Below, piece after piece: positions 1-64,000 of a DNA stretch of 64,000 nucleotides (positions within the stretch are counted from its first letter, which is position 1; each line of letters opens with the position of its first letter). The position numbers were made by a program, and so were the translations under genes. Under the pieces are notes generated by a model that searched no databases, was not told the origin of the DNA, and saw nothing but the letters and a program-made list of their open reading frames with translations. Source of the stretch: Oxalobacteraceae bacterium OTU3CAMAD1 (GTDB lineage: Bacteria > Pseudomonadota > Gammaproteobacteria > Burkholderiales > Burkholderiaceae_D); the NCBI GenBank assembly GCA_024123915.1, contig CP099650.1:992001-1056000 (forward strand), in the 5' to 3' direction.

Positions 1-131
1 CAAAGCCCGAAAGGGCACTTGCCGCGACGGAAAAAGTAACAGACACGGCAACCGCGATCGCTCTTAGCTCGGCGCTAGGGCCAGAACGTAACACTGAGTT
101 TCACGAGATTTTTTCAGAGTTATTCCGATAG
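1..131 (+). CDS. C-terminal fragment of an unidentified protein (cut by window start)
   Basis: An open frame runs in from the window edge (first full codon at position 3) and ends at TAG 129-131. It gives 42 residues ending in a hydrophilic, helix-like tail (EFHEIFSELFR). The other two forward frames contain early stops. The fragment is too short to place in a family. It could be the end of another island gene. Confidence 0.4.
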   Translation, partial: KPERALAATEKVTDTATAIALSSALGPERNTEFHEIFSELFR

Positions 132-370
132 TCAACTAGTGTGCCTTAGAACGTAGGACGCAGCCCACGAATTTCATATGAAAAGAACCCTTCTTCGAGA
201 AAAATTATTTGAAGATTAGCGATAGCTGGCCAGACAGAAATATATGGCCTTGCTCACGGGGGGATTTTTAATGCTCCTCTATCGCTGATTACGAGATTTA
301 TGACTAAAAAATTATTCCAATGGATTTCTTTTGGTGTGGTGCGATTTGTATTAAATAATAAGGGGGTATA

Positions 371-1150
371 TTGAAACGCGCTACTAAGAATCCAAGCAAA
401 ATATTTCAACAAATCCTTGCACAGGCAGAGGATCAGCTGGCTCTTGCAGCGAGATCAGCTGCCAACTTCCAGCATCGCGGGATTCGTGGAGATGAAAGAG
501 CAGAAGCTCTTGGTCAGTTCTTAGCGATGCATCTTCCGCAGAGCTTTTCGGTTGGGAAAGGGGAGGTTGTCGATTATCTTGATACTCGCACTGGACAATT
601 GGACCTTTTCGTTTACGACAGCTCTACGGCATCACCATTGCTGGCAGCTGGAGAGAACACGCTACTTCCTGCGGAAGCGCTATATGCCGTCATCGAAGTC
701 AAGTCTGTTCTCACCCAGGCAGAACTTAATAAATGTGCGGTCGCAGCTGCAAAGCTTCGAGATTTAAAGCCATTTAAGCATAAATTCTCGCCGTCTCCGA
801 TGAAAGGTGAAGCTCCAGCAGACTGCCATAGGTGCCCTTACATAGTATTTGCATACACGACCGACCTCTCTGAGGAAGATTGGGCTCAAAAAGAATTCCA
901 TAGAGTCAAGGTGGCAGTGCAGAGCGTAGGAGGCGAAGCAGATTTGTTGGATAGGGTAATTGTTCTTAATCGTGGGATGCTTCGGCCACAAATCGCAGCT
1001 GCGAGGGTCAAAGACGAAGAGAACGGCGTTTTTTTGGACTTCTATATCCATCTCATGAGTTTCTTGATGAAAGAAAGACGAAGGCGCCCATTGATCGACT
1101 TACTTGCTTATGTTTCGACGGGTAAATGGGTAAAACTAAAATGCGGTTAA
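371..1150 (+). CDS. DUF6602-type, PD-(D/E)XK nuclease-like protein
   Basis: A 259-residue protein with a TTG start, chosen because a strong AAGGGGG Shine-Dalgarno lies at 360-366, about four bases upstream. After a helical N-terminus comes an HRGIRGDERAEAL stretch (about residues 35-47). The core then reads QLDLFVYD (Asp78) and AVIEVKS (Glu109, Lys111), spaced as in restriction-like PD-(D/E)XK nucleases. This is the layout I associate with DUF6602 proteins, which are often found in defence islands. Function is not proven: nuclease activity is inferred from D78-E109-K111. It stands alone, 147 bp before the Shedu-like gene on the same strand, and its codon use is AT-rich like its neighbours. 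Confidence 0.7.
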   Translation: MKRATKNPSKIFQQILAQAEDQLALAARSAANFQHRGIRGDERAEALGQFLAMHLPQSFSVGKGEVVDYLDTRTGQLDLFVYDSSTASPLLAAGENTLLPAEALYAVIEVKSVLTQAELNKCAVAAAKLRDLKPFKHKFSPSPMKGEAPADCHRCPYIVFAYTTDLSEEDWAQKEFHRVKVAVQSVGGEADLLDRVIVLNRGMLRPQIAAARVKDEENGVFLDFYIHLMSFLMKERRRRPLIDLLAYVSTGKWVKLKCG

Positions 1151-1297
1151 ATAATTAACATTTCAGAGGTGTAGACAATAAGCCCTCTGTTCCTCGTTTT
1201 GAGGGGCGGGTGTAGCGAAAGTAACAGGTCATCCGAAGACCTTTGGATTACGTAAAGAGTAGATATTGAGGAGAAGCATATTGGAGAATTTTTTCTG

Positions 1298-2272
1298 ATG
1301 GAAAAATTGCCGCAGGCTCAGATAGAAAGTGTAAATATTTTTGTTCGGAATCCTCGAATAAGGAGGGTTGTAGCCGAATTAAATTCATATCAGTGCTCAT
1401 TTCCGGGGTGCACTCAGGAGCTTCTAATAGATGGAACGTTTATAGGAGAGGTTGCCTCCATTGAAGCTCTCCATTCATCTGGCCCGCGATACAATGCGAA
1501 GTCAGATATTCCTTTTTTGACATCGGAAGAAAACCATCTGCTGTTGTGCCCTAGCCATCACCGTATTGTTGATAGGCAGCCCAGTGTGTACACGACTCAG
1601 TGGCTGAAAAAGGCTCGAGCAGACCATCTAAGTAAGGTACGGGCTGCACTCTCTGGAAAGAATAGTCCTGAGAAATTCCAAATCCCTCATGACGTTGAAC
1701 TTTCACTTTCAGGTGCTCTGGATATTTGGAATAAAGCAAGCCACAACGAAACGGAGGAGTTCTGGCAACAATTATTTCAACGCTGTCCTGCGGTGATTGC
1801 ACAGTTATTTCCTCGATCAATGGTTCAATTTGGATCAAAGTGCTATGTCGGGGGCAAGTCCGTCCAAAATGATAAGGGTAATTTGGTGGATTTCGTATAC
1901 GCGAATCCGGCCACTAACAACGTTGTATTAATAGAAATAAAAACTCCTGCCACTGCGCTCATTGGAAAACAGTACAGGCAAAATGCATTTGCAATGAGCG
2001 ATGACCTATCTGGAAGTATTGTCCAAGTCTTGAACTATAGAGATAGTCTGATTAAGGAATATTACTCGCTCGGCAAAGCCGATCATGGTAGTCCCTTTAA
2101 CGTCTTTTCTCCAAAATGCGTAGTAATAGCGGGCAATGTTCAAAAGGAACTTGCGACACCACTTCAAAGGAGGTCATTTGAGTTATTCCGTGGTGAGCTC
2201 GCGGGAACAGAAATAGTTGGATATGATGAATTGTTTGAAAAAATAGAATGTATTCTCGATGTGGCGAAGTGA
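1298..2272 (+). CDS. HNH-like zinc-finger domain fused to Shedu-like (DUF4263) nuclease
   Basis: A 324-residue, probably cytoplasmic defence protein. The N-terminal third looks like an HNH module: a Cys33/Cys38 pair, then EVASIEALHSSGPRYN, then LLLCPSHHRIVD with Cys84, His87 and His88. The usual His of the A-H-I motif is Ser54 here, so this domain may bind metal and DNA without cutting. The C-terminal half matches the DUF4263/Shedu pattern: DFVYA (Asp198), VLIEIKTP (Glu213, Lys215), then an LSGSIVQVLNYRD segment. Shedu proteins are single-gene anti-phage or anti-plasmid nucleases with variable N-terminal sensor domains, so the N-terminal part may be the sensor. The ATG start is preceded by GGAG at 1283-1286, an unusually long spacing. 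Specificity is unknown. Confidence 0.75.
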   Translation: MEKLPQAQIESVNIFVRNPRIRRVVAELNSYQCSFPGCTQELLIDGTFIGEVASIEALHSSGPRYNAKSDIPFLTSEENHLLLCPSHHRIVDRQPSVYTTQWLKKARADHLSKVRAALSGKNSPEKFQIPHDVELSLSGALDIWNKASHNETEEFWQQLFQRCPAVIAQLFPRSMVQFGSKCYVGGKSVQNDKGNLVDFVYANPATNNVVLIEIKTPATALIGKQYRQNAFAMSDDLSGSIVQVLNYRDSLIKEYYSLGKADHGSPFNVFSPKCVVIAGNVQKELATPLQRRSFELFRGELAGTEIVGYDELFEKIECILDVAK

Positions 2273-2839
2273 CTATTAGCAAGCCGTGCAAGCGTTCGCC
2301 ATAAAGTGGTCTGCTTCACTCCATCGTAAGTCAAGGACGCAGTCTTCGCTGGTCCTAGGCGATGGCGGCAGCCACAGCAGAGCGCTGGTGGTCTGGGATG
2401 CTACTCTAGCAGCGGCTCTCGGTGTTTCCGCTGGCGGTGACGTGCGGCACTGGGGGGGCGCCAGCTAGGCATACCGTGCCCGCACCGGGTAACCAGCACT
2501 CACGGGGGAACCAGCGTACCGGTCTAGCACCGGGATTGCAGCCGCTCTTCGTTGGTGATGCCGTTCAGAACCGGCTCACAGTCAATTGAAACCATGACCT
2601 TACCCATTTAGACAACAAGCAAGTACGGGTTTGAGTTTTGATTTCTTTGATTTTTACACTTGAGGTCGAAGATCCGATACTTATCTGTAGGAAGCGCAAG
2701 CTTGGTTGACGGCGATGCCCCTATAATTGCGCGTCAACGCACAGTAAGCGTTGGAGAATGGTTCCGGAAGCTTTGCGGGTGCTTGCACGCAACCGGAACT
2801 CGAATCCACAGGATGGATTGTGATTCCCATCTGCAACAG
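2273..2839. other. 567-bp stretch without a recognisable gene
   Basis: Only short open frames without convincing starts are present (for example 2286-2468 and 2660-2878 on the plus strand). Base composition is mixed, with a GC-rich patch at 2380-2560 between AT-rich flanks, which suggests patchwork or decayed sequence. I see no tRNA, IS ends or promoter I would defend. Confidence 0.4.
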
Positions 2840-3127
2840 CTATTCGACGCTCTCGGCGCTCTTGATAGCAATATTTAGTGCATGAACCAGTGCGCGTGCC
2901 ATTTCAAGGCTCAGTTCTAACTCTGTATTCCCGATGACCGCGCCCTCTGGAAGGTCCCCAACATCTAGATTTTCAATTCCAAGGTTAGGGTCAGTATTCC
3001 ATGCCTCAATGTTCACGCAACCAGAATGTATCCCAGGGGTGACCTCGATATACCCTTTGCGGTAGTCTATGATATTACAGCGTATTCTCTGATTATCCAT
3101 ATGGCCTAAGTAGATGGGATTTCCCAT
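2840..3127 (-). CDS. Hypothetical small protein (95 aa)
   Basis: An unrecognised 95-residue protein with believable composition: a beta-rich first half (IRCNIIDYRKGYIEVTPG) and an amphipathic helical end (LELSLEMARALVHALNIAI). No catalytic motif or membrane segment is seen. The ATG at 3127 has no clear Shine-Dalgarno of its own and lies inside the end of the upstream 57-codon ORF (22-bp overlap). It is therefore either translationally coupled to that ORF, or the two are one gene split by a frameshift. Confidence 0.45.
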   Translation of the reverse strand: MGNPIYLGHMDNQRIRCNIIDYRKGYIEVTPGIHSGCVNIEAWNTDPNLGIENLDVGDLPEGAVIGNTELELSLEMARALVHALNIAIKSAESVE

Positions 3128-3279
3128 GCCGCACCATGCGGATGGCTCGTTCCCAATAATATACTCAGTCCATCAACAAGGGGCGCGTACTTGAACGTAT
3201 GGCCGCACTGAGCTTTTTTAGGGAAGTGTCCGTCAACTACCTCTACGACTGTCTTTGCATTTAGGGTTGAGAAACTCAT
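3106..3279 (-). CDS. Hypothetical 57-aa ORF upstream of and overlapping the 95-aa ORF
   Basis: ATG at 3277-3279 is preceded by a good AAAGGA ribosome binding site. Translation begins MSFSTLNAKTVVEVVDGHF and ends at TAG 3106-3108. It contains a Cys-Gly-His motif but no known domain. The strong ribosome site here and the weak one for the next ORF suggest that translation enters through this ORF. A single-base frame change near the junction would fuse the two into a protein of about 150 residues. Confidence 0.4.
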   Translation of the reverse strand: MSFSTLNAKTVVEVVDGHFPKKAQCGHTFKYAPLVDGLSILLGTSHPHGAAWEIPST

Positions 3280-3736
3280 TTTCCTTTGAAGATCAAGCGT
3301 CGCTGAATTTTTAGACAGTCGAAGGCAGTTGTCGATCGTGCAAATGGTTGACGATTTTGGTTGACGCTCGGGAGATTAGGTTGACGCTTCATGCTGACGA
3401 TTCGATCGTTACCTCATCAAACTTACACATCCTCAAATGCTTTGAATATCAACGTTGTCTGGCTCCAAGTGTATCTCTTCCGCTAGGGGAGATCGTTGAA
3501 TGCAGGTTGTCGCTAGGTTGTCGCTAGGTTGACGCCGGATGTCTTCTTGTCGACGCTAGATTAGCTCATGCAGCAACTGTCCTGCATTGGACAAGGCCTT
3601 GCAGATGTGAACTCAGGTAAGTTTGAGCTATGGCCTACTTCACATAGGCAGCTGCCTTTTTACGCCTTGGATATCCCTCAAAGTTCGTCTCATTGCAGCG
3701 CATCCTGCGCCATGCCATACCTTTGAGGATCTCATC
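3280..3736. other. 457-bp non-coding control region upstream of alpA-mobV
   Basis: No convincing gene. The region holds the cluster of GGTTGWCGC direct repeats described separately. It lies between the minus-strand small ORFs and the plus-strand alpA, so it should contain promoters for both. It is the natural place for an oriT, an oriV-like site or excision-control sites. I see no long dyad typical of a defined oriT. Confidence 0.45.
3346..3536 (+). repeat. Iteron-like direct repeats, consensus GGTTGWCGCT
   Basis: Six copies of GGTTG(A/T)CG, all in the same orientation, start at 3346, 3359, 3379, 3505, 3516 and 3527. The last three are spaced exactly 11 bp apart, one helical turn, which favours cooperative protein binding. 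Such arrays are typical of replication iterons or of binding sites for excisionase/AlpA-type proteins, and alpA follows 200 bp downstream. Which protein binds is unknown. Confidence 0.6.
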
Positions 3737-3946
3737 ATGTCAAAACGAGTTATACGAATTAACGAACTGGCTACGACCCCGCGCAAGCAAGGCTTGCTGC
3801 CGGTCAGCCCTGCGACTGTTTGGCGCTGGGTCCGTACAGGGAAATTTCCGCAGCCTTTCAAATTGGGGGCATCTGTGACGGTATGGGACATGGACCAAGT
3901 TGACGCTTTCATCGTGGCGCAATCTCGAATCGCTGATCAGTCATGA
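3737..3946 (+). CDS. AlpA-family (MerR-like HTH) regulator
   Basis: A 69-residue DNA-binding protein. The ATG at 3737 is preferred over an upstream start at 3623 because GAGGA sits about eight bases before it and the family begins here (MSKRVIRINELA). The helix-turn-helix signature is clear: VSPATVWRWVRTGKFPQPFKLG followed by VWDMDQVDAFI, as in prophage AlpA/excisionase-like regulators. Such proteins regulate excision or transcription of integrated elements. The stop codon overlaps the mobV start (ATGA), so both are translated together. The direct repeats upstream are candidate binding sites. Confidence 0.85.
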   Translation: MSKRVIRINELATTPRKQGLLPVSPATVWRWVRTGKFPQPFKLGASVTVWDMDQVDAFIVAQSRIADQS

Positions 3947-4941
3947 CTATGATGAGCAACTCTAGACAACCGGCCCCCCCACTGAAACAGCATGGGCCTG
4001 CTCCTACCGCATTCGTGCGAATTAAATCGTTGAATACCAAAACTGTCCGAGGTGCAACTTCACATGAAAATGTCATAAAGATTGCTGCTCTCCATAACCT
4101 TCGTCAGATTGCCGCCGAGTGCGGTGTCGCTAGTAGTGGGCGTATCGATCCCACGCGCATCTCGTTGAATTATCGCCTGCGAGGTGAGGATACCGCAGCG
4201 GCAGTAGTTAAATATGCAAGTCAGCTGATCGACGAGGCCGGCGTGAAGATCCGACGAAAGGATGCAATCATGGCTCTAGAGGTAGTTGTTAGTCTCCCGC
4301 AAGAAGGAACTATTGATCAACGTACATTTTTCCATGACACGGTCGCTTGGATCGAAGATCATTTCAAAGCTCCTATACTCAGTGCTGTAGTTCATCTCGA
4401 TGAAGCTGCACCACATTGCCATGTACTAATTTTGCCTCTCATCTTGGGGCGGATGAATGGTGGAGCTTTGGCTGGTGGGCCATCAAAAATCAAGCTTATG
4501 CACTCGGATTTTCATACAAAAGTTGGCGCACGATACGGCTTTCCCGCGCACCAGAAACCACCTAGACCATCAAGCTCTCAAATAGAGAAGGTGGGCAAGA
4601 AAATCTTGGAGGCGGTCAAGTTATGTCCTGAACTTCTTGATGCTCCAGCTATAGCACGAATTCTTATTGCAGCGTTTGGGCAGCATCAAGACACCTTGCT
4701 CCCGTTGTTGGCGCTAACGTCTTCGCCTTCAACAAAAAAACGGCGGAGCTTCGTGCAAATTATGACTGCGCCATGTAAGCCGCTACCTCAGCGGGGACCA
4801 GTGAAGTCTATAGATATCGGTTCGCGAAAATTAGGCCTCAAATCACGTCCGTCAGAAGAACCTCTATCCTGTGTAGACGTTCGCAAACTGGGACTAGCTG
4901 ATGGTGGGCGCTCGGGTACGGAGCATGTAGCGCGGGACTAG
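3943..4941 (+). CDS. MobV/Pre-family relaxase (plasmid recombination/mobilization protein)
   Basis: A 332-residue protein of the Mob_Pre (MobV) relaxase family, which nicks oriT and starts conjugal mobilization of plasmids and integrative elements. The key metal-binding motif is intact: VVHLDEAAPHCHVLILPL at about residues 148-165, the HxDE..PHxH pattern of MobV. N-terminal (SLNTKTVRGATSHEN) and downstream (KIKLMHSDFHTKVGARYGF) family segments are also present. The C-terminal region is short and lacks an obvious long coiled coil, so this is a compact or truncated form. It overlaps alpA by four bases. ATGs at 3949 and 3952 are alternative starts. No type IV secretion genes are present, so transfer would depend on a helper. 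Confidence 0.85.
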   Translation: MTMMSNSRQPAPPLKQHGPAPTAFVRIKSLNTKTVRGATSHENVIKIAALHNLRQIAAECGVASSGRIDPTRISLNYRLRGEDTAAAVVKYASQLIDEAGVKIRRKDAIMALEVVVSLPQEGTIDQRTFFHDTVAWIEDHFKAPILSAVVHLDEAAPHCHVLILPLILGRMNGGALAGGPSKIKLMHSDFHTKVGARYGFPAHQKPPRPSSSQIEKVGKKILEAVKLCPELLDAPAIARILIAAFGQHQDTLLPLLALTSSPSTKKRRSFVQIMTAPCKPLPQRGPVKSIDIGSRKLGLKSRPSEEPLSCVDVRKLGLADGGRSGTEHVARD

Positions 4942-5078
4942 AGTAGCCTGAGCCTCTGCTGTACCACATGGACTCGCGCTTCGATACAATAGTGCGGTTA
5001 ACCCCTCACTAGGTTTGGGAGCCAAGAATTCTTTCTTCTGGCACCTATTTTGCTGCTGCACTACAGATAAGGAAATCG

Positions 5079-7154
5079 ATGAACTACGATCGTGCGCGTG
5101 CTATTCAACTTTTAAGGGCCGGTTCCAGGAGCTCAAATGCAGAGTTTCGCGACGGACAGGAAGAGGCAGTCCAACACCTAGTGGAGGGGCGCGGCAGGCT
5201 GCTAGTGATTCAAAAAACTGGTTGGGGTAAGAGCTTCGTGTACTTCATTAGCGCTAAGTTATTACGCGAACAGGGAGGTGGTCCCACATTGCTGATTTCC
5301 CCACTTCTTTCGTTGATGCGTAATCAGGTTGCAGCAGCGAAGGCGATGGGCGTGAACGCTGCGACAATCCACTCTGACAACATCGATGACTGGGATGACG
5401 TCATTGCACAACTACGAGCAGATCAGGTGGACGTGCTGATCATTTCTCCTGAACGCCTAGCTAACGCAAAATTTGCTGCTGAAGTATTGTCTGTAGTGGG
5501 CGCCAGGATTTCAATGATGGTTGTTGATGAGGCTCACTGTATTTCGGATTGGGGACATGATTTTCGTCCGCAATATCGACTGCTCGAACGCATTGTAAAG
5601 ATGCTGCCCCCGAACCTACGCTTACTCGCAACTACTGCTACGGCAAATAACAGAGTGATGGGTGACCTTCAAAGCATTCTTGGCCCTGATCTCTTGATAT
5701 CCAAAGGCGATCTCGGGCGCCCTTCGTTGACGCTCCAGACCATCAAACTACCGACGCAGGCTGAGCGCATGGCTTGGGTAGGTACCCAGTTGGAGCGCAT
5801 GAAGGGAAGCGGCATAATTTATACATTGACCGTGCGCGATGCAGTTCAATTGACCTCCTGGCTTAAGCACTTGGGCTTCAACGTGGCCTGCTACACGGGG
5901 GCTACCGAGGACCGTCCTGCGCTGGAAGATGCACTTCTCCACAATAGGGTAAAAGCGCTTGTTGCAACCACCGCATTGGGCATGGGCTACGATAAGCCTG
6001 ACTTATCTTTCGTATTTCATTTTCAAATGCCTTCGTCAGTCGTTGCCTACTATCAGCAGGTCGGACGTGCCGGCCGTGCGCTTGATAGTGCCTATGGTGT
6101 TTTGCTCAGTGGAGTCGAGGAGATTGAAATAGCGGAATGGTTCATAGACAGCGCGTTCCCCACACAAGAAGAAGTGTCGGAGGTACTTCACGCTCTTGGG
6201 GCATCTGAACATGGCCTTTCGGTACCAGAAATATTGCATGTTGTAAATGTTAGCCAAGGCCGAGTTAACAAAACATTAGATTTGTTGAACCTCGAATCGC
6301 CCGCTCCAATTACTAAAAATGGAACCAAGTGGACGTTGACTACGGCCGAGCTTAGCGAGTCCTTTTGGGAGCGCACTGACAGGCTAACGTCGCTTCGACG
6401 GCAAGAGCTGAAAGAGATGCAGCGATATGTTGAACTTCCGTTTGGCGCACATATGGATTTCTTGATTGCCGCACTCGACGGCGCACCTGCCGCGCATAAG
6501 GGAGTCGCGATGCCCGCGCTTCCAACGGCTGTCGATCCTGCATTGGTCCAAACCGCAGTGGCATTCCTAAAGCGAACGAATCTACCAATCCAACCACGTA
6601 AGCAATGGCCAGCTGGAGGACTGCCTCAATCTGGAGTCCATGGGAAAATTCGTCCTGAGTATCAAGCCGGAATTGGGCGAAGTCTTGCTATTTGGGGCGA
6701 TGCAGGATGGGGACGCCTTATCAAATCGGATCGCTATTTTGCCAAGAATTTTAGTGATGAGCTCGTGGATGCTTGTGTAACAATGGTAAGAGAGTGGGGA
6801 CCAAATCCGGCACCTACTTGGGTTGCGGCTATCCCGTCGCTGCGAAATCCAAATCTCGTTCCAAATTTTGCTCAACGTGTGGCGCAAAAGTTAGGGCTAC
6901 CTTATCAGCACGCGCTTATAAAAACCGTCCATACCAAGGAGCAAAAATTCATGGCGAATAGTGCTCAGCAGGCTTTGAACCTCGATGGAGCAATGGAGGT
7001 TGTTCTGGCGAATGTGCTTCCCGGACCTGTTCTTCTGATCGATGATATCGTCAACTCGCGTTGGACCTTTACTGTCGCTGCTACGCTTCTCCTGCGAAGT
7101 GGTAGCGGCCCAGTTTGGCCCATGGCACTCGCACAATCAGGCGCTGAAGAATGA
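5079..7154 (+). CDS. RecQ-like DNA helicase with C-terminal phosphoribosyltransferase-like domain
   Basis: A 691-residue protein. Residues 1 to about 340 form a RecQ-type superfamily 2 helicase: motif 0 (FRDGQEEAV), Walker A QKTGWGKS (Lys51), DEAH box at 150-153 followed by the RecQ-type HCISDWGHDFR, TTATA, and motifs V/VI with GMGYDKPDL and QVGRAGRA. A linker region follows. Residues from about 560 to the end look like a ComF-type phosphoribosyltransferase, with the PRPP-loop signature VLLIDDIVNSRWT (Asp655-Asp656) and a closing PMALAQSG. The start is supported by AAGGAAATCG before ATG. It overlaps the DprA-like gene by four bases (ATGA), indicating one functional unit. The phosphoribosyltransferase plus DprA pairing recalls ShosT/ShosA, a toxin-antitoxin type phage defence. 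The fused helicase is an added feature. The assignment to that system is an inference. Confidence 0.75.
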   Translation: MNYDRARAIQLLRAGSRSSNAEFRDGQEEAVQHLVEGRGRLLVIQKTGWGKSFVYFISAKLLREQGGGPTLLISPLLSLMRNQVAAAKAMGVNAATIHSDNIDDWDDVIAQLRADQVDVLIISPERLANAKFAAEVLSVVGARISMMVVDEAHCISDWGHDFRPQYRLLERIVKMLPPNLRLLATTATANNRVMGDLQSILGPDLLISKGDLGRPSLTLQTIKLPTQAERMAWVGTQLERMKGSGIIYTLTVRDAVQLTSWLKHLGFNVACYTGATEDRPALEDALLHNRVKALVATTALGMGYDKPDLSFVFHFQMPSSVVAYYQQVGRAGRALDSAYGVLLSGVEEIEIAEWFIDSAFPTQEEVSEVLHALGASEHGLSVPEILHVVNVSQGRVNKTLDLLNLESPAPITKNGTKWTLTTAELSESFWERTDRLTSLRRQELKEMQRYVELPFGAHMDFLIAALDGAPAAHKGVAMPALPTAVDPALVQTAVAFLKRTNLPIQPRKQWPAGGLPQSGVHGKIRPEYQAGIGRSLAIWGDAGWGRLIKSDRYFAKNFSDELVDACVTMVREWGPNPAPTWVAAIPSLRNPNLVPNFAQRVAQKLGLPYQHALIKTVHTKEQKFMANSAQQALNLDGAMEVVLANVLPGPVLLIDDIVNSRWTFTVAATLLLRSGSGPVWPMALAQSGAEE

Positions 7155-8488
7155 TTCCTAGTCTTTCACTCAATACTCAGGCGATCCTTTTGTTGACAGC
7201 CCCGCTGATGGTAGGGAGTTCCAGCCCTGTTGGGGCCGTTCTATCGCCGAAGGAATACAAATCGCTTGCTCAAAAGTTGCTCCAGCTAGGGCGACAGCCG
7301 GCTAGTCTTTTGGAGCCCGGTGGTGACACGCTAGCGCGCGAATGTTCGACGGTCGTAGAGCCTAGCAGGCTGCACGAATTGTTGTCTCGCGGATTCTTGC
7401 TGAGCCAGGCGGTTGAGCAATGGAGAGCGCGGTCTATATGGGTTATTAGCCGAGCCGATCCTGATTACCCTAGGCGCCTGAAGGCGCGAATGCGCACGGA
7501 TGCCCCACCGGTCTTGTACGGATGTGGAAACTTGGATCTTTTGGAGACTGGAGGGTTAGCCATCGTCGGGCCTCGTAAAACTCAAAGTTCGCTAATTGAG
7601 TATGCGAGAAATGTGGGACAACTTGCTGCTCAAGCCGGGATGCCTGTCGTCTCTGGTGGAGCTAAAGGCATTGATGACGCTGCGATGCATGGTGTTATCG
7701 GGGCAGGCGGCTATGGTTGCGAGGTTCTTGCGGAGGACTTGTTTGGTGCCGTTATAGATCGCGACCGAAGGAGCGCAATAATGTCTCAGCAATTGCTCCT
7801 TATTTCGGCCTATGACCCCAATTCTCGATTTAGTGTAGGGCATGCACTACAAAGGAATAAATTGATTTATGCGATGGCAGATGCTGCTCTCGTGGTCGAC
7901 TCTGAAATTGGCAAAGGCGGGACTTGGGCGGGAGCCATTGAGCAAATTGAGAGGCTTCATTACGTTCCGGTATTCGTTCGTTCAACAGACGAGCCTTCGC
8001 TTGGTTTGCGGGAATTGATGGGCCAAGGAGCCTATGAATGGCCAGAGCCCAAAGATCATCATAGTTTGTCCAAGCTGTTTGAGACCTTAAGTGATTACGC
8101 CTCTAAAGGGAGCAAACGAGTACCTCGCTCCGATTCGCTATTCGCTGACCCAGAGATCGCTGAGCAACACCAAGCGCTTGATGAAGGTTCAGTCGCCTCA
8201 GGGGCCGGTGTCACCATTAGTCCAAAGACTGAGGCTATCTCCAACGGCGATGGCAGCAGTACTAGACCCGAAAATTTGGCGGTCGCCCCGGCGGATGTAC
8301 TCTTCCAAACAATTTGCAGTCTATTGCAAGAAGCGAAAGAAGAAGTCCTTCTTGAAGAAGAGGTCGCGAAAATGTTAGACGTCATGCCTGAACAGGCATT
8401 GCGATGGCTCAAACGCCTCGAAGTCGATGGTGTCCTAACCTATGATGAGGGCGGACATTTTCGAGTAGTTTCGGCTCTTAAACATTGA
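7151..8488 (+). CDS. DprA/Smf-like Rossmann-fold protein (possible ShosA-type partner)
   Basis: A 445-residue DprA-family protein. Residues about 70-130 resemble the N-terminal DprA extension (VISRADPDYPRRLKARM, APPVLYGCGNLDLL). The Rossmann core starts at LAIVGPRKT (about 137-143), continues with VVSGGAKGIDDAAMHG, and ends in FSVGHALQRNKLIYAMADAALVVDSEIGKGGTWAGA. The last 60 residues form a winged-helix-like domain (LLEEEVAKMLDVMPEQALRWLKRLEVDGVL). Chromosomal DprA loads RecA on single-stranded DNA during transformation. This copy is translationally coupled to a helicase-phosphoribosyltransferase in an island, so a defence role, perhaps restraining its partner as ShosA does, is more likely. 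That role is inferred from context. An unconserved linker of about 80 residues precedes the winged helix. Confidence 0.8.
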   Translation: MIPSLSLNTQAILLLTAPLMVGSSSPVGAVLSPKEYKSLAQKLLQLGRQPASLLEPGGDTLARECSTVVEPSRLHELLSRGFLLSQAVEQWRARSIWVISRADPDYPRRLKARMRTDAPPVLYGCGNLDLLETGGLAIVGPRKTQSSLIEYARNVGQLAAQAGMPVVSGGAKGIDDAAMHGVIGAGGYGCEVLAEDLFGAVIDRDRRSAIMSQQLLLISAYDPNSRFSVGHALQRNKLIYAMADAALVVDSEIGKGGTWAGAIEQIERLHYVPVFVRSTDEPSLGLRELMGQGAYEWPEPKDHHSLSKLFETLSDYASKGSKRVPRSDSLFADPEIAEQHQALDEGSVASGAGVTISPKTEAISNGDGSSTRPENLAVAPADVLFQTICSLLQEAKEEVLLEEEVAKMLDVMPEQALRWLKRLEVDGVLTYDEGGHFRVVSALKH

Positions 8489-8561
8489 ATAGTCGTAAGG
8501 AGAGCATTCACCAAATTTATCCTCACGACCAGAGGGTAATGCGCTTAGGTAGCTCGTCGCT

Positions 8562-10340
8562 TTAACGATCGATAAAATCTGCCTTTATCCCCAAGTACAT
8601 GGGATGATCGGCCCCTTTATAGGTTGGCAACCATCGCTTGTCTTGTTGACCAGTCGGGTGGTCGTACTCAGTTGACGAAAGAATCAGCTGAGCATTCTTA
8701 GCTGCGCAAAGATTTTCAAGCGCACTAAGATATTTGGCAAGGTCGGCGGTGTGTAGTTCTTGCTGTTTAGGCGTATCTAAAATCAGGAACCTAAATGGAC
8801 GGGAAGGTTCCGAAATGTAAGCCTCGAACAAGGCGGCATGGATAGCCAGCACCAACCGGATTTGCGTACTGCCCGAGAAAAGATCCAGCGGCTCGCCGTC
8901 AAACGTAAAACGAAGATTCAAGTCAATGTCGACGTTTCTAGATACATTCTGAGCATCCAGAATGTCCATCCATTTAACTGCAAGGTCTCGAAGCAAATAT
9001 CGCAGTTTGTTGAATTCAAAATCGGTGCGTCCGCTGTTCGACAGATTGTCGATGCGATCTTGAATGCGAAGGCGTTCGGCTTCGAGCTTGAAAAGCTTGG
9101 AGCGCTCAGACTGAAGCGACGCAATGTGAGTAAGTTCAGCCTGAGCTTCGACCAACTGCTTTGTCAGCGTTTGCACTGCTGTAACTAGTTGATCAACGCC
9201 AGCCGTCGTAGGAGATCTCAGTTGGTCCGTCAGCACCTGCCGTTCACCACGCAGATTTTCCAATACCTCCGTAATGTATTCGATTCGTATCTCTGTCCTT
9301 GATGCGTTGCGATCAAGATCTTTAATTTGATCTCGAAGATAGAGAAGATTTTTACCATATGACTCAGTACTACCGATAAAGAGGCCGCAGTTGCTAACGC
9401 CACATATCTCGCCAAACGAAGAGAATACTCGACGAGCTTCTTCATTCAGACCAAGAGTCTTTACTTCACCGTCAATTTCAGTGCGAATGGCATCAATGCC
9501 TGAGACGCGACTACGTAGTTCGGAGAGCTCAATCTGCTTTGACTGAATTTGCTGGTCTTTTTGACGCAGCAATTCGGTCAAAGTGGCGTTTGCAGTTCCT
9601 TTTGCATCGACTGAGTCGCGAAGTGCATCGACCTTGCCAGTTAGGTCGGTAACACGAAGCTGAAGTATCTCTTGATTTACGGCACTATCATCGATGTCTC
9701 TTGATTGGTATTCGAGTACGCGCTGGGCAGCAACGATCTTTCGAGTCTGCGCATCAAGCGCAGCCTTCTCATTGATGATATCTTTTTTAACGTCGAATGA
9801 GTGTTTGGGGTTGAGCCCGAACACGAAACGAACCATCTCTACGAATTGGTCGGAGATGAAGGGACTGGTCGATTTGTAGGCCGCAGTATAGCCATCGCCC
9901 TGATTAACGTAGAAAACGGGTAGGACCGTGGATACGAAAGGATGGGCAACTTGACCGTTATTCGCTACCAAGCGGGGGGGCTCCAGGCCAAGCGCTTTAA
10001 ACAGCGCTATTGAGAACGATCCTTCGCTGAAGTGTTCAGATTCCTCGCCCCGATGGCTGAGTACGGCATGGAAATCGCGATTATTGGCCCCTAAAATGCG
10101 GTGCACAAAAAACGGTTCTCCATCGTTCTCCGCTACTAGCGTTATCGCTGCACATTTGCCGTATATCTCATCTCGAAACTTCGGCGGGTATCCAAGACTG
10201 CCAGCAAGTGATTGAATAATTGGTGTTTTTCCGCTCCCGTTTCTCGCGAAAAGTAACGTGGTGCGCGCCCCAAACTCAAGAAGCGGACTTTCCCAACCGT
10301 TCTCTCCCAGTGGCTCAATTTTGAGAGAAACAAGTCTCAA
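8562..10340 (-). CDS. ABC-3C system ATPase (SMC/Rad50-like)
   Basis: A 592-residue ABC-type ATPase with a split head and a central coiled coil. Walker A is FARNGSGKT (Lys38). Residues about 185-420 are heptad-rich, with long Glu/Gln/Arg stretches. The signature motif is degenerate (LFSGSTQIRL). Walker B and following residues read FLILDTPKQQEL (Asp522), a sequence I associate with ATPases of ABC-three-component systems. The start is TTG at 10340, supported by GGAG about six bases upstream, and overlaps the middle-component stop (TTGA). It is the last gene of a three-gene operon. In such systems the ATPase is thought to sense invading DNA or other molecules and control the nuclease effector. 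Confidence 0.8.
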   Translation of the reverse strand: MRLVSLKIEPLGENGWESPLLEFGARTTLLFARNGSGKTPIIQSLAGSLGYPPKFRDEIYGKCAAITLVAENDGEPFFVHRILGANNRDFHAVLSHRGEESEHFSEGSFSIALFKALGLEPPRLVANNGQVAHPFVSTVLPVFYVNQGDGYTAAYKSTSPFISDQFVEMVRFVFGLNPKHSFDVKKDIINEKAALDAQTRKIVAAQRVLEYQSRDIDDSAVNQEILQLRVTDLTGKVDALRDSVDAKGTANATLTELLRQKDQQIQSKQIELSELRSRVSGIDAIRTEIDGEVKTLGLNEEARRVFSSFGEICGVSNCGLFIGSTESYGKNLLYLRDQIKDLDRNASRTEIRIEYITEVLENLRGERQVLTDQLRSPTTAGVDQLVTAVQTLTKQLVEAQAELTHIASLQSERSKLFKLEAERLRIQDRIDNLSNSGRTDFEFNKLRYLLRDLAVKWMDILDAQNVSRNVDIDLNLRFTFDGEPLDLFSGSTQIRLVLAIHAALFEAYISEPSRPFRFLILDTPKQQELHTADLAKYLSALENLCAAKNAQLILSSTEYDHPTGQQDKRWLPTYKGADHPMYLGIKADFIDR

Positions 10341-10816
10341 TTTACTTCTCCTCGAATGCGAGCTTCATCTCTAATATATTGATAGCTAAGCTCAATAGTC
10401 TTCATCGACATCGCTAACGGGCTTTCCCCAGCTGTAGCGCTTTGGAAGACCTTCTTGCCAAGTTCGGTTGCAGATATCCGCCGCGTTTGATCATCGACAG
10501 TAATTTGTTTCGTCGCTTCTAAAAATGTCAGCGCTTTGATTGTTCGTATGCGTAAGTTGCCAGACCATCCTATATCCTGAGATGAGCCTTTGAAGCCTGC
10601 TACCGTCCGTTCCAGGCACTCGCCAACTAACTGCCCGATTTCCGGAAGTAGGGGTTTCGAGGCCCCTTTGCTTAGCGCAAGAATCGTCATGGCCAGCAAG
10701 GGAAGCTGAAACAGTGCTTCGTTACCCAACGAGTGGGCAGGAATTGATAGCTCAGCAGGAATTTGCAGCCGGATATTAAGCTTTCTTGCTTCATTAAAGA
10801 ATTCGGTAGCATTCAT
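10337..10816 (-). CDS. ABC-3C system middle component
   Basis: A 159-residue helical protein lying between the nuclease effector and the ATPase. The ATG at 10816 is chosen over an upstream in-frame start at 10846 because GGAGGT lies seven bases before it and because this start overlaps the effector stop as ATGA. The C-terminal part looks like a winged helix (IRTIKALTFLEATKQITVDDQTRRISATELGKKVF). It overlaps the ATPase by four bases. No catalytic motif is seen. It is assigned as the small adaptor of an ABC-three-component system mainly from its position, its size and the winged-helix-like end. Confidence 0.7.
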   Translation of the reverse strand: MNATEFFNEARKLNIRLQIPAELSIPAHSLGNEALFQLPLLAMTILALSKGASKPLLPEIGQLVGECLERTVAGFKGSSQDIGWSGNLRIRTIKALTFLEATKQITVDDQTRRISATELGKKVFQSATAGESPLAMSMKTIELSYQYIRDEARIRGEVN

Positions 10817-11991
10817 CGTGAGGACCTCCGAACAATTGACGCGCAAAACGCTCCTAGCAACAGATCAACGTTCAATAGCGGAAACTTTTGAGCCAGCGCT
10901 GACTGAAGCACTACATCAATCTGCGTTCCTAAATCGGCAAGAGCACCTCCGCTCAGAATCCACGCTTTACATTTGGCATCGATGTCGCTGAGTAGTCGTT
11001 CAAGATCGAACTCAGGGAATGTGTGGCGAGCGGTACGAAGCCACACATCCCAAGTCACCTTTGCACGAGATGCCACTTCAATCATATTGTCCGGCGCACC
11101 GGCGGCCTTTAATTGGCGTTGCAATATTGATGCAACTTTGATTGCTTGAGGAGTATCCCCACTCAGCAAATTCCGGTAAACCGTGGTTGAGATGCTCAGC
11201 ACCTTTAAAAGATCATCGAGACCAACGCCGGTAACCAAGTCAATTTTTTCCTTGGTTAGACGTTTGATCGGAGCACAAGATTTCGACTCAACAAGTGCAA
11301 TAAGGCTGTTTGCTATCTCATCTACCTCATGCTTCTGGAGGTCAATTTCGCTGTGATTCCATATGGCTGTGCGCGCCGCATCTGCGAAGGGTTCAAGAGT
11401 GTCCCCTAAGTGGGACACCTGCCACAGAGTTAGCTTGGATCTTGCTGCTTTAAACTGATCTTCGGATAGCGGCTTTCCTGGTGAGAAGATGTCACCGAAC
11501 TTTTCAATGAACTGGTTGATGTAAGAAAGAGTGGATTTGCCATCTTTGAGATGCTGTTGGACCTCAATAACATCATCCTGAAAATGAACATTGCTGAGTA
11601 CGGTGACTTCTCGACACTGCTCTCCAAACTCAATGGTATGAATGAATAGCTTGCCGGCGATGCTGTCTCGTATTGCAGTCAGCTTTTCTTCGGTGTCGAG
11701 TTTCCCTTTTTTTTTCAAAGAGAAGACTTCATCGACTTTCCACTGCTGGTTGGCTCGACCTTTTGTTTTGACTTGGAAGAAGTGGTACTCGATAGCGCCG
11801 TTGATGTTTCGACGGACAACGAAGTCATCATGGTAGTCACAATAGACTCGATCAACATCCTTGCCACTAAGTATTTCTAGTGCGGCAAAGGCAGCGGCTT
11901 GAAACTGCATCCGAAAACGATTGGTTGTCTCTCGACCAACAGTTTCCCGAGGCGCTTTTTCATGGATAACGTCCACGGGCTTTTCTTTCAT
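10813..11991 (-). CDS. ABC-3C effector: DUF4297/CAP4-type nuclease with C-terminal ABC-3C domain
   Basis: The effector of the operon. From the ATG at 11991 it is 392 residues. The frame stays open to ATGs at 12123 and 12153, but those would place the LexA-box promoter inside or directly against the gene, and the family similarity begins near this ATG (ETVGRETTNRFRMQFQAAAFAALEIL). No start has a strong ribosome site, so the true start is uncertain. The N-terminal domain has a PD-(D/E)XK-like layout: an Asp pair at about residues 55-56 (DYHDDFVV), then FFQVKTKG (Gln73, Lys75), as in DUF4297/CAP4 double-strand DNA endonucleases. The rest is helical and should contact the other components. Its stop overlaps the middle-component start by four bases. 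Confidence 0.72.
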   Translation of the reverse strand: MKEKPVDVIHEKAPRETVGRETTNRFRMQFQAAAFAALEILSGKDVDRVYCDYHDDFVVRRNINGAIEYHFFQVKTKGRANQQWKVDEVFSLKKKGKLDTEEKLTAIRDSIAGKLFIHTIEFGEQCREVTVLSNVHFQDDVIEVQQHLKDGKSTLSYINQFIEKFGDIFSPGKPLSEDQFKAARSKLTLWQVSHLGDTLEPFADAARTAIWNHSEIDLQKHEVDEIANSLIALVESKSCAPIKRLTKEKIDLVTGVGLDDLLKVLSISTTVYRNLLSGDTPQAIKVASILQRQLKAAGAPDNMIEVASRAKVTWDVWLRTARHTFPEFDLERLLSDIDAKCKAWILSGGALADLGTQIDVVLQSALAQKFPLLNVDLLLGAFCASIVRRSSR

Positions 11992-12123
11992 TACCAAGAT
12001 TGCGATTGGAACTATGCGAATGGTCGTTTTATCATTCTTTTTTTGCCACAAAGGCGATGCGGCCAATAGTTCCCATTTACCCCATATGGGTTGCTTTTTG
12101 GAAATGACAGTGTGAGTTCTCAT

Positions 12124-12143
12124 GACTGTATAAATATACAGTC
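12124..12143. promoter_or_regulatory. LexA (SOS) box over the ABC-3C promoter
   Basis: GACTGTATAAATATACAGTC has 8-bp inverted arms around a 4-base centre. It fits the LexA pattern CTG-N10-CAG almost perfectly (CTGT, AT-rich core, ACAG). On the minus strand a TTGATG -35 (12164-12159) and TGTATA -10 (12140-12135), spaced by 18 bases, place the box directly over the -10. The sequence predicts repression by LexA and induction of the ABC-3C operon by DNA damage. Confidence 0.75.
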
Positions 12144-12274
12144 TTTTCGACATCGGCGCATCAATCGAAACAACGACTAAGCATGCGTCAAAGAACCCTA
12201 GTCATTCCAAACCTCAATCAGCGGTAGCTATTCTGCACTATTTCCTTCTGAACTTTTATCTTAACGGATGGTTG

Positions 12275-12290
12275 TTGTATAAAAATACAC
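12275..12290. promoter_or_regulatory. Second, degenerate LexA-like box with possible upstream promoter
   Basis: TTGTATAAAAATACAC keeps the AT-rich core and TGTAT/ATACA arms of the first box but deviates in both outer triplets (TTG and CAC instead of CTG and CAG). On the minus strand it overlaps a TATACA -10 lying 16 bases downstream of TTGGTG (12303-12298). It may be a weaker LexA site or only an AT-rich promoter. Confidence 0.4.
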
Positions 12291-12379
12291 GAATTGTCAC
12301 CAAGCGCAAGATTTCGTGGTCAGTTGTAGGCATGCGTGTAGCTCATCCCGATACGTGAGGCGCTAGAGTGGACGGGAAT

Positions 12380-12709
12380 TTACGAGGTCTGAGGCGGAGC
12401 CATAAGCTTACGTGCCAACTTCGTAAGTTCATGTTTTTTCTTTTGTGACATCCGATGATAGGCCAACATCAAAAGAGCAAGTTGATCGTCTTCTGTAAAA
12501 AAATATCCCGTTGGGATGTTAAGTATTTCAGCCAGACGCTGAGCAATTTGGAAGTCAGCCTTGTGAACGCCTAGTTCATAGCGATTGATGCGGGTCCCAG
12601 CAACGAACTGGTCTAGGCCAGCGAGGATGCCTAACTGCTTTTGCGACAAGCCTACGGCTGTTCTTGTCTCTTTCAGTCGTCGTCCCCAAAGTTCATTTCC
12701 TTTGCTCAT
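12380..12709 (-). CDS. Xre-family transcriptional regulator
   Basis: A 109-residue protein with an N-terminal helix-turn-helix of the Xre/Cro type: LKETRTAVGLSQKQLGILAGLD, then TRINRYELGVHKADFQIAQRLAEILNIPTGYFF. A short helical tail follows. It is divergent from the gene at 12831, and the intervening 121 bp carries two palindromes, so it probably represses itself and the divergent operon. Its stop is 226 bp upstream of the LexA-box region, so regulation of the ABC-3C operon is also possible but less direct. Confidence 0.85.
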   Translation of the reverse strand: MSKGNELWGRRLKETRTAVGLSQKQLGILAGLDQFVAGTRINRYELGVHKADFQIAQRLAEILNIPTGYFFTEDDQLALLMLAYHRMSQKKKHELTKLARKLMAPPQTS

Positions 12710-12761
12710 TCATTAGCTCTGCACGGATTAAGAGCTACGAGAATCGTAATTATTTGTCTTT

Positions 12762-12790
12762 CCAGATACTACGTATTTCGTACTATCTGG
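12762..12790. promoter_or_regulatory. Palindromic operator between the divergent Xre and MbcA-like genes
   Basis: Two 12-base arms, CCAGATACTACG and CGTACTATCTGG, surround a 5-base spacer and pair with one mismatch. A smaller dyad (TACGA-3-TCGTA) lies at about 12736-12748. Both sit between the start of the Xre gene and the start at 12831, where the Xre protein would be expected to bind. Confidence 0.6.
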
Positions 12791-12830
12791 TAGCATGCCG
12801 TTTCATACAGAAATAACCGCCATTTGATCT

Positions 12831-13223
12831 ATGAAGAAACAGTACGAATTTGATGAGTTAGATGAGGTCGAACAACTTCACGCCAGCGAGATCGGCGGGG
12901 CGTCTCCTGAGACAGCTGACGACTTTGCTGAGCAGGTTGTAGATGACCATTACGCGGCAAGATATGGCGCCCCTCAAAGCAGCGTTAACGAATGGCTGCG
13001 TTCTGAGCCAGATGCCGTATCAGAGGTCAAGCTGTTGCTTGTCCAGCGACAAAAGGAAATAGAAGCTTTGGCCCAAAGCACTTTTGCAAGCGCGGGCGAG
13101 GCACATAGATGGTTCAACACTCGCCTGCCGGTCGCGCTCAAAAACCAAACGCCTCTTAGTGCCATGATCACTATTGAGGGCTGTGCTAGAGTCGAAAAGC
13201 TACTTCTAGAGCTTTACAGCTGA
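12831..13223 (+). CDS. MbcA/ParS-like (DUF2384-type) antitoxin-related protein
   Basis: A 130-residue acidic protein. The C-terminal 50 residues match the toxin-binding domain of MbcA/ParS/Xre antitoxins: FASAGEAHRWFNTRLP, then TPLSAMITIEGCARVEKLLLEL. The N-terminal half is acidic and unrecognised. These antitoxins usually pair with a RES-domain toxin, but the next gene has no RES features, so the role may be different or the toxin may be unrelated. It is the first gene of a plus-strand operon: the next starts seven bases after its stop. Confidence 0.6.
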   Translation: MKKQYEFDELDEVEQLHASEIGGASPETADDFAEQVVDDHYAARYGAPQSSVNEWLRSEPDAVSEVKLLLVQRQKEIEALAQSTFASAGEAHRWFNTRLPVALKNQTPLSAMITIEGCARVEKLLLELYS

Positions 13224-13230
13224 TCGAACT

Positions 13231-13698
13231 ATGGCGCAAAAACTAGACCTAGGCAGTCAAGAAGTTGTCGGCGGTCTTATTGCCGATTATTGCCTGTTTG
13301 TTCGGGACCTGTTGCTGGATCGAGGAAGAGGTGCCTTGACCTCAAAGGAGTTTGCCGAGCGGGTTCGTCATGAGCGAGATCGGCTTGCAGTAATCATCGC
13401 CGGCGAAGATCCTCTCTACGTGGGTATCAAAGGTTGGAGTGGTAGCAAGCTCGGCTTCCGGCTTCGCATAGCTCTTGGCACATACTGGCAACAGAACCGC
13501 ATTGAGAACGATAACTGCCCTTACAAGGCAGTGTTCTCGTGGTTATGCTGGGCGGTCTTTGACTCATTAGAGCAAGCTGGTGGGGATCAGGATAGGGAAG
13601 GAAGCCTTATGTCTGTAAAGACAGGCGAGATCGTTTCAATTTTGCTTGGTCCTGCACTTGGCGAAGAAAGGTTGAGTAGTGGTGCCCAAATTAGATAG
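13231..13698 (+). CDS. Hypothetical protein in MbcA-like operon
   Basis: A 155-residue protein I do not recognise. It is mostly helical and has a tryptophan- and cysteine-containing central segment (KAVFSWLCWAVFDSLEQ) that is too short and polar-flanked to call a membrane helix with confidence. It contains no RES, PIN, Fic or HipA motifs. Position directly behind the MbcA-like gene makes it a candidate partner or toxin. It overlaps the next small ORF by 20 bases. Confidence 0.6.
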   Translation: MAQKLDLGSQEVVGGLIADYCLFVRDLLLDRGRGALTSKEFAERVRHERDRLAVIIAGEDPLYVGIKGWSGSKLGFRLRIALGTYWQQNRIENDNCPYKAVFSWLCWAVFDSLEQAGGDQDREGSLMSVKTGEIVSILLGPALGEERLSSGAQIR

Positions 13699-13918
13699 AA
13701 ACCATTTGTACGTTGTCTTGCAAGATGAGTGGGTAGATGCGACCTTGCATAGCCATACTGTTCCGGCCGACTCAATGGGGCCAGCTTACCAGAAGCACGC
13801 ATACCACCTTTCCAACGGGATGCATCTAGCATTCGGATGGACAAAACGGGAGGCCCTGGACGTTCTGCTGACTGCTGCTGGAGAAAGAGGCTGGAAGGTT
13901 TTGCAGCCACTTAATTAA
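13679..13918 (+). CDS. Hypothetical small protein (79 aa)
   Basis: GTG start at 13679 inside the end of the previous gene. The stop is the TAA at 13916-13918. The product is a compact basic/aromatic protein (LQDEWVDATLHSHTVPADS, HLSNGMHLAFGWTKREALDVLLTAAGERGW). No family is recognised. The overlap and codon use suggest it is the third gene of the same operon. GTG is also found at the following codon, so the exact start is uncertain. Confidence 0.5.
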   Translation: MVPKLDRNHLYVVLQDEWVDATLHSHTVPADSMGPAYQKHAYHLSNGMHLAFGWTKREALDVLLTAAGERGWKVLQPLN

Positions 13919-14071
13919 AAGCGAGGGGTTCACCAGCTTCAATCGCAGATGAAAAAGCAAAGCCGGGTATGAAACCGGGTACGAAATCATGCGCGAAAGA
14001 GTTTAATCAAGGATACATGCGATTTCGAAGGTGGTATTTTCGGTCTAACGTCTGACGTTCCCCGCTCCATG

Positions 14072-14101
14072 AAAATCCGCGACCTGTCGCGGATTTTTTT
14101 T
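14072..14101 (+). terminator. Rho-independent terminator
   Basis: An 11-bp perfect stem (AAAATCCGCGA / TCGCGGATTTT) with a CCTG loop, followed by a run of eight T. It would end the plus-strand operon upstream and marks the right side of the AT-rich island. Confidence 0.85.
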
Positions 14102-14123
14102 CGGCAATAAATTGGTTTTTGTA

Positions 14124-14176
14124 ACAAAATGTGACGGTGGGCACTATTTTTTGCTTGCTAACGTGATAACATGGGG
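14124..14176 (+). promoter_or_regulatory. Upstream module of the first RTX gene, shared with the second
   Basis: ACAAAATGT (14124-14132) and GTGATAACATGGGG (14163-14176) recur before the second RTX gene as ACAAAATGT (23510-23518) and GTGGTAACATTGG (23560-23572). The distance from the second box to the GTG is 32-33 bases in both. This suggests a common promoter or activator site. I cannot assign a -35/-10 pair with confidence. Confidence 0.45.
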
Positions 14177-14204
14177 CTTACTAGAATAGTCAGAAAGAGT
14201 TCCC

Positions 14205-17200
14205 GTGAGCAAAGTCATTGTGTTTGTCGATAGCCGCGCCGTCGGCGCTTCCTTTGTCAATGGCCAGACCGGCCCGGATATAGAAGTTATTGTGCTCGAT
14301 GCGACACGCGACGGCTTGGTGCAAATGGCCGAGGCGCTCACGGGGCGCACCGGCCTGGACTCGATCCAGCTGGTCTCCCACGGCGCCTCGGGGACTTTGT
14401 TGTTGGGTAACTCCCTGTTAAGCGACGCCAGCATCGGCAACTATCAGTCGGAATTGCAAAAAATCGGCGCCAGCCTTGCCGATGACGGCGACCTGCTGCT
14501 GTACGGCTGTGAGGTGGCGCAAGGTAGCGGCGGCCAGCACTTTATCGAGGCGCTGGCGCTGGCGACGGGAGCCGATGTGGCCGCGTCGACGGATCTGACC
14601 GGCCCGGCCGCGCTCGGCGGAAACTGGACCCTCGAAGCGGTTGCTGGAACGGTCGAGTCGGCGGCCCTGCAGATGACCGTCGACGGCACGCTCGGCCTGT
14701 TCACCGGCTCTGCGGGGGACGACACGATATACGGCACGGGCGCCAGCGATACCATCGTGGGCGGCGATGGCAATGACCACCTCAACGGTACGGACTATGT
14801 CGGTTTTACCACCGGCGGCGACTGGATCGACGGCGGCAATGGCAACGATGTGCTGTGGGGAAGCTCCGCAAACGACCTGCTCGTCGGCGGCGCCGGCAAC
14901 GATACGTTGAGTGGCCAATGGGGGCAGGACACGCTGCAGGGCGGCGACGGCAATGACGTGATCGAACCATATTCCTCCAACGGGAATTTGCTCGTCGACG
15001 GCGGCGCCGGCAACGACACGATCTATGCTAGCGGCAGCGACACCGTCAGCGGGGGCGAGGGCAACGATCTTATTTACAGTACCTCTTCGTTCGGGGATAA
15101 CTCGCGTCCGTTGCTGGTCGATGGCGGCGCCGGCGATGACACGATTCATCTGCTACCCGGCTATTCGCGCCATCAACAAGAACTGGCAACCGGCGGCGCC
15201 GGCAGCGATACGTTCGTTGTGACGATGGATATCGACGGCGCCAAGAATATCGTCACGGATTTCAGCGCCGGCCCCGGAGGCGACCGTATCGATGTCTCCG
15301 GGCTGCTGGCGAATAGCGACTACCTCGGCATGAGCACGGCGATCAATCCGTTCAACGCGGCATACGGTTACCTGCGCCTGGTCCAGGATGGCGCCGACAC
15401 CTTGCTGCAGTACGACCAGGATGGCGTCGGCGCCGGCGCCCACGCTTACGCGACCGCGCTGGTGCTGCGCAATGTCGATGCGAAAAGTCTCACCAAGGAA
15501 AATTTCACCGACCTGATCGCGCCGGACGGCAGCAAGGCCGACGGCCAGGCGATCACCGCACCCAACGGATTGGGTGTACTGCAAGGCGGTTATTACAACG
15601 ACACCATCACCGGCGGTGCCGGCGCGGACACGCTGGCGGGCGGGCACGGCAACGACCTGCTGCGCGGCGGCGGCGAAGCGGCCGGCGCTGCCGGCGACAG
15701 CATGGCCGGCGGCGACGGCAACGATACGATGATCGGCGGCACCGGCAACGACACGTTGTGGGGGAATCGGGGCAGCGATCATATGGAAGGTGGCGCCGGC
15801 GACGACTACCTTATCAGTGGCGGCGTCGACGGCGACGGCGATTTGGGCGTCGACACGCTCATCGGCGGCGATGGCAACGATACCCTGTCGTTCCGGGGAC
15901 TCTACTATAACGGCGCGCCCGTGCGCATCGACGGCGGCGCCGGCGACGACGTGATCGAGATCGCAAGCTATGGCGTCACCGGCTCTGCCGGCGCCATCGT
16001 CACCGGCGGCGCCGGCAGCGACACGTTTGGTGGGCAGGGGAGTTTCGCGCCCTTCACCAGTTCGTACTACGTGGTCACGGACTTCAAAGTGGGCGTTGGC
16101 GGCGACCGCATCGGCGGACAAGCGCTGCTCAGCTATGAGGCCGACCACTTCAAGGGCAATCCGTGGGCGCCAGCCAGCGGGTTCGTGCGCCTGGTGCAAT
16201 CGGGCGCTGACACGCTGGTGCAATTTGACCAAGATGGCGCCGCTGGCGCCAAGAAGTTCATTACCGCGATCCTGCTCCAAAACGTCAACGCCAGTCAGCT
16301 GGTGCAAGCCAATTGGGCGGCCTACCTGCGGGACGGCTGGACCGGCAACGATACGATGTACGGCGGCTTCGGCGCCGACAGCCTGCGCGGCGGGGAGGGC
16401 AACGATCTGCTCGACGGCGGCGCGGGCGACAACCAGCTGCTCGGCGGCGCCGGGAACGATACGCTGCTGGGCGGCGCCGGCGCGGACCAGCTCGGCGCCG
16501 GGCCGGGCGTCGATATCGCTGACGGCGGCGCCGGCGTCGACACGCTGACGGTGCTGGGCAACTTCGCCGATTATGCGCGCACACGCGTCAACGCCACCGA
16601 TACCTTGCTGGTCAACGCGACGACCGGCGAGAGCATCACGGTGCGCAATATCGAACAGGTCGTGTTCGCCGATGGCAGCCGGACGATGGCGCAGGCCCTG
16701 ATCAATCTGCCGAGCGGTTTCGACGACGTGCTGGCCGGTGACGCAGGCGCCAACGTCCTCGATGGCGGCAAGGGCAGCGACACCATGGCCGGCGGCGGCG
16801 GCGACGATCTTTACACGGTGGACGCACTGGGCGACGTCGTAGTCGAATCGGCGGACGGGGGAACCGACCAGGTGAACGTCGCGCTGACGGCGGCCGGCAC
16901 CTATGTGCTGGCGGCCAACGTGGAAAACGCCACCGTGACGGCGGCGGTCTCGATCGCCGTGAATCTGACCGGCAACGCATTGGGCAACGTCCTGATCGGC
17001 AACGCGGCGGCCAACACGCTGCTCGGCGGCGCAGGCAACGACAAGCTCGACGGCGGCGCGGGCAGCGACAAGCTGAGCGGCGGCAGCGGCGACGACATCT
17101 ATGTAGTGGATGCGGCGGGCGACGTGGTGACCGAACTGGCCAATGAAGGCGACGACACGGTGGAAACCACCCTGGCCGGCTACGTGCTGGGCGCCAACGT

Positions 17201-20200
17201 GGAAAACCTGCGTTACAAGGGCGTGACCGCCTTCAATGGCAAAGGCAACGAGTTAGCCAACCGCATCACCGCCGGCAACGGCGGCGCCACGCTCGACGGC
17301 GCGGCCGGCAACGACACCTTGACGGGTGGCGCCGGCAACGACAGCCTGCAAGGCGGCCTGGGCGACGACATGCTGACCGCTGGCGGCGGCAAGGACACCA
17401 TCGACGGCGGCGACGGTGGCGACACGGCCGTCGTCTTGGGCAACGTGGGGGACTATGCCGTGACCCGTCCGAACGCGACCGATACGGTCCTGACCGGCCC
17501 CGGCGGCAATGTCGTCACCCTGCGCAACGTCGAGACGATCCGCTTTGCCGACGGCGACAAGACCATCGACCAGCTCCAGGTGAACATCGCCAGCGTCGGC
17601 AACGACAAGCTGAACGGCACCGTTGGCAACGACGTGCTCAACGGCGGCCTGGGCATCGACACCCTGACCGGTGGCGCCGGCGACGACACCTACGTCATCA
17701 CCAACGTCGCGACGGCGGTCATCGAAGATGTCGGCGGCGGCGTCGACCTGGCGCAGGTGGCACTGACGGCAGCGGGCACTTATGTGCTGGCGGCCAACCT
17801 GGAAAACGCGATCGTCACATCGGCCGCGACGGTGGCGGCCAACCTCACCGGCAATGCATTGGATAACCTCCTGACCGGCAACGCGGCGGCCAACACGCTG
17901 ACCGGCGGCGCCGGCGACGATACGCTGGCCGGTGGCGCCGGCAGCGACAAACTGGCCGGTGGCAGCGGCGACGACACCTATGTAGTCACCGAGGCGGGCG
18001 ACGTGGTCACCGAATTGGCGAACGAAGGCAACGACACGGTCGACACCACTTTGGCCAGCTATGTGCTGGGCGCCAACGTGGAGAACATCAGCTACAAAGG
18101 CTTGACCGCCTTCAACGGCAAAGGCAACGAACTGGGCAACGTCATCACCGCCGGCAACGCCGGCGCCACGCTCGACGGCGCGGCCGGCAACGACACGCTC
18201 ACCGGGGGCACCGGCAACGACAGCCTGCAGGGCGGCGTGGGCGACGACATCCTGAGCGCCGGCGGCGGCAAGGACACCATCGACGGCGGCGTCGGTGGCG
18301 ACACAGCCGTCGTCTTGGGCAACGTGGCCGACTATGCCGTCACCCGTCCGAACGCGACCGACACGGTCCTGACCGGACTGGGCGGCAATGTGGTCACCCT
18401 GCGCAACATCGAAACGATCCGCTTCGCCGACGGCGACAAGACGATCGACCAGATCCAGTTCAACATCGCCAGCGTCGGCAACGACAAGCTGACCGGCACC
18501 GCCGGCAACGACGTGCTCAACGGCGGCCTCGGGGTCGACACCCTGACCGGCGGCGCCGGCGACGACATGTACTTCATCGCCAACACGGCCTCGGCGGTCA
18601 TTGAAAACGCGGGCGAAGGCTACGATTGGGTACAAGTCATGTTGACGGCCGCCGGTACCTATGTCCTGGCGGACAATGTTGAAAACGCCACCGCGACGGC
18701 GTCGGCGGCGACCATCGCCGTCAACCTGACCGGGAACGAATTGGACAACATGCTCGTCGGTAACGCGGCAGCCAACACGCTGATTGGCGGCGCAGGCAAC
18801 GACACGCTGCACGGTGGTGCCGCCGGCAACGACAAACTGCTCGGCGGCAGCGGCGACGACTTTTACTACGTTGGCGAGGCGGGCGATGTCGTCACCGAAT
18901 TGGCCAACGAGGGCAACGACACGGTGCAAACAACGCTGACCAGCTATGTGCTGAGCGCCAATGTCGAACACCTGACTTACACGGGCACGGCCGCGTTCCG
19001 GGCCACCGGCAATCTTCTGGACAACGATATCATTGCCGGCCACGGCGGCGCCACGCTCGACGGCGGCGCCGGTAACGACACCTTGACCAGCGGCTCCGGC
19101 AACGACAGTCTGCAGGGCGGCTTGGGCGACGATTTTCTGTTCTCGGGCGACGGCAGAGACACCATCGACGGCGGCGCCGGCACCGACTTGGTCCTTGTTC
19201 CGGGCAACCTGTCCGACTACACCATCACGCGTCCGAACTTGACCGATACCGTCCTGACCAGAGCGGGCGGCAACGTACTCACTTTGCGCAACGTCGAAAA
19301 GGCCCTTTTCAACGACGGTGAGCGGACGATCGAACAGCTTCACTTCAACGTCGCCAGCGTCGGCAACGACAAGCTGTCGGGCACCGCCGGCAACGATGTG
19401 CTCAACGGTGGTCTGGGCATCGATACCCTGACCGGCGGCGCCGGCGACGACACCTATGTTGTCACCAACGTCGCGACGTCGGTTGTCGAAGATGCCGATG
19501 GTGGCATCGACCTGGCGCAGGTGGCGCTGACTGCGGCCGGCACTTACGTGTTGGCGGCCAACGTGGAAAACGCGGCCGTCACGTCGGCTGCGACCGTCGG
19601 GGTCAACCTGACCGGCAATGAATTGAACAACGTACTGACCGGCAACGCCGCGGCCAATACGTTGACCGGCGGCGCCGGCAACGACACGCTCGATGGCGGC
19701 GCGGGCGTCGACAAACTGGCCGGCGGCAGCGGCGACGATACCTATGTCGTCGACGTGGCCGCCGATGCGGTCACCGAGTTGGCGGGCGAAGGCACCGACA
19801 CCGTGCGGACGGCGCTGGCGACCTACACGCTGGCGGCCAACGTCGAGAACCTGGCGTACGCCGGCAAGGCCGGCTTCACGGGCACCGGCAACGCGCTCGA
19901 CAACGTCATCACCGGCGGCAACGCCGGCAACAAGCTCGACGGCGGCGCGGGCAACGATCAGCTCATCGGCGGCGCTGGCGCGGATAGTCTGATCGGTGGA
20001 CTGGGTGACGATACCTTCGTCGGCACCGCCGGCAAGGACACCGTGGACGGCGGCGCCGGCGTTGATCTGTTGCGGATCAGCGGAAAATTCGCCGACTACG
20101 CCATTACCCGCCCGACTGCGGCCGACGTCGTGCTCACCGACAAAGCCGGCAACGTCCTCACCGTGCGCAACGTGGAAGCGTTTGAATTTGCCGACGGCCC

Positions 20201-23200
20201 GCAATTGCTCGACAACGTGTTGTACAACGTGCCCAGCATCGGCAAGGACATGTTGTACGGTACCGCCGGCGACGACACGCTGGACGGCGGCGCCGGCGCC
20301 GACACCATGAATGGCGGCGACGGCAACGATACCTACCTCATCGATAACGTCGGCGATGTCATCGAGGAGGGCCAGTACTTCGGCACCGATGTGGCGCTGG
20401 TGGCGCTGGCCACCGCCGGCACCTACACGCTGAGCGACAACATCGAGATCGCCAAGGTGACCTCGGCCGCCACGGTGGCGGTCAACCTGAACGGCAACTG
20501 GCAGGACAATGTTTTGACCGGCAATGCGGCGGCCAACATCCTGACCGGTGGCGACGGCAACGATACGCTCGATGGCGGGGCCGGCAATGACAAGCTGCTC
20601 GGCGGCGCCGGCGACGACGTCTACGTCGTCACCGAGGCTGGCGACCAGGTCACCGAATTGCTGGCTGAGGGCCACGACGGCGTGCGTACGACGCTCGCCA
20701 GCTATGCCCTCGGCGTCAACGTCGAGGACCTCGACTACACCGGCGCCATCGCTTTCGCCGGCGTCGGGAACGCGCTGAACAACGCCATCCACGGCGGTAA
20801 CGGCGGCGCCAGGCTTGACGGCGGAGCCGGCAACGACAGCCTCTATGGCGGCAGCGGAAACGACAGCCTCCAGGGCGGGACCGGCGACGACATCGTAACC
20901 GCCGGCACCGGCAAGGACACTATCGATGGCGGCGCCGATGCCGATGTGCTGACCGGTCTCGGCGCGCGGGCCGACTATGTGCTGACCCGCCCGAACGCGG
21001 ACGACATCGTGCTCACCGACAAGGCGGGCAACGTCCTCACCGTGCGCAACGTGGAATTGTTCGAGTTCTCCGACGGTCCGCAGTTGCTTGAAACGCTGGT
21101 GTTCAACGTGCGCAGCATCGGCAGGGACAAGCTGGCAGGCACTGCCGGCGACGACACGCTGGACGGCGGCGCCGGCGCCGACACCATGAATGGCGACGAC
21201 GGCAACGACACCTACCTCATCGATAACGTCGGCGATGTCATCGAAGAAGGACAGTACTTCGGCACCGATGTGGCGCTGGTGGCGCTGGCCACGGCCGGCA
21301 CCTACACGCTGAGCGACAACGTCGAGATCGCCAAAGTGACTGCGGCGGCGACCATGGCCGTCAACCTGACCGGCAACGCTCTGGACAACCTCCTGACCGG
21401 TAACGCGGCGGTCAATTCGCTGATCGGCGGCGACGGCAACGATACGCTGGACGGGGGCGCGGGCGCCGACAAACTGATCGGCGGCACTGGCGACGACCTC
21501 TACATCGTCGACAACGCGGGCGACGTGGTGACCGAGGTGCTCAACGGGGGCGGCGACACGGTGCGGACCTCGCTGTCCAGCTATGTGCTGGCGGCCAACG
21601 TCGAAACGCTGGCGTACACCGGCGTGACCGCTTTCACCGCCACCGGCAACGCGCTGGACAACGTTATCACCGGCGCCAACGTCGGCAACAGGATCGATGG
21701 CGGCGCGGGAAATGACAGCATCACAGGCGGCAAGGGGGTGGACAACCTGGCGGGGGGCCTCGGCGACGACACCATCGCCACCGGCGGCGGCAGGGACACT
21801 GTCGATGGCGGAGAGGGCATCGATGTGGTGCAAGTGGTGGGCAATTTCGCCAACTACACGGTGGCCCGCCCGAACGCGACCGACACGGTGTTTGACGACA
21901 AGCATGGCAATGTTGTTACCCTGCGTAACACCGAGTATGTCGCGTTTGCCGACGGCACCAGGACGATGGCGGAGATCCACGGCAATGTCGCGAGCGCCGG
22001 CAACGACTACCTGCGAGGCACGGCCGATTCCGATGTGATCGACGGCGGCGACGGTATCGACACGATGGAAGGCGGGCTGGGCAATGACGCTTACGTGCTG
22101 TCCAGTCCCGACGACGTGGTGCTCGAAGCGGCCAAAGCCGGGCTGGACTCGGTCGGCCTGGCCTTTACCAAGGCCGCCACCTATACCATGACGGCCAATG
22201 TCGAAAACGCCGCCGTCGTGGCGGCCGACAGCGTCGCGGTGAACATCACCGGCAACGAACTGGACAACTGGCTCGCCGGCAATGGCGCCGCCAATATCCT
22301 GATCGGTGGCGACGGCAACGATACCTTGCAGGGCCTGGGGGGCGCCGATACGCTGATCGGCGGCGCCGGCAACGATCTCTATATCATTGATGGCGCCGCC
22401 AGCAGGGCCGTCATCGTGGAAAGCGCTGGCGACGGCATCGACCAGATCAACACCAATCTGGCTGTCTACAAGCTGCCCGACAATGTCGAAAACCTGTGGG
22501 GACGCACCCAGACTGGCCCGCTCAACTTCACCGGTACCGGCAATGCGCTTGATAATGTGATCAATGGAAGTTACGCCACCAGCGTCAAGCTGGACGGTGG
22601 CGCCGGCAATGACACGCTGATCGGCAGTGGTGGCAATGACAGCTTGCTTGGCGGCGACGGCGACGACCGCTTCAATGCAAGTCTTGGCAAGGATACTGTC
22701 GATGGCGGCAATGGCGTCGATACCATGGTGTTCGCCTACCCGTTCGGTGACAGCTCATCGTTCAAGGTGAAACAACTGAGCGCCAGCGATATCCAGCTGA
22801 CCGATACCCAGGGTAACTCCGCCACGGTGCGCGGCGTCGAACATTTTATGTTCAGCAATATTACGCTCACGCTGGACAACCTCACGCAGAACCTGCACGG
22901 CGTCGGCACTTCCGCCGACGTGATCGCCTACACCCAAAACATCGTCGGCACGAGCGGGATCGACAATTTGGTCGGGACCGCCGGCAATGACTGGATCAAC
23001 GGCGCCGGCGGCAACGACACGCTGACCGGCGGCGGTGGCGCCGATGCCTTTGTCATCCCGGCGCAGAGCATGACGACCATTACCGATATGGTCTCCGGCA
23101 GCGACCGCATCATGTTCCACCAACGCGACATCAAGAACGCCATGTTCCTCCAGGCGCAGGAGGTCTCCGAGCCTGGCTCCGACCTCTACGGCAATGTCGT

Positions 23201-23447
23201 CATCTTCAACGAGAAGGTGGCGAACCTGTCCGCTTTCTATGTGGCCAGGCTCATCAACAACTACAAAGGCTACTACGATTCCGGCGAGCAGATGATATGT
23301 GTGCTCTCCACCGATACCGACACGGCGGTTTACCGGTTCACCTCCAGTGGTGGCGACAACGTGGTCGACACAAGAGAGCTCACCCAGATCGCGATATTGA
23401 CGGGAACCCCAAGCATGGGCAAGGGGGATTTCGAGTTCATCATTTGA
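14205..23447 (+). CDS. Giant RTX calcium-binding protein with N-terminal DUF4347 domain (3080 aa)
   Basis: Probably a type I secreted surface or extracellular protein. Residues about 2-165 form a DUF4347 domain (VIVFVDSRAVGASFVNG, IQLVSHGASGTLLLG, LLLYGCEVAQGSGG, ALATGADVAASTDLTG). Then come many GGxGxDxL nonapeptides, which fold into calcium-binding beta rolls. Two modules of the type DF-AG-GGDRID, NPF, LRLVQDGADTLLQYDQDG lie at about nt 15,240-15,520 and 16,060-16,310. From nt 16,713 a 293-residue unit is repeated about seven times. The C-terminus (VYRFTSSGGDNVVDTREL, QIAILTGTPSMGKGDFEFII) resembles an uncleaved type I secretion signal. The start is GTG with only a weak AGAAAGAG ribosome site. 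No secretion genes are adjacent. Substrate or adhesive role is unknown. Confidence 0.85.
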   Translation: MSKVIVFVDSRAVGASFVNGQTGPDIEVIVLDATRDGLVQMAEALTGRTGLDSIQLVSHGASGTLLLGNSLLSDASIGNYQSELQKIGASLADDGDLLLYGCEVAQGSGGQHFIEALALATGADVAASTDLTGPAALGGNWTLEAVAGTVESAALQMTVDGTLGLFTGSAGDDTIYGTGASDTIVGGDGNDHLNGTDYVGFTTGGDWIDGGNGNDVLWGSSANDLLVGGAGNDTLSGQWGQDTLQGGDGNDVIEPYSSNGNLLVDGGAGNDTIYASGSDTVSGGEGNDLIYSTSSFGDNSRPLLVDGGAGDDTIHLLPGYSRHQQELATGGAGSDTFVVTMDIDGAKNIVTDFSAGPGGDRIDVSGLLANSDYLGMSTAINPFNAAYGYLRLVQDGADTLLQYDQDGVGAGAHAYATALVLRNVDAKSLTKENFTDLIAPDGSKADGQAITAPNGLGVLQGGYYNDTITGGAGADTLAGGHGNDLLRGGGEAAGAAGDSMAGGDGNDTMIGGTGNDTLWGNRGSDHMEGGAGDDYLISGGVDGDGDLGVDTLIGGDGNDTLSFRGLYYNGAPVRIDGGAGDDVIEIASYGVTGSAGAIVTGGAGSDTFGGQGSFAPFTSSYYVVTDFKVGVGGDRIGGQALLSYEADHFKGNPWAPASGFVRLVQSGADTLVQFDQDGAAGAKKFITAILLQNVNASQLVQANWAAYLRDGWTGNDTMYGGFGADSLRGGEGNDLLDGGAGDNQLLGGAGNDTLLGGAGADQLGAGPGVDIADGGAGVDTLTVLGNFADYARTRVNATDTLLVNATTGESITVRNIEQVVFADGSRTMAQALINLPSGFDDVLAGDAGANVLDGGKGSDTMAGGGGDDLYTVDALGDVVVESADGGTDQVNVALTAAGTYVLAANVENATVTAAVSIAVNLTGNALGNVLIGNAAANTLLGGAGNDKLDGGAGSDKLSGGSGDDIYVVDAAGDVVTELANEGDDTVETTLAGYVLGANVENLRYKGVTAFNGKGNELANRITAGNGGATLDGAAGNDTLTGGAGNDSLQGGLGDDMLTAGGGKDTIDGGDGGDTAVVLGNVGDYAVTRPNATDTVLTGPGGNVVTLRNVETIRFADGDKTIDQLQVNIASVGNDKLNGTVGNDVLNGGLGIDTLTGGAGDDTYVITNVATAVIEDVGGGVDLAQVALTAAGTYVLAANLENAIVTSAATVAANLTGNALDNLLTGNAAANTLTGGAGDDTLAGGAGSDKLAGGSGDDTYVVTEAGDVVTELANEGNDTVDTTLASYVLGANVENISYKGLTAFNGKGNELGNVITAGNAGATLDGAAGNDTLTGGTGNDSLQGGVGDDILSAGGGKDTIDGGVGGDTAVVLGNVADYAVTRPNATDTVLTGLGGNVVTLRNIETIRFADGDKTIDQIQFNIASVGNDKLTGTAGNDVLNGGLGVDTLTGGAGDDMYFIANTASAVIENAGEGYDWVQVMLTAAGTYVLADNVENATATASAATIAVNLTGNELDNMLVGNAAANTLIGGAGNDTLHGGAAGNDKLLGGSGDDFYYVGEAGDVVTELANEGNDTVQTTLTSYVLSANVEHLTYTGTAAFRATGNLLDNDIIAGHGGATLDGGAGNDTLTSGSGNDSLQGGLGDDFLFSGDGRDTIDGGAGTDLVLVPGNLSDYTITRPNLTDTVLTRAGGNVLTLRNVEKALFNDGERTIEQLHFNVASVGNDKLSGTAGNDVLNGGLGIDTLTGGAGDDTYVVTNVATSVVEDADGGIDLAQVALTAAGTYVLAANVENAAVTSAATVGVNLTGNELNNVLTGNAAANTLTGGAGNDTLDGGAGVDKLAGGSGDDTYVVDVAADAVTELAGEGTDTVRTALATYTLAANVENLAYAGKAGFTGTGNALDNVITGGNAGNKLDGGAGNDQLIGGAGADSLIGGLGDDTFVGTAGKDTVDGGAGVDLLRISGKFADYAITRPTAADVVLTDKAGNVLTVRNVEAFEFADGPQLLDNVLYNVPSIGKDMLYGTAGDDTLDGGAGADTMNGGDGNDTYLIDNVGDVIEEGQYFGTDVALVALATAGTYTLSDNIEIAKVTSAATVAVNLNGNWQDNVLTGNAAANILTGGDGNDTLDGGAGNDKLLGGAGDDVYVVTEAGDQVTELLAEGHDGVRTTLASYALGVNVEDLDYTGAIAFAGVGNALNNAIHGGNGGARLDGGAGNDSLYGGSGNDSLQGGTGDDIVTAGTGKDTIDGGADADVLTGLGARADYVLTRPNADDIVLTDKAGNVLTVRNVELFEFSDGPQLLETLVFNVRSIGRDKLAGTAGDDTLDGGAGADTMNGDDGNDTYLIDNVGDVIEEGQYFGTDVALVALATAGTYTLSDNVEIAKVTAAATMAVNLTGNALDNLLTGNAAVNSLIGGDGNDTLDGGAGADKLIGGTGDDLYIVDNAGDVVTEVLNGGGDTVRTSLSSYVLAANVETLAYTGVTAFTATGNALDNVITGANVGNRIDGGAGNDSITGGKGVDNLAGGLGDDTIATGGGRDTVDGGEGIDVVQVVGNFANYTVARPNATDTVFDDKHGNVVTLRNTEYVAFADGTRTMAEIHGNVASAGNDYLRGTADSDVIDGGDGIDTMEGGLGNDAYVLSSPDDVVLEAAKAGLDSVGLAFTKAATYTMTANVENAAVVAADSVAVNITGNELDNWLAGNGAANILIGGDGNDTLQGLGGADTLIGGAGNDLYIIDGAASRAVIVESAGDGIDQINTNLAVYKLPDNVENLWGRTQTGPLNFTGTGNALDNVINGSYATSVKLDGGAGNDTLIGSGGNDSLLGGDGDDRFNASLGKDTVDGGNGVDTMVFAYPFGDSSSFKVKQLSASDIQLTDTQGNSATVRGVEHFMFSNITLTLDNLTQNLHGVGTSADVIAYTQNIVGTSGIDNLVGTAGNDWINGAGGNDTLTGGGGADAFVIPAQSMTTITDMVSGSDRIMFHQRDIKNAMFLQAQEVSEPGSDLYGNVVIFNEKVANLSAFYVARLINNYKGYYDSGEQMICVLSTDTDTAVYRFTSSGGDNVVDTRELTQIAILTGTPSMGKGDFEFII
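16713..22880 (+). repeat. Tandem 879-bp (293-residue) units in the first RTX gene
   Basis: Anchoring on the recurrent Ser-x-Gly-x-Asp-x-Leu-x-Gly-Thr segment, units begin near 16,713, 17,592, 18,471, 19,356, 20,235, 21,114 and 21,993. Spacing is 879 bp, except one of 885 bp. Each holds RTX nonapeptides, a TYVLAANVENATVT segment, a DDTYVVTEAGDVVTELANEG segment and an ADYAVTRPNATDTVLT-like segment. The last unit is the most diverged. Confidence 0.85.
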
Positions 23448-23471
23448 TCGTTTTGGCAAAAAACTGCGCCA

Positions 23472-23494
23472 GCGCCGGCATGTAGTGTCGGCGC
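23472..23494 (+). terminator. Possible hairpin after the first RTX gene
   Basis: GCGCCG (23472-23477) pairs with CGGCGC (23489-23494) about 25 bases after the RTX stop codon. There is no T run, so it is a weak terminator candidate. Confidence 0.25.
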
Positions 23495-23600
23495 GGGCCG
23501 GCGCGCGCGACAAAATGTACCAAATTGTATCGCCGAGGCCGCGATCTGCTTCTGTCTGCGTGGTAACATTGGAATTGATAAAACGCCACTAAAAGTTACC

Positions 23601-23681
23601 GTGAACAAACTCTCTCCACCCTCCACAACTCACCACTCCCGTCCTGATTTCGTTACGCGCCACCCGATGGGGGCCGTATGA
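23601..23681 (+). CDS. 26-codon leader ORF overlapping the second RTX start
   Basis: GTG AAC AAA at 23601 lies at the same distance from the shared upstream box as the GTG AGC AAA start of the first RTX gene. The frame encodes 26 residues and ends at TGA 23679-23681, overlapping the ATG of the second RTX gene (ATGA). It may be a leader peptide that couples translation, or the remnant of the original start after loss of the N-terminal domain. Confidence 0.35.
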   Translation: MNKLSPPSTTHHSRPDFVTRHPMGAV

Positions 23682-26600
23682 GCATCACCATCAATGGCTC
23701 CAGCGGTAACGATATCCTCCGGGGCACCAAGGCGGATGAAACGTTGCTGGGTGGCGCGGGCGACGACGACTTGCGCGGGGGCGCCGGCCGCGATTTGCTC
23801 GACGGCGGAGACGGTGACGATTACCTGTACGGAGGCGAAGACGGCGATACATTGCTCGGCGGCGGTGGCAACGATACGCTCTCCGGCGGCCGGGACGCGC
23901 AGCTGGACGGCGGTGCCGGCGACGATACGCTCTACGACAGCTCCCAGTTCAGCGGCACGGAGGGCAACACCACGCTCGTCGGCGGCGCGGGGGATGACGT
24001 GTTTCGTCTGCGCTATACGCAGTGGTCGAAAGGCGAGGCGCGGGTGGACGGCGGCGAGGGCGCCGACCTGTTCGATATCCAGCAGGACGCTGGCGGCGAG
24101 CGGATATTGACGATCACGGGCGGCAACGGCGCCGATACGTACAGGATGTCCAGCAGCTATCACGCAGTCAATTTCAAGGTCGCCGATTTCGTCGCCGGAG
24201 ACGGCCCGCAGGCTGACCGCATCGATCTGAGCGCCATGTATTTCAGTGCCGCCGGCAATCCGTTCAACCCGGCCTTTGGCTTTTTCAAGTTGGTCCAGGC
24301 CGGCGCGGCCGTGTTGCTGCAGTACGACCGCGATGGGGCTGCCGGCAGCTACTATGGTGCGCAGACCATCATGACCCTGTCGAACGTCAGCGTCGGCGCG
24401 CTGACGGCGAATAACTTCGTCCATGACCTGCGACCCGACGGCAGTCCCATGCCGGGCAAATTGCTCACAGGTACCGACGGCCGCGACAGCCTGACCGGCT
24501 GGCTCTACAACGATACCCTCGACGGCGGCGCCGGCGACGATACCCTGTCCGGCGGGGAAGGCGCGGACTTGCTGCGCGGCGGCGCCGGCAATGACTACCT
24601 GCTCGACGAATATGGCAACGATAGCCTGTACGGCGGCGATGGCGACGACAGGCTAGAGGGTGGCGTCAACGCCATGCTTGACGGCGGCGCCGGTAACGAT
24701 GCCCTGAGCAACAACGGCGGTACCGCGACGATGCTCGGCGGCGAGGGCAACGACTTCTTCGATCTGTTCGATCGCGACAGCGGCATGACGGTGGTGGCCG
24801 ACGGCGGCGCCGGCGCCGACGTCTTCCTGTACTGGGGCGACAACGAGCGGACCAGCCACTTCTTGCTGAGCGGAGGCGCCGGCGTCGACACTTACAAATC
24901 GTATCAGTATCATGTTGTGTTTGGATGGGCGAAGATGGAGATCGCCGACTTCGCCACCGGCGCTGGCGGCGACCGTATCGACATGACCAAACAGCTCGAT
25001 AGCATCGAGGACTGGCCCATGGGTTACTCCGGCGGCAATCCGTTCGCAGCCGACAACGGTTACTTCCGTTTGGTACAGCAGGGGGCCGACACCTTGTTCC
25101 AGGTCGATGGCGACGGCCTGGATAGCGGGCTGACTTTCAGAACCGTCTACACACTGAAAAACGTCGCAGCCACGGCGCTGACGGCGGATAACTTTGTTGG
25201 CGCCTACGCTCCCGGGGGCGAGGGCAAGCCTGGCTTGCAGCTGACCGGCACCGACCGTGAGGACACGTTGACCGGTGGCCAACTGGACGACACCATCGAC
25301 GGCGCCGGCGGCGCCGACAACATCAGCGGCGCCGCCGGGGGCGACCTGCTGCGCGGCGGCGACGGCGACGACAGGCTCGATGGCGGCGTCGGCAACGACC
25401 TCCTCGACGGCGGCGCCGGCGACGATACCATGGACGCCGGCACCGGTCGGGACACGCTGCTCGGCGGCGAGGGGCACGACCGACTCTCCGGCGGCGTAAC
25501 GAGTGTGCTCGACGGCGGTGCGGGCAACGACACCCTGACCGGCGGTAGCACCGTTTCCGGCGGCGCGGGCGACGACTTGATCTACGTGCGCAGCAGCGGC
25601 AACAACACGGTTGTCAACGGCGGCGATGGCAACGACACGCTGCAGACCAGCGACTACAGCGAAACGTTGAACGCGACGATGACCGGCGGCGGCGGCAGTG
25701 ACACTTTCCGTATCGCCAACGAAGCCACGTATCTGTGGGGGGCCTACACGGTCACCGATTTCACCGCCGGCGCCGGCGGCGACCAGATCGACCTGCTGCC
25801 CTTGCTGGCCTCGCGCGACGCCGCGGGCCATATGTACCCCGACCTTCAGGCGCAAGGCGTGCCGCTGTTCAAACTTGTGCAGCAAGGCATGGACACGCTG
25901 CTCCAGGTGTCCAACGGCATCTGGAGCGATTCTTCCTTTTTCACGCTGGTGGTGCTGAAGAATGTCGACGCGGCGAGCCTGACGGCGGCCAATTTTTATG
26001 GTGTGACTTTGGATGGCTTGGGCGGCGCGGGGCGGCTGATCGAGGGCGGCACCGGCGACGACGAGTTGCAGGGCGCGCATTTCGCTGACACCTTGCGCGG
26101 CGGCGACGGCAACGACACGCTGCTCGGCGATCGCGGCAACGACCTGCTGGACGGCGGCGCCGGCGACGATCGCGTCCGCCTGGACTCGGATGACGGCAAC
26201 GACACCGTGTTCGGTGGCGACGGCAACGACTACATCGCCTTAACCAACGGGACGACCTCGTTTGTCACCGCCCAGGTGACGATCGACGCGGGCGCCGGCG
26301 ACGACCAATTGACGTTCGACGGCTTCGGATTCGGCGTTGTCTCGGCCAGCGTCACCGGCGGCGTCGGCAGCGACACCTACTTCATCACGGATCCCGACGA
26401 ACTCGGCCAAGTGGTGGTGACGGACTTTGCGACGGGCGCCGACGGCGACCGCATCGACCTCGAAGGCCTGCTGAATGAATATGATTCGCACGCCAATGGC
26501 ATCGATACGGGTGGCAATCCATTCCGCAGCGGCTTGCTGCGATTGGTTCAGGACGGCGCGGACACGGTGCTGCAAACCCATCCCGGGCACACGGCATCAG

Positions 26601-29600
26601 GCGATTGGCAAACCGTGCTGCGTCTGACCGGTGTCCAGGCCGCCAGCATGACGGCCGATAATTTTGTCGGCCACGTCGATCCGGGCGGTGCGCCCGTTCG
26701 TGGCGTGTTCTTGACCGCTACCGACGGGGAGACCGCGTCGGGCGGGCGCCATAACGACACGCTGGTGGGCGACCACGGCAACAATCGCCTGTGGGGGGCG
26801 GGCGGCGACGATGTGCTGCTGGGCGGTGATGGCGACGATGTCCTATACGGCGACTACGGGGACGATAGCGTTGACGCCGGCGGCGGCGACGACCAGTTGC
26901 GCCGCGGCGATGGCCAAGGCAACGACACCTTGCTTGGCGGCGACGGCGACGATCATTTCGAGCTGTTGGATTTCGGGGCTGGCGAACAGGTGCTGGCCGA
27001 CGGGGGCGCCGGCGACGACATTTTCGAGCTCTACTTGGGCGGCGATAGCGACGACCTTCATTTGCGTGGCGGCAGCGGCGTGGACACCTACGTGCTCGAT
27101 CGCGAGTATGTCGGGAAAGCCCGGGCGACGGTGCAAGACTTCGCCGGCGGCGCAGGCGGCGACCAGATCAACATGGACAACTTCCTGCTGGCCACCGGCG
27201 CGCCGTCGGGCGATCCGGCCTGGCGCTTCGACGGCAGCAATCCGTTCGCCACCGGCCACGCGCGCCTGGTGCAGCAAGGCGCCGACACCTTGTTGCAGCT
27301 CGATGGCGACGGCATCGGGCCGGAGGCGTTCCACACCGTGCTGGTGCTGCAAAACGTGCTGGCGACCGAGCTCACGTCGGCCAACTTCAAGAATGGCTTC
27401 GCGCCCGGCGGCACCGCTTCGGGCGGCCTGAACCTGACCGGCAGCGTCTTTTCCGAAAGCATCGCCGGTTCGATCGGCGCCGACCGGCTCATTGGCGGCG
27501 GCGGCAGCGACACCATCGAGGCCGGCATGGGCGACGACTGGGTCTACAGCGGTGAAGAGAGCGCCGATGCGCGCGGCGACGTCCTGTATGGCGGCGAGGG
27601 CCGCGACACGCTGACCGGCGGCGCCGGGGCGGACTATCTGTCGGGCGACGCCGGCAATGACAGCCTTGACGGCGGCGCCGGCGCGGACGGGCTCGACGGC
27701 GGCAACGGCGACGACGTCTACCGGCTCGCCGACAACGCCGACACCGTGCGCGAAGCGTCCGACGGCGGGCGCGATACGGTGCAACTGGCCTGGACCGTCA
27801 CCGGCACCCACCAGTTGGCGGTCAACGTCGAGGTCGTCACGGCCGCTGCGTCGACCGTGGGCGTGCGGGTGATCGGCAACGACCAGGGGGACCTGATGAT
27901 CGGCGGCGCCTTCGCCGACACGCTCGAGGGCGGCATCGGCAACGACACGCTCGACGGCGGCGCCGGCGCCAACCAGCTCAAAGGCGGCGCCGGCGACGAC
28001 GTCTATCTCGTGCGCGCGTTGTCGGACGCGGTCATCGAAGCGGCCGCCGAGGGCGTGGACCGTGTCGAGACCGGCTTGTCGACCTACGCGCTGGGGGCGA
28101 ATATTGACGAGCTGGTCTATACCGGCAAAACTGCCTTCGTCGGCATCGGCAACGCGGGCGACAACCTGCTGGCCGGCGGCGCCGCCAACGACCGCCTCGA
28201 CGGCGGCGCTGGCAACGACACGCTCGACGGTGGCGCCGGCACGGATACGCTCAGGGGCGGCGCCGGCGACGACGTCTATATCGTCGCGCAGGCGACCGAC
28301 GTGGTCACCGAACTGGCCGGCGAGGGCCGCGACACCGTGCGCACCGCGCTGTCGGCCCACACGCTGGTGGCCAATGTGGAAAACCTCACTTACACCGGCA
28401 CGGCGGCCTTCGCCGGCACCGGCAACGCGCTCGACAACGCGATCGCCGGCGGCGACGGCGGCGCGGCGCTCATCGGCCTGGCGGGCAGCGACAGCCTGGT
28501 CGGCGGCGCCGGCAACGACAACCTGCAAGGCGGGGCGGGGAGCGACGTCCTCACCGGCGGCGGCGGCAGGGACAGCATCGACGGCGGTGACGGCGTCGAC
28601 GCGCTCGACGGCCTGCTTGCCCTGGCGGACTACACGATCGCCCGCCCGAACGCCATCGATACCGTGCTCACCGACACCGACGGCAACGTGCTCACCGTGC
28701 GCGGCGTGGAGAACTTCCGCTTCGCCGACGGCGAGCGACCGCTGTTGGCCATCCAGATGGATATCGCCAGCGCCGGCCACGACTACCTCCACGGCACCCG
28801 TGGCGACGATGTGCTCGACGGCGGCACCGGCGTCGATACCATGGACGGCAGCGAAGGCAACGACACCTATGTCGTGTCCAACGCGGCCACGCAGATTAAC
28901 GAACGCTGGGCCGAAGGCTACGATCAGGTAAAGGTTGCGCTGACGGCGCCGGGTACCTACGTCATGGCGATGAACGTGGAGAACGCCACCGTCACGGCGG
29001 CGGCGGGCATCGCGGTCAACGTCACCGGCAACGAACTCGACAACATTATCATCGGCAACGCGGTCGTCAACACGCTCATCGGCGGCGACGGCAACGACAC
29101 GCTCGACGGCCAGGCCGGCGCCGACCGGCTCAATGGCGGCGGCGGCCATGACCGCTACATCGTGCGCGATGCTGGCGACGTCGTCGTGGAATTGGCCAAC
29201 GAGGGCGAGGACACCGTCGAAACCACGCTGGCCGGCTACACGCTGGGCGCCAACGTGGAGAACGTAATATACGCCGGCGCCGGAAGCTTCAACGGCACCG
29301 GCAACGCGCTGAACAACTTGCTGGTGGCCGGGGTCTCGGGCGTTCTCGACGGCGGCGCCGGTGACGGCGACACCGTGGTGGTCAAGGGCGACTTCGCCAG
29401 CTACACAGTGACCCGGCCCAGCGCCACCGACACGGTGCTCAAGGACGCCGGCGGCAATCTGCTGACGTTGCGCAACGTCGAGATCGTGCGCTTCGCCGAC
29501 GGCGACTTGCCGATCGGCCAGGTGCAGGTCAATATCGCCAGCCCCGGCAACGATGTGTTGATCGGCACCGCCGGCAATGATCTGCTCGATGGCGGCGCGG

Positions 29601-32600
29601 GCATCGACACCCTGAGCGGCGACAAGGGCGACGATATCTACGTCATCGCGAACAAGGACGCGGACGTGCGCGAATGGCTGGACGAGGGGATCGACCTGGT
29701 GCGGGTGGCGTCGACGGTGGCCGGCACTTACGTGCTGGCGGCCAATGTGGAAAACGCGACCGTTACGTCGGCCGCGACGGTGTCCGTGGGTCTGACCGGC
29801 AACGAGCTGAACAACGTACTGACCGGCAACGCGGCGGCCAATACGTTGACTGGCGGCGCCGGCGACGACACTCTGGCCGGTGGCGCCGGTAACGATAAGC
29901 TCGTCGGCGGCAGCGGCAATGACATCTATGCAGTGGACGCGGTGGGCGATGTCGTCACCGAGCTGGTCAACGAAGGTCACGACACGGTGCGGACCACACT
30001 GGCCAGCTATGTGCTGGGCGCGAATGTCGAGGAGTTGAGCTACACGGGAGCGGCAGCGTTCCGGGGCACCGGCAATTTGCTGGGTAATGTCATCACCGCG
30101 GGCAACGGCGGTGCCACGCTCGACGGCGCGGCCGGCAACGACACCCTGGCGGGCGGCACCGGCAACGACAGCCTGCAGGGTGGCGCGGGTGACGACGTGC
30201 TGGTCGCCGGCGGCGGCAAGGACACCATCGATGGCGGTCTTGGGGGCGACATGGCTGTCGTGCTGGGCAACCTGTCCAGCTACATCGTTACCCGTCCGAA
30301 CGCGACCGATACGGTCCTGACCGGACCCGGCGGCAATGTGCTCACCCTGCGCAACGTCGAAACAGTCCGCTTTGCCGACGGCGACAAAACGATCGACCAG
30401 ATACAGTTGAACATCGCCAGTGTCGGCAACGACAAGCTGACCGGCACCGCCGGCAACGATGTGCTCAACGGCGGCCAGGGTGTAGACACGCTGACCGGAG
30501 GCGCCGGCGACGACACCTATATCGTCGCCAACGCGGCCACGGCCATCATCGAAGATGTCGGTGGGGGCCTTGACCTGGCGCAGGTGGCGCTGACGGTGGC
30601 CGGCACCTATGTGCTGGCGGCCAACGTGGAAAACGCGACCGTCACATCGGCCGCGACCGTCGCGACCAACCTGACCGGTAATGAACTGGACAACGTACTG
30701 ACCGGCAACGCTGCGGCCAACACACTGACCGGCGGCGCGGGCAACGACAAACTCGACGGTGGCACCGGCAGCGACAAGCTGGTCGGCGGCAGCGGCAACG
30801 ACACTTATGTGGTCGACGCGGCCGGCGATGTCGTCACCGAACTGGCCAACGATGGCTACGATTCGGTACGCACCACGTTGGCCACCTACGCCTTGGGCTT
30901 GAACGTGGAGGAACTGAGCTACGCGGGCGCCACCGCGTTCCGGGGCACCGGCAATCTGCTGAACAACGTCATCAACGGCGGCAACGTCGGCGCCACGCTC
31001 GACGGCGCGGCCGGCAACGACACGCTCAACGGCGGCAGCGGCAACGACAGCTTGTCGGGCGGCGCGGGCGACGACGTATTGGTCGCCGGCGGCGGCAAGG
31101 ACACCATCGACGGCGGTACCGGCGACGACACCGCCATGCTGGCCGGCGCCTTCGCCAGCTACACCGTCATGCGGCCGAACGCGGCCGACACGGTGCTCAC
31201 CGATGCGCTAGGCAATACGGTCACCCTGCGCAATATCGACAAGGTCCGCTTCGCCGACGGCGTCAAGGCTATCGCCGAGGTGCAGGACAACACGGCCAGC
31301 TTCGGCAACGATGCGTTGCTTGGCACCGGCGGCAACGACACCCTCGACGGCGGTCTCGGCAACGACACCATGACCGGCGCCGGCGGCGACGACACCTACA
31401 TCCTGTCCGCCGCCACCGATGTGGTGATTGAACAGGCCGGCGGCGGCAACGACACGGTCCGCCTGGCCTTCGGCGCGGCCGGCACCTACACGATGGCCGT
31501 CAATGTGGAAACGGCGATCGTCACGGCGGCGGCCGTCGCCGTCAACGTGGTGGGCAACAACCTCGGCGTGCGCATCGTCGGCAACGCCGCCGCCAACAAG
31601 CTGACCGGCGGCGACGGCGTCGACACCCTCGACGGCGGCACAGGCAAGGACACCTTGACCGGCGGCGGCGACGGCGACACCTATTTGGTCGACGACGCCG
31701 GCGACGTCATCGTCGAAGCGCAAGCGGCGTCCGGCACCGACCAGGCGCTGGTGTCGGCGGCGAGCTACATCATGGCCGCCAACCTGGAGAAGATGAGCTA
31801 CACCGGTACGGTCAAGTTCGCCGGCACTGGCAACAGCGGCGACAACGTCATCGACGGCGGCGCCTCGACCGGCGCCACGCTCGACGGTGGCGCCGGCAAC
31901 GACACGCTGCGAGGCGGAAGCGGTAACGACAGCTTGATCGGCGGCGCGGGCGACGACCTCATCGACGGACGTGGCGGCAAGGACACCATCGATGGCGGCG
32001 TCGGCGACGACCGCGTCGCGCTGGCCGGCGCGCTGGGCGACTACACCGTCGTCCGTCCGTCCCTGGCTTCCACCGTGCTGACCGACAAGCTGGGCAACGT
32101 CATCACCGTGCGCAACGTCGAGCATTTCGACTTTTCGTCGGGCGGCGCGCTCACGCTGGCCCAGGTGCAGAACAACGTGACCAGCGTCGGCGGCGACGGC
32201 CTGAAGGGCACCAGCGGCGACGACGTCATCGACGGCGGCGCCGGCAACGACACGTTGACGGGCGGCCTTGGCGACGACATCTACGTGCTCGACCGCGCGA
32301 CCGATGTCGTGGTCGAGGAGGCCGGCGGCGGCGTCGACGGCGTGCTACTGGCCTTTGCGGCCGCCGGGTCGTATGTGCTGACGGACAATGTCGAAAACGC
32401 CACGGTGACGGCGGCGGCGAGCATCGCCGTCGGCGTCACCGGCAACGAGCTCGACAACGTCCTGACCGGCAACGCGGCGGCCAACACCTTGATCGGCGGC
32501 CTCGGCAACGATAAGCTAAACGGCGGCGCCGGCAACGACAGCCTGGTCGGCGGCGTTGGCGACGATGTGTATGTCGTCGACGTCGCCGGCGACCGGGTGG

Positions 32601-33253
32601 TGGAAGCGGCCAACGGCGGTTACGACCGCGTCGAGGCCACGGCGGCCGCTTACACGCTGGCGGCCAACGTCGAAGACCTGCTCTACACGGGCAAGCTTGC
32701 CTTCGTCGGCGGCGGCAACGAGCTGGGCAACAACATCACGGGCGGCATCGGCGCCGACGTGCTGAGCGGGGCGGCCGGCGACGATGTGCTGACCGGCGGC
32801 GCCGGGACCGACCGGCTGGTCGGTGGCATCGGCGCCGACACTTTCGTGCTCGACAGCCTGGTCGGATTCGACACGATCGCCGACTTCGTCTCGGGGACCG
32901 ATCATTTGCGCATCGGCCAGGTCGGCCTCGCGCTGGGCAATGGCGACGCCGTGCTCGATGGCGGCGTGCTGCGCAACGGGCCGGGAGGCTTCGCATCGGA
33001 AGCCGAGCTGGTGGTGTTCAGCCAGCGCATGGCGACGGCGACGACCGCCAACGCGGCCAAGGCGATCGGCTCGGCCGACGGCGCGTACACGGTGGGGCAG
33101 ACGGTGTTGTTCGCCGTCTCCACCACCAGCGCCACGTCGCTGTACCTGTTCAAATCGAACGGCAACGACGCCGTGGTCTCCGCCGCCGAGCTGACCCAGG
33201 TGGCGGTGCTGACCGGCACGCCAACGACGGCGCTGGCGGACTACATGATTTAA
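23678..33253 (+). CDS. Giant RTX calcium-binding protein (3191 aa)
   Basis: A paralogue of the preceding RTX protein, but starting directly with RTX nonapeptides (MSITINGSSGNDILRGTKADETLLGGAGDD) and without a DUF4347 domain. The first 1250 residues contain five irregular modules of about 670-810 bp, each with RTX repeats followed by a DFxxGxGGDxIDL, NPF, LVQxGADTLLQ and TADNF segment (conserved DF at about nt 24,182, 24,940, 25,750, 26,419 and 27,133). From about nt 27,600 it switches to the 293-residue units found in the first gene. The C-terminus ends FDTIADFVSGTDHLRIG, then LYLFKSNGNDAVVSAAELTQVAVLTGTPTTALADYMI, a likely type I secretion signal. The role is probably an extracellular adhesin or matrix protein. 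Calcium is needed for folding in this family. Confidence 0.85.
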   Translation: MSITINGSSGNDILRGTKADETLLGGAGDDDLRGGAGRDLLDGGDGDDYLYGGEDGDTLLGGGGNDTLSGGRDAQLDGGAGDDTLYDSSQFSGTEGNTTLVGGAGDDVFRLRYTQWSKGEARVDGGEGADLFDIQQDAGGERILTITGGNGADTYRMSSSYHAVNFKVADFVAGDGPQADRIDLSAMYFSAAGNPFNPAFGFFKLVQAGAAVLLQYDRDGAAGSYYGAQTIMTLSNVSVGALTANNFVHDLRPDGSPMPGKLLTGTDGRDSLTGWLYNDTLDGGAGDDTLSGGEGADLLRGGAGNDYLLDEYGNDSLYGGDGDDRLEGGVNAMLDGGAGNDALSNNGGTATMLGGEGNDFFDLFDRDSGMTVVADGGAGADVFLYWGDNERTSHFLLSGGAGVDTYKSYQYHVVFGWAKMEIADFATGAGGDRIDMTKQLDSIEDWPMGYSGGNPFAADNGYFRLVQQGADTLFQVDGDGLDSGLTFRTVYTLKNVAATALTADNFVGAYAPGGEGKPGLQLTGTDREDTLTGGQLDDTIDGAGGADNISGAAGGDLLRGGDGDDRLDGGVGNDLLDGGAGDDTMDAGTGRDTLLGGEGHDRLSGGVTSVLDGGAGNDTLTGGSTVSGGAGDDLIYVRSSGNNTVVNGGDGNDTLQTSDYSETLNATMTGGGGSDTFRIANEATYLWGAYTVTDFTAGAGGDQIDLLPLLASRDAAGHMYPDLQAQGVPLFKLVQQGMDTLLQVSNGIWSDSSFFTLVVLKNVDAASLTAANFYGVTLDGLGGAGRLIEGGTGDDELQGAHFADTLRGGDGNDTLLGDRGNDLLDGGAGDDRVRLDSDDGNDTVFGGDGNDYIALTNGTTSFVTAQVTIDAGAGDDQLTFDGFGFGVVSASVTGGVGSDTYFITDPDELGQVVVTDFATGADGDRIDLEGLLNEYDSHANGIDTGGNPFRSGLLRLVQDGADTVLQTHPGHTASGDWQTVLRLTGVQAASMTADNFVGHVDPGGAPVRGVFLTATDGETASGGRHNDTLVGDHGNNRLWGAGGDDVLLGGDGDDVLYGDYGDDSVDAGGGDDQLRRGDGQGNDTLLGGDGDDHFELLDFGAGEQVLADGGAGDDIFELYLGGDSDDLHLRGGSGVDTYVLDREYVGKARATVQDFAGGAGGDQINMDNFLLATGAPSGDPAWRFDGSNPFATGHARLVQQGADTLLQLDGDGIGPEAFHTVLVLQNVLATELTSANFKNGFAPGGTASGGLNLTGSVFSESIAGSIGADRLIGGGGSDTIEAGMGDDWVYSGEESADARGDVLYGGEGRDTLTGGAGADYLSGDAGNDSLDGGAGADGLDGGNGDDVYRLADNADTVREASDGGRDTVQLAWTVTGTHQLAVNVEVVTAAASTVGVRVIGNDQGDLMIGGAFADTLEGGIGNDTLDGGAGANQLKGGAGDDVYLVRALSDAVIEAAAEGVDRVETGLSTYALGANIDELVYTGKTAFVGIGNAGDNLLAGGAANDRLDGGAGNDTLDGGAGTDTLRGGAGDDVYIVAQATDVVTELAGEGRDTVRTALSAHTLVANVENLTYTGTAAFAGTGNALDNAIAGGDGGAALIGLAGSDSLVGGAGNDNLQGGAGSDVLTGGGGRDSIDGGDGVDALDGLLALADYTIARPNAIDTVLTDTDGNVLTVRGVENFRFADGERPLLAIQMDIASAGHDYLHGTRGDDVLDGGTGVDTMDGSEGNDTYVVSNAATQINERWAEGYDQVKVALTAPGTYVMAMNVENATVTAAAGIAVNVTGNELDNIIIGNAVVNTLIGGDGNDTLDGQAGADRLNGGGGHDRYIVRDAGDVVVELANEGEDTVETTLAGYTLGANVENVIYAGAGSFNGTGNALNNLLVAGVSGVLDGGAGDGDTVVVKGDFASYTVTRPSATDTVLKDAGGNLLTLRNVEIVRFADGDLPIGQVQVNIASPGNDVLIGTAGNDLLDGGAGIDTLSGDKGDDIYVIANKDADVREWLDEGIDLVRVASTVAGTYVLAANVENATVTSAATVSVGLTGNELNNVLTGNAAANTLTGGAGDDTLAGGAGNDKLVGGSGNDIYAVDAVGDVVTELVNEGHDTVRTTLASYVLGANVEELSYTGAAAFRGTGNLLGNVITAGNGGATLDGAAGNDTLAGGTGNDSLQGGAGDDVLVAGGGKDTIDGGLGGDMAVVLGNLSSYIVTRPNATDTVLTGPGGNVLTLRNVETVRFADGDKTIDQIQLNIASVGNDKLTGTAGNDVLNGGQGVDTLTGGAGDDTYIVANAATAIIEDVGGGLDLAQVALTVAGTYVLAANVENATVTSAATVATNLTGNELDNVLTGNAAANTLTGGAGNDKLDGGTGSDKLVGGSGNDTYVVDAAGDVVTELANDGYDSVRTTLATYALGLNVEELSYAGATAFRGTGNLLNNVINGGNVGATLDGAAGNDTLNGGSGNDSLSGGAGDDVLVAGGGKDTIDGGTGDDTAMLAGAFASYTVMRPNAADTVLTDALGNTVTLRNIDKVRFADGVKAIAEVQDNTASFGNDALLGTGGNDTLDGGLGNDTMTGAGGDDTYILSAATDVVIEQAGGGNDTVRLAFGAAGTYTMAVNVETAIVTAAAVAVNVVGNNLGVRIVGNAAANKLTGGDGVDTLDGGTGKDTLTGGGDGDTYLVDDAGDVIVEAQAASGTDQALVSAASYIMAANLEKMSYTGTVKFAGTGNSGDNVIDGGASTGATLDGGAGNDTLRGGSGNDSLIGGAGDDLIDGRGGKDTIDGGVGDDRVALAGALGDYTVVRPSLASTVLTDKLGNVITVRNVEHFDFSSGGALTLAQVQNNVTSVGGDGLKGTSGDDVIDGGAGNDTLTGGLGDDIYVLDRATDVVVEEAGGGVDGVLLAFAAAGSYVLTDNVENATVTAAASIAVGVTGNELDNVLTGNAAANTLIGGLGNDKLNGGAGNDSLVGGVGDDVYVVDVAGDRVVEAANGGYDRVEATAAAYTLAANVEDLLYTGKLAFVGGGNELGNNITGGIGADVLSGAAGDDVLTGGAGTDRLVGGIGADTFVLDSLVGFDTIADFVSGTDHLRIGQVGLALGNGDAVLDGGVLRNGPGGFASEAELVVFSQRMATATTANAAKAIGSADGAYTVGQTVLFAVSTTSATSLYLFKSNGNDAVVSAAELTQVAVLTGTPTTALADYMI
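28769..32800 (+). repeat. Tandem 879-bp units in the second RTX gene
   Basis: Units begin near 28,769, 29,540, 30,419, 31,298 and 32,183. Spacings are 771, 879, 879 and 885 bp, the same unit length as in the first RTX gene. The 771-bp unit is shorter by 108 bp (36 residues). Some stretches, such as the TYVLAANVENATVTSAATV coding segment, are nearly the same at DNA level in both genes. Confidence 0.8.
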
Positions 33254-33285
33254 GGGACGGCCCCACGGACAGCTGGCGTTGTCTG

Positions 33286-33389
33286 AAACACGTAGGGCGG
33301 ATTAGCGCAGCGTAATCGGCCAATGCATGAGCCGTCGGAACGCATGCATGGCCGATTACGGCGTTCCGCCTAATCCGCCCTACGTGTTT
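33286..33389. repeat. Palindromic repeat, copy 1 (CACGTAGGGCGGATTA type)
   Basis: A 104-bp inverted repeat with outer arms AAACACGTAGGGCGGATTA and TAATCCGCCCTACGTGTTT and an inner GTAATCGGCCA / TGGCCGATTAC dyad. It lies between convergent genes and could act as a bidirectional terminator. Two more copies occur at 55,108 and 62,678. Confidence 0.85.
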
Positions 33390-33398
33390 TAGAGCTTG

Positions 33399-34664
33399 CT
33401 AAGGGCGCACGAAATCCAGCAGCGCCGGCATGCAATGCCGGCGCATGTCGTAGCGTTCGACGATGGTTTGGCGGGCGGCGTCGCGCAGGTGCTGTAGTTC
33501 TGCGCGCCGTTCCAGCGCGTCGGCCACCCCCGCCGCCAGCGCCTGGTGGTCGAAGAAGTCCACCAGCAAGCCGTTGCGCCCGTGTTCGATCACCTCGCGC
33601 ACCGGCGCCGTGTCGGACGCGACGATCAGGCAGCCGCAGCTCATCGCCTCCATCAGCGACCACGACAGCACGAACGGGTAGGTCAGGTAGGTGTACACCG
33701 CCGCCACCTGCATCAGTTGCGTCAGCACCTCGTGCGGCACTTTGCCGACGAAATGCACGCGGTCGGCATCGATGCCGCCGGCCACCTCGTCGCGGAATAT
33801 CTGTTTCCACGTTTTGCCCTTGGGCGGCGCGGCGCCGTAGCTGACGCCGTCGCCGCCGACGATGACCACGCGCGCGTTGGGCCGGCGCTTGAGCAGCGCC
33901 GGCAGCGCCCGCATGAAGATGTGATAGCCCCGATACGGTTCCAGCTGGCGCGCTACGAACACCACCACCTCGTCGCCGGGGCGCAAGGTGATGCCGGCCG
34001 TTCGCAGTTGCACCGAGGCCGCGGCGTCGGGCCGGAAGCGGTCGGTGTCGATGCCGTCGTGGATGACCGAGATGCGCTCGCGGAACCAGGCCGGATGGCG
34101 GTCGCGCTGGAACGTGGTCGGCGACAAGGCGCCGTCGGCCACAGACATCGCGTGCAGCAGATGGGTGTTGCGCAGCCGGAGCCGCTGCACCGCCGCCGCG
34201 TTCGGCCGCGAGAACTCGGGATCGAAGAACGAGTCGCCGCCCTCGAGCTCATAGTAGTACTCGGCGTAGACCAGCAGTTTGGCCTTGGGGAACACGTCCT
34301 TGACGAACAGCGCTTCGCCCCAGCCCGGATGGACGAAGACCACGTCCGGCGCGTAGCCCTCGTCCTTGAGCGCTTGCATGGCGGCGGCGGCCGATTCGCC
34401 CCGCAGCACCTTGCTCTGCAGGTCCTTGAGCTGGTGGGGCGCCGCGCGGTCGGCGGCCGCCTCGACCGCGTGGCGCAGGTAGCGCACGCCGGGCGTGGCG
34501 ACGGCCGGCTCGCACATGCCGAGGCCGACCACTTCGTGCCCCTGGGCCGCCAGCGCGGGCGCCAGGTGCTTGAATTGGCCGGGGAAATTCTGGTGGATGA
34601 ACAGGTATTTATGGCGTGCTTGCAAGGCGTGACCTATGGTGTGGGAGGGGCGGGAAGCGGACAT
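33399..34664 (-). CDS. GT4-family glycosyltransferase
   Basis: A 421-residue GT-B fold glycosyltransferase. The N-terminal domain begins YLFIHQNFPGQFKHLAPALAAQGHEV, a typical GT4 donor/acceptor loop region. The C-terminal domain has LEPYRGYHIFMRALPALLKRRPNARVVIVGGDGVSYG, VHFVGKVPHEVLTQLMQVAAVYTYLTYPFVLSWSLMEAMSCGCLIVASDTAPVREVI and NGLLVDFFD, the GT4 nucleotide-sugar site including the E-x7-E region. It would transfer a sugar to a lipid or polysaccharide acceptor at the cytoplasmic face, but substrates cannot be read from sequence. It stands alone, with no other polysaccharide genes adjacent. Confidence 0.85.
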   Translation of the reverse strand: MSASRPSHTIGHALQARHKYLFIHQNFPGQFKHLAPALAAQGHEVVGLGMCEPAVATPGVRYLRHAVEAAADRAAPHQLKDLQSKVLRGESAAAAMQALKDEGYAPDVVFVHPGWGEALFVKDVFPKAKLLVYAEYYYELEGGDSFFDPEFSRPNAAAVQRLRLRNTHLLHAMSVADGALSPTTFQRDRHPAWFRERISVIHDGIDTDRFRPDAAASVQLRTAGITLRPGDEVVVFVARQLEPYRGYHIFMRALPALLKRRPNARVVIVGGDGVSYGAAPPKGKTWKQIFRDEVAGGIDADRVHFVGKVPHEVLTQLMQVAAVYTYLTYPFVLSWSLMEAMSCGCLIVASDTAPVREVIEHGRNGLLVDFFDHQALAAGVADALERRAELQHLRDAARQTIVERYDMRRHCMPALLDFVRP

Positions 34665-34831
34665 GCCTGCCAGTATACATTGCCGTCAATCACCACTGCG
34701 TGTCTGGCCGGCTGTGCGGTTCGCCGTGCGGCGCCCGTTGTTGGGTATAATCGTTGCATTATCCGCTAGCCGGCCCGCCGCGTTTGCGTTCCGCACCCGC
34801 CTCACTTCCTCACTAGATAAAATTACTCTTC

Positions 34832-36451
34832 ATGGCTTCTTCCAACGATAACGTCAGCATGGCGCTGTTCTGCGATTTTGAAAACGTGGCGCTCGGTGTG
34901 CGCGACGCCAATTACGACAAGTTCGACATCAAGCCGGTGCTGGAGCGGCTGCTGCTCAAGGGCAGCATCGTGGTCAAGAAGGCGTATTGCGACTGGGACC
35001 GCTACAAGGCGTTCAAGGCGCCGATGCACGAGGCCAACTTCGAGCTGATCGAGATCCCGCACGTGCGCCAGTCGGGCAAGAATTCGGCCGACATCCGCAT
35101 GGTCGTCGACGCGCTCGACTTGTGCTACACCAAGTCGCATGTCGATACCTTCGTCATCATCTCGGGCGATTCCGATTTTTCGCCGCTGGTGTCGAAGCTG
35201 CGCGAGAACGCCAAGAAGGTGATCGGCGTCGGCGTCAAGCAGTCGACCTCCGACCTGCTGGTGGCCAACTGCGATGAATTCATTTTCTACGACGACTTGG
35301 TGCGCGAGAGCCGCCGAGCCAAGCGCGACGCCGGCGAGGCCAACAAGCCGGCCGTCAAGCGTTCGCCGGAAGAGGAGCGCGGCCGCCGCGAAGAGATGGA
35401 CAAGCGCCGCAACCAGGCGGTGGAAATCGCCGTCAACACCTTCGAGGCGCTGGTGCTCGAGCGCGGCGACAGCGGCAAGATCTGGGCCTCGGTGCTCAAG
35501 GAGGCGATCAAGCGCCGCAAGCCGGACTTCAGCGAATCGTATTATGGCTTCCGCACCTTCGGCAACCTGATCGAGGAATGCAAGGCGCGCGGCCTGCTCG
35601 AATTCGGCCGTGACGAAAAATCCGGCGCCTATGTGTACCGCAGCAGCGGCGCGTCCAACGGCGCCCCGCAGGGCGCGGGCGAGACGCAGGCGTCCGACAA
35701 TGTCGGTGAGGCGCAGGAAGGCGGCAAGCAGGAATCGCGCCGCAGCCGCGGCCGCGGCCGCACCGCCGCCGAGCGTTTCGCCGAACGCCAGGCCGAGCGC
35801 CTGGCGCAACAGGCGCGCGCGGGACAGGACGACGACGACCGCAACGATGAGGACGCGGACGCGGACGACAGCGCGGCGGTGGTGGAGGCCTATGCCGCGT
35901 GGCAGACCGAGCCGGAGCAAGCCGTCGACCAGTCCGACGCGGCGCCGCAAGCGCAGCCGCCGGCCCAACCGGAATCGGACCGCAATCGCGGCCGTGGACG
36001 CGGCAATCGCGGCGGCCGCAAGCAGGGCGAGCGCCAGGGTGGCCAGGGCGCCGTGGCAGCGGCCGAGGCCCCCGTCGTGACGGAGATGGCGGTCGATCTG
36101 CCGGTCCCGCCGCCGGTTGCCGAAGCGCACGGCGAAGTGGTCCAGGCCGTGCCCGATGAAGCGGTCGCGCCGGCGCCGGCGAAAAAGAAAAGCGGTGCCA
36201 AACCACCGGCGCGCAAGGTGAAAGCCGCGGCCAAACCGCAGGCGGAAGAGAGCAAGCCGGCCAAGGGCGGCAAAGGCGGCAAGGCGCGCAATGCCGCGAC
36301 GACGGCAGCCGCCGAACCGGCGGCGGTCGCCGCCGAGCCGGCCGCGCCGGTGGTGGTCGAGGTGGCGGAAGCCGCGCCGGCCAAGCCGGCCAAGCCCCGC
36401 GCGCCGCGCAAGCCACGCGCCCCCAAGGCCGTCGCCGAATCGAACGAGTAA
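34832..36451 (+). CDS. NYN-domain RNase-like protein with OST-HTH/LOTUS domain and basic tail
   Basis: A 539-residue protein. Residues about 8-160 form a NYN (PIN-like) domain: ALFCDFENVALG, KNSADIRMVVDALDL, FVIISGDSDFSPLVSKLRE and VIGVGV, with the acidic residues that bind metal in this family. Residues about 190-265 form an OST-HTH/LOTUS domain (WASVLKEAIKRRKPDFSESYYGFRTFGNLIEEC). The remainder is low complexity: RGRGRT and RNRGRGRGNRGGRKQGERQGG patches, then Ala/Pro/Lys-rich sequence, which probably binds RNA nonspecifically. Expected role is RNA processing or decay. No ribosome binding site is evident at the chosen ATG. Confidence 0.85.
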   Translation: MASSNDNVSMALFCDFENVALGVRDANYDKFDIKPVLERLLLKGSIVVKKAYCDWDRYKAFKAPMHEANFELIEIPHVRQSGKNSADIRMVVDALDLCYTKSHVDTFVIISGDSDFSPLVSKLRENAKKVIGVGVKQSTSDLLVANCDEFIFYDDLVRESRRAKRDAGEANKPAVKRSPEEERGRREEMDKRRNQAVEIAVNTFEALVLERGDSGKIWASVLKEAIKRRKPDFSESYYGFRTFGNLIEECKARGLLEFGRDEKSGAYVYRSSGASNGAPQGAGETQASDNVGEAQEGGKQESRRSRGRGRTAAERFAERQAERLAQQARAGQDDDDRNDEDADADDSAAVVEAYAAWQTEPEQAVDQSDAAPQAQPPAQPESDRNRGRGRGNRGGRKQGERQGGQGAVAAAEAPVVTEMAVDLPVPPPVAEAHGEVVQAVPDEAVAPAPAKKKSGAKPPARKVKAAAKPQAEESKPAKGGKGGKARNAATTAAAEPAAVAAEPAAPVVVEVAEAAPAKPAKPRAPRKPRAPKAVAESNE

Positions 36452-36544
36452 AGCCCGGCAAGGGGCGGCTGCGGATCGTATAATGACAACGTTACGATCT
36501 TATTAACCAGCGCGGCGGATGCCGCCCATAAAGGTAGCCGCCTC

Positions 36545-37396
36545 ATGCCCATCCTTTCCGCCCTCACGCTGTATCCGATCAAATCCTGCGCCGGCGTGCC
36601 GCTGCAGGAAGCCACGCTGACCACGGCGGGGTTGATGACCGAGCAGATCTACGACCGCGAATGGATGGTCGTCGACGAGGACGGCGTGGGCATGACGCAA
36701 CGCGAGCATCCGCGCATGGCGCTCATCACTCCCACGCTGAAAGCCAACACCCTGGAGCTGCGCGCGCCCGGCATGCTGCGCCTGGAAATCCCGCTCGGCC
36801 TGCCCGACCCGGACCTGGCGCCGACCTTGTCCACGCAAATCTGGGACCACACCATCCTGGCCTACGACTGCGACGACCTGACGGCCGAATGGTTCACCAA
36901 GGCCATCGGCGTGCCGTGCCGCCTGGCGCGCTTCCACGCCAACGCCACCCGCGCCGTCAGCGAGACCTGGACCAAGGGCGTGCCGGCCACCACCTTGTTC
37001 TCGGACGGCTATCCGATCCTGGTGGTGGGCGAGTCCTCGCTTGACGACCTCAACGATAAGCTGCGCGGCGCCGGGCGCGAGGCGATCCCGATGAACCGCT
37101 TCCGGCCCAACCTCGTCGTCGGCGGCATCGAGGCCTTCGAGGAGGACTACGCCGAGTCGTTCCAGATGGGCGACGCGCTGCTCAAGCCGGTCAAACCGTG
37201 CCCGCGCTGTCCGATGCCGTCGATCGACCAGGCCACCGGCGTGTACGGCCCCAACCCCCTCGATCTCATGCAAGGCTACCGCGCCAAACCCGAGCTTGAC
37301 GGCGCGGTCTGCTTCGGCATGAACAGCATCCTGATCACCGGCGACGGCCAACGCGTGCGCGTCGGTCAGGAAATCGTCGTTACACTGGCGTTTTAA
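36545..37396 (+). CDS. MOSC domain protein (YcbX-like)
   Basis: A 283-residue protein with an N-terminal MOSC beta-barrel domain (LSALTLYPIKSCAGVPLQEATLTTAGL, YDREWMVVDEDGVGMTQREHPRMALI) and a C-terminal MOSC domain (DGYPILVVGESSLDDLN, MNRFRPNLVVGG, CPRCPMPSIDQATG with the conserved Cys). E. coli YcbX and mitochondrial mARC reduce N-hydroxylated compounds using molybdenum cofactor, so a similar reductase role is likely. The C-terminal 2Fe-2S ferredoxin domain present in E. coli YcbX is absent, so electrons must come from a separate partner. Confidence 0.85.
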   Translation: MPILSALTLYPIKSCAGVPLQEATLTTAGLMTEQIYDREWMVVDEDGVGMTQREHPRMALITPTLKANTLELRAPGMLRLEIPLGLPDPDLAPTLSTQIWDHTILAYDCDDLTAEWFTKAIGVPCRLARFHANATRAVSETWTKGVPATTLFSDGYPILVVGESSLDDLNDKLRGAGREAIPMNRFRPNLVVGGIEAFEEDYAESFQMGDALLKPVKPCPRCPMPSIDQATGVYGPNPLDLMQGYRAKPELDGAVCFGMNSILITGDGQRVRVGQEIVVTLAF

Positions 37397-37485
37397 TGCA
37401 CTTGGGCGGCCTAGGGCATTCCCAAGCGGCACAACTTGGCGTAATGTTGCAATGACATGAAACCGGGTGAACAGTAAGGGCAACT

Positions 37486-38676
37486 ATGACGCAAACCGCA
37501 ACTGGCAAAGTAACGACGCCGACCGACCACGCAACGCGCGCGAACGATCTGGCGGCCGAAAACCAGGCTTTGCGGGCACGCATGGCTTATCTGCTGGAAC
37601 AGGCCGAACGCAACCACTCGATCATGACGCGCCACCAGGCGTTCGACCTGAACATCGTCGGCGCAGCCAATTTCCCCGAGCTGGTCGGCACCATCTTCCG
37701 CGTGCTGCCGGTGATCTCCGAGCTCGACAGCGTCACCCTGAGCCTGGTCGACGAGGGCGCCGACATCCGCGAGGTCATGCTCAAGCTGGACGTGGTGTTC
37801 GCCGATTTTCCCGACCTGATCTTCGTCGAGGAGCTCGACGGCCTCGGTTTCGACCTGGGCCAGCGCGGCCCGGGCGCGCCGCCGCCCAAGCCGTTGTTGG
37901 GCATGTACGACGCGCAGCGCCACGCGCGGCCGTTCCCGAACGCGCCGGCCGGGCTGCAAAGTGTGGCATTGGTGCCGCTGCTGCGTAACAAACGCGTCAT
38001 CGGCAGCCTGAACCTGGGCAGCCGCGATCCGACCCGCTTCACGCCCAGCCTGGGCACCGACTTCATCGAGCACATGGCGTCGATCATCGCCATCTGCCTG
38101 GAAAACGTCATCAGTAACGAGATGCTCAAGTACATCGGCCTGACCGACTCGCTGACCGGCGTCTACAACCGCCGCTACATCGACCGCCGGCTGCTCGAGG
38201 AGATCGCCCGCGCGCGGCGCCAGTCGTACCCGATCTCGTTCATGTACATCGACATCGACCACTTCAAGCGCGTCAACGACACCGTCGGCCATGGCGGCGG
38301 CGACGAGGTGCTGCGCGAGGTGGCCACCCGCATCAAGAACGAGCTGCGCGCCTCCGACGCGCTGGCCCGCTTCGGCGGCGAGGAGTTCGTCGTGCTGCTG
38401 ATCGACGCCAATCTGGAGAGCGCCGCCTTCGTGGCCGAGCGCATCCGCTCGAGCGTGGCCGGCACGATGATCGCGCTCACGCCGTCGCTGCAATTGTCGG
38501 TGACGGTGTCGATCGGCGTGGCCTGCCTCAATCCCGGCGACACCGACGGCGACCCGGTCACCGTGGCGCGCACCTGGATCGCCCAGGCCGACACCTTGCT
38601 GTACGTGGCCAAGGAAGCGGGCCGCAACCGCGTGGTCAGCGTGCCGCCGGAACCGGCGGACTGCCTTCCCAAATGA
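37486..38676 (+). CDS. Diguanylate cyclase with DUF484/GAF-like sensor domain
   Basis: A 396-residue soluble protein. A short coiled coil (AAENQALRARMAYLLEQAERNHS) leads into a GAF-like DUF484 domain, about residues 45-210. A GGDEF domain follows (LTDSLTGVYNRRYIDRRLLEE, FMYIDIDHFKRVNDTVGHGGGDEVL). The active site is GGEEF (RFGGEEFVVLL), and RASD five residues upstream is an intact inhibitory I-site. It should make cyclic-di-GMP under product feedback. The signal sensed is unknown. The start is supported by AAGGG. It is monocistronic. Confidence 0.88.
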   Translation: MTQTATGKVTTPTDHATRANDLAAENQALRARMAYLLEQAERNHSIMTRHQAFDLNIVGAANFPELVGTIFRVLPVISELDSVTLSLVDEGADIREVMLKLDVVFADFPDLIFVEELDGLGFDLGQRGPGAPPPKPLLGMYDAQRHARPFPNAPAGLQSVALVPLLRNKRVIGSLNLGSRDPTRFTPSLGTDFIEHMASIIAICLENVISNEMLKYIGLTDSLTGVYNRRYIDRRLLEEIARARRQSYPISFMYIDIDHFKRVNDTVGHGGGDEVLREVATRIKNELRASDALARFGGEEFVVLLIDANLESAAFVAERIRSSVAGTMIALTPSLQLSVTVSIGVACLNPGDTDGDPVTVARTWIAQADTLLYVAKEAGRNRVVSVPPEPADCLPK

Positions 38677-38806
38677 TAGTTGTGGCAAGATTGCCGTTTC
38701 CTTAAAGTTTACTTGCAGAAATCTCCTGGCGTCACTAGTATCAGCTTGCCAATGACTATTGGTGCTCAATTGCTGGTGATGCAGACACTCATAACAGGAG
38801 ATGAAC

Positions 38807-40678
38807 ATGACGATCCGCCACGCAGGCGCCGGGGCCAAGCCCGCGCCGTTGTACACATTGCTGCAACGTTTAGTCCTGGCCGCCGCGTTCGGCGCTGTCG
38901 TGCCGTTGACGACGGCGTCGGCCCAGGTCGTCGACCAGGGCACGACGGCCACCGCCTGGGGCCCGGCGACGGTCCGGGGACCGGCCGTCACGCCCGGCAC
39001 CTGGCGCGCCGGCGGACCCAACCCCGAACAAGCCAACTTCAGGCTGGTCAAGGAATCGACCCACTTCGCCTTCTACTCGGACGAGACGCTGTCCGACGCC
39101 GACCTCAACCTGGCCGCCGACACGCTGGAGAACGTCGTCTGGCAAAACCTGTTCAACGCCAACCTGTTCATGCCCGAACCGTTCTTCAACCGGGCCGACA
39201 AGATCAAGCCGGCGATCCACATCCATTCCGGCTGGGGCCTGACCGGCGGCGCCTGGGTGGACAGCCAGCGCGCGCTGCACATGGGCATGTGGATCGCGCC
39301 GGCGGCGCTGCGGGACCGCTGGGGCCTGACCCACGAGTTCACGCACGGCTGGCAGTCGTGGAGCAACTACAACGGCGGCCTGGCCTGCAACCAGTCCAAC
39401 ACCTGCGGCTGGATCTTCGAGAGCCATGCCAACTTCACGCCGCACCAGCTGCCCGAATACCAGAGCGAGGTGCATTGCTCCGAGATGCTGCCGAACGCGC
39501 CGCACCTGTACCTCGGCTCGTCCCGCGACCGCTATTGCAATTGGCAATTCATGGAGTACCTGAAGGACAAGCATGGTTCGGAGGCGGTCACGCAGATCTG
39601 GACCACCCCGGGGGGCGACCCGTTCACCAACATCCAGACCTCGCGCGGCTGGAGCGTCTCGCAGCTCAACGACTTCATCGGCGACTGGGCCACGCACAAC
39701 GTGGTGTGGGACTATAAGGCGACGCCGGCCGCCTTCCGCAACAGCTACGGCAACATCACCTCGGCCGACAAGGCCGAACGCAAGCGCAGGCTGATGCCGC
39801 TGGAGGCCCTGGACAACAATTGGACGACCAACCGCCGCTTCGCTTCGCCGTTCTACGGCGCGCCGCAGCGCTTCGGCTACAACGTTGTGCGGCTGTACCC
39901 GGTCAACGGCGCGACGACGGTGACGGTCAAGTTCCGTGGCGTCAACCAGTCGGGCTCGGACGCCGACTTCCGCTGGGCGCTGGTGGCGACCAACACGCAG
40001 TTCACGTCGGCGCGCCGCAGCGCATTGCAAAAGGGCCTGAACGCCGACCTGACGTTCGCCGTCAATCCGGGCGAGCCGCTGTTCATGGTGGTGGCGGCCA
40101 CGCCCTCGGCCTTCAAGACCATCGTCTGGGACCAGGACTACAACACCATCTGGCGCTATCCGTACATGATCGAGCTGGCCAACGCCTGGCCGCAGGGCTT
40201 CCAGAACGGCCAGCGCGACGCCTGTCCGGCGGGCACCGTGCGCCACGCCAACGGCGCCGGCTGCGCGCCGTCCGGCACGCCTTCCACGGTCTACGTCGGC
40301 CCCTACGCCGCCATCCTGCCAGGCGGCCGGGCCAGCGGCACCGCGCGCATCGAGGACCAGGCCATCATCGCCAATGGTTCGGTCACCGGCGGCACGGTGG
40401 GTGGCTTGAGCGTGGTCGGCGTGACCGGCAGTAACTGGGGCAACAACAGCTTCAATGTGTCGGGCTCGGCCCAGGTGCGCACCAGCTTCTATCCGCTGGG
40501 CTTCTTCGAGCCGAACCAGGGCGCCTCGGGCACCTTGAACCTGTACGGCGACGTCGAGTACCGGGGGGCGGGCCTGAACCTGGGCGCGGGCAACCGCTCC
40601 GGCTTCGTGGACGCCGGCTCGACCGTGGGTTCGGCCACCGACATCAACCCCAGGACCACCCTGATCTGGCGGCCCTGA
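38807..40678 (+). CDS. Secreted zincin-like protein (DUF6055-like) with C-terminal beta-rich domain
   Basis: About 623 residues. The ATG at 38807 is preferred because AGGAG ends six bases before it; the ATG at 38801 would directly abut that site. A signal peptide is present (LVLAAAFGAVVPLTTASA). The middle contains LTHEFTHGWQSWSNYNGG and, about 20 residues later, FESHANF: an HExxH zinc motif with a following Glu, as in metallopeptidases. Family similarity is to DUF6055-type proteins as far as I can judge. The last 130 residues are Gly/Ser/Val-rich (GSVTGGTVGGLSVVGVTGS) and may form a beta-helix. Probable extracellular peptidase or binding protein. Activity is inferred from the motif. Confidence 0.65.
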   Translation: MTIRHAGAGAKPAPLYTLLQRLVLAAAFGAVVPLTTASAQVVDQGTTATAWGPATVRGPAVTPGTWRAGGPNPEQANFRLVKESTHFAFYSDETLSDADLNLAADTLENVVWQNLFNANLFMPEPFFNRADKIKPAIHIHSGWGLTGGAWVDSQRALHMGMWIAPAALRDRWGLTHEFTHGWQSWSNYNGGLACNQSNTCGWIFESHANFTPHQLPEYQSEVHCSEMLPNAPHLYLGSSRDRYCNWQFMEYLKDKHGSEAVTQIWTTPGGDPFTNIQTSRGWSVSQLNDFIGDWATHNVVWDYKATPAAFRNSYGNITSADKAERKRRLMPLEALDNNWTTNRRFASPFYGAPQRFGYNVVRLYPVNGATTVTVKFRGVNQSGSDADFRWALVATNTQFTSARRSALQKGLNADLTFAVNPGEPLFMVVAATPSAFKTIVWDQDYNTIWRYPYMIELANAWPQGFQNGQRDACPAGTVRHANGAGCAPSGTPSTVYVGPYAAILPGGRASGTARIEDQAIIANGSVTGGTVGGLSVVGVTGSNWGNNSFNVSGSAQVRTSFYPLGFFEPNQGASGTLNLYGDVEYRGAGLNLGAGNRSGFVDAGSTVGSATDINPRTTLIWRP

Positions 40679-40760
40679 ATCCCGGCGCGGGCAAATACCG
40701 CTGTTGCCGCATGGAAATAAATGATATGCTTGTTGTCAATTCTTTTACAACAGGCATGTC

Positions 40761-41321
40761 ATGAAAAAATCTTCCCAGGCACTTTTCCTCGGCGTCGCGC
40801 TGTGCTGCGCGCTGCCGTGGTCGTCCGACGCCGCCGCCCAGGCGGTGAACGTGCCGTTTCCGCCGGACAGTGCGTCCATCGTCTACAAATCGGACGGCGC
40901 CGGCATGATCGTCCAGTTCGGCACCAGCACCGAGTCCGAGTCGTGCAAGGGGCTGGAGCCGATCGGCAAGGTGTTCGCGGCCGATTTGTTGCGCCAGAAG
41001 TTGTTGGGATTCGTCTACAAGACGGTGGAGCGCAGCAACCGCCTGCTGGGCGCCTATCCGCAGATCGAGACGGTGGTCAAGGCGGACAAGCCGTTGCAGA
41101 TCCGGGGCTACTCGAGCTGGAGCGATTCGACCGTCGGCTTCCGCAGCAACGGCTCGTGCGGGCCGCTGACCGCCCAATTCACGCCGCAGCCCCTGCACAA
41201 GTATCTGGTGATGTTCAATTTCGCCAACGGTACCTGCACCCAGGACGTCTACGATGTGACCGAGCCGGATCAAAAGGCGCCGGTGGAAACGACCACTATC
41301 GCCAGCTGCGAAAAACCGTGA
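40761..41321 (+). CDS. Hypothetical exported protein
   Basis: A 186-residue protein with a clear signal peptide (MKKSSQALFLGVALCCALPWSSDAAAQA), so it is periplasmic or secreted. The mature part is beta-rich, has four cysteines that could form disulfides (SCKGLEPIG, SCGPL, GTCTQ, ASCEKP) and no catalytic motif that I recognise. It stands alone, 82 bp after the zincin-like gene and convergent with the antiporter. Confidence 0.7.
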   Translation: MKKSSQALFLGVALCCALPWSSDAAAQAVNVPFPPDSASIVYKSDGAGMIVQFGTSTESESCKGLEPIGKVFAADLLRQKLLGFVYKTVERSNRLLGAYPQIETVVKADKPLQIRGYSSWSDSTVGFRSNGSCGPLTAQFTPQPLHKYLVMFNFANGTCTQDVYDVTEPDQKAPVETTTIASCEKP

Positions 41322-41349
41322 CGGCCGGCTGCGCCCGCGCACTCGGGCG

Positions 41350-43332
41350 CTAGCGCAGCAACCGGCTTTCCGCGCGCGCGACGGCGTCCGCCCCGCCGCG
41401 CACCACCACCACGTCGCCCGCCTCGAGCACCGTGTCCGGCCCCGCGTCGAGCTGCGCCTTGCCGCGCCGGACGGTGGTCACCTCGGCGCCCGAGCCGGCC
41501 ACGTCGATCTCGCCCAGCGGGCGGCCGACGGCGGTGGCGCCGCCGTCCAGGGTGACCGAGTGCAGCCGCTCCAGGTCGGCATCCTCGCCGGCGTCGCTGA
41601 CGCCACGGAAGTAGCCGCGCAGCGACGCGTAGCGTTCCTCGCGCGCGGCCTGCACCCGGTGCACCACGCGCCGCAGCGGCACGCCCAGCATCACCAGCGC
41701 GTGCGAGGCCAGCATCAGGCTGCCCTCCATCAGTTCCGGCACCACCTCGGTCGCGCCGGCCTCCTTGAGCCGGTCCAGGTCGGTGTCGTCGTGCGCGCGC
41801 ACGATCACCGGCAATGTCGGCGCCAGCTCGTGCACCAGGTGCAGCACCTTGAGCGCCGACGGCGTGCTGGCGTAGGTGATCACCACCGCGCTGGCGCGGT
41901 AGATGCCGGCCGCGATCAGGCTCTCGCGCCGCGCGGCGTCGCCGTACGACACTTGCCGCCCGGCCGCCTGGGCCTCCTGCACCCGCTCGGGGTCGAGGTC
42001 GAGCGCGTGATACTCGATGTTTTCCTCGCTCAGCAGGGTCGCCAGGCTCTGGCCGCTGCGGCCGAAGCCGGCGACAATCACATGCTTGCTGGTGGACATG
42101 GTGCGGCTGGCGATCTTGGTCAGCGCCAGCGATTGCATCATCCACTCGTTGCTCGATACCTTCATGACGATCTGGTCCGACTTGGCGATGAGGAACGGCG
42201 CCACCAACATCGACAGCACCATCGACGCCAGCACCACCTGGATGATGAACGGGTCCATCAGCTTGCTGCCGCCGGCCAGGTTCAGCAGCACGAAGCCGAA
42301 CTCGCCGGCCTGCGCCAGCGCCAGGCCGGTGCGGATCGAGACGCCGTCCGACGAGCCGAACAGCTTGGCCAGGCCGGCGATCAGCGCGAATTTCAGCAGT
42401 ACCGGGCCGCCCAGCAACACCAGCACCAGCCACCAGTTCTCCAGCACCAGGCGAACGTTGAGCAGCATGCCGATGGTGATGAAGAACAGCCCCAGCAGCA
42501 CGTCGCGGAAGGGCTTGATGTCCTCCTCCACCTGGTGCCGGTATTCGGTCTCGGAGATAAGCATGCCGGCCACGAAGGCGCCCAGCGCGAGCGACAGGCC
42601 GGCGCGCTCGGTGATCCAGGCCGCGCCCAGGGTGATCAAGAGCAGGTTGAGCATGAACAGCTCTTGCGAGCGGCGCTTGACGACGATGGTGAACCAGCCG
42701 CGCATCAGGCGGTGGCCGACGAACAGCAGCAGCGCCAGCACGATGACGGCCTTGAGGCCGGCCCAGGCCAGCGTCTCGACCAGCGCGTCGGGGCGCTGGC
42801 CCAGCGACGGGATCAGGATCAGCAGCGGCACCACGGCCAGATCCTGGAACAGCAGGATGCCGATGATCTTACGGCCGTGTTCGCTTTCGAGCTCGAGCCG
42901 CTCGGTCAGCATCTTGACCACGATGGCGGTCGACGACATGGCCAGCGCGCCGCCGAGCGCGAACGAGGCTTGCCAGCTGATCTGGACGGAGGGGGGCAGC
43001 TGGGTGGCGATCGTCCAGCCGAACAGCATGGTGGCGGCGATGGTGAACACCACCTGCGCCATGCCGAGCCCGAAGACGATGCCGCGCATGGCCATCAGTT
43101 TGGGGAGCGAGAATTCGAGGCCGATGGAGAACATCAGGAACACCACGCCGAACTCGGCCAGTCCGTGGGTGGCCTCGCTTTGTTCGGCCAGGCCCAGCGC
43201 GTGGGGACCGATCAGGATGCCGACGGCCAGGTAGCCGAGCATCGGCGGCAGGTGCATCATGCGGAAAGCGACCACGCCCAACACGGCGCTGCCGAGCAGT
43301 ATCAGGGTTAATTCCAGGGGTGAAAACGTCAT
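41350..43332 (-). CDS. CPA2-family monovalent cation:proton antiporter (KefB/YbaL type)
   Basis: A 660-residue inner-membrane protein. The first 380 residues hold about twelve hydrophobic segments typical of Na+/H+ exchanger CPA2 proteins (LILLGSAVLGVVAFRMMHLPPMLGYLAVGILIGP, FGVVFLMFSIGLEFSLPKL). A cytoplasmic TrkA-N/RCK nucleotide-binding domain follows (HVIVAGFGRSGQSLATLL, about residue 414 onward), then a TrkA-C domain at the end. These proteins exchange K+ or Na+ for H+ and are gated through the RCK domain. It is divergent from kdsD with about 100 bp between the two starts. Confidence 0.9.
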   Translation of the reverse strand: MTFSPLELTLILLGSAVLGVVAFRMMHLPPMLGYLAVGILIGPHALGLAEQSEATHGLAEFGVVFLMFSIGLEFSLPKLMAMRGIVFGLGMAQVVFTIAATMLFGWTIATQLPPSVQISWQASFALGGALAMSSTAIVVKMLTERLELESEHGRKIIGILLFQDLAVVPLLILIPSLGQRPDALVETLAWAGLKAVIVLALLLFVGHRLMRGWFTIVVKRRSQELFMLNLLLITLGAAWITERAGLSLALGAFVAGMLISETEYRHQVEEDIKPFRDVLLGLFFITIGMLLNVRLVLENWWLVLVLLGGPVLLKFALIAGLAKLFGSSDGVSIRTGLALAQAGEFGFVLLNLAGGSKLMDPFIIQVVLASMVLSMLVAPFLIAKSDQIVMKVSSNEWMMQSLALTKIASRTMSTSKHVIVAGFGRSGQSLATLLSEENIEYHALDLDPERVQEAQAAGRQVSYGDAARRESLIAAGIYRASAVVITYASTPSALKVLHLVHELAPTLPVIVRAHDDTDLDRLKEAGATEVVPELMEGSLMLASHALVMLGVPLRRVVHRVQAAREERYASLRGYFRGVSDAGEDADLERLHSVTLDGGATAVGRPLGEIDVAGSGAEVTTVRRGKAQLDAGPDTVLEAGDVVVVRGGADAVARAESRLLR

Positions 43333-43436
43333 TTCAACATAGCCAGTAGAATAATATTTAGTTGTTCATCGCCGGGGCCGGGCGTTATGTTTTGACTGGC
43401 AAGTTTTTTGCTTTCTCAATTCGGCTATACTTGGGT

Positions 43437-44459
43437 ATGAGTGTAACCCATGAAAAAACAATGCTGAAAGCTTTCGACGCAAAAATGGCCGGGAACGCCT
43501 TACGGCTGGCCCGTGAAACGTTGCAAAACGAGGCAGACGCCATCGCCGCCCTGAATGCCCGCCTGGGCGACGACGACAGCGTGGTGCGCGCCATCGAACT
43601 GTTGCTAAATTGCAAGGGTAGAGTAGTGGTGTCGGGCATCGGCAAGTCCGGCCACATCGGCCGCAAGATCGCCGCGACGCTGGCCTCGACCGGCACGCCG
43701 GCGCTGTTCGTGCATCCGGCCGAGGCCGCGCACGGCGACCTCGGCATGGTCACCGCCGACGACGCCTTCATCGCCATTTCGTATTCCGGCGAGAGCGCCG
43801 AACTGATGACCATCTTGCCTGTGGTGAAACGCATGGGCAGCAAGGTCATCGCGATGACCGGCAAGCCCGGCTCGAGCCTGGCCGAGATCGCCGACGTCCA
43901 CCTGAACGTGGCCGTGGCCAAGGAAGCCTGCCCGATGAACCTGGCGCCGACGACGTCGACCACGGTCACCCTGGCGCTGGGCGACGCGCTGGCCGTCGCG
44001 CTGCTGGACCTGCGCGGCTTCCGCGAGGAAGATTTCGCGCGCTCCCATCCGGGCGGCGCGCTGGGCCGGCGCCTGTTGACGCACGTGCGCGACGTCATGC
44101 GCAGCGGCGACGACGTGCCGAAGGTCGGCGCCGACGTCAAACTGACGGAGGCGCTGCTGGAGATCACGCAAAAAGGCATGGGCATGACCGCCATCGTCGA
44201 CGCCGACGGCAAGCCGGTCGGCGTGTTCACCGACGGCGACCTGCGCCGCATGATCGAGAAGGTCCAGGACTTCACCAAGGTGGTGATCCGCGACGTGATG
44301 CACCCGAATCCGCGCAGCATCTCGCCGGAAAAACTGGCGGTCGACGCCGTGGCCGTGATGGAGCAGTACCGCATCAACCAGATGCTGGTGACCGACGCCG
44401 ATGGCAAGCTGGTCGGCGCGCTGCACATCCACGACCTGACCCGAGCAAAGGTAATCTGA
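43437..44459 (+). CDS. kdsD: Arabinose-5-phosphate isomerase
   Basis: Converts D-ribulose-5-phosphate to D-arabinose-5-phosphate, the first step of Kdo synthesis for lipopolysaccharide. The SIS domain is clear (GKSGHIGRKIAATLASTGTPALFVHPAEAAHGDLGMV, SYSGESAEL, TTSTTVTLALGDALAVALL), followed by two CBS domains (about residues 200-340). The start at 43437 is a compromise: ATG 43461 is also possible and an earlier frame from 43362 is open. A TATACT -10-like element lies at about 43427-43432. It shares one base with the kdsC start, so it heads the kdsD-kdsC-lptC-lptA-lptB-rpoN-hpf cluster. Confidence 0.93.
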   Translation: MSVTHEKTMLKAFDAKMAGNALRLARETLQNEADAIAALNARLGDDDSVVRAIELLLNCKGRVVVSGIGKSGHIGRKIAATLASTGTPALFVHPAEAAHGDLGMVTADDAFIAISYSGESAELMTILPVVKRMGSKVIAMTGKPGSSLAEIADVHLNVAVAKEACPMNLAPTTSTTVTLALGDALAVALLDLRGFREEDFARSHPGGALGRRLLTHVRDVMRSGDDVPKVGADVKLTEALLEITQKGMGMTAIVDADGKPVGVFTDGDLRRMIEKVQDFTKVVIRDVMHPNPRSISPEKLAVDAVAVMEQYRINQMLVTDADGKLVGALHIHDLTRAKVI

Positions 44460-44989
44460 TGACCGAGCTGACTTATGTGGAACGCGCCGCGCGCGTCAAA
44501 CTGATGATCTTCGACGTCGACGGCGTGCTCACCGACGGCAGCCTGCATTACGGCGCCGACGGCGAGGCGCTCAAGACCTTCAACGTGTACGACGGCCTGG
44601 GCATCAAGCTGTTGCAGGAGTCCGGCGTGCAGACGGCCATCATCAGCGCGCGCGTGTCGCCGCAGGTGGTCAAGCGCGCCGCCGACCTCGGCATCGGCTT
44701 CCTGCACCAGGGCGGACACGACAAACTGACGCCGTTCAACGCGCTGCTGGACAAGACCGGCTTGACGGCCGAGCAGGTCGGCTTCATCGGCGACGACATC
44801 GTCGACCTGCCGATCCTGACGCGGGTCGGCTTCGCGGTGGCGGTGCCGGGCGGGCGCAAGGAGGTGCTCGAGCGCGCCCACCACGTGACGGTGGCGCAGG
44901 GCGGACGCGGCGCGGTGCGCGAAGTGTGCGAACTGCTGCTGCACGCGCAGGGCACTTACGAGCGCGTGCTGGCGCAGTTCATGGTGTGA
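44459..44989 (+). CDS. kdsC: 3-deoxy-D-manno-octulosonate 8-phosphate phosphatase
   Basis: A 176-residue HAD-superfamily phosphatase that removes phosphate from Kdo-8-phosphate to give Kdo. Motif I is FDVDGVLTDG with the nucleophile Asp, motif II is IISAR, and motif IV is FIGDDIVDLPIL. It has no cap domain, as usual for KdsC tetramers. The start codon overlaps the kdsD stop (TGATG). Confidence 0.95.
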   Translation: MTELTYVERAARVKLMIFDVDGVLTDGSLHYGADGEALKTFNVYDGLGIKLLQESGVQTAIISARVSPQVVKRAADLGIGFLHQGGHDKLTPFNALLDKTGLTAEQVGFIGDDIVDLPILTRVGFAVAVPGGRKEVLERAHHVTVAQGGRGAVREVCELLLHAQGTYERVLAQFMV

Positions 44990-45001
44990 CGGAGTGTAAT
45001 C

Positions 45002-45595
45002 ATGCGTAAAAGAACAGCACATCGCTGGCAGCTGACGCTGACCATGATCATCGGCGTGTTTGTCGCCGTCGGCAGCTTTTGGCTGGTGCAGGTGGTCAAC
45101 CAGTCCGGCCAGGAGCAGCAGGCCGACCAGTTCCTCAACGAACCGGACTACATCATCGACCGCTTCAGCCTGGTGCGCATGACCAAGGAGGGCAAGCCGG
45201 CCTACATCATCTCCGGCGACAAGCTGACCCACCGGCCGATCGACGACTCGTCCGACATCGACAAGCCGTTCCTGAACAGCCTGTCGGGCCAGCAGCCGCC
45301 GATGACGATCCACGCCGACACCGCGCGGGTCGACCAGAACAACACGCGGGTCACGCTCAACGGCAATGTCGACGTGGTGCGGCCGGCTTCGCCGAAGGCC
45401 GAGGCGATGCGCCTGCAGACCAGCACGCTGACGGTGTTCCCGGACGAAGAGCGGATGGAAACCAAGGCGCCGGTGCAGATGAAGCTGGGCAGCACGACCT
45501 CCAGCGGCACCGGCATGAAAACCAATAACGCCACGCGCCAGTTGCAACTGGGCGGGCGCGGAACGATCACGATGCCGCCGAAGGCGCCACGTTAA
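45002..45595 (+). CDS. lptC: LPS export system protein LptC
   Basis: A 197-residue bitopic inner-membrane protein with one N-terminal transmembrane helix (LTMIIGVFVAVGSFWLVQVV) and a periplasmic beta-jellyroll (IIDRFSLVRMTKEGKPAYIISGDKLTHRP). It receives LPS from LptB2FG and passes it to LptA. GGAG lies before the ATG. Its place between kdsC and lptA is the standard one. Confidence 0.92.
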   Translation: MRKRTAHRWQLTLTMIIGVFVAVGSFWLVQVVNQSGQEQQADQFLNEPDYIIDRFSLVRMTKEGKPAYIISGDKLTHRPIDDSSDIDKPFLNSLSGQQPPMTIHADTARVDQNNTRVTLNGNVDVVRPASPKAEAMRLQTSTLTVFPDEERMETKAPVQMKLGSTTSSGTGMKTNNATRQLQLGGRGTITMPPKAPR

Positions 45596-45618
45596 AAACA
45601 GATATGAAGGACACGACG

Positions 45619-46197
45619 ATGAAAAAACTGATACTGTCGGCCGCCTTGCTGCTGGCCGCCCTGGGCGCGGCCCATGCCGAAAAAGCCGACTCCAACAAGC
45701 CGACCGAGATTTCCTTCGACAACCTCGACGCCGACGACGTCAAGCAGATCAAGACCTTCACCGGCAACGTCGTGCTGACGCGCGGCACTTTGCTGATGAA
45801 GTCGCCCAAGGCGGTGGTCACCGAAGATCCGGAAGGCTACTCCTTCGTGGTGCTGACGGCCGGCGGCGGCACGCAGGCGACATTCCGCCAAAAGCTCGAC
45901 GGCGCCGGCGACCAGTGGGTCGAGGGTCGCGCCGACCGCATCGAGTACGACAGCAAGACCGAGCTGGTCAAGCTGTTCTCGAAGGCGCAGATCAAGAAGC
46001 TGGAAGGCAGCAAGACCGCCAGCCAGGTCGACGGCGAGTTCATCTCGTATGACAGCCGGCGCGAATTCTTCGCCGTGAAGAACACCCCGACCGGCGAAAG
46101 CAAGCCGGGCGCCGGCCGCAGCACGATGGTGATCCAGCCGTCGGTCAAGCAGGCGCCAGCGCCGGCACCCGCGACCAACCCAGCGGCGGGGAAATAA
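45619..46197 (+). CDS. lptA: Periplasmic LPS transport protein LptA
   Basis: A 192-residue periplasmic protein that forms the LPS bridge between inner and outer membrane. The ATG at 45619 is preferred over 45604 because AAGGA lies seven bases upstream and the signal peptide begins there (MKKLILSAALLLAALGAAHA). The OstA-like beta-strand core includes FTGNVVLTRGTLLMKSPKAVV and WVEGRADRIEYDSKTELVKLF. The C-terminal tail is Pro/Ala-rich. The stop lies two bases before lptB. Confidence 0.92.
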   Translation: MKKLILSAALLLAALGAAHAEKADSNKPTEISFDNLDADDVKQIKTFTGNVVLTRGTLLMKSPKAVVTEDPEGYSFVVLTAGGGTQATFRQKLDGAGDQWVEGRADRIEYDSKTELVKLFSKAQIKKLEGSKTASQVDGEFISYDSRREFFAVKNTPTGESKPGAGRSTMVIQPSVKQAPAPAPATNPAAGK

Positions 46198-46199
46198 GC

Positions 46200-46952
<753 letters not shown>

Positions 46953-46961
46953 TCGCGCCCC

Positions 46962-48443
46962 ATGAAACAGTCATTGCAACTGCGCACGTCGCAGCACCTC
47001 GCGCTGACACCCCAGCTGCAGCAGTCGATCCGTCTGCTGCAGCTGTCCACGCTGGAGCTGCACCAGGAGCTCGAGCAGCTACTCACCGACAATCCCTTGC
47101 TCGAGCGCCTGGACGACCCGCTCGACCGTTCGCTGCGGCTGCTGTCCGACGGCGCCATCAGCCAGCAGGCGCCGTCCGGCGAGGCCCCGCCCGAAGGCCC
47201 GCCGAACCAGCAGGACGCGCCGGCCCCCGCCGACGCCGACAACTACGACGGCCCGGCCGCCGATACCGAAAGTACCAGCAGCGAGGCCGATGTCGACTGG
47301 AGCGACGCCGGCCGCAGCAAGGCGCCCGACGACGAGGACGCGCGTCCGCAACTGGAGGCGAACCACTGCACCCTGCGCGAGCACCTGATGGAGCAGATGC
47401 GCGTGACCGTGCTGGAGATGCGCGACCGCGCGCTGGTCGAGCTGATCATCGACGCGCTCGACGAGAACGGCTACCTGGAGGAGCCGCTGGAAGAGATCCA
47501 CGCGCGCCTGCCGGAGGAACTGGAAGTCGACATCGACGAACTGCGCACCGCCTTGTCGATGCTGCAAAGTTTCGATCCGATGGGCGTGGGCGCGCGCAAC
47601 GCCTCCGAATGCCTGGCGCTGCAGATCAAGCGCCTGCCCGGCATCGCGCTGGTGACGCGGCGCATGGCGCTGACCATCGTCGAGAACCATTTGACCTGGT
47701 TCGCCCAGCGCGATTTCAACAAGCTGAAAAAGGCGCTGGTGTGCGACGACGAGGATCTGCGCGAGGCGCAGGCCGTCATCCGCCTCTGCAATCCGCATCC
47801 GGGCTCGGCCTTCGCGTCGGACGTGTCGGACTACGTGGTGCCGGACGTGATCGTCAAGAAGTCGCGCACCGGCTGGCAGGTCAGCCTCAACAACGACGTC
47901 ATGCCGCGCCTGCGGGTCAACGCCATGTACGCCAACCTGCTCAAGCAGGGCAAGGGCGAGGGCGCGATGGGCGCCCAGCTGCAGGAAGCCAAGTGGCTGA
48001 TCAAGAATATGCGCCAGCGCTTCGACACCATCCTGCGCGTGGCGCAAGCGATAGTAGAAAGACAAAAGAACTTTTTCTCGCACGGCGCCGTTGCCATGCG
48101 CCCCCTTGTGCTTCGCGAAATTGCTGATACACTGGGTTTACACGAGAGCACTATTTCTCGGGTGACGACTCAAAAGTACATGCTGACGCCGCACGGCATG
48201 TTTGAGTTGAAATATTTCTTTGGTAGCCACGTCGCCACCGAAGCGGGCGGTGAAGCAAGTTCGACGGCGATACGGGCACTCATTGTGCAATTGACAGGAG
48301 CTGAAGACCCTAAAAATCCTTTATCCGACAGTAAGATTGCGGACATGCTGGGAGAACAAGGCATGGTGATTGCGCGACGGACTGTTGCCAAATATCGCGA
48401 AGCGTTGAAAATCCCTCCCGTCAGTCTCCGCAAGTCTTTGTAG
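46962..48443 (+). CDS. rpoN: RNA polymerase sigma-54 factor
   Basis: A 493-residue sigma-54. Region I is Gln/Leu-rich ([39 protein letters not shown]), the acidic region II follows (about residues 60-130), then the core-binding domain, the HTH ([24 protein letters not shown]) and the RpoN box [10 protein letters not shown] near the C-terminus. It controls nitrogen, motility and other activator-dependent promoters. It is directly behind lptB and followed by hpf. Confidence 0.96.
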
Positions 48444-48518
48444 TTACTTGGTCACTGTGCGCCCGGCCGCAATGGGCGCGGCACTGACCGTAAGCGACAT
48501 TTATCTTTAGGAGCGTGT

Positions 48519-48878
48519 ATGAATCTGACCATCAGTGGACATCATCTCGAAGTGACCGCGGCCATCCGCGAATACGTACAGAACAAACTGGAACGTGTCA
48601 CTCGTCACTTCGATCAAGTTATTGATATTGCTGTCATCCTGACTGTAGATAACCTTAAAGAGAAATCCAAGCGCCAAAAGGCTGAAATCAATCTGCGTCT
48701 GTCGGGTAAAACCGTGTACGTGGAAAGCCTGTCCCAAGACCTGTACGCCGCGATCGACACCCTGGTCGACAAGCTTGACCGGCAGGTCATGAAATACAAA
48801 TCCAAAGTTCAGCAGCACGGCCACGATGCGATCAAGCATCTCCCGGATAGCTACGAACCCGCTGCCGCCGCCCTATAA
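48519..48878 (+). CDS. hpf: Short ribosome hibernation promoting factor
   Basis: A 119-residue HPF/YfiA family protein ([60 protein letters not shown]). It binds the 30S subunit and helps form inactive 100S ribosomes in stationary phase. The short form lacks the long C-terminal dimerization domain. AGGAG precedes the ATG. It is the last gene of this operon, ended by a strong terminator. Confidence 0.94.
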
Positions 48879-48902
48879 CAACGGCCTCCGGCACCATCCA
48901 AC

Positions 48903-48927
48903 AAAGGGCGCAAGGGCGCCCTTTTTT
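48903..48927 (+). terminator. Rho-independent terminator after hpf
   Basis: AAAGGGCGC and GCGCCCTTT form a 9-bp stem with an AAGG loop, followed by a run of T. It closes the rpoN-hpf operon. Confidence 0.85.
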
Positions 48928-48940
48928 GTGCCCGCGTTTT

Positions 48941-48976
48941 TGTCCGCTTCCGTGTCCGCTTCCGTGTCCGCTTCCG
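48941..48976 (+). repeat. Three tandem copies of a 12-bp repeat (TGTCCGCTTCCG)
   Basis: Exact head-to-tail copies at 48941, 48953 and 48965 in the gap between the hpf terminator and the next gene. Probably slippage-derived. No function is apparent. Confidence 0.8.
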
Positions 48977-49040
48977 ATTCGATGAAAATAATTTATCCCG
49001 TTTCGGCGGTAGAATAGGCGCTTAACCCGCACGGCCAGGC

Positions 49041-49067
49041 GGGGTCGTACCCGACGGGTACGACCCC
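49041..49067. repeat. REP-like perfect hairpin (GGGGTCGTACCC type)
   Basis: GGGGTCGTACCC and GGGTACGACCCC form 12-bp perfect arms around a GAC loop. The GGGGTC/GACCCC ends recall the hairpin at 56,808, so both may belong to dispersed REP-type elements. It lies about 70 bases before the hydratase gene and could sit in its 5' untranslated region. Confidence 0.6.
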
Positions 49068-49137
49068 TAAGCGGTACGGCGAGCGTCCCGCTGCAAGCAT
49101 GCGGGTTTGATAGATTTTCACGTAAGGCGGCGGCATC

Positions 49138-50223
49138 ATGAGCGAATTGGTCCACACCAGCATCGTCAACGGCACCGGCTTCATCACACTGGACCGGCCC
49201 AAGGCGTTGAACTCGCTGTCCCTGGAGATGCTGCGCGCCATCACGACGGCGCTGCTGGCGTGGCGCGACGATTCCGCCGTCGCCGCCGTCGTTATCCGCT
49301 CCAGCAGCGGTAAGGCCTTCTGCGCCGGCGGCGATATCCGTTTCTTCTACGAGGCCGGGCGCGCCACGCCGCAGGCCGGCAGCGCGCTGCTCGAGGATTT
49401 CTTCACCGAGGAGTACTCCCTCAACCACCTGGTCCACAGCTATCCGAAGCCGTACATCGCGCTGATGGACGGCGTGGTCATGGGCGGCGGCATGGGCATC
49501 GCGCAGAGCGGCCCGGACAGCCGGGTGCGCATCGTCACCGAGCGCACGAAGATGGCGATGCCGGAGGTGAACATCGGCCTGTTCCCGGATGTGGGCGGCA
49601 GCTATTTCCTGTCGCGCGCGCCGGGCGGGCTGGGGCGCTATCTGGGCGTGACCGGCGTGACGATAGGCGCGGCCGACGCGCTGTATGCCGGCCTGTCCGA
49701 CCACTATGTGCCGGCGGACGCACTGGAGCTGCTGCATGCGATCCTGGAATCGACCCCGGGCGCGGAACTGGTCGAGGCGATCGCGGCCTTCGCGGAGCCG
49801 TTCACGGGCGCGGTCGGGCCGGGCAGGCTGGAGGCCGAGCGCGCGGCCATCGACCGCCACTTCGGCGCCGGCTCGGTGGCGGCCATCGTCGCCTCGCTGC
49901 AGGCGGACGCGAGTCCGTTCGCCAGCGGAACGATGGCGACGATGGCGAGCCGCTCGCCGTCGATGATGTGCGTGACGCACGAGCTGATACGGCGCGGCGC
50001 GGCGCTGGATATGGCCGGCTGCCTGCGCATGGAGCGCGCGCTGGTGCGCCGCGTCTTCGAGAACGGCGAGGTGATCGAAGGCGTGCGCGCGCTTGTCATC
50101 GACAAGGACAACGCGCCGCAATGGCGCCCGCCGTCAATCGCGGAGGTCGGCGAGGAGCAGGTGGCGCGCTGGTTCGCGCCGGTCTGGCCCGAGCACGCCC
50201 ACCCGCTGCGCCACCTGGCCTAG
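49138..50223 (+). CDS. Enoyl-CoA hydratase/isomerase family protein, probable 3-hydroxyisobutyryl-CoA hydrolase
   Basis: A 361-residue crotonase-fold protein of the longer ECH_2 type. Key segments are [34 protein letters not shown] (oxyanion hole) and [49 protein letters not shown], the last with the catalytic Glu of the hydrolase group. It would hydrolyse 3-hydroxyisobutyryl-CoA in valine breakdown. Other crotonase activities cannot be excluded. No other branched-chain degradation genes are adjacent. Its 3' end overlaps the convergent cheB gene by 90 bp. Confidence 0.85.
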
Positions 50224-51327
50224 CCGGCCCTCCGCCTGGATTGCCGCCGCGATCCCGCCCAGCGGCAGCACGGCGCACGCGGCGTCCATCCTGACAGCTT
50301 GCTTGGGCATGCCGTACACCACGCAGCTGGCCTCGTCCTGGGCGATGGTGTGGGCGCCGGCGTCGCGCATCGCGCGCAGGCCGCGCGCGCCGTCGTCGCC
50401 CATGCCGGTCATGATCACCCCCAGCGCGTTGGGGCCGGCGCACCGCGCGAGCGAGCCGAACAGGACATCGACCGCCGGCCGGTGGCGGTTGACGTGCGGG
50501 TCTTCCGTGATCTCGACGAAGTATCCGGTGCCGCTGCGCTGTACTCGCATGTGCCGCCCGCCCGGGGCGATCAGGGCCGTGCCCGGCAGGACGCGGTCGC
50601 CGTGCCGCGCCTCGCGCACCGCGATCCGGCATACGCGGTCGAGGCCACGGGCGAAGCCGTCGGTGAATTTTTCCGGCATGTGCTGGACGATGACGATGCC
50701 GGGACAGCTCACCGGCAGGGCGGAGAGCACCAGTTCCAGCGCGCGGGTGCCGCCAAGGGAGGCGCCGAGGGCCACGATCGTGTCGGTGGCGGCCGCGTGG
50801 CGGACGACGGGCGGGGCGGATGGCGTGGCGGCATTGGAGCGGGATATAGGCCCGCTTGCCCGCGCCAGGCCGGCGGCGGCGGCGGGGGCGGCGCGCGCGG
50901 CAGCCTTGACGACACGCAGCAGATCCAGGGCCCTGGCGAACGAGACCTGCTCGAGCCCGGGCCGGGGCTTGGCGACCACGGCGACCGCGCCGGCCGCCAA
51001 TGCCATCCGCGTGGTCTCGATGCCGCGCTCGGTGAGCGTGGAACAGATCACCACCGGCGTCGGCCGCTCGCGCATCAAGCGCCGCAGGAAGCCCATGCCG
51101 TCCATGCGCGGCATCTCCACGTCCAGCAGGATTACGTCCGGCCAGTCGCCGGCCATGGCGTCCATCGCGTGAAGCGGATCGCCGGCGGCGCCGATGACGG
51201 CGACGGCGGGGTCGCCGGCCAGCAGCGCCGCGAGGGTCCGGCGCACCGGCGCCGAATCGTCGACGATCATCACCTTGATCGCGGGGCGGTCAGGCGTCGG
51301 GCTTGCGGAGGAGTGGCGGCCTGACAT
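50134..51327 (-). CDS. cheB: Chemotaxis response regulator protein-glutamate methylesterase
   Basis: A 397-residue two-domain protein. The receiver domain is at about residues 18-135 ([38 protein letters not shown], with the phosphorylated Asp). After an Ala/Pro-rich linker the methylesterase domain shows the catalytic Ser-His-Asp set: [27 protein letters not shown] and [15 protein letters not shown]. It removes methyl groups from, or deamidates, chemoreceptors. It is orphaned: no cheA, cheW, cheR or receptor gene is nearby. The last 30 residues are beyond the usual end and overlap the neighbouring gene. Confidence 0.9.
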
Positions 51328-51503
51328 TTTGTCTTTTAGGAATTAGTGTTGCGATGTTGAAATCATCGCAGCACTCTTCCTCCGCGCCCATAGGGCGGGG
51401 ACGGTTCTTCCGTCGGGAAGATGGAAGTTGCCTGGTAGGGAATTCCTTACGCACGGCCCGGGGAAGGCCGCCGGCCATGCGTGGCAGGTGCCAGGTTAAT
51501 GGG

Positions 51504-52364
51504 TTATTGCTCGCGGTGGCGCAGGACCACGCGTTCGTTGGGGTGGAAATAGGCGGCCAGTTTTTCGGCCATGTAGACCGAGCGGTGCTGGCCGCCGGTG
51601 CAGCCCAGCGCCACCGTCAGGTAGCTGCGGTTGTCGGTCTTGAAGAACGGCAGCCACTTTTCAACAAACGCACGGATATCGCCCATCATCTCGATGGCGC
51701 TGGGCTGGGCGTCGAGAAAATCGATCACCGGCGCGTCGCGGCCCGTCAGCGGGCGCAACGTCAGGTCGTAATACGGGTTCGGCAGGGCGCGCACATCGAA
51801 CACGAAATCGGCGTCCATCGGCACGCCCAGCTTGAAGGCGAACGATTCGAAGAACAAGGTCAGCGGCGCGCCCTCGCTGGCGACCAGGTCCTTGACCCAG
51901 GCGCGCAGTTTGTTGGCGCTTAGTTCCGACGTATCGACCACGTGGCCCAACTGCTCGATGGCCGACAGCCGCTCGCGCTCCTCCATAATGCATTCGATCA
52001 AGGTGCGGCGCGCGGCCGGATTCTGGCCCGGACGCAACTCGTGCGACAGCGGATGGCTGCGGCGCGTCTCCGAGAAGCGCGCCACCAGCGAGTGCGTGTT
52101 CGCGGTCAGGAACATGACCTTGACGTCGTGTCCCTCTTCGCGCAGGCGCTTGACGTCGGCCGGCAGCGAAGCGAGCGATTCGGCGCTGCGGGCGTCGACG
52201 GCCACCGCCAGCGCCTGCAAGCCTTCCTCGGCCAGGGTCGCGACCAGGTTCGACAGCAATGCCGGCGGCAGGTTGTCGACACAGTAGTGGCCGGTGTCTT
52301 CCAGCACGTTCAGGGCCACCGATTTGCCGGAGCCGGATATACCTGTGATGAGGACGATACGCAT
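51504..52364 (-). CDS. rapZ: RNase adapter protein RapZ
   Basis: A 286-residue P-loop protein. Walker A is [11 protein letters not shown] and the Walker B-like region is [12 protein letters not shown]. The C-terminal domain, which binds small RNA and glucosamine-6-phosphate in E. coli, carries the conserved [20 protein letters not shown]. In enterobacteria RapZ guides RNase E to GlmZ. In betaproteobacteria the RNA partner is not established. Seven bases separate it from hprK, and it is the last gene of the ptsN-hprK-rapZ group. Confidence 0.93.
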
Positions 52365-52371
52365 GATGGCT

Positions 52372-53307
52372 TTAATCTCCGCTCATGGCTTGTCTCTGAC
52401 GCTCCATGAACTCTTGTAAGGTGTCGATGCCGCGCAATTGCAGTATCGTGTTGCGGACGGCGGCTTCCAGCAGCACCGCGATGTTGCGGCCGGCCGCCAC
52501 CGGGATGACGACCTTGCGGATCGGCAGGCCCAGCACGTCCTCGGTCGGGAACTGGAACGGCAGCCGCTCCACTTCCTCTTCCGCCGCGCCACGGCGCACC
52601 AGGTGCACGATCAGCTTCAGGCGCATCTTGCGGCGCACCGCCGTCTCGCCGAAGATCGCCTTGATGTCCAGCAAGCCCAGCCCGCGCACTTCCAGCAGAT
52701 TCTGCAGCAGGGCCGGGCAGCGGCCCTCGATCATGTTGGGCGCGATGCGCGAAAACTCGACCGCGTCGTCGGCCACCAGGCCGTGCGAGCGCGAAATCAG
52801 TTCCAGGCCCAGCTCGCTCTTGCCCAGGCCCGAGTCGCCGGTGATCAGCACGCCCACGCCCAGCACGTCCATGAAGACGCCGTGCATGATGATGCGTTGC
52901 GCCAGCTTCTTGGAAAGATACACGCGCAGGAAGTCGATCACCTGTGCGGCAGGTAACGGAGTGGAGAACAGCGGGATGTTTTTTTCGTCGCAGATGGCCA
53001 GGATGTCGGGCGGCGTTTCCAGACCCTGGGCGATGATCAGCGCCGGCGGGCCGCCAGCGATCAGCTCGCCAATGACGTGGGCGCGCGTGAGCGCCTTCAA
53101 GCGCTGGTAGTAATTGATTTCCTGGTGCCCGAAGACCTGGATGCGGCCCGGGTGGATGGTGTTCAGGTGGCCGACCTGGTCGGCGGCGGAGGCGACGTCG
53201 CCGGAGATGAGGCGCTCGCCGCCGGGAAAGCCGGCGAACCAGCCGAGCTGCAAACTCTCGCGATTGTCGTCGTAAAGCCTTTGTATCGTCAGCGGCGTTT
53301 GCAGCAT
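52372..53307 (-). CDS. hprK: HPr kinase/phosphorylase
   Basis: A 311-residue bifunctional enzyme that phosphorylates and dephosphorylates a serine of HPr. The Walker A motif [10 protein letters not shown] lies at about residues 153-162. The following [17 protein letters not shown] and the family signature ECR-type segment ([22 protein letters not shown]) are intact. The N-terminal domain (1-130) is of the regulatory type. No HPr or enzyme I gene is in the window. It sits between rapZ and ptsN. Confidence 0.95.
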
Positions 53308-53412
53308 GGGTCGTCTTATCTCGAGGTTGAACGGGGGCTACGCCCTAGTTTAACCTATTGTCCGGCACCTCATGCTTGCAAGCCACTTATCAGCCGCTTG
53401 GCGACGCGCTTT

Positions 53413-53895
53413 TTAGCCGGCCGCCTGCAGGCTCGGCATCCAGTTGATGATGCGCGAGTGCACCGATTTCGGGTCCGGGTCGGTGGAGAGCGCGGTGCGG
53501 AAGGCGTCGTCGGAGAACATCTCGGCGATCTCCGACAGGATTTCCAGGTGCTGCTGGGTGACGTGGTCCGGGATCAACAGGAAGAACAGCAGGTTGACCG
53601 GCTTGCCGTCGGGCGACTCGAACGGAATCGGCTCGGCCAGGCGGACGAACGCCGCCAGCGGCGACTTCAGGCTCTTCATGCCCTTGATGCGGCCGTGCGG
53701 CACGGCCACGCCATGACCGAGCCCGGTGGAACCGAGGCGCTCGCGCGCGAACAGGTTGTCCGAGACGGTGGAGCGGGCGATACCGCAATTGTTTTCGAAG
53801 ATCAGACCAGCTTGCTCGAATGCCCGCTTCTTGCTGGAGACTTCCAGGTCAAGCAGCACATTGTCGAGTGAGAGTATTTTGCTCAGGTTATTCAT
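53413..53895 (-). CDS. ptsN: PTS IIA-like nitrogen-regulatory protein (EIIANtr)
   Basis: A 160-residue EIIA-fructose/mannitol family protein. The phosphorylated histidine lies in LGHGVAVPHGRIKG. Surrounding motifs (FARERLGSTGLGHG, LLFFLLIPDHVTQQHLEILSEIAEMF) fit PtsN. It acts in the nitrogen PTS, controlling potassium uptake and other processes according to phosphorylation. It is usually cotranscribed with rpoN and hpf but here lies on the opposite strand from them. Confidence 0.93.
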   Translation of the reverse strand: MNNLSKILSLDNVLLDLEVSSKKRAFEQAGLIFENNCGIARSTVSDNLFARERLGSTGLGHGVAVPHGRIKGMKSLKSPLAAFVRLAEPIPFESPDGKPVNLLFFLLIPDHVTQQHLEILSEIAEMFSDDAFRTALSTDPDPKSVHSRIINWMPSLQAAG

Positions 53896-54201
53896 AAGAC
53901 GATAAGAATGTTACGACGCACAAGGCGTGCCGCCGAATTATAGGCTTGTTTGTGCGCCATGTAACATGAATTCGCTCGCGCCGGCGTTGCTTTGGTGTCA
54001 GGCGGCCGGCGCGTTGGGCCGCCACGGGCGTTATTGAAAATGCACGACAGAAAGCATTTGCTATTTATGCGCAATAAAGCGTGAAAACGCCGGTTTTTCG
54101 CCGCAAAGCGACGGGCTTTTCCGATTTTTCGCGTTTTTCAACAGATGGGCTCGTTTCTTGTGAAAATCGCACCATGGCTCACATCATACGCCTGATTTTT
54201 G
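53896..54201. other. 306-bp gap between ptsN and queF
   Basis: No gene is visible. The stretch after about 54,040 is AT-rich with runs of T, typical of a promoter region, and should hold the ptsN promoter and the end of queF transcription. A weak stem (GCCGC-AAA-GCGACGGGC region, about 54,100) is the only hairpin seen. Confidence 0.35.
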
Positions 54202-55035
54202 CTATTGACGTGCGCCGCGCAGGTTCGGCGGTTTCTGCGCCGTGCTGAAATTGCTGCGCCATGGATTGATGTCGAGCCCGCCCCGGCGGGTGTAGCGCGC
54301 GTACACCGCCAGTTGCTGCGGCGCGCACTGGCGCAGGATGTCGACGAAGATGCGTTCCACGCATTGCTCGTGGAATTCGTTGTGCTCGCGGAAACCGATC
54401 AGGTATTTCAATAAACCTTCCTGGTCGATTTGCGGGCCTGCATAATGGATTTGCACGCTGGCCCAGTCGGGCTGGCCGGTGACCAGGCAGTTCGACTTGA
54501 GCAGGTGGGACACCAGTTTTTCCTCGACCGGTTCCTCGTCGTGCGCGGCCTTGAGGATTTCCGGCGACGGGCTGTAGTTGTCGACCTCGATGTCGAGGCG
54601 GTCCAGCAGCAGGCCGTCGAGTTCGCCCATCGAAATCATGCCGAATTCCTCCGGCTGGGTGATGGTGATGTGGACGTTGGCACCGGCCGCCTCGGTCAGG
54701 TCCTGCTGCAGCAGCGACTTGAGCGCCACCACGTTTTCCAGGCGGGTCTGGTTGAACGAGTTCAGGTAGAGCTTGAACGATTTCGATTCGATGATGTTGG
54801 GCGAATCGGCCGGGAAGGTCACGCGGGCGATCGCCACCTGCGGTTTGCCGCGCTGGTTGAGCCAGGAGATCTCGTAGGCGTTCCAGATGTCGACGCCGAA
54901 GAAGGGCAGGGTGCCGGCCAGGCCCAGCTCGTCGCGCTTGCCCTGGCGCGGGATGGGGAACAGCAGCTCCGGCGCGTAATCGGTGCGGTAGGCGGAGGTT
55001 TTTCCCAGCGGGGACAGGTCGACGGAGTTGGTCAT
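54202..55035 (-). CDS. queF: NADPH-dependent 7-cyano-7-deazaguanine reductase
   Basis: Reduces preQ0 to preQ1 in queuosine synthesis. 277 residues, the long two-domain (YqeN-type) form. The start at 55035 ([16 protein letters not shown]) is preferred over the open frame from 55146, whose extra 37 residues reach into a palindromic repeat. The QueF motif region [16 protein letters not shown] is present. The catalytic Cys lies in [16 protein letters not shown] and the substrate-binding end in [14 protein letters not shown]. It stands alone. No other queuosine genes are near. Confidence 0.93.
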
Positions 55036-55107
55036 GGCGGTGTGCGAAACGGTAAAGGTGAAATGGTAGCCTAATTTCACCGTACCATGTCGCGGCCCGC
55101 TCCTGAT

Positions 55108-55205
55108 CACGTAGGGCGGATTAGGCGGGACGCCGTAATCGGCCAATGCGTGCGCCGTCGAAACGCATGCATGGCGGATTACGCTTCGCTAATCCGCCCT
55201 ACGTG
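55108..55205. repeat. Palindromic repeat, copy 2
   Basis: A 98-bp copy of the element at 33,286, with arms CACGTAGGGCGGATTAG and CTAATCCGCCCTACGTG and a slightly altered centre. It lies between ilvA and queF, both on the minus strand. Confidence 0.85.
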
Positions 55206-55225
55206 GTTCAGAAGGCGCTGACGCC

Positions 55226-56761
55226 CTAGCCCAGGAACAGCTTGTAGACCGGATTGGCGCTCTCGTCCCAATAGCGGTAGCCGAGCGTGGTGAGGAACTG
55301 CGCGAAGGCCCCCATCTCCTCGGACGGCACCTGCAAACCGATCAGGATGCGGCCGACGTCGCCGCCCTGGCTGCGGTAATGGCACAGCGAGATGTTCCAG
55401 TTCGGCGCCATGCTGTCGAGGAAGCGCATCAGCGCGCCCGGGCGCTCCGGAAACTCGAAGCGGTACAGCAGCTCGTCCTTGGCCAGCCCGCTCTTGCCGC
55501 CGACCAGGTGGCGGATGTGGGCCTTGGCCAGCTCGTCGTGGGTCAGGTCCAACGTCTTGAAATCGTGCTCCTCGAACTTGCGCGCCAGCGCGCCGGACTC
55601 GCCGCGGTCGGCGATCTGCACGCCGACGAACACGTGCGCCTCGTCCTTGTCGCTGATGCGGTAGTTGAACTCGGTCACATTGCGCGGCCCCACCAGCGAG
55701 CAGAAGCGCTTGAAGCTGCCGCGCTGCTCCGGCAAGGTGACGGCAAACACCGCCTCGCGCGCCTCGCCCAGTTCGGCGCGCTCGGCGACGAAGCGCAGGC
55801 GGTCGAAATTCATGTTGGCGCCGCAGGCGATGGTGATCAGGGTCTCGTTCCTGATCGGGTCCTTGGTCATGGCCGCGCGCTCGATATAGGCCTTGGCGCC
55901 GGCGATGGCCAGCGCGCCGGCCGGCTCCAGGATGCTGCGGGTGTCGGTGAACACATCCTTGATGGCGGCGCTGATGGCGTCGGTGTCGACGATGATGATG
56001 TCGTCGACCAGTTCGCGCGCGATGCGGAAGGTTTCCTCGCCGACCAGGCGCACGGCGGTGCCGTCGGAGAACAGGCCGACGTCGGCCAGGGTGACGCGCT
56101 CTCCCGCCTTGATGCTGCGCGCCATGGCGTCCGAATCGATGGTCTGCACGCCGATGATCTTGATGTCCGGACGGATCGCCTTGACGTACGAGGCCACGCC
56201 GGCGATCAGGCCGCCGCCGCCGATGGCCACGAAGATGGCGTGGATCGGACCGGAATGCTGGCGCAGGATTTCCATGCCGATGGTGCCCTGGCCGGCGATG
56301 ACGTCCGGATCGTCGAACGGATGGACGAAAGTCAGCTTCTGTTCCTGCTCCAGGGTCAGCGCGTGGTTGTAGGCGTCGGTATAGGACTCGCCGTGCAGCA
56401 CCACCTCGACGTCGGCGCCGCCGCGCGCCTTGACGGCGTCGATCTTCACTTGCGGGGTGGTGGTCGGCATGACGATCAGCGCGCGGCAGCCCAGCTTGGC
56501 CGCCGACAGCGCCACGCCCTGGGCGTGGTTACCGGCCGAGGCGCAGATGACGCCGCGCTTGCGCTGGGCGTCGCTCAGGTGGGCCATCTTGTTGTAGGCG
56601 CCGCGAATCTTGAAGCTGAACACGCTCTGCATGTCCTCGCGCTTGAAATAAATTCGGTTCTCGTAGCGCTGCGACAGGGTCGGCGCGAGTTCCAGCGGGG
56701 TTTCATCAGCGACGTCATAGACGCGCGCGGTCAGGATTTTCTTCAGATAGTCGATAGTCAT
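55226..56761 (-). CDS. ilvA: Threonine ammonia-lyase, biosynthetic
   Basis: A 511-residue enzyme converting threonine to 2-oxobutanoate for isoleucine synthesis. The start at 56761 (MTIDYLKKILTARVYDVADETP) matches the family; an upstream in-frame ATG at 56824 would begin within a long palindrome. The PLP lysine lies in YFKREDMQSVFSFKIRGAYNKM and the phosphate loop in AIGGGGLIAG. Two C-terminal ACT-like regulatory domains (about residues 330-510) indicate feedback inhibition by isoleucine. Confidence 0.95.
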   Translation of the reverse strand: MTIDYLKKILTARVYDVADETPLELAPTLSQRYENRIYFKREDMQSVFSFKIRGAYNKMAHLSDAQRKRGVICASAGNHAQGVALSAAKLGCRALIVMPTTTPQVKIDAVKARGGADVEVVLHGESYTDAYNHALTLEQEQKLTFVHPFDDPDVIAGQGTIGMEILRQHSGPIHAIFVAIGGGGLIAGVASYVKAIRPDIKIIGVQTIDSDAMARSIKAGERVTLADVGLFSDGTAVRLVGEETFRIARELVDDIIIVDTDAISAAIKDVFTDTRSILEPAGALAIAGAKAYIERAAMTKDPIRNETLITIACGANMNFDRLRFVAERAELGEAREAVFAVTLPEQRGSFKRFCSLVGPRNVTEFNYRISDKDEAHVFVGVQIADRGESGALARKFEEHDFKTLDLTHDELAKAHIRHLVGGKSGLAKDELLYRFEFPERPGALMRFLDSMAPNWNISLCHYRSQGGDVGRILIGLQVPSEEMGAFAQFLTTLGYRYWDESANPVYKLFLG

Positions 56762-56807
56762 GGTCTGCAAACAGTGATTCCAGAGGGCCGGAGCCAAAAA
56801 AACCTCG

Positions 56808-56891
56808 GGGGTCAGGTCCGACATTCGGACACGAGCTGTGCCGTAGCCGCAGTTACGGCACAGCTCGTGTCCGAATGTCGGACCTGACCCC
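56808..56891. repeat. 84-bp near-perfect hairpin upstream of ilvA
   Basis: Two 38-base perfectly complementary arms (from GGGGTCAGGTCCGACATTCG to its reverse complement) flank an 8-base loop. Looser pairing extends to about 56,789-56,910 through CGGAGCCAAA and TTTGGTTCCG. The form suggests a REP doublet or MITE-like element. It sits between the divergent ilvA and YqaA-type genes. Confidence 0.85.
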
Positions 56892-57052
56892 GCTGGGGGA
56901 TTTGGTTCCGCAGTTGTTCGATGCTAACTATCCGGCGGGTGACCGGGTCGGGCAGGGGCGCGGGTCGTGGCCGGTGGGCCAGGACCGAACTGTTCAATCG
57001 TGCGGTGTGCGGATCATTATAATGGACACCTTTCGTCCCGCTAAAGAAACCG

Positions 57053-57544
57053 ATGATCGAATCTGCAATCGCCTGGCTGCTCAATGTGCTCGCGGCGCCG
57101 GAAGTGGGCCTGACATCGGTCTTCATCATCAGTTTCGTCTCCGCCACCCTGGTGCCGCTGGGCTCGGAACCGGCGGTGTTCGCGGTGATCAAGGCCAATC
57201 CCGAGCTGTTCTGGAGCGCCATCGGCGTGGCCACCGTCGGCAACACCCTCGGCGGCGCCGTCGATTACTGGATCGGCTACCAGGCCAAGACCACCTTCGC
57301 CAAGGAGCGCAAGAGCCGCTGGTTCCATTGGCTGGAGCGCTATGGCGCCAAGACCATGCTGCTGGCCTGGCTCCCCGGCATCGGCGATCCGCTGTGCACC
57401 TTGGGCGGCTGGCTCAAACTGCCTTTCTGGCCCAGCCTGGCCTACATGGCCGTCGGTAAACTGCTGCGCTACCTGACCATGACCACGTTGCTGTTGTATG
57501 TGCCGGACGGCGTCTGGCACCGGATCGGGCAAATGCTGGGCTAA
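57053..57544 (+). CDS. YqaA-type (DedA-related) membrane protein
   Basis: A 163-residue inner-membrane protein with about four hydrophobic segments: IAWLLNVLAAPEVGLTSVFIISFVSATLVP, AIGVATVGNTLGGAVDYWIG, AKTMLLAWLPGIGDPLCTLGG and LRYLTMTTLLLYV. The E-x-x-x-x-x-N and R/G-rich VTT-like motifs (SEPAVFAVIKANP, WLPGIGDPL) fit the YqaA/SNARE-associated family. Function is unknown. DedA relatives transport lipids. Confidence 0.8.
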   Translation: MIESAIAWLLNVLAAPEVGLTSVFIISFVSATLVPLGSEPAVFAVIKANPELFWSAIGVATVGNTLGGAVDYWIGYQAKTTFAKERKSRWFHWLERYGAKTMLLAWLPGIGDPLCTLGGWLKLPFWPSLAYMAVGKLLRYLTMTTLLLYVPDGVWHRIGQMLG

Positions 57545-57769
57545 TCTGGTGCAATGGATCGTATTGCGGGATGCGCAGGATTCGGAATTTCGTTCAGTTT
57601 TCAGGCGTAAAGTTGAATTTTATCGCCGGTAAACGAGCTCAACCGCAAATTTATAGCGCATGGCGATGAACCCGAGAACCCCACTGCCATCTAAGGCTGT
57701 TCCGACATGGTGCGTCGCAATACGCTAGAATGACCCTCCCGGGTTCCAGTTTACAAGTCCAATCGCATA

Positions 57770-60700
57770 ATGAATGCCCCTGCACAAATCCAAGCTTTGC
57801 TGGCGGAAACGCCCCACGGACCGGAGACCCAGCGTCTCCGTGAAATTCCTTACAACTACACGTCGTTTTCCGATCGCGAGATCGTCATCCGGCTGCTGGG
57901 CGAGGAATCGTGGAGCTTGCTCGATGCCTTGCGCGGCGCCCGCCAGACCGGCCGCTCGGCCCGCATGCTGTACGAGGTGCTCGGCGATATCTGGGCCGTC
58001 CGCCGCAATCCGTACCTGCAGGACGACCTGCTCGACAACCCGAAGCGCCGCCAGGAGCTGATCAACGCGCTGCACCACCGCCTGGCCGAGGTCGACAAGC
58101 GCCGCCTGACCATCGACGACGACGGCAGCGAATCGGACGCGTCCAAGCAGCGCAGCGTCAACGTCATCAAGCTGCTGCGCGCGGCCGGCAAGGCCGTGGC
58201 CGACTTCGGCGAGGAATTCAAGCAGGTCTACGACCTGCGCAAGCGCACCAACAAGGTGCTGGGCCGCTACACCGACAAGCACAACATCTGCTTCGACGGC
58301 ATGAAGCGCATCTCGCACGTGACCGACGCCACCGACTGGCGCGTCGAGTATCCGTTCGTCGTGCTCACGCCCGACAGCGAAGAGGAAATGGCCGGCCTGG
58401 TCAAGGGTTGTATCGAGCTGGGTCTGACCATCATCCCGCGCGGCGGCGGCACCGGCTACACCGGCGGCGCCATTCCGCTGACGCCGATGTCGGCCGTCAT
58501 CAACACCGAGAAGCTGCTCAACATGGGCCCGGTCGAGATGAAGGTGCTGCCCGGCCTGGACAAGGAATACGCCACCATCTACACCGGCGCCGGCGTGATC
58601 ACCAACAAGGTGTCCGAGGCGGCCGAGAAGGCCGGCTTCGTGTTCGCGGTCGATCCGACCTCGGCTCACGCCTCCTGCATCGGCGGCAACATCGCCATGA
58701 ACGCGGGCGGCAAGAAGGCCGTGCTGTGGGGCACCGCGCTCGACAACCTGGCCTCGTGGCGCATGGTCGACCCGAACGGCGACTGGCTCGAAGTCACGCG
58801 CCTGGACCACAACCTGTCGAAGATCCACGATACGCCATTGGCCCGCTTCAAGCTCGAGTGGACCCATCCGACCGCGCGCGGCGAAGCCAAGGGCGCGCCG
58901 TTCAAGACCGAGATCCTGGAGATCGCCGGCCGCACCTTCCGCAAGGAAGGCCTGGGTAAGGACGTGACCGACAAGTTCCTGTCCGGCCTGCCGGGCATCC
59001 AGAAGGAGGGTACCGACGGCCTGATCACGTCCGGCCGCTGGATCCTGCACAAGATGCCGAAGTTCGCCCGCACCGTCTGCCTGGAGTTCTTCGGCCAGGC
59101 GCGCGACGCGATCCCGTCCATCGTTGAAATCAAGGATTACCTCGACGGCCTGCCGGCCAAGGGCGAGCAGTTCGCGACCCTGCGCCTGGCCGGCCTGGAG
59201 CACCTGGACGAGCGCTACCTGCGCGCGGTCGGTTACGCCACCAAATCGAAGCGCGGCGTGCTGCCGAAGATGGCGCTGTTCGGGGACATCGTCGGCGACG
59301 ACGAAAACGCCGTGGCCATGGCCGCGTCGGAAGTGGTGCGCATCGCCAACACCCGCGTGGGCGAGGGCTTTGTCGCCGTCAGCCCGGAGGCGCGCAAGAA
59401 GTTCTGGCTCGACCGCGCCCGTACGGCCGCCATCGCCAAGCACACCAACGCCTTCAAGATCAATGAAGACGTCGTGATCCCATTGAACCGCATGGGCGAG
59501 TACACCGACGGCATCGAGCGCATCAACATCGAGCTGTCGATCCAGAACAAGCTGCAACTCGTCGACGAGCTGCGCGACTTCTTCGCCGCCGGCAATCTGC
59601 CGATCGGCAAGAGCGACGACGCCGACGACGGCGTGGGCGACGCTGAAATGCTGGGCGACCGCGTGCAGCAGGCCGAAGCCCTGCTGTCGCAAGTGCGCGA
59701 CCGCTGGACCTTCCTGTTGGCCGAGCTCGACAAGCCGCTGAGCACGGTCACCGGCGAGCTCGCCGCGCTGGGCCTGGAGCGCCTGCTGGCCGTGTTCGAC
59801 GAGCGCCTCAAAACCCAACCGGACGCGACCTTGTTCGACATCGTCCAGGACCGCACCATCCGCGTGACGTGGAAGCAGGAAATCCGCGCCCAGCTGCGCC
59901 AGATCTTCAGCGGCGCGGCCTACAAGCTGATCCTCGACGAGGCGACCGCGATCCACAAGCGCGTGCTGCGCGGCCGCGTGTTCGTGGCGCTGCACATGCA
60001 CGCCGGCGACGGCAACGTCCACACCAACCTGCCGGTCAACTCCGACCACTATGAGATGCTGCAACTGGCGCATTCGGCCGTCGCCCGCATCATGGTGCTG
60101 GCCCGTTCGCTCAACGGCGTCATCTCGGGCGAGCACGGCATCGGCATCACCAAGCTGGAGTTCCTGACCGAGGAAGAAATCGGCCCGTTCCGCGACTACA
60201 AGCTGCGCGTCGATCCGGAAGGCCGCTTCAACAAGGGCAAGCTGCTGAACCTGCCGGGCATGGAGGCGGACCTGTCCAATGCCTACACGCCGTCGTTCGG
60301 CCTGATGGGCCACGAATCGCTGATCATGCAGCAAAGCGATATCGGCGAGATCGCCAACAGCATCAAGGACTGCCTGCGTTGCGGCAAGTGCAAGCCGGTG
60401 TGCTCGACCCACGTGCCGCGCGCCAACCTGCTGTACTCGCCGCGCGACAAGATTTTGGCGACGTCGTCGCTGATCGAGGCCTTCCTGTACGAGGAACAAA
60501 CCCGTCGCGGCATCTCGATCAAGCATTGGGAAGAGTTCGAGGACGTGGCGGACCATTGCACCGTTTGCCACAAATGCGTCACGCCATGCCCGGTCAACAT
60601 CGACTTCGGCGACGTGTCGATGAACATGCGTAATTTGCTGCGCAAGATGGACAAGAAATCGTTCAATCCGGGCAAATCGGCGGCGATGTTCTTCCTCAAC

Positions 60701-61783
60701 GCCACCGATCCGGCCACCATCAACGCCACCCGCGCGGCGATGGTCGGGATCGGCTACAAGGCGCAGCGCCTGGGGAACGACTTGCTGAAGAAATTCGCCA
60801 AGAAGCAGACCAAGGCGCCGCCGCCGACCGTCGGCAAGCCGCCGGTGCGCGAGCAGGTGATTCACTTCATCAACAAGAAAATGCCGGGCGGGTTGCCGAA
60901 GAAGACCGCGCGCGCCTTGCTCGACATCGAGGACGACAAGGTCATCCCGATCATCCGCAATCCGAAGAAGACCACGGCCGATACCGAGGCGGTGTTCTAC
61001 TTCCCGGGCTGCGGCTCGGAGCGGCTGTTCTCGCAGGTCGGCCTGGCCACCCAGGCGATGCTGTGGGAAGTGGGCGTGCAGACCGTGCTGCCGCCGGGCT
61101 ACCTGTGCTGCGGTTATCCGCAGCGCGGCTCGGGCGAGTACGACAAGGCCGAGAAAATGATGACCGATAACCGCGTGCTGTTCCATCGCATGGCCAACAC
61201 GCTCAATTACCTGGATATCAAGACGGTGCTGGTGTCGTGCGGCACGTGCTACGACCAGCTGGCGACCTACGAGTTCGACAAGATCTTCCCGGGCTGCCGC
61301 ATCATGGACATCCACGAGTATCTGCTGGAGAAACAGGTGCGACTGGAAGGCGTGACCGGCACGCGCTATATGTACCACGAGCCGTGCCACACGCCGATGA
61401 AGTTGCAGGAGGCGACCAAGACCGTCAACGGCCTGATCGCCACCCACGACAACGTCAAGATCGAGAAGAACGACCGTTGCTGCGGCGACTCTGGCACGCT
61501 GATGATCGCGCGTCCGGACATCTCGACGCAGGTGCGCTTCCGCAAGGAAGAGGAAGTCATCAAGGGCGCCGACAAGCTGCGCGCGGACGGCTTCGAGGGC
61601 GAGGTCAAGATCCTGACCAGCTGCCCGGCCTGCCTGGGCGGCGTCTCGCGCTACGGCGAGGACGCCGGCACGACGGCCGACTACATCGTCGTCGAGATCG
61701 CCAAGCATCTGCTGGGCGAGAACTGGATGGCCGACTACGTCAAGCGCGCCAACGACGGCGGCATCGAGCGGGTGCTGGTGTGA
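57770..61783 (+). CDS. DUF3683-type FAD/Fe-S dehydrogenase (D-lactate/glycolate dehydrogenase-like)
   Basis: A 1337-residue fusion enzyme. Residues 1 to about 170 are DUF3683 ([19 protein letters not shown]). A PCMH-type FAD domain follows ([35 protein letters not shown]), then the FAD-oxidase C domain ([30 protein letters not shown]). Two 4Fe-4S clusters are at about residues 868-882 and 930-945 ([11 protein letters not shown] and [12 protein letters not shown]). Two CCG domains complete it (PGCGSERLF with [19 protein letters not shown] with RCCGDSGT). It should oxidise a 2-hydroxy acid such as lactate and pass electrons to the quinone pool or a cytochrome. Substrate is inferred. Its stop overlaps the HIT gene start. 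Confidence 0.9.
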
Positions 61784-62223
61784 TGGCGGGTTTTGTTGAT
61801 ACCTGCGATCTGTGCCGTCTGCTGGCGGCGCCCGCCGAGGGCGTCGTCATCTGGAGCGATCACCAGTTGTCGGTGATCGCCGTCGAGGATGCCGAGTATC
61901 CAGGCTTCACGCGCGTGGTGTGGAACGCGCACGTCAAGGAAATGACGGATCTCAGCGCAGCCGAGCGCGGCCATGTGATGGAGGTCGTGTTCGCTGTGGA
62001 GGCGGCGCAGCGCGCCGTGATGGCGCCGGAGAAGATCAACCTGGCCAGCTTCGGTAACATGACGCCGCACGTGCACTGGCATGTGATTCCGCGTTACCTG
62101 GACGATGCGCATTTTCCCAACTCGAGTTTTTCCACGGCCGCGCGGTCCGGCGCGCCGGAGGTGTTGGCCGCGCGCCGCGCGCTGGTGCCGGCGCTGCACG
62201 CCGCGATTATCGAACGTTTGTAA
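61783..62223 (+). CDS. HIT family protein
   Basis: A 146-residue histidine-triad nucleotide hydrolase. The HIT motif is HVHWHVIPR. An N-terminal CDLC pair may bind zinc. The start ATG overlaps the dehydrogenase stop (TGATG), so the frame upstream of 61783 is not used. HIT proteins hydrolyse nucleotide phosphoramidates or dinucleoside polyphosphates. The exact substrate is unknown. Translationally coupled to the dehydrogenase. Confidence 0.9.
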   Translation: MAGFVDTCDLCRLLAAPAEGVVIWSDHQLSVIAVEDAEYPGFTRVVWNAHVKEMTDLSAAERGHVMEVVFAVEAAQRAVMAPEKINLASFGNMTPHVHWHVIPRYLDDAHFPNSSFSTAARSGAPEVLAARRALVPALHAAIIERL

Positions 62224-62243
62224 GCCTGATTGAAAGTTCACCT

Positions 62244-62669
62244 ATGACCAAGAATCCGACCGCCATCACCGTCCACAACAAGTCCAAGGTGCTCGACATC
62301 GCCTTCGACGACGGCGCCTCGTTCACGATTCCGTTCGAGCTGATGCGCGTGTACTCGCCGTCGGCCGAGGTCATGGGCCACGGCCCCGGCCAGGAAGTGC
62401 TGCAAGTCGGCAAGCGCGAAGTAGGCATCGCCGCGATGGACCCGGTCGGCAACTACGCGGTGCAGCCGACGTTTACGGACGGGCACAACACGGGACTGTT
62501 CACGTGGGATTACCTGTACAAGCTTGGCAACGAGAAGGACAAGCTGTGGCAGGATTATATGGACCGCCTGCATGCTTCGGGACTCGAAGGCGACAGCGGC
62601 CGCGATCCCGCCAATACCCCGACGCCGGCGCCGCACGTGCACGGCCCATCCTGTGGCCACAAACACTAG
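62244..62669 (+). CDS. DUF971 (gamma-butyrobetaine hydroxylase-like N-terminal domain) protein
   Basis: A 141-residue protein with the DUF971/GBBH-like N fold (LDIAFDDGASFTIPFELMRVYSPSAEVMGHG, VGNYAVQPTFTDGHNTGLFTWDYLYKLG). The C-terminus is His/Cys-rich (APHVHGPSCGHKH), suggesting metal binding. Related proteins occur in Fe-S cluster carriers and in dioxygenases. Role is unknown, but position 20 bases after the HIT gene suggests one operon with the dehydrogenase. Confidence 0.88.
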   Translation: MTKNPTAITVHNKSKVLDIAFDDGASFTIPFELMRVYSPSAEVMGHGPGQEVLQVGKREVGIAAMDPVGNYAVQPTFTDGHNTGLFTWDYLYKLGNEKDKLWQDYMDRLHASGLEGDSGRDPANTPTPAPHVHGPSCGHKH

Positions 62670-62677
62670 CGTCACGT

Positions 62678-62785
62678 GGAGACACGTAGGGCGGATTAGC
62701 GAAGCGTAATCGGCCATGCATGCTCCGCCGGGGGCTCAACGATGGCCGATTACGGCGTTCCGCCTAATCCGCCCTACGTGTCTCC
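62678..62785. repeat. Palindromic repeat, copy 3
   Basis: A 108-bp copy of the element at 33,286. Its outer arms are extended by GGAGA/TCTCC, which pair with each other. It lies between the convergent DUF971 and substrate-binding protein genes. Confidence 0.85.
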
Positions 62786-62793
62786 GTCAAATT

Positions 62794-63723
62794 TTACCTG
62801 CCGCCGTTCGGTTGCCACGGCCAGACGCTTCCTCCCACATTGATCGCCTTCGGTATCAACTTCTGCTGATAGAACACGTCCGCCACGCGCTGCTGGTTGG
62901 CGGCGATGGCGGCGCTGACCGGCACCGCGCCGTAGCGCGTGCGGCGCTGCCAAGTCTCCACGATATCCACGGGCAGGCCCATTTGCGGCGCCAGCATAGC
63001 GCTCACTTCCTTGGTGTGCGCGTTGGCCCACTGGCCGGTCAGCGCCACCTGTTCCAATAGCGCCGACAGCACCTTCGGCGCCTGCGTCGCGAACTTGCGC
63101 GACGCCAGATAGAACCCATTCGCCTGCGGCAGCCCGGTATAGTCGCTCAGTACCCGCACCTGATACGACTTCTGCGCCGACGCGAAGTACGGGTCCCACA
63201 CCACCCACGCATCGATGCCGCCGCTGACGAAGGCGGCCCGCGCATCCGATGGCGACAGGTACACCGGCCTGATATCGCTGAGTTTCAAGCCCGCCTTCTG
63301 CAACGCTGACGCCAGCAGGAAGTGTGACCCCGATCCCTTCTGGAACGCGACCTTCTTTCCCTTCAAATCCGCCACCGTGCGCGCCGTCGATTCCTTCGGC
63401 ACGAAGATCGCCTCGCTGTTGACCGGCGCCGGCTCCGCCGCGACGTACAGCAGGTCGATCCCGGCCGCCTGCCCGAACACCGGCGGCGGTGCGCCCGTGC
63501 TGCCGAAATCGATGCTGCCGGCGTTGAGCGCCTCCAGCATCTGCGGGCCGGCCGGGAATTCGATCCACTTGATCTGCTGGCCGGCGAAGGCATTCTCCAG
63601 CGTTCCCTGATTCTTCAATATGCCCAACAAGCCGCTACTTTTCTGGAAGCCGATGGTGATGGCCGGTGCGCTGTGCGCCAGCAGGGGGAGGGCCAGCAGC
63701 AAGCTGGCGACGATGTTCTTCAT
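62794..63723 (-). CDS. Aliphatic sulfonate/taurine-type ABC transporter substrate-binding protein (SsuA-like)
   Basis: A 309-residue periplasmic protein with a signal peptide (MKNIVASLLLALPLLAHSAPA). SsuA/NMT1-like segments include ITIGFQKSSGLLGILKNQG, IKWIEFPAGPQMLEALNAGSIDFGSTGAPPPVFGQAAG and KGKKVAFQKGSGSHFLLASAL. It binds a sulfonate or similar anion for import. The permease and ATPase genes are not in the window. It starts nine bases after the LacI-type gene stop, so the two may be cotranscribed. Confidence 0.88.
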   Translation of the reverse strand: MKNIVASLLLALPLLAHSAPAITIGFQKSSGLLGILKNQGTLENAFAGQQIKWIEFPAGPQMLEALNAGSIDFGSTGAPPPVFGQAAGIDLLYVAAEPAPVNSEAIFVPKESTARTVADLKGKKVAFQKGSGSHFLLASALQKAGLKLSDIRPVYLSPSDARAAFVSGGIDAWVVWDPYFASAQKSYQVRVLSDYTGLPQANGFYLASRKFATQAPKVLSALLEQVALTGQWANAHTKEVSAMLAPQMGLPVDIVETWQRRTRYGAVPVSAAIAANQQRVADVFYQQKLIPKAINVGGSVWPWQPNGGR

Positions 63724-63732
63724 GGTTTTCCT

Positions 63733-64000
63733 TTATGCGCTTTCGCGCTCGATAAGTTCGCAGGCCAGCAGGTTAAGGCGCGAGTCCTGGCCGGACGCCG
63801 GCAGCACGCCCAATTGTTCGAGGATGCGCAGCGCGGCGATCTCGCCGATCTCGCGTCCCGGCGGCCGGATGGTGGTCAAACTGGGAAGCAGCAGCGGCGA
63901 GAACGGATAGTCGCCAAAGCCGACGATGGCGCACTGCTTGGGTATCTCCAGCCCCGCGCGTTGCCCCGCCAGCAAAGCGCCAGCCGCCAGATTGTCGTTG
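63733..64000 (-). CDS. LacI/GalR-family regulator, C-terminal part (cut by window end)
   Basis: The frame is open to the window edge, so only the last 88 residues or so are seen. They match the LacI ligand-binding C-lobe: NDNLAAGALLAGQRAGLEIP, CAIVGFGDYPFSPLLLPSLTTIRPPGREIGEIAALRIL. The DNA-binding part lies outside the window. It probably controls the following substrate-binding protein gene or a linked uptake operon. Confidence 0.85.
   Translation of the reverse strand, partial: NDNLAAGALLAGQRAGLEIPKQCAIVGFGDYPFSPLLLPSLTTIRPPGREIGEIAALRILEQLGVLPASGQDSRLNLLACELIERESA

What the first reader, a model, noticed from the sequence alone, without database searches (positions are those of the whole stretch)
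5079..8488. RecQ helicase-phosphoribosyltransferase fusion coupled to a DprA-like gene: possible ShosTA-type variant
The two genes overlap by ATGA and sit in a defence-rich island. The first joins an intact RecQ-type helicase (Lys51, DEAH 150-153) to a phosphoribosyltransferase loop (VLLIDDIVNSRWT), and the second is a DprA-fold protein with a winged-helix end. ShosTA is a known phage-defence toxin-antitoxin pair made of a phosphoribosyltransferase-domain toxin and a DprA-like antitoxin. A helicase fused to the toxin side would give a ready way to sense phage replication or broken DNA. I do not know whether this fused form has been described.
Basis: partly seen in the sequence, partly recalled or inferred. 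Interest (0 to 1): 0.75.

Follow-up and report, generated by a model that had tools for sequence, protein, structure and literature searches.

The report
PsyrTA (RqlHI) toxin-antitoxin gene pair
A gene for a DNA helicase joined to a nucleotide-making enzyme fold sits beside its partner gene; this pair is already known as the toxin-antitoxin system PsyrTA (RqlHI), and comparing it with relatives points to two positively charged residues that tend to be kept when the partner gene is present.

The parts
5079..7154 (+). psyrT (rqlH): RecQ-like helicase + C-terminal PRTase, 691 aa, likely toxin
   Evidence: PADLOC PsyrT E 1.7e-260, residues 1-689
5151..5654 (+). DEAD/DEAH helicase domain 1 (aa 25-192; K51, DEAH 150-153)
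   Evidence: Pfam PF00270 1.5e-23; K51 in all 75 paired or unpaired rows tabulated
5793..6080 (+). Helicase_C domain (aa 239-334)
   Evidence: Pfam PF00271 2.9e-16
6552..7151 (+). PRTase domain (aa 492-691), ComFC/ShosT-like
6732..6734 (+). R552 (K in most paired relatives), basic position that follows the presence of PsyrA
   Evidence: K/R in 57 of 58 paired, 7 of 35 unpaired
6942..6947 (+). Q622-K623; basic 623 follows the presence of PsyrA
   Evidence: K/R at 623 in 57 of 58 paired, 5 of 35 unpaired
7029..7073 (+). PRPP loop VLLIDDIVNSRWTFT (aa 651-665)
   Evidence: D655 and D656 each in 43 of 44 paired rows; all 120 listed homologues carry DD[IM]V[DN]S[RC]WT
7151..7154 (+). ATGA start/stop overlap
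   Evidence: read directly
7151..8488 (+). psyrA (rqlI): DprA-like protein, 445 aa, likely antitoxin
   Evidence: PADLOC PsyrA 2.5e-120; Pfam DprA 2.3e-34
7424..8032 (+). DprA Rossmann domain (aa 92-294)
8288..8467 (+). C-terminal winged-helix-like end of PsyrA (aa 380-439)
   Evidence: secondary structure of the model; missing in 6 of the 21 rows displayed of 42 aligned

Best explanation
This is a PsyrTA (RqlHI) toxin-antitoxin pair, most likely used in phage defence. PsyrT is the toxin. Its RecQ-like motor lets it engage DNA, and its C-terminal ComFC/ShosT-like PRTase domain does the damage, either by consuming PRPP and upsetting the nucleotide pool (as reported for ShosT) or by acting on bases in DNA (as proposed for RqlH). 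PsyrA, presumably translated from the same transcript through the ATGA overlap, binds PsyrT and holds it harmless; disturbance during infection would release it. Shown here: anatomy, family, fold, pairing, intact motifs. Shown by others for RqlHI: PRTase-dependent genotoxicity, neutralisation, physical interaction, one operon. Inferred for this locus: toxicity, chemistry, trigger and defence.
Against: Nothing was assayed. In one E. coli study PsyrTA showed no detectable protection in the expression assay and its expression slowed growth (PMC12409345, passages only; I did not see its deletion result). RqlH's PRTase alone was not toxic, helicase-dead RqlH gave a viability loss that RqlI did not rescue, and RqlI with a double mutant lowered titres, so the regulation is not a plain toxin-antitoxin switch. 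31 of 75 decidable loci lack PsyrA. The PRPP loop has N659 and R661 where ComFC has T and G (for ComFC), so ordinary catalysis is not assured.
Confidence: 0.8

Rival explanations
1. A ShosTA variant in which ShosT acquired a helicase.
For: 37 of 43 PRTase domains hit the ShosT profile at E<=1 (best 4.7e-8; window 0.0026), and ShosT is among the nearest solved structures; the ShosA profile hits PsyrA at 1.2e-23.
Against: On the same sequences the PsyrT and PsyrA profiles score 1.8e-62 and 2.5e-120; comparison with two single ShosT sequences is weak; gene order is reversed in both ShosTA loci seen; ComFC is structurally nearer than ShosT.
Confidence: 0.05
2. A DNA repair or DNA-handling module (competence-like helicase, ComFC and DprA) in which toxicity is a by-product of missing regulation, rather than a defence toxin.
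For: All three parts resemble competence or recombination proteins; RqlH is often found without RqlI and its authors proposed a beneficial function on DNA.
Against: It sits between Shedu and Lamassu, downstream of an integrase; nearly full-length matches are sparse (6 of 392 genomes of the family, own included); the tree does not follow host taxonomy.
Confidence: 0.15

Closest known systems
PsyrTA / RqlHI
   Same: Same domains, gene order, overlap and profile match; the residue I equate with RqlH D663 is kept
   Different: Belongs to a 12-row clade whose rows lack the CxxCxxC motif that most other rows keep; R552 where most paired relatives have K
ShosTA
   Different: No helicase seen in the two ShosT reading frames read here (416 and 225 aa; one has a HAD-like N-terminus by eye); DprA-like gene first in both
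ComFA/ComFC and DprA of natural transformation
   Different: Helicase and PRTase fused, in a defence island; the link is already in print (PMC4670107 part of section 16, PMC5512222 passages)
DpdF (PADLOC models)
   Same: Models named DpdF match both the helicase and the PRTase part
   Different: NCBIfam DpdF scores 147 bits against a cut-off of 550; no Dpd profile is listed for the other eight proteins scanned, though the lists of two were cut at 25 of 29

Membership tests
PsyrTA / RqlHI | Nearly full-length PsyrT profile match | tested here: met
   E 1.7e-260, residues 1-689 of 691
PsyrTA / RqlHI | PsyrA profile match by the gene directly downstream | tested here: met
   E 2.5e-120; ATGA overlap
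PsyrTA / RqlHI | PRTase fold with PRPP loop at the C-terminus | tested here: met
PsyrTA / RqlHI | PRTase-dependent toxicity neutralised by PsyrA | not testable with these tools
   shown for RqlHI
PsyrTA / RqlHI | Phage protection | not testable with these tools
   reported for PsyrTA by Millman 2022 (recalled; paper not held); not detected in one E. coli expression assay
ShosTA | ShosT profile the best match of the PRTase domain | tested here: not met
   window E 0.0026 against 1.8e-62 for PsyrT on the same segment
ShosTA | DprA-like gene upstream of the toxin gene (seen in 2 of 2 loci; not established as defining) | tested here: inconclusive
   order is the reverse here
ShosTA | PRTase and DprA folds | tested here: met

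The most novel reading that the evidence does not exclude
A pair of basic residues in the PRTase domain (552, and 623 in the stretch that in ComFC is the flexible loop closing over PRPP) marks PsyrT proteins that need an antitoxin. Loss of either detoxifies the domain, or removes PsyrA's grip, and lets lineages drop PsyrA. This would answer the question left open in 2015 of why many bacteria tolerate RqlH alone.
Probability: 0.4. Interest if true: 0.5.

Novelty: new member of a known kind. Interest (0 to 1): 0.33.

Why it matters
The locus itself is an ordinary member of a named system. The useful result is comparative. Russell and Mulvey (2015) asked why RqlH is tolerated without RqlI and reported that they did not detect major sequence differences. 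The two positions found here turn that into a simple mutational test, and they point to the PRTase domain rather than the helicase as the part that co-varies with PsyrA. I saw no later report of such residues in the listings; that library lacks most subscription papers, and most listed papers were not opened.

Tried and rejected
ShosTA membership: rejected on profile scores; gene order agrees but rests on two loci. The hhalign comparisons with single ShosT sequences were weak and by themselves inconclusive. Q622, N634 and W581 also differ between paired and unpaired rows but give almost no independent contrasts, so they are not used. Residue 623 alone and 552 alone do not reach 0.05 in the sign test (median p 0.0625 and 0.125); only the combination does (0.0156), and it was chosen after seeing the data. 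Counter-examples: L013 and L015 (unpaired, one genus) keep K623; L068, L107 and L119 (unpaired) have R623; seven or eight unpaired rows have a basic 552, depending on the alignment; paired L085 lacks a basic 552 and paired L093 a basic 623. A lenient reading of 552 under one of three realignments gives 2 of 36 unpaired rows with both. 'Unpaired' means no PsyrA-profile ORF within 2.5 kb downstream; a copy elsewhere in the genome was looked for only in the genomes. Many of the named contigs are metagenome bins, so host names may be wrong. Promoter-like and terminator-like sites were fewer than in shuffles. No tblastn match of PsyrT in phage records at E 1e-50.

Rows dropped: L059 and L091 (cut by contig end) and L094 (frame broken) left out of the trees; L058, L059, L078, L091, L105 and L135 not countable for pairing; L017, L058, L070 and L092 left out of the final count because of internal stops. 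L094 was still among the 44 paired rows.

Full report

Identity. PADLOC names the pair PsyrT (E 1.7e-260) and PsyrA (2.5e-120); ShosA follows at 1.2e-23. On the PRTase segment alone PsyrT scores 1.8e-62 and ShosT 0.0026. The database search scored 7999 candidates, its limit, and all 7999 passed E 0.001; these may include plain RecQ, and the 120 best are listed. Russell and Mulvey 2015 (PMC4670107; abstract, find passages, sections 11, 12, 15 and part 1 of 16 read) describe RqlH-RqlI: a RecQ-like helicase with a toxic PRTase domain, restrained by a DprA-like partner that binds it, and they call PsyrT and PsyrA of Pseudomonas syringae orthologues. Rousset 2022 (PMC9122126, passages) lists shosTA, 'syrTA' and rqlHI together as systems with DprA-homologue antitoxins. 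A 2025 review (PMC12593503, one passage) reports that ShosT is a phosphoribosyl transferase and pyrophosphatase that alters the nucleotide pool and that ShosA binds DNA; the primary paper was not seen. Sberro 2013 and Millman 2022 are not held and are cited from other papers or from memory.

Pairing. On a 78-row tree the pairing label needs 8 changes against a mean of 25.8 for shuffled labels; the window's clade of 12 rows (SH-aLRT 100) spans Nitrospirota, Chloroflexota, Acidobacteriota, Spirochaetota and others, mostly metagenome bins. In 398 genomes of the phylum, own included, 12 have a PsyrT match covering nearly the whole profile (one with an internal stop), and 9 of these have PsyrA directly beside it (counted by me from the rows); G014, G006 and G231 do not. 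In the family, 6 of 392 genomes, own included, have such a match.

A residue pattern. RqlH's authors wrote that they did not detect major differences between RqlH with and without RqlI. Among 96 countable rows, residue 623 is K/R in 59 of 60 paired and 5 of 36 unpaired proteins, and 552 is K/R in 59 of 60 and 8 of 36; both are basic in 58 of 60 and 0 of 36. In three realignments of the C-terminal part the strict counts stay the same apart from 7 in place of 8 unpaired rows at 552 in one; a lenient reading of 552 gives 2 of 36 unpaired rows with both in that one. Without the rows that have internal stops, and on a tree made from the helicase part only, both are basic in 56 of 58 paired and 0 of 35 unpaired; the change goes the same way in 7 of 7 independent contrasts in 177 of 200 random pairings and in 6 of 7 in the other 23, never the opposite way (median p 0.0156). 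Of 178 columns conserved in paired proteins, 32 lie in the PRTase domain, yet the five columns that best follow pairing (552, 623, 593, 548, 558) are all there; by my arithmetic that is about 1 in 7000 by chance, ignoring linkage between columns. The columns were picked after looking, single positions do not reach 0.05, and exceptions exist (see Tried and rejected). By its distance from the DD of the PRPP loop, 623 falls in the stretch that in ComFC is the flexible loop (L120-T144) closing over PRPP (PMC9005727, passages); this placing is inference, as no coordinates were available.

Variant features. The window's clade lacks the CxxCxxC motif that most other rows have; by its place and spacing I take it for the RecQ zinc motif (recalled). 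The PRPP loop reads DDIVNSRWT; DDMVDSRWT is commonest among the 120 listed homologues (102 of 120). PsyrA's C-terminal winged helix is missing in 6 of the 21 rows displayed of 42 aligned, in line with the finding that RqlI works without its HTH end.

Mechanism. Best reading: toxin (PRTase) plus antitoxin (DprA-like), with the helicase directing or restraining the toxin on DNA. In RqlH, helicase-dead mutants grew to normal density but lost viable counts, with more SOS induction and filamentation; RqlI lowered the SOS effect but did not rescue the counts; and the PRTase alone was not toxic. So the published relative behaves in a more complex way than a plain toxin-antitoxin pair. The trigger is unknown. 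Against a universal defence role, one E. coli expression assay detected no protection by PsyrTA (PMC12409345, passages); for it there is only a correlation in a P. aeruginosa panel (PMC10855318, passages) and the recalled Millman 2022 report.

Setting. A phage-type integrase (L128:14196-15611, 4.4 to 5.8 kb left of the window edge), an AlpA-like regulator and a MobV-like relaxase gene accompany Shedu, PsyrTA and Lamassu, which suggests a mobile island; its ends were not defined.

Noticed in passing
window 8562-12153 (-): Lamassu genes LmuA (with Cap4-type nuclease domain), LmuC and LmuB, convergent with psyrTA.
   Followed up: no
window 371-2272: A DUF6602 protein that also matches NucC-type effector profiles, next to a Shedu SduA whose residues 20-120 match profiles of HNH/SAVED-type effectors.
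   Followed up: no
window 3623-4941; L128:14196-15611: AlpA-like regulator (E 3.2e-4, just under the Pfam cut-off), MobV-like relaxase and, upstream, a phage-type integrase: probably an integrative mobilisable island.
   Followed up: partly
L128:18026-19999: Long frame, open at the end of L128 and so perhaps running into the window, that by eye looks like an OLD-family ATPase/nuclease.
   Followed up: no
window 12831-13223: Small gene with an Xre/MbcA/ParS antitoxin C-terminal domain (E 3e-7).
   Followed up: no
L039:5092-8609 and L043: In an E. coli ST131 genome and on a conjugative plasmid the RecQ-DprA pair lies inside a type I restriction-modification operon, between the S and R genes.
   Followed up: no
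P0020, P0021: PsyrT homologues of 995 aa with added domains including PF13280 (WYL, recalled) listed.
   Followed up: no
window 14205-23447: 3080-aa frame with RTX-like repeats beside the island (by eye).
   Followed up: no
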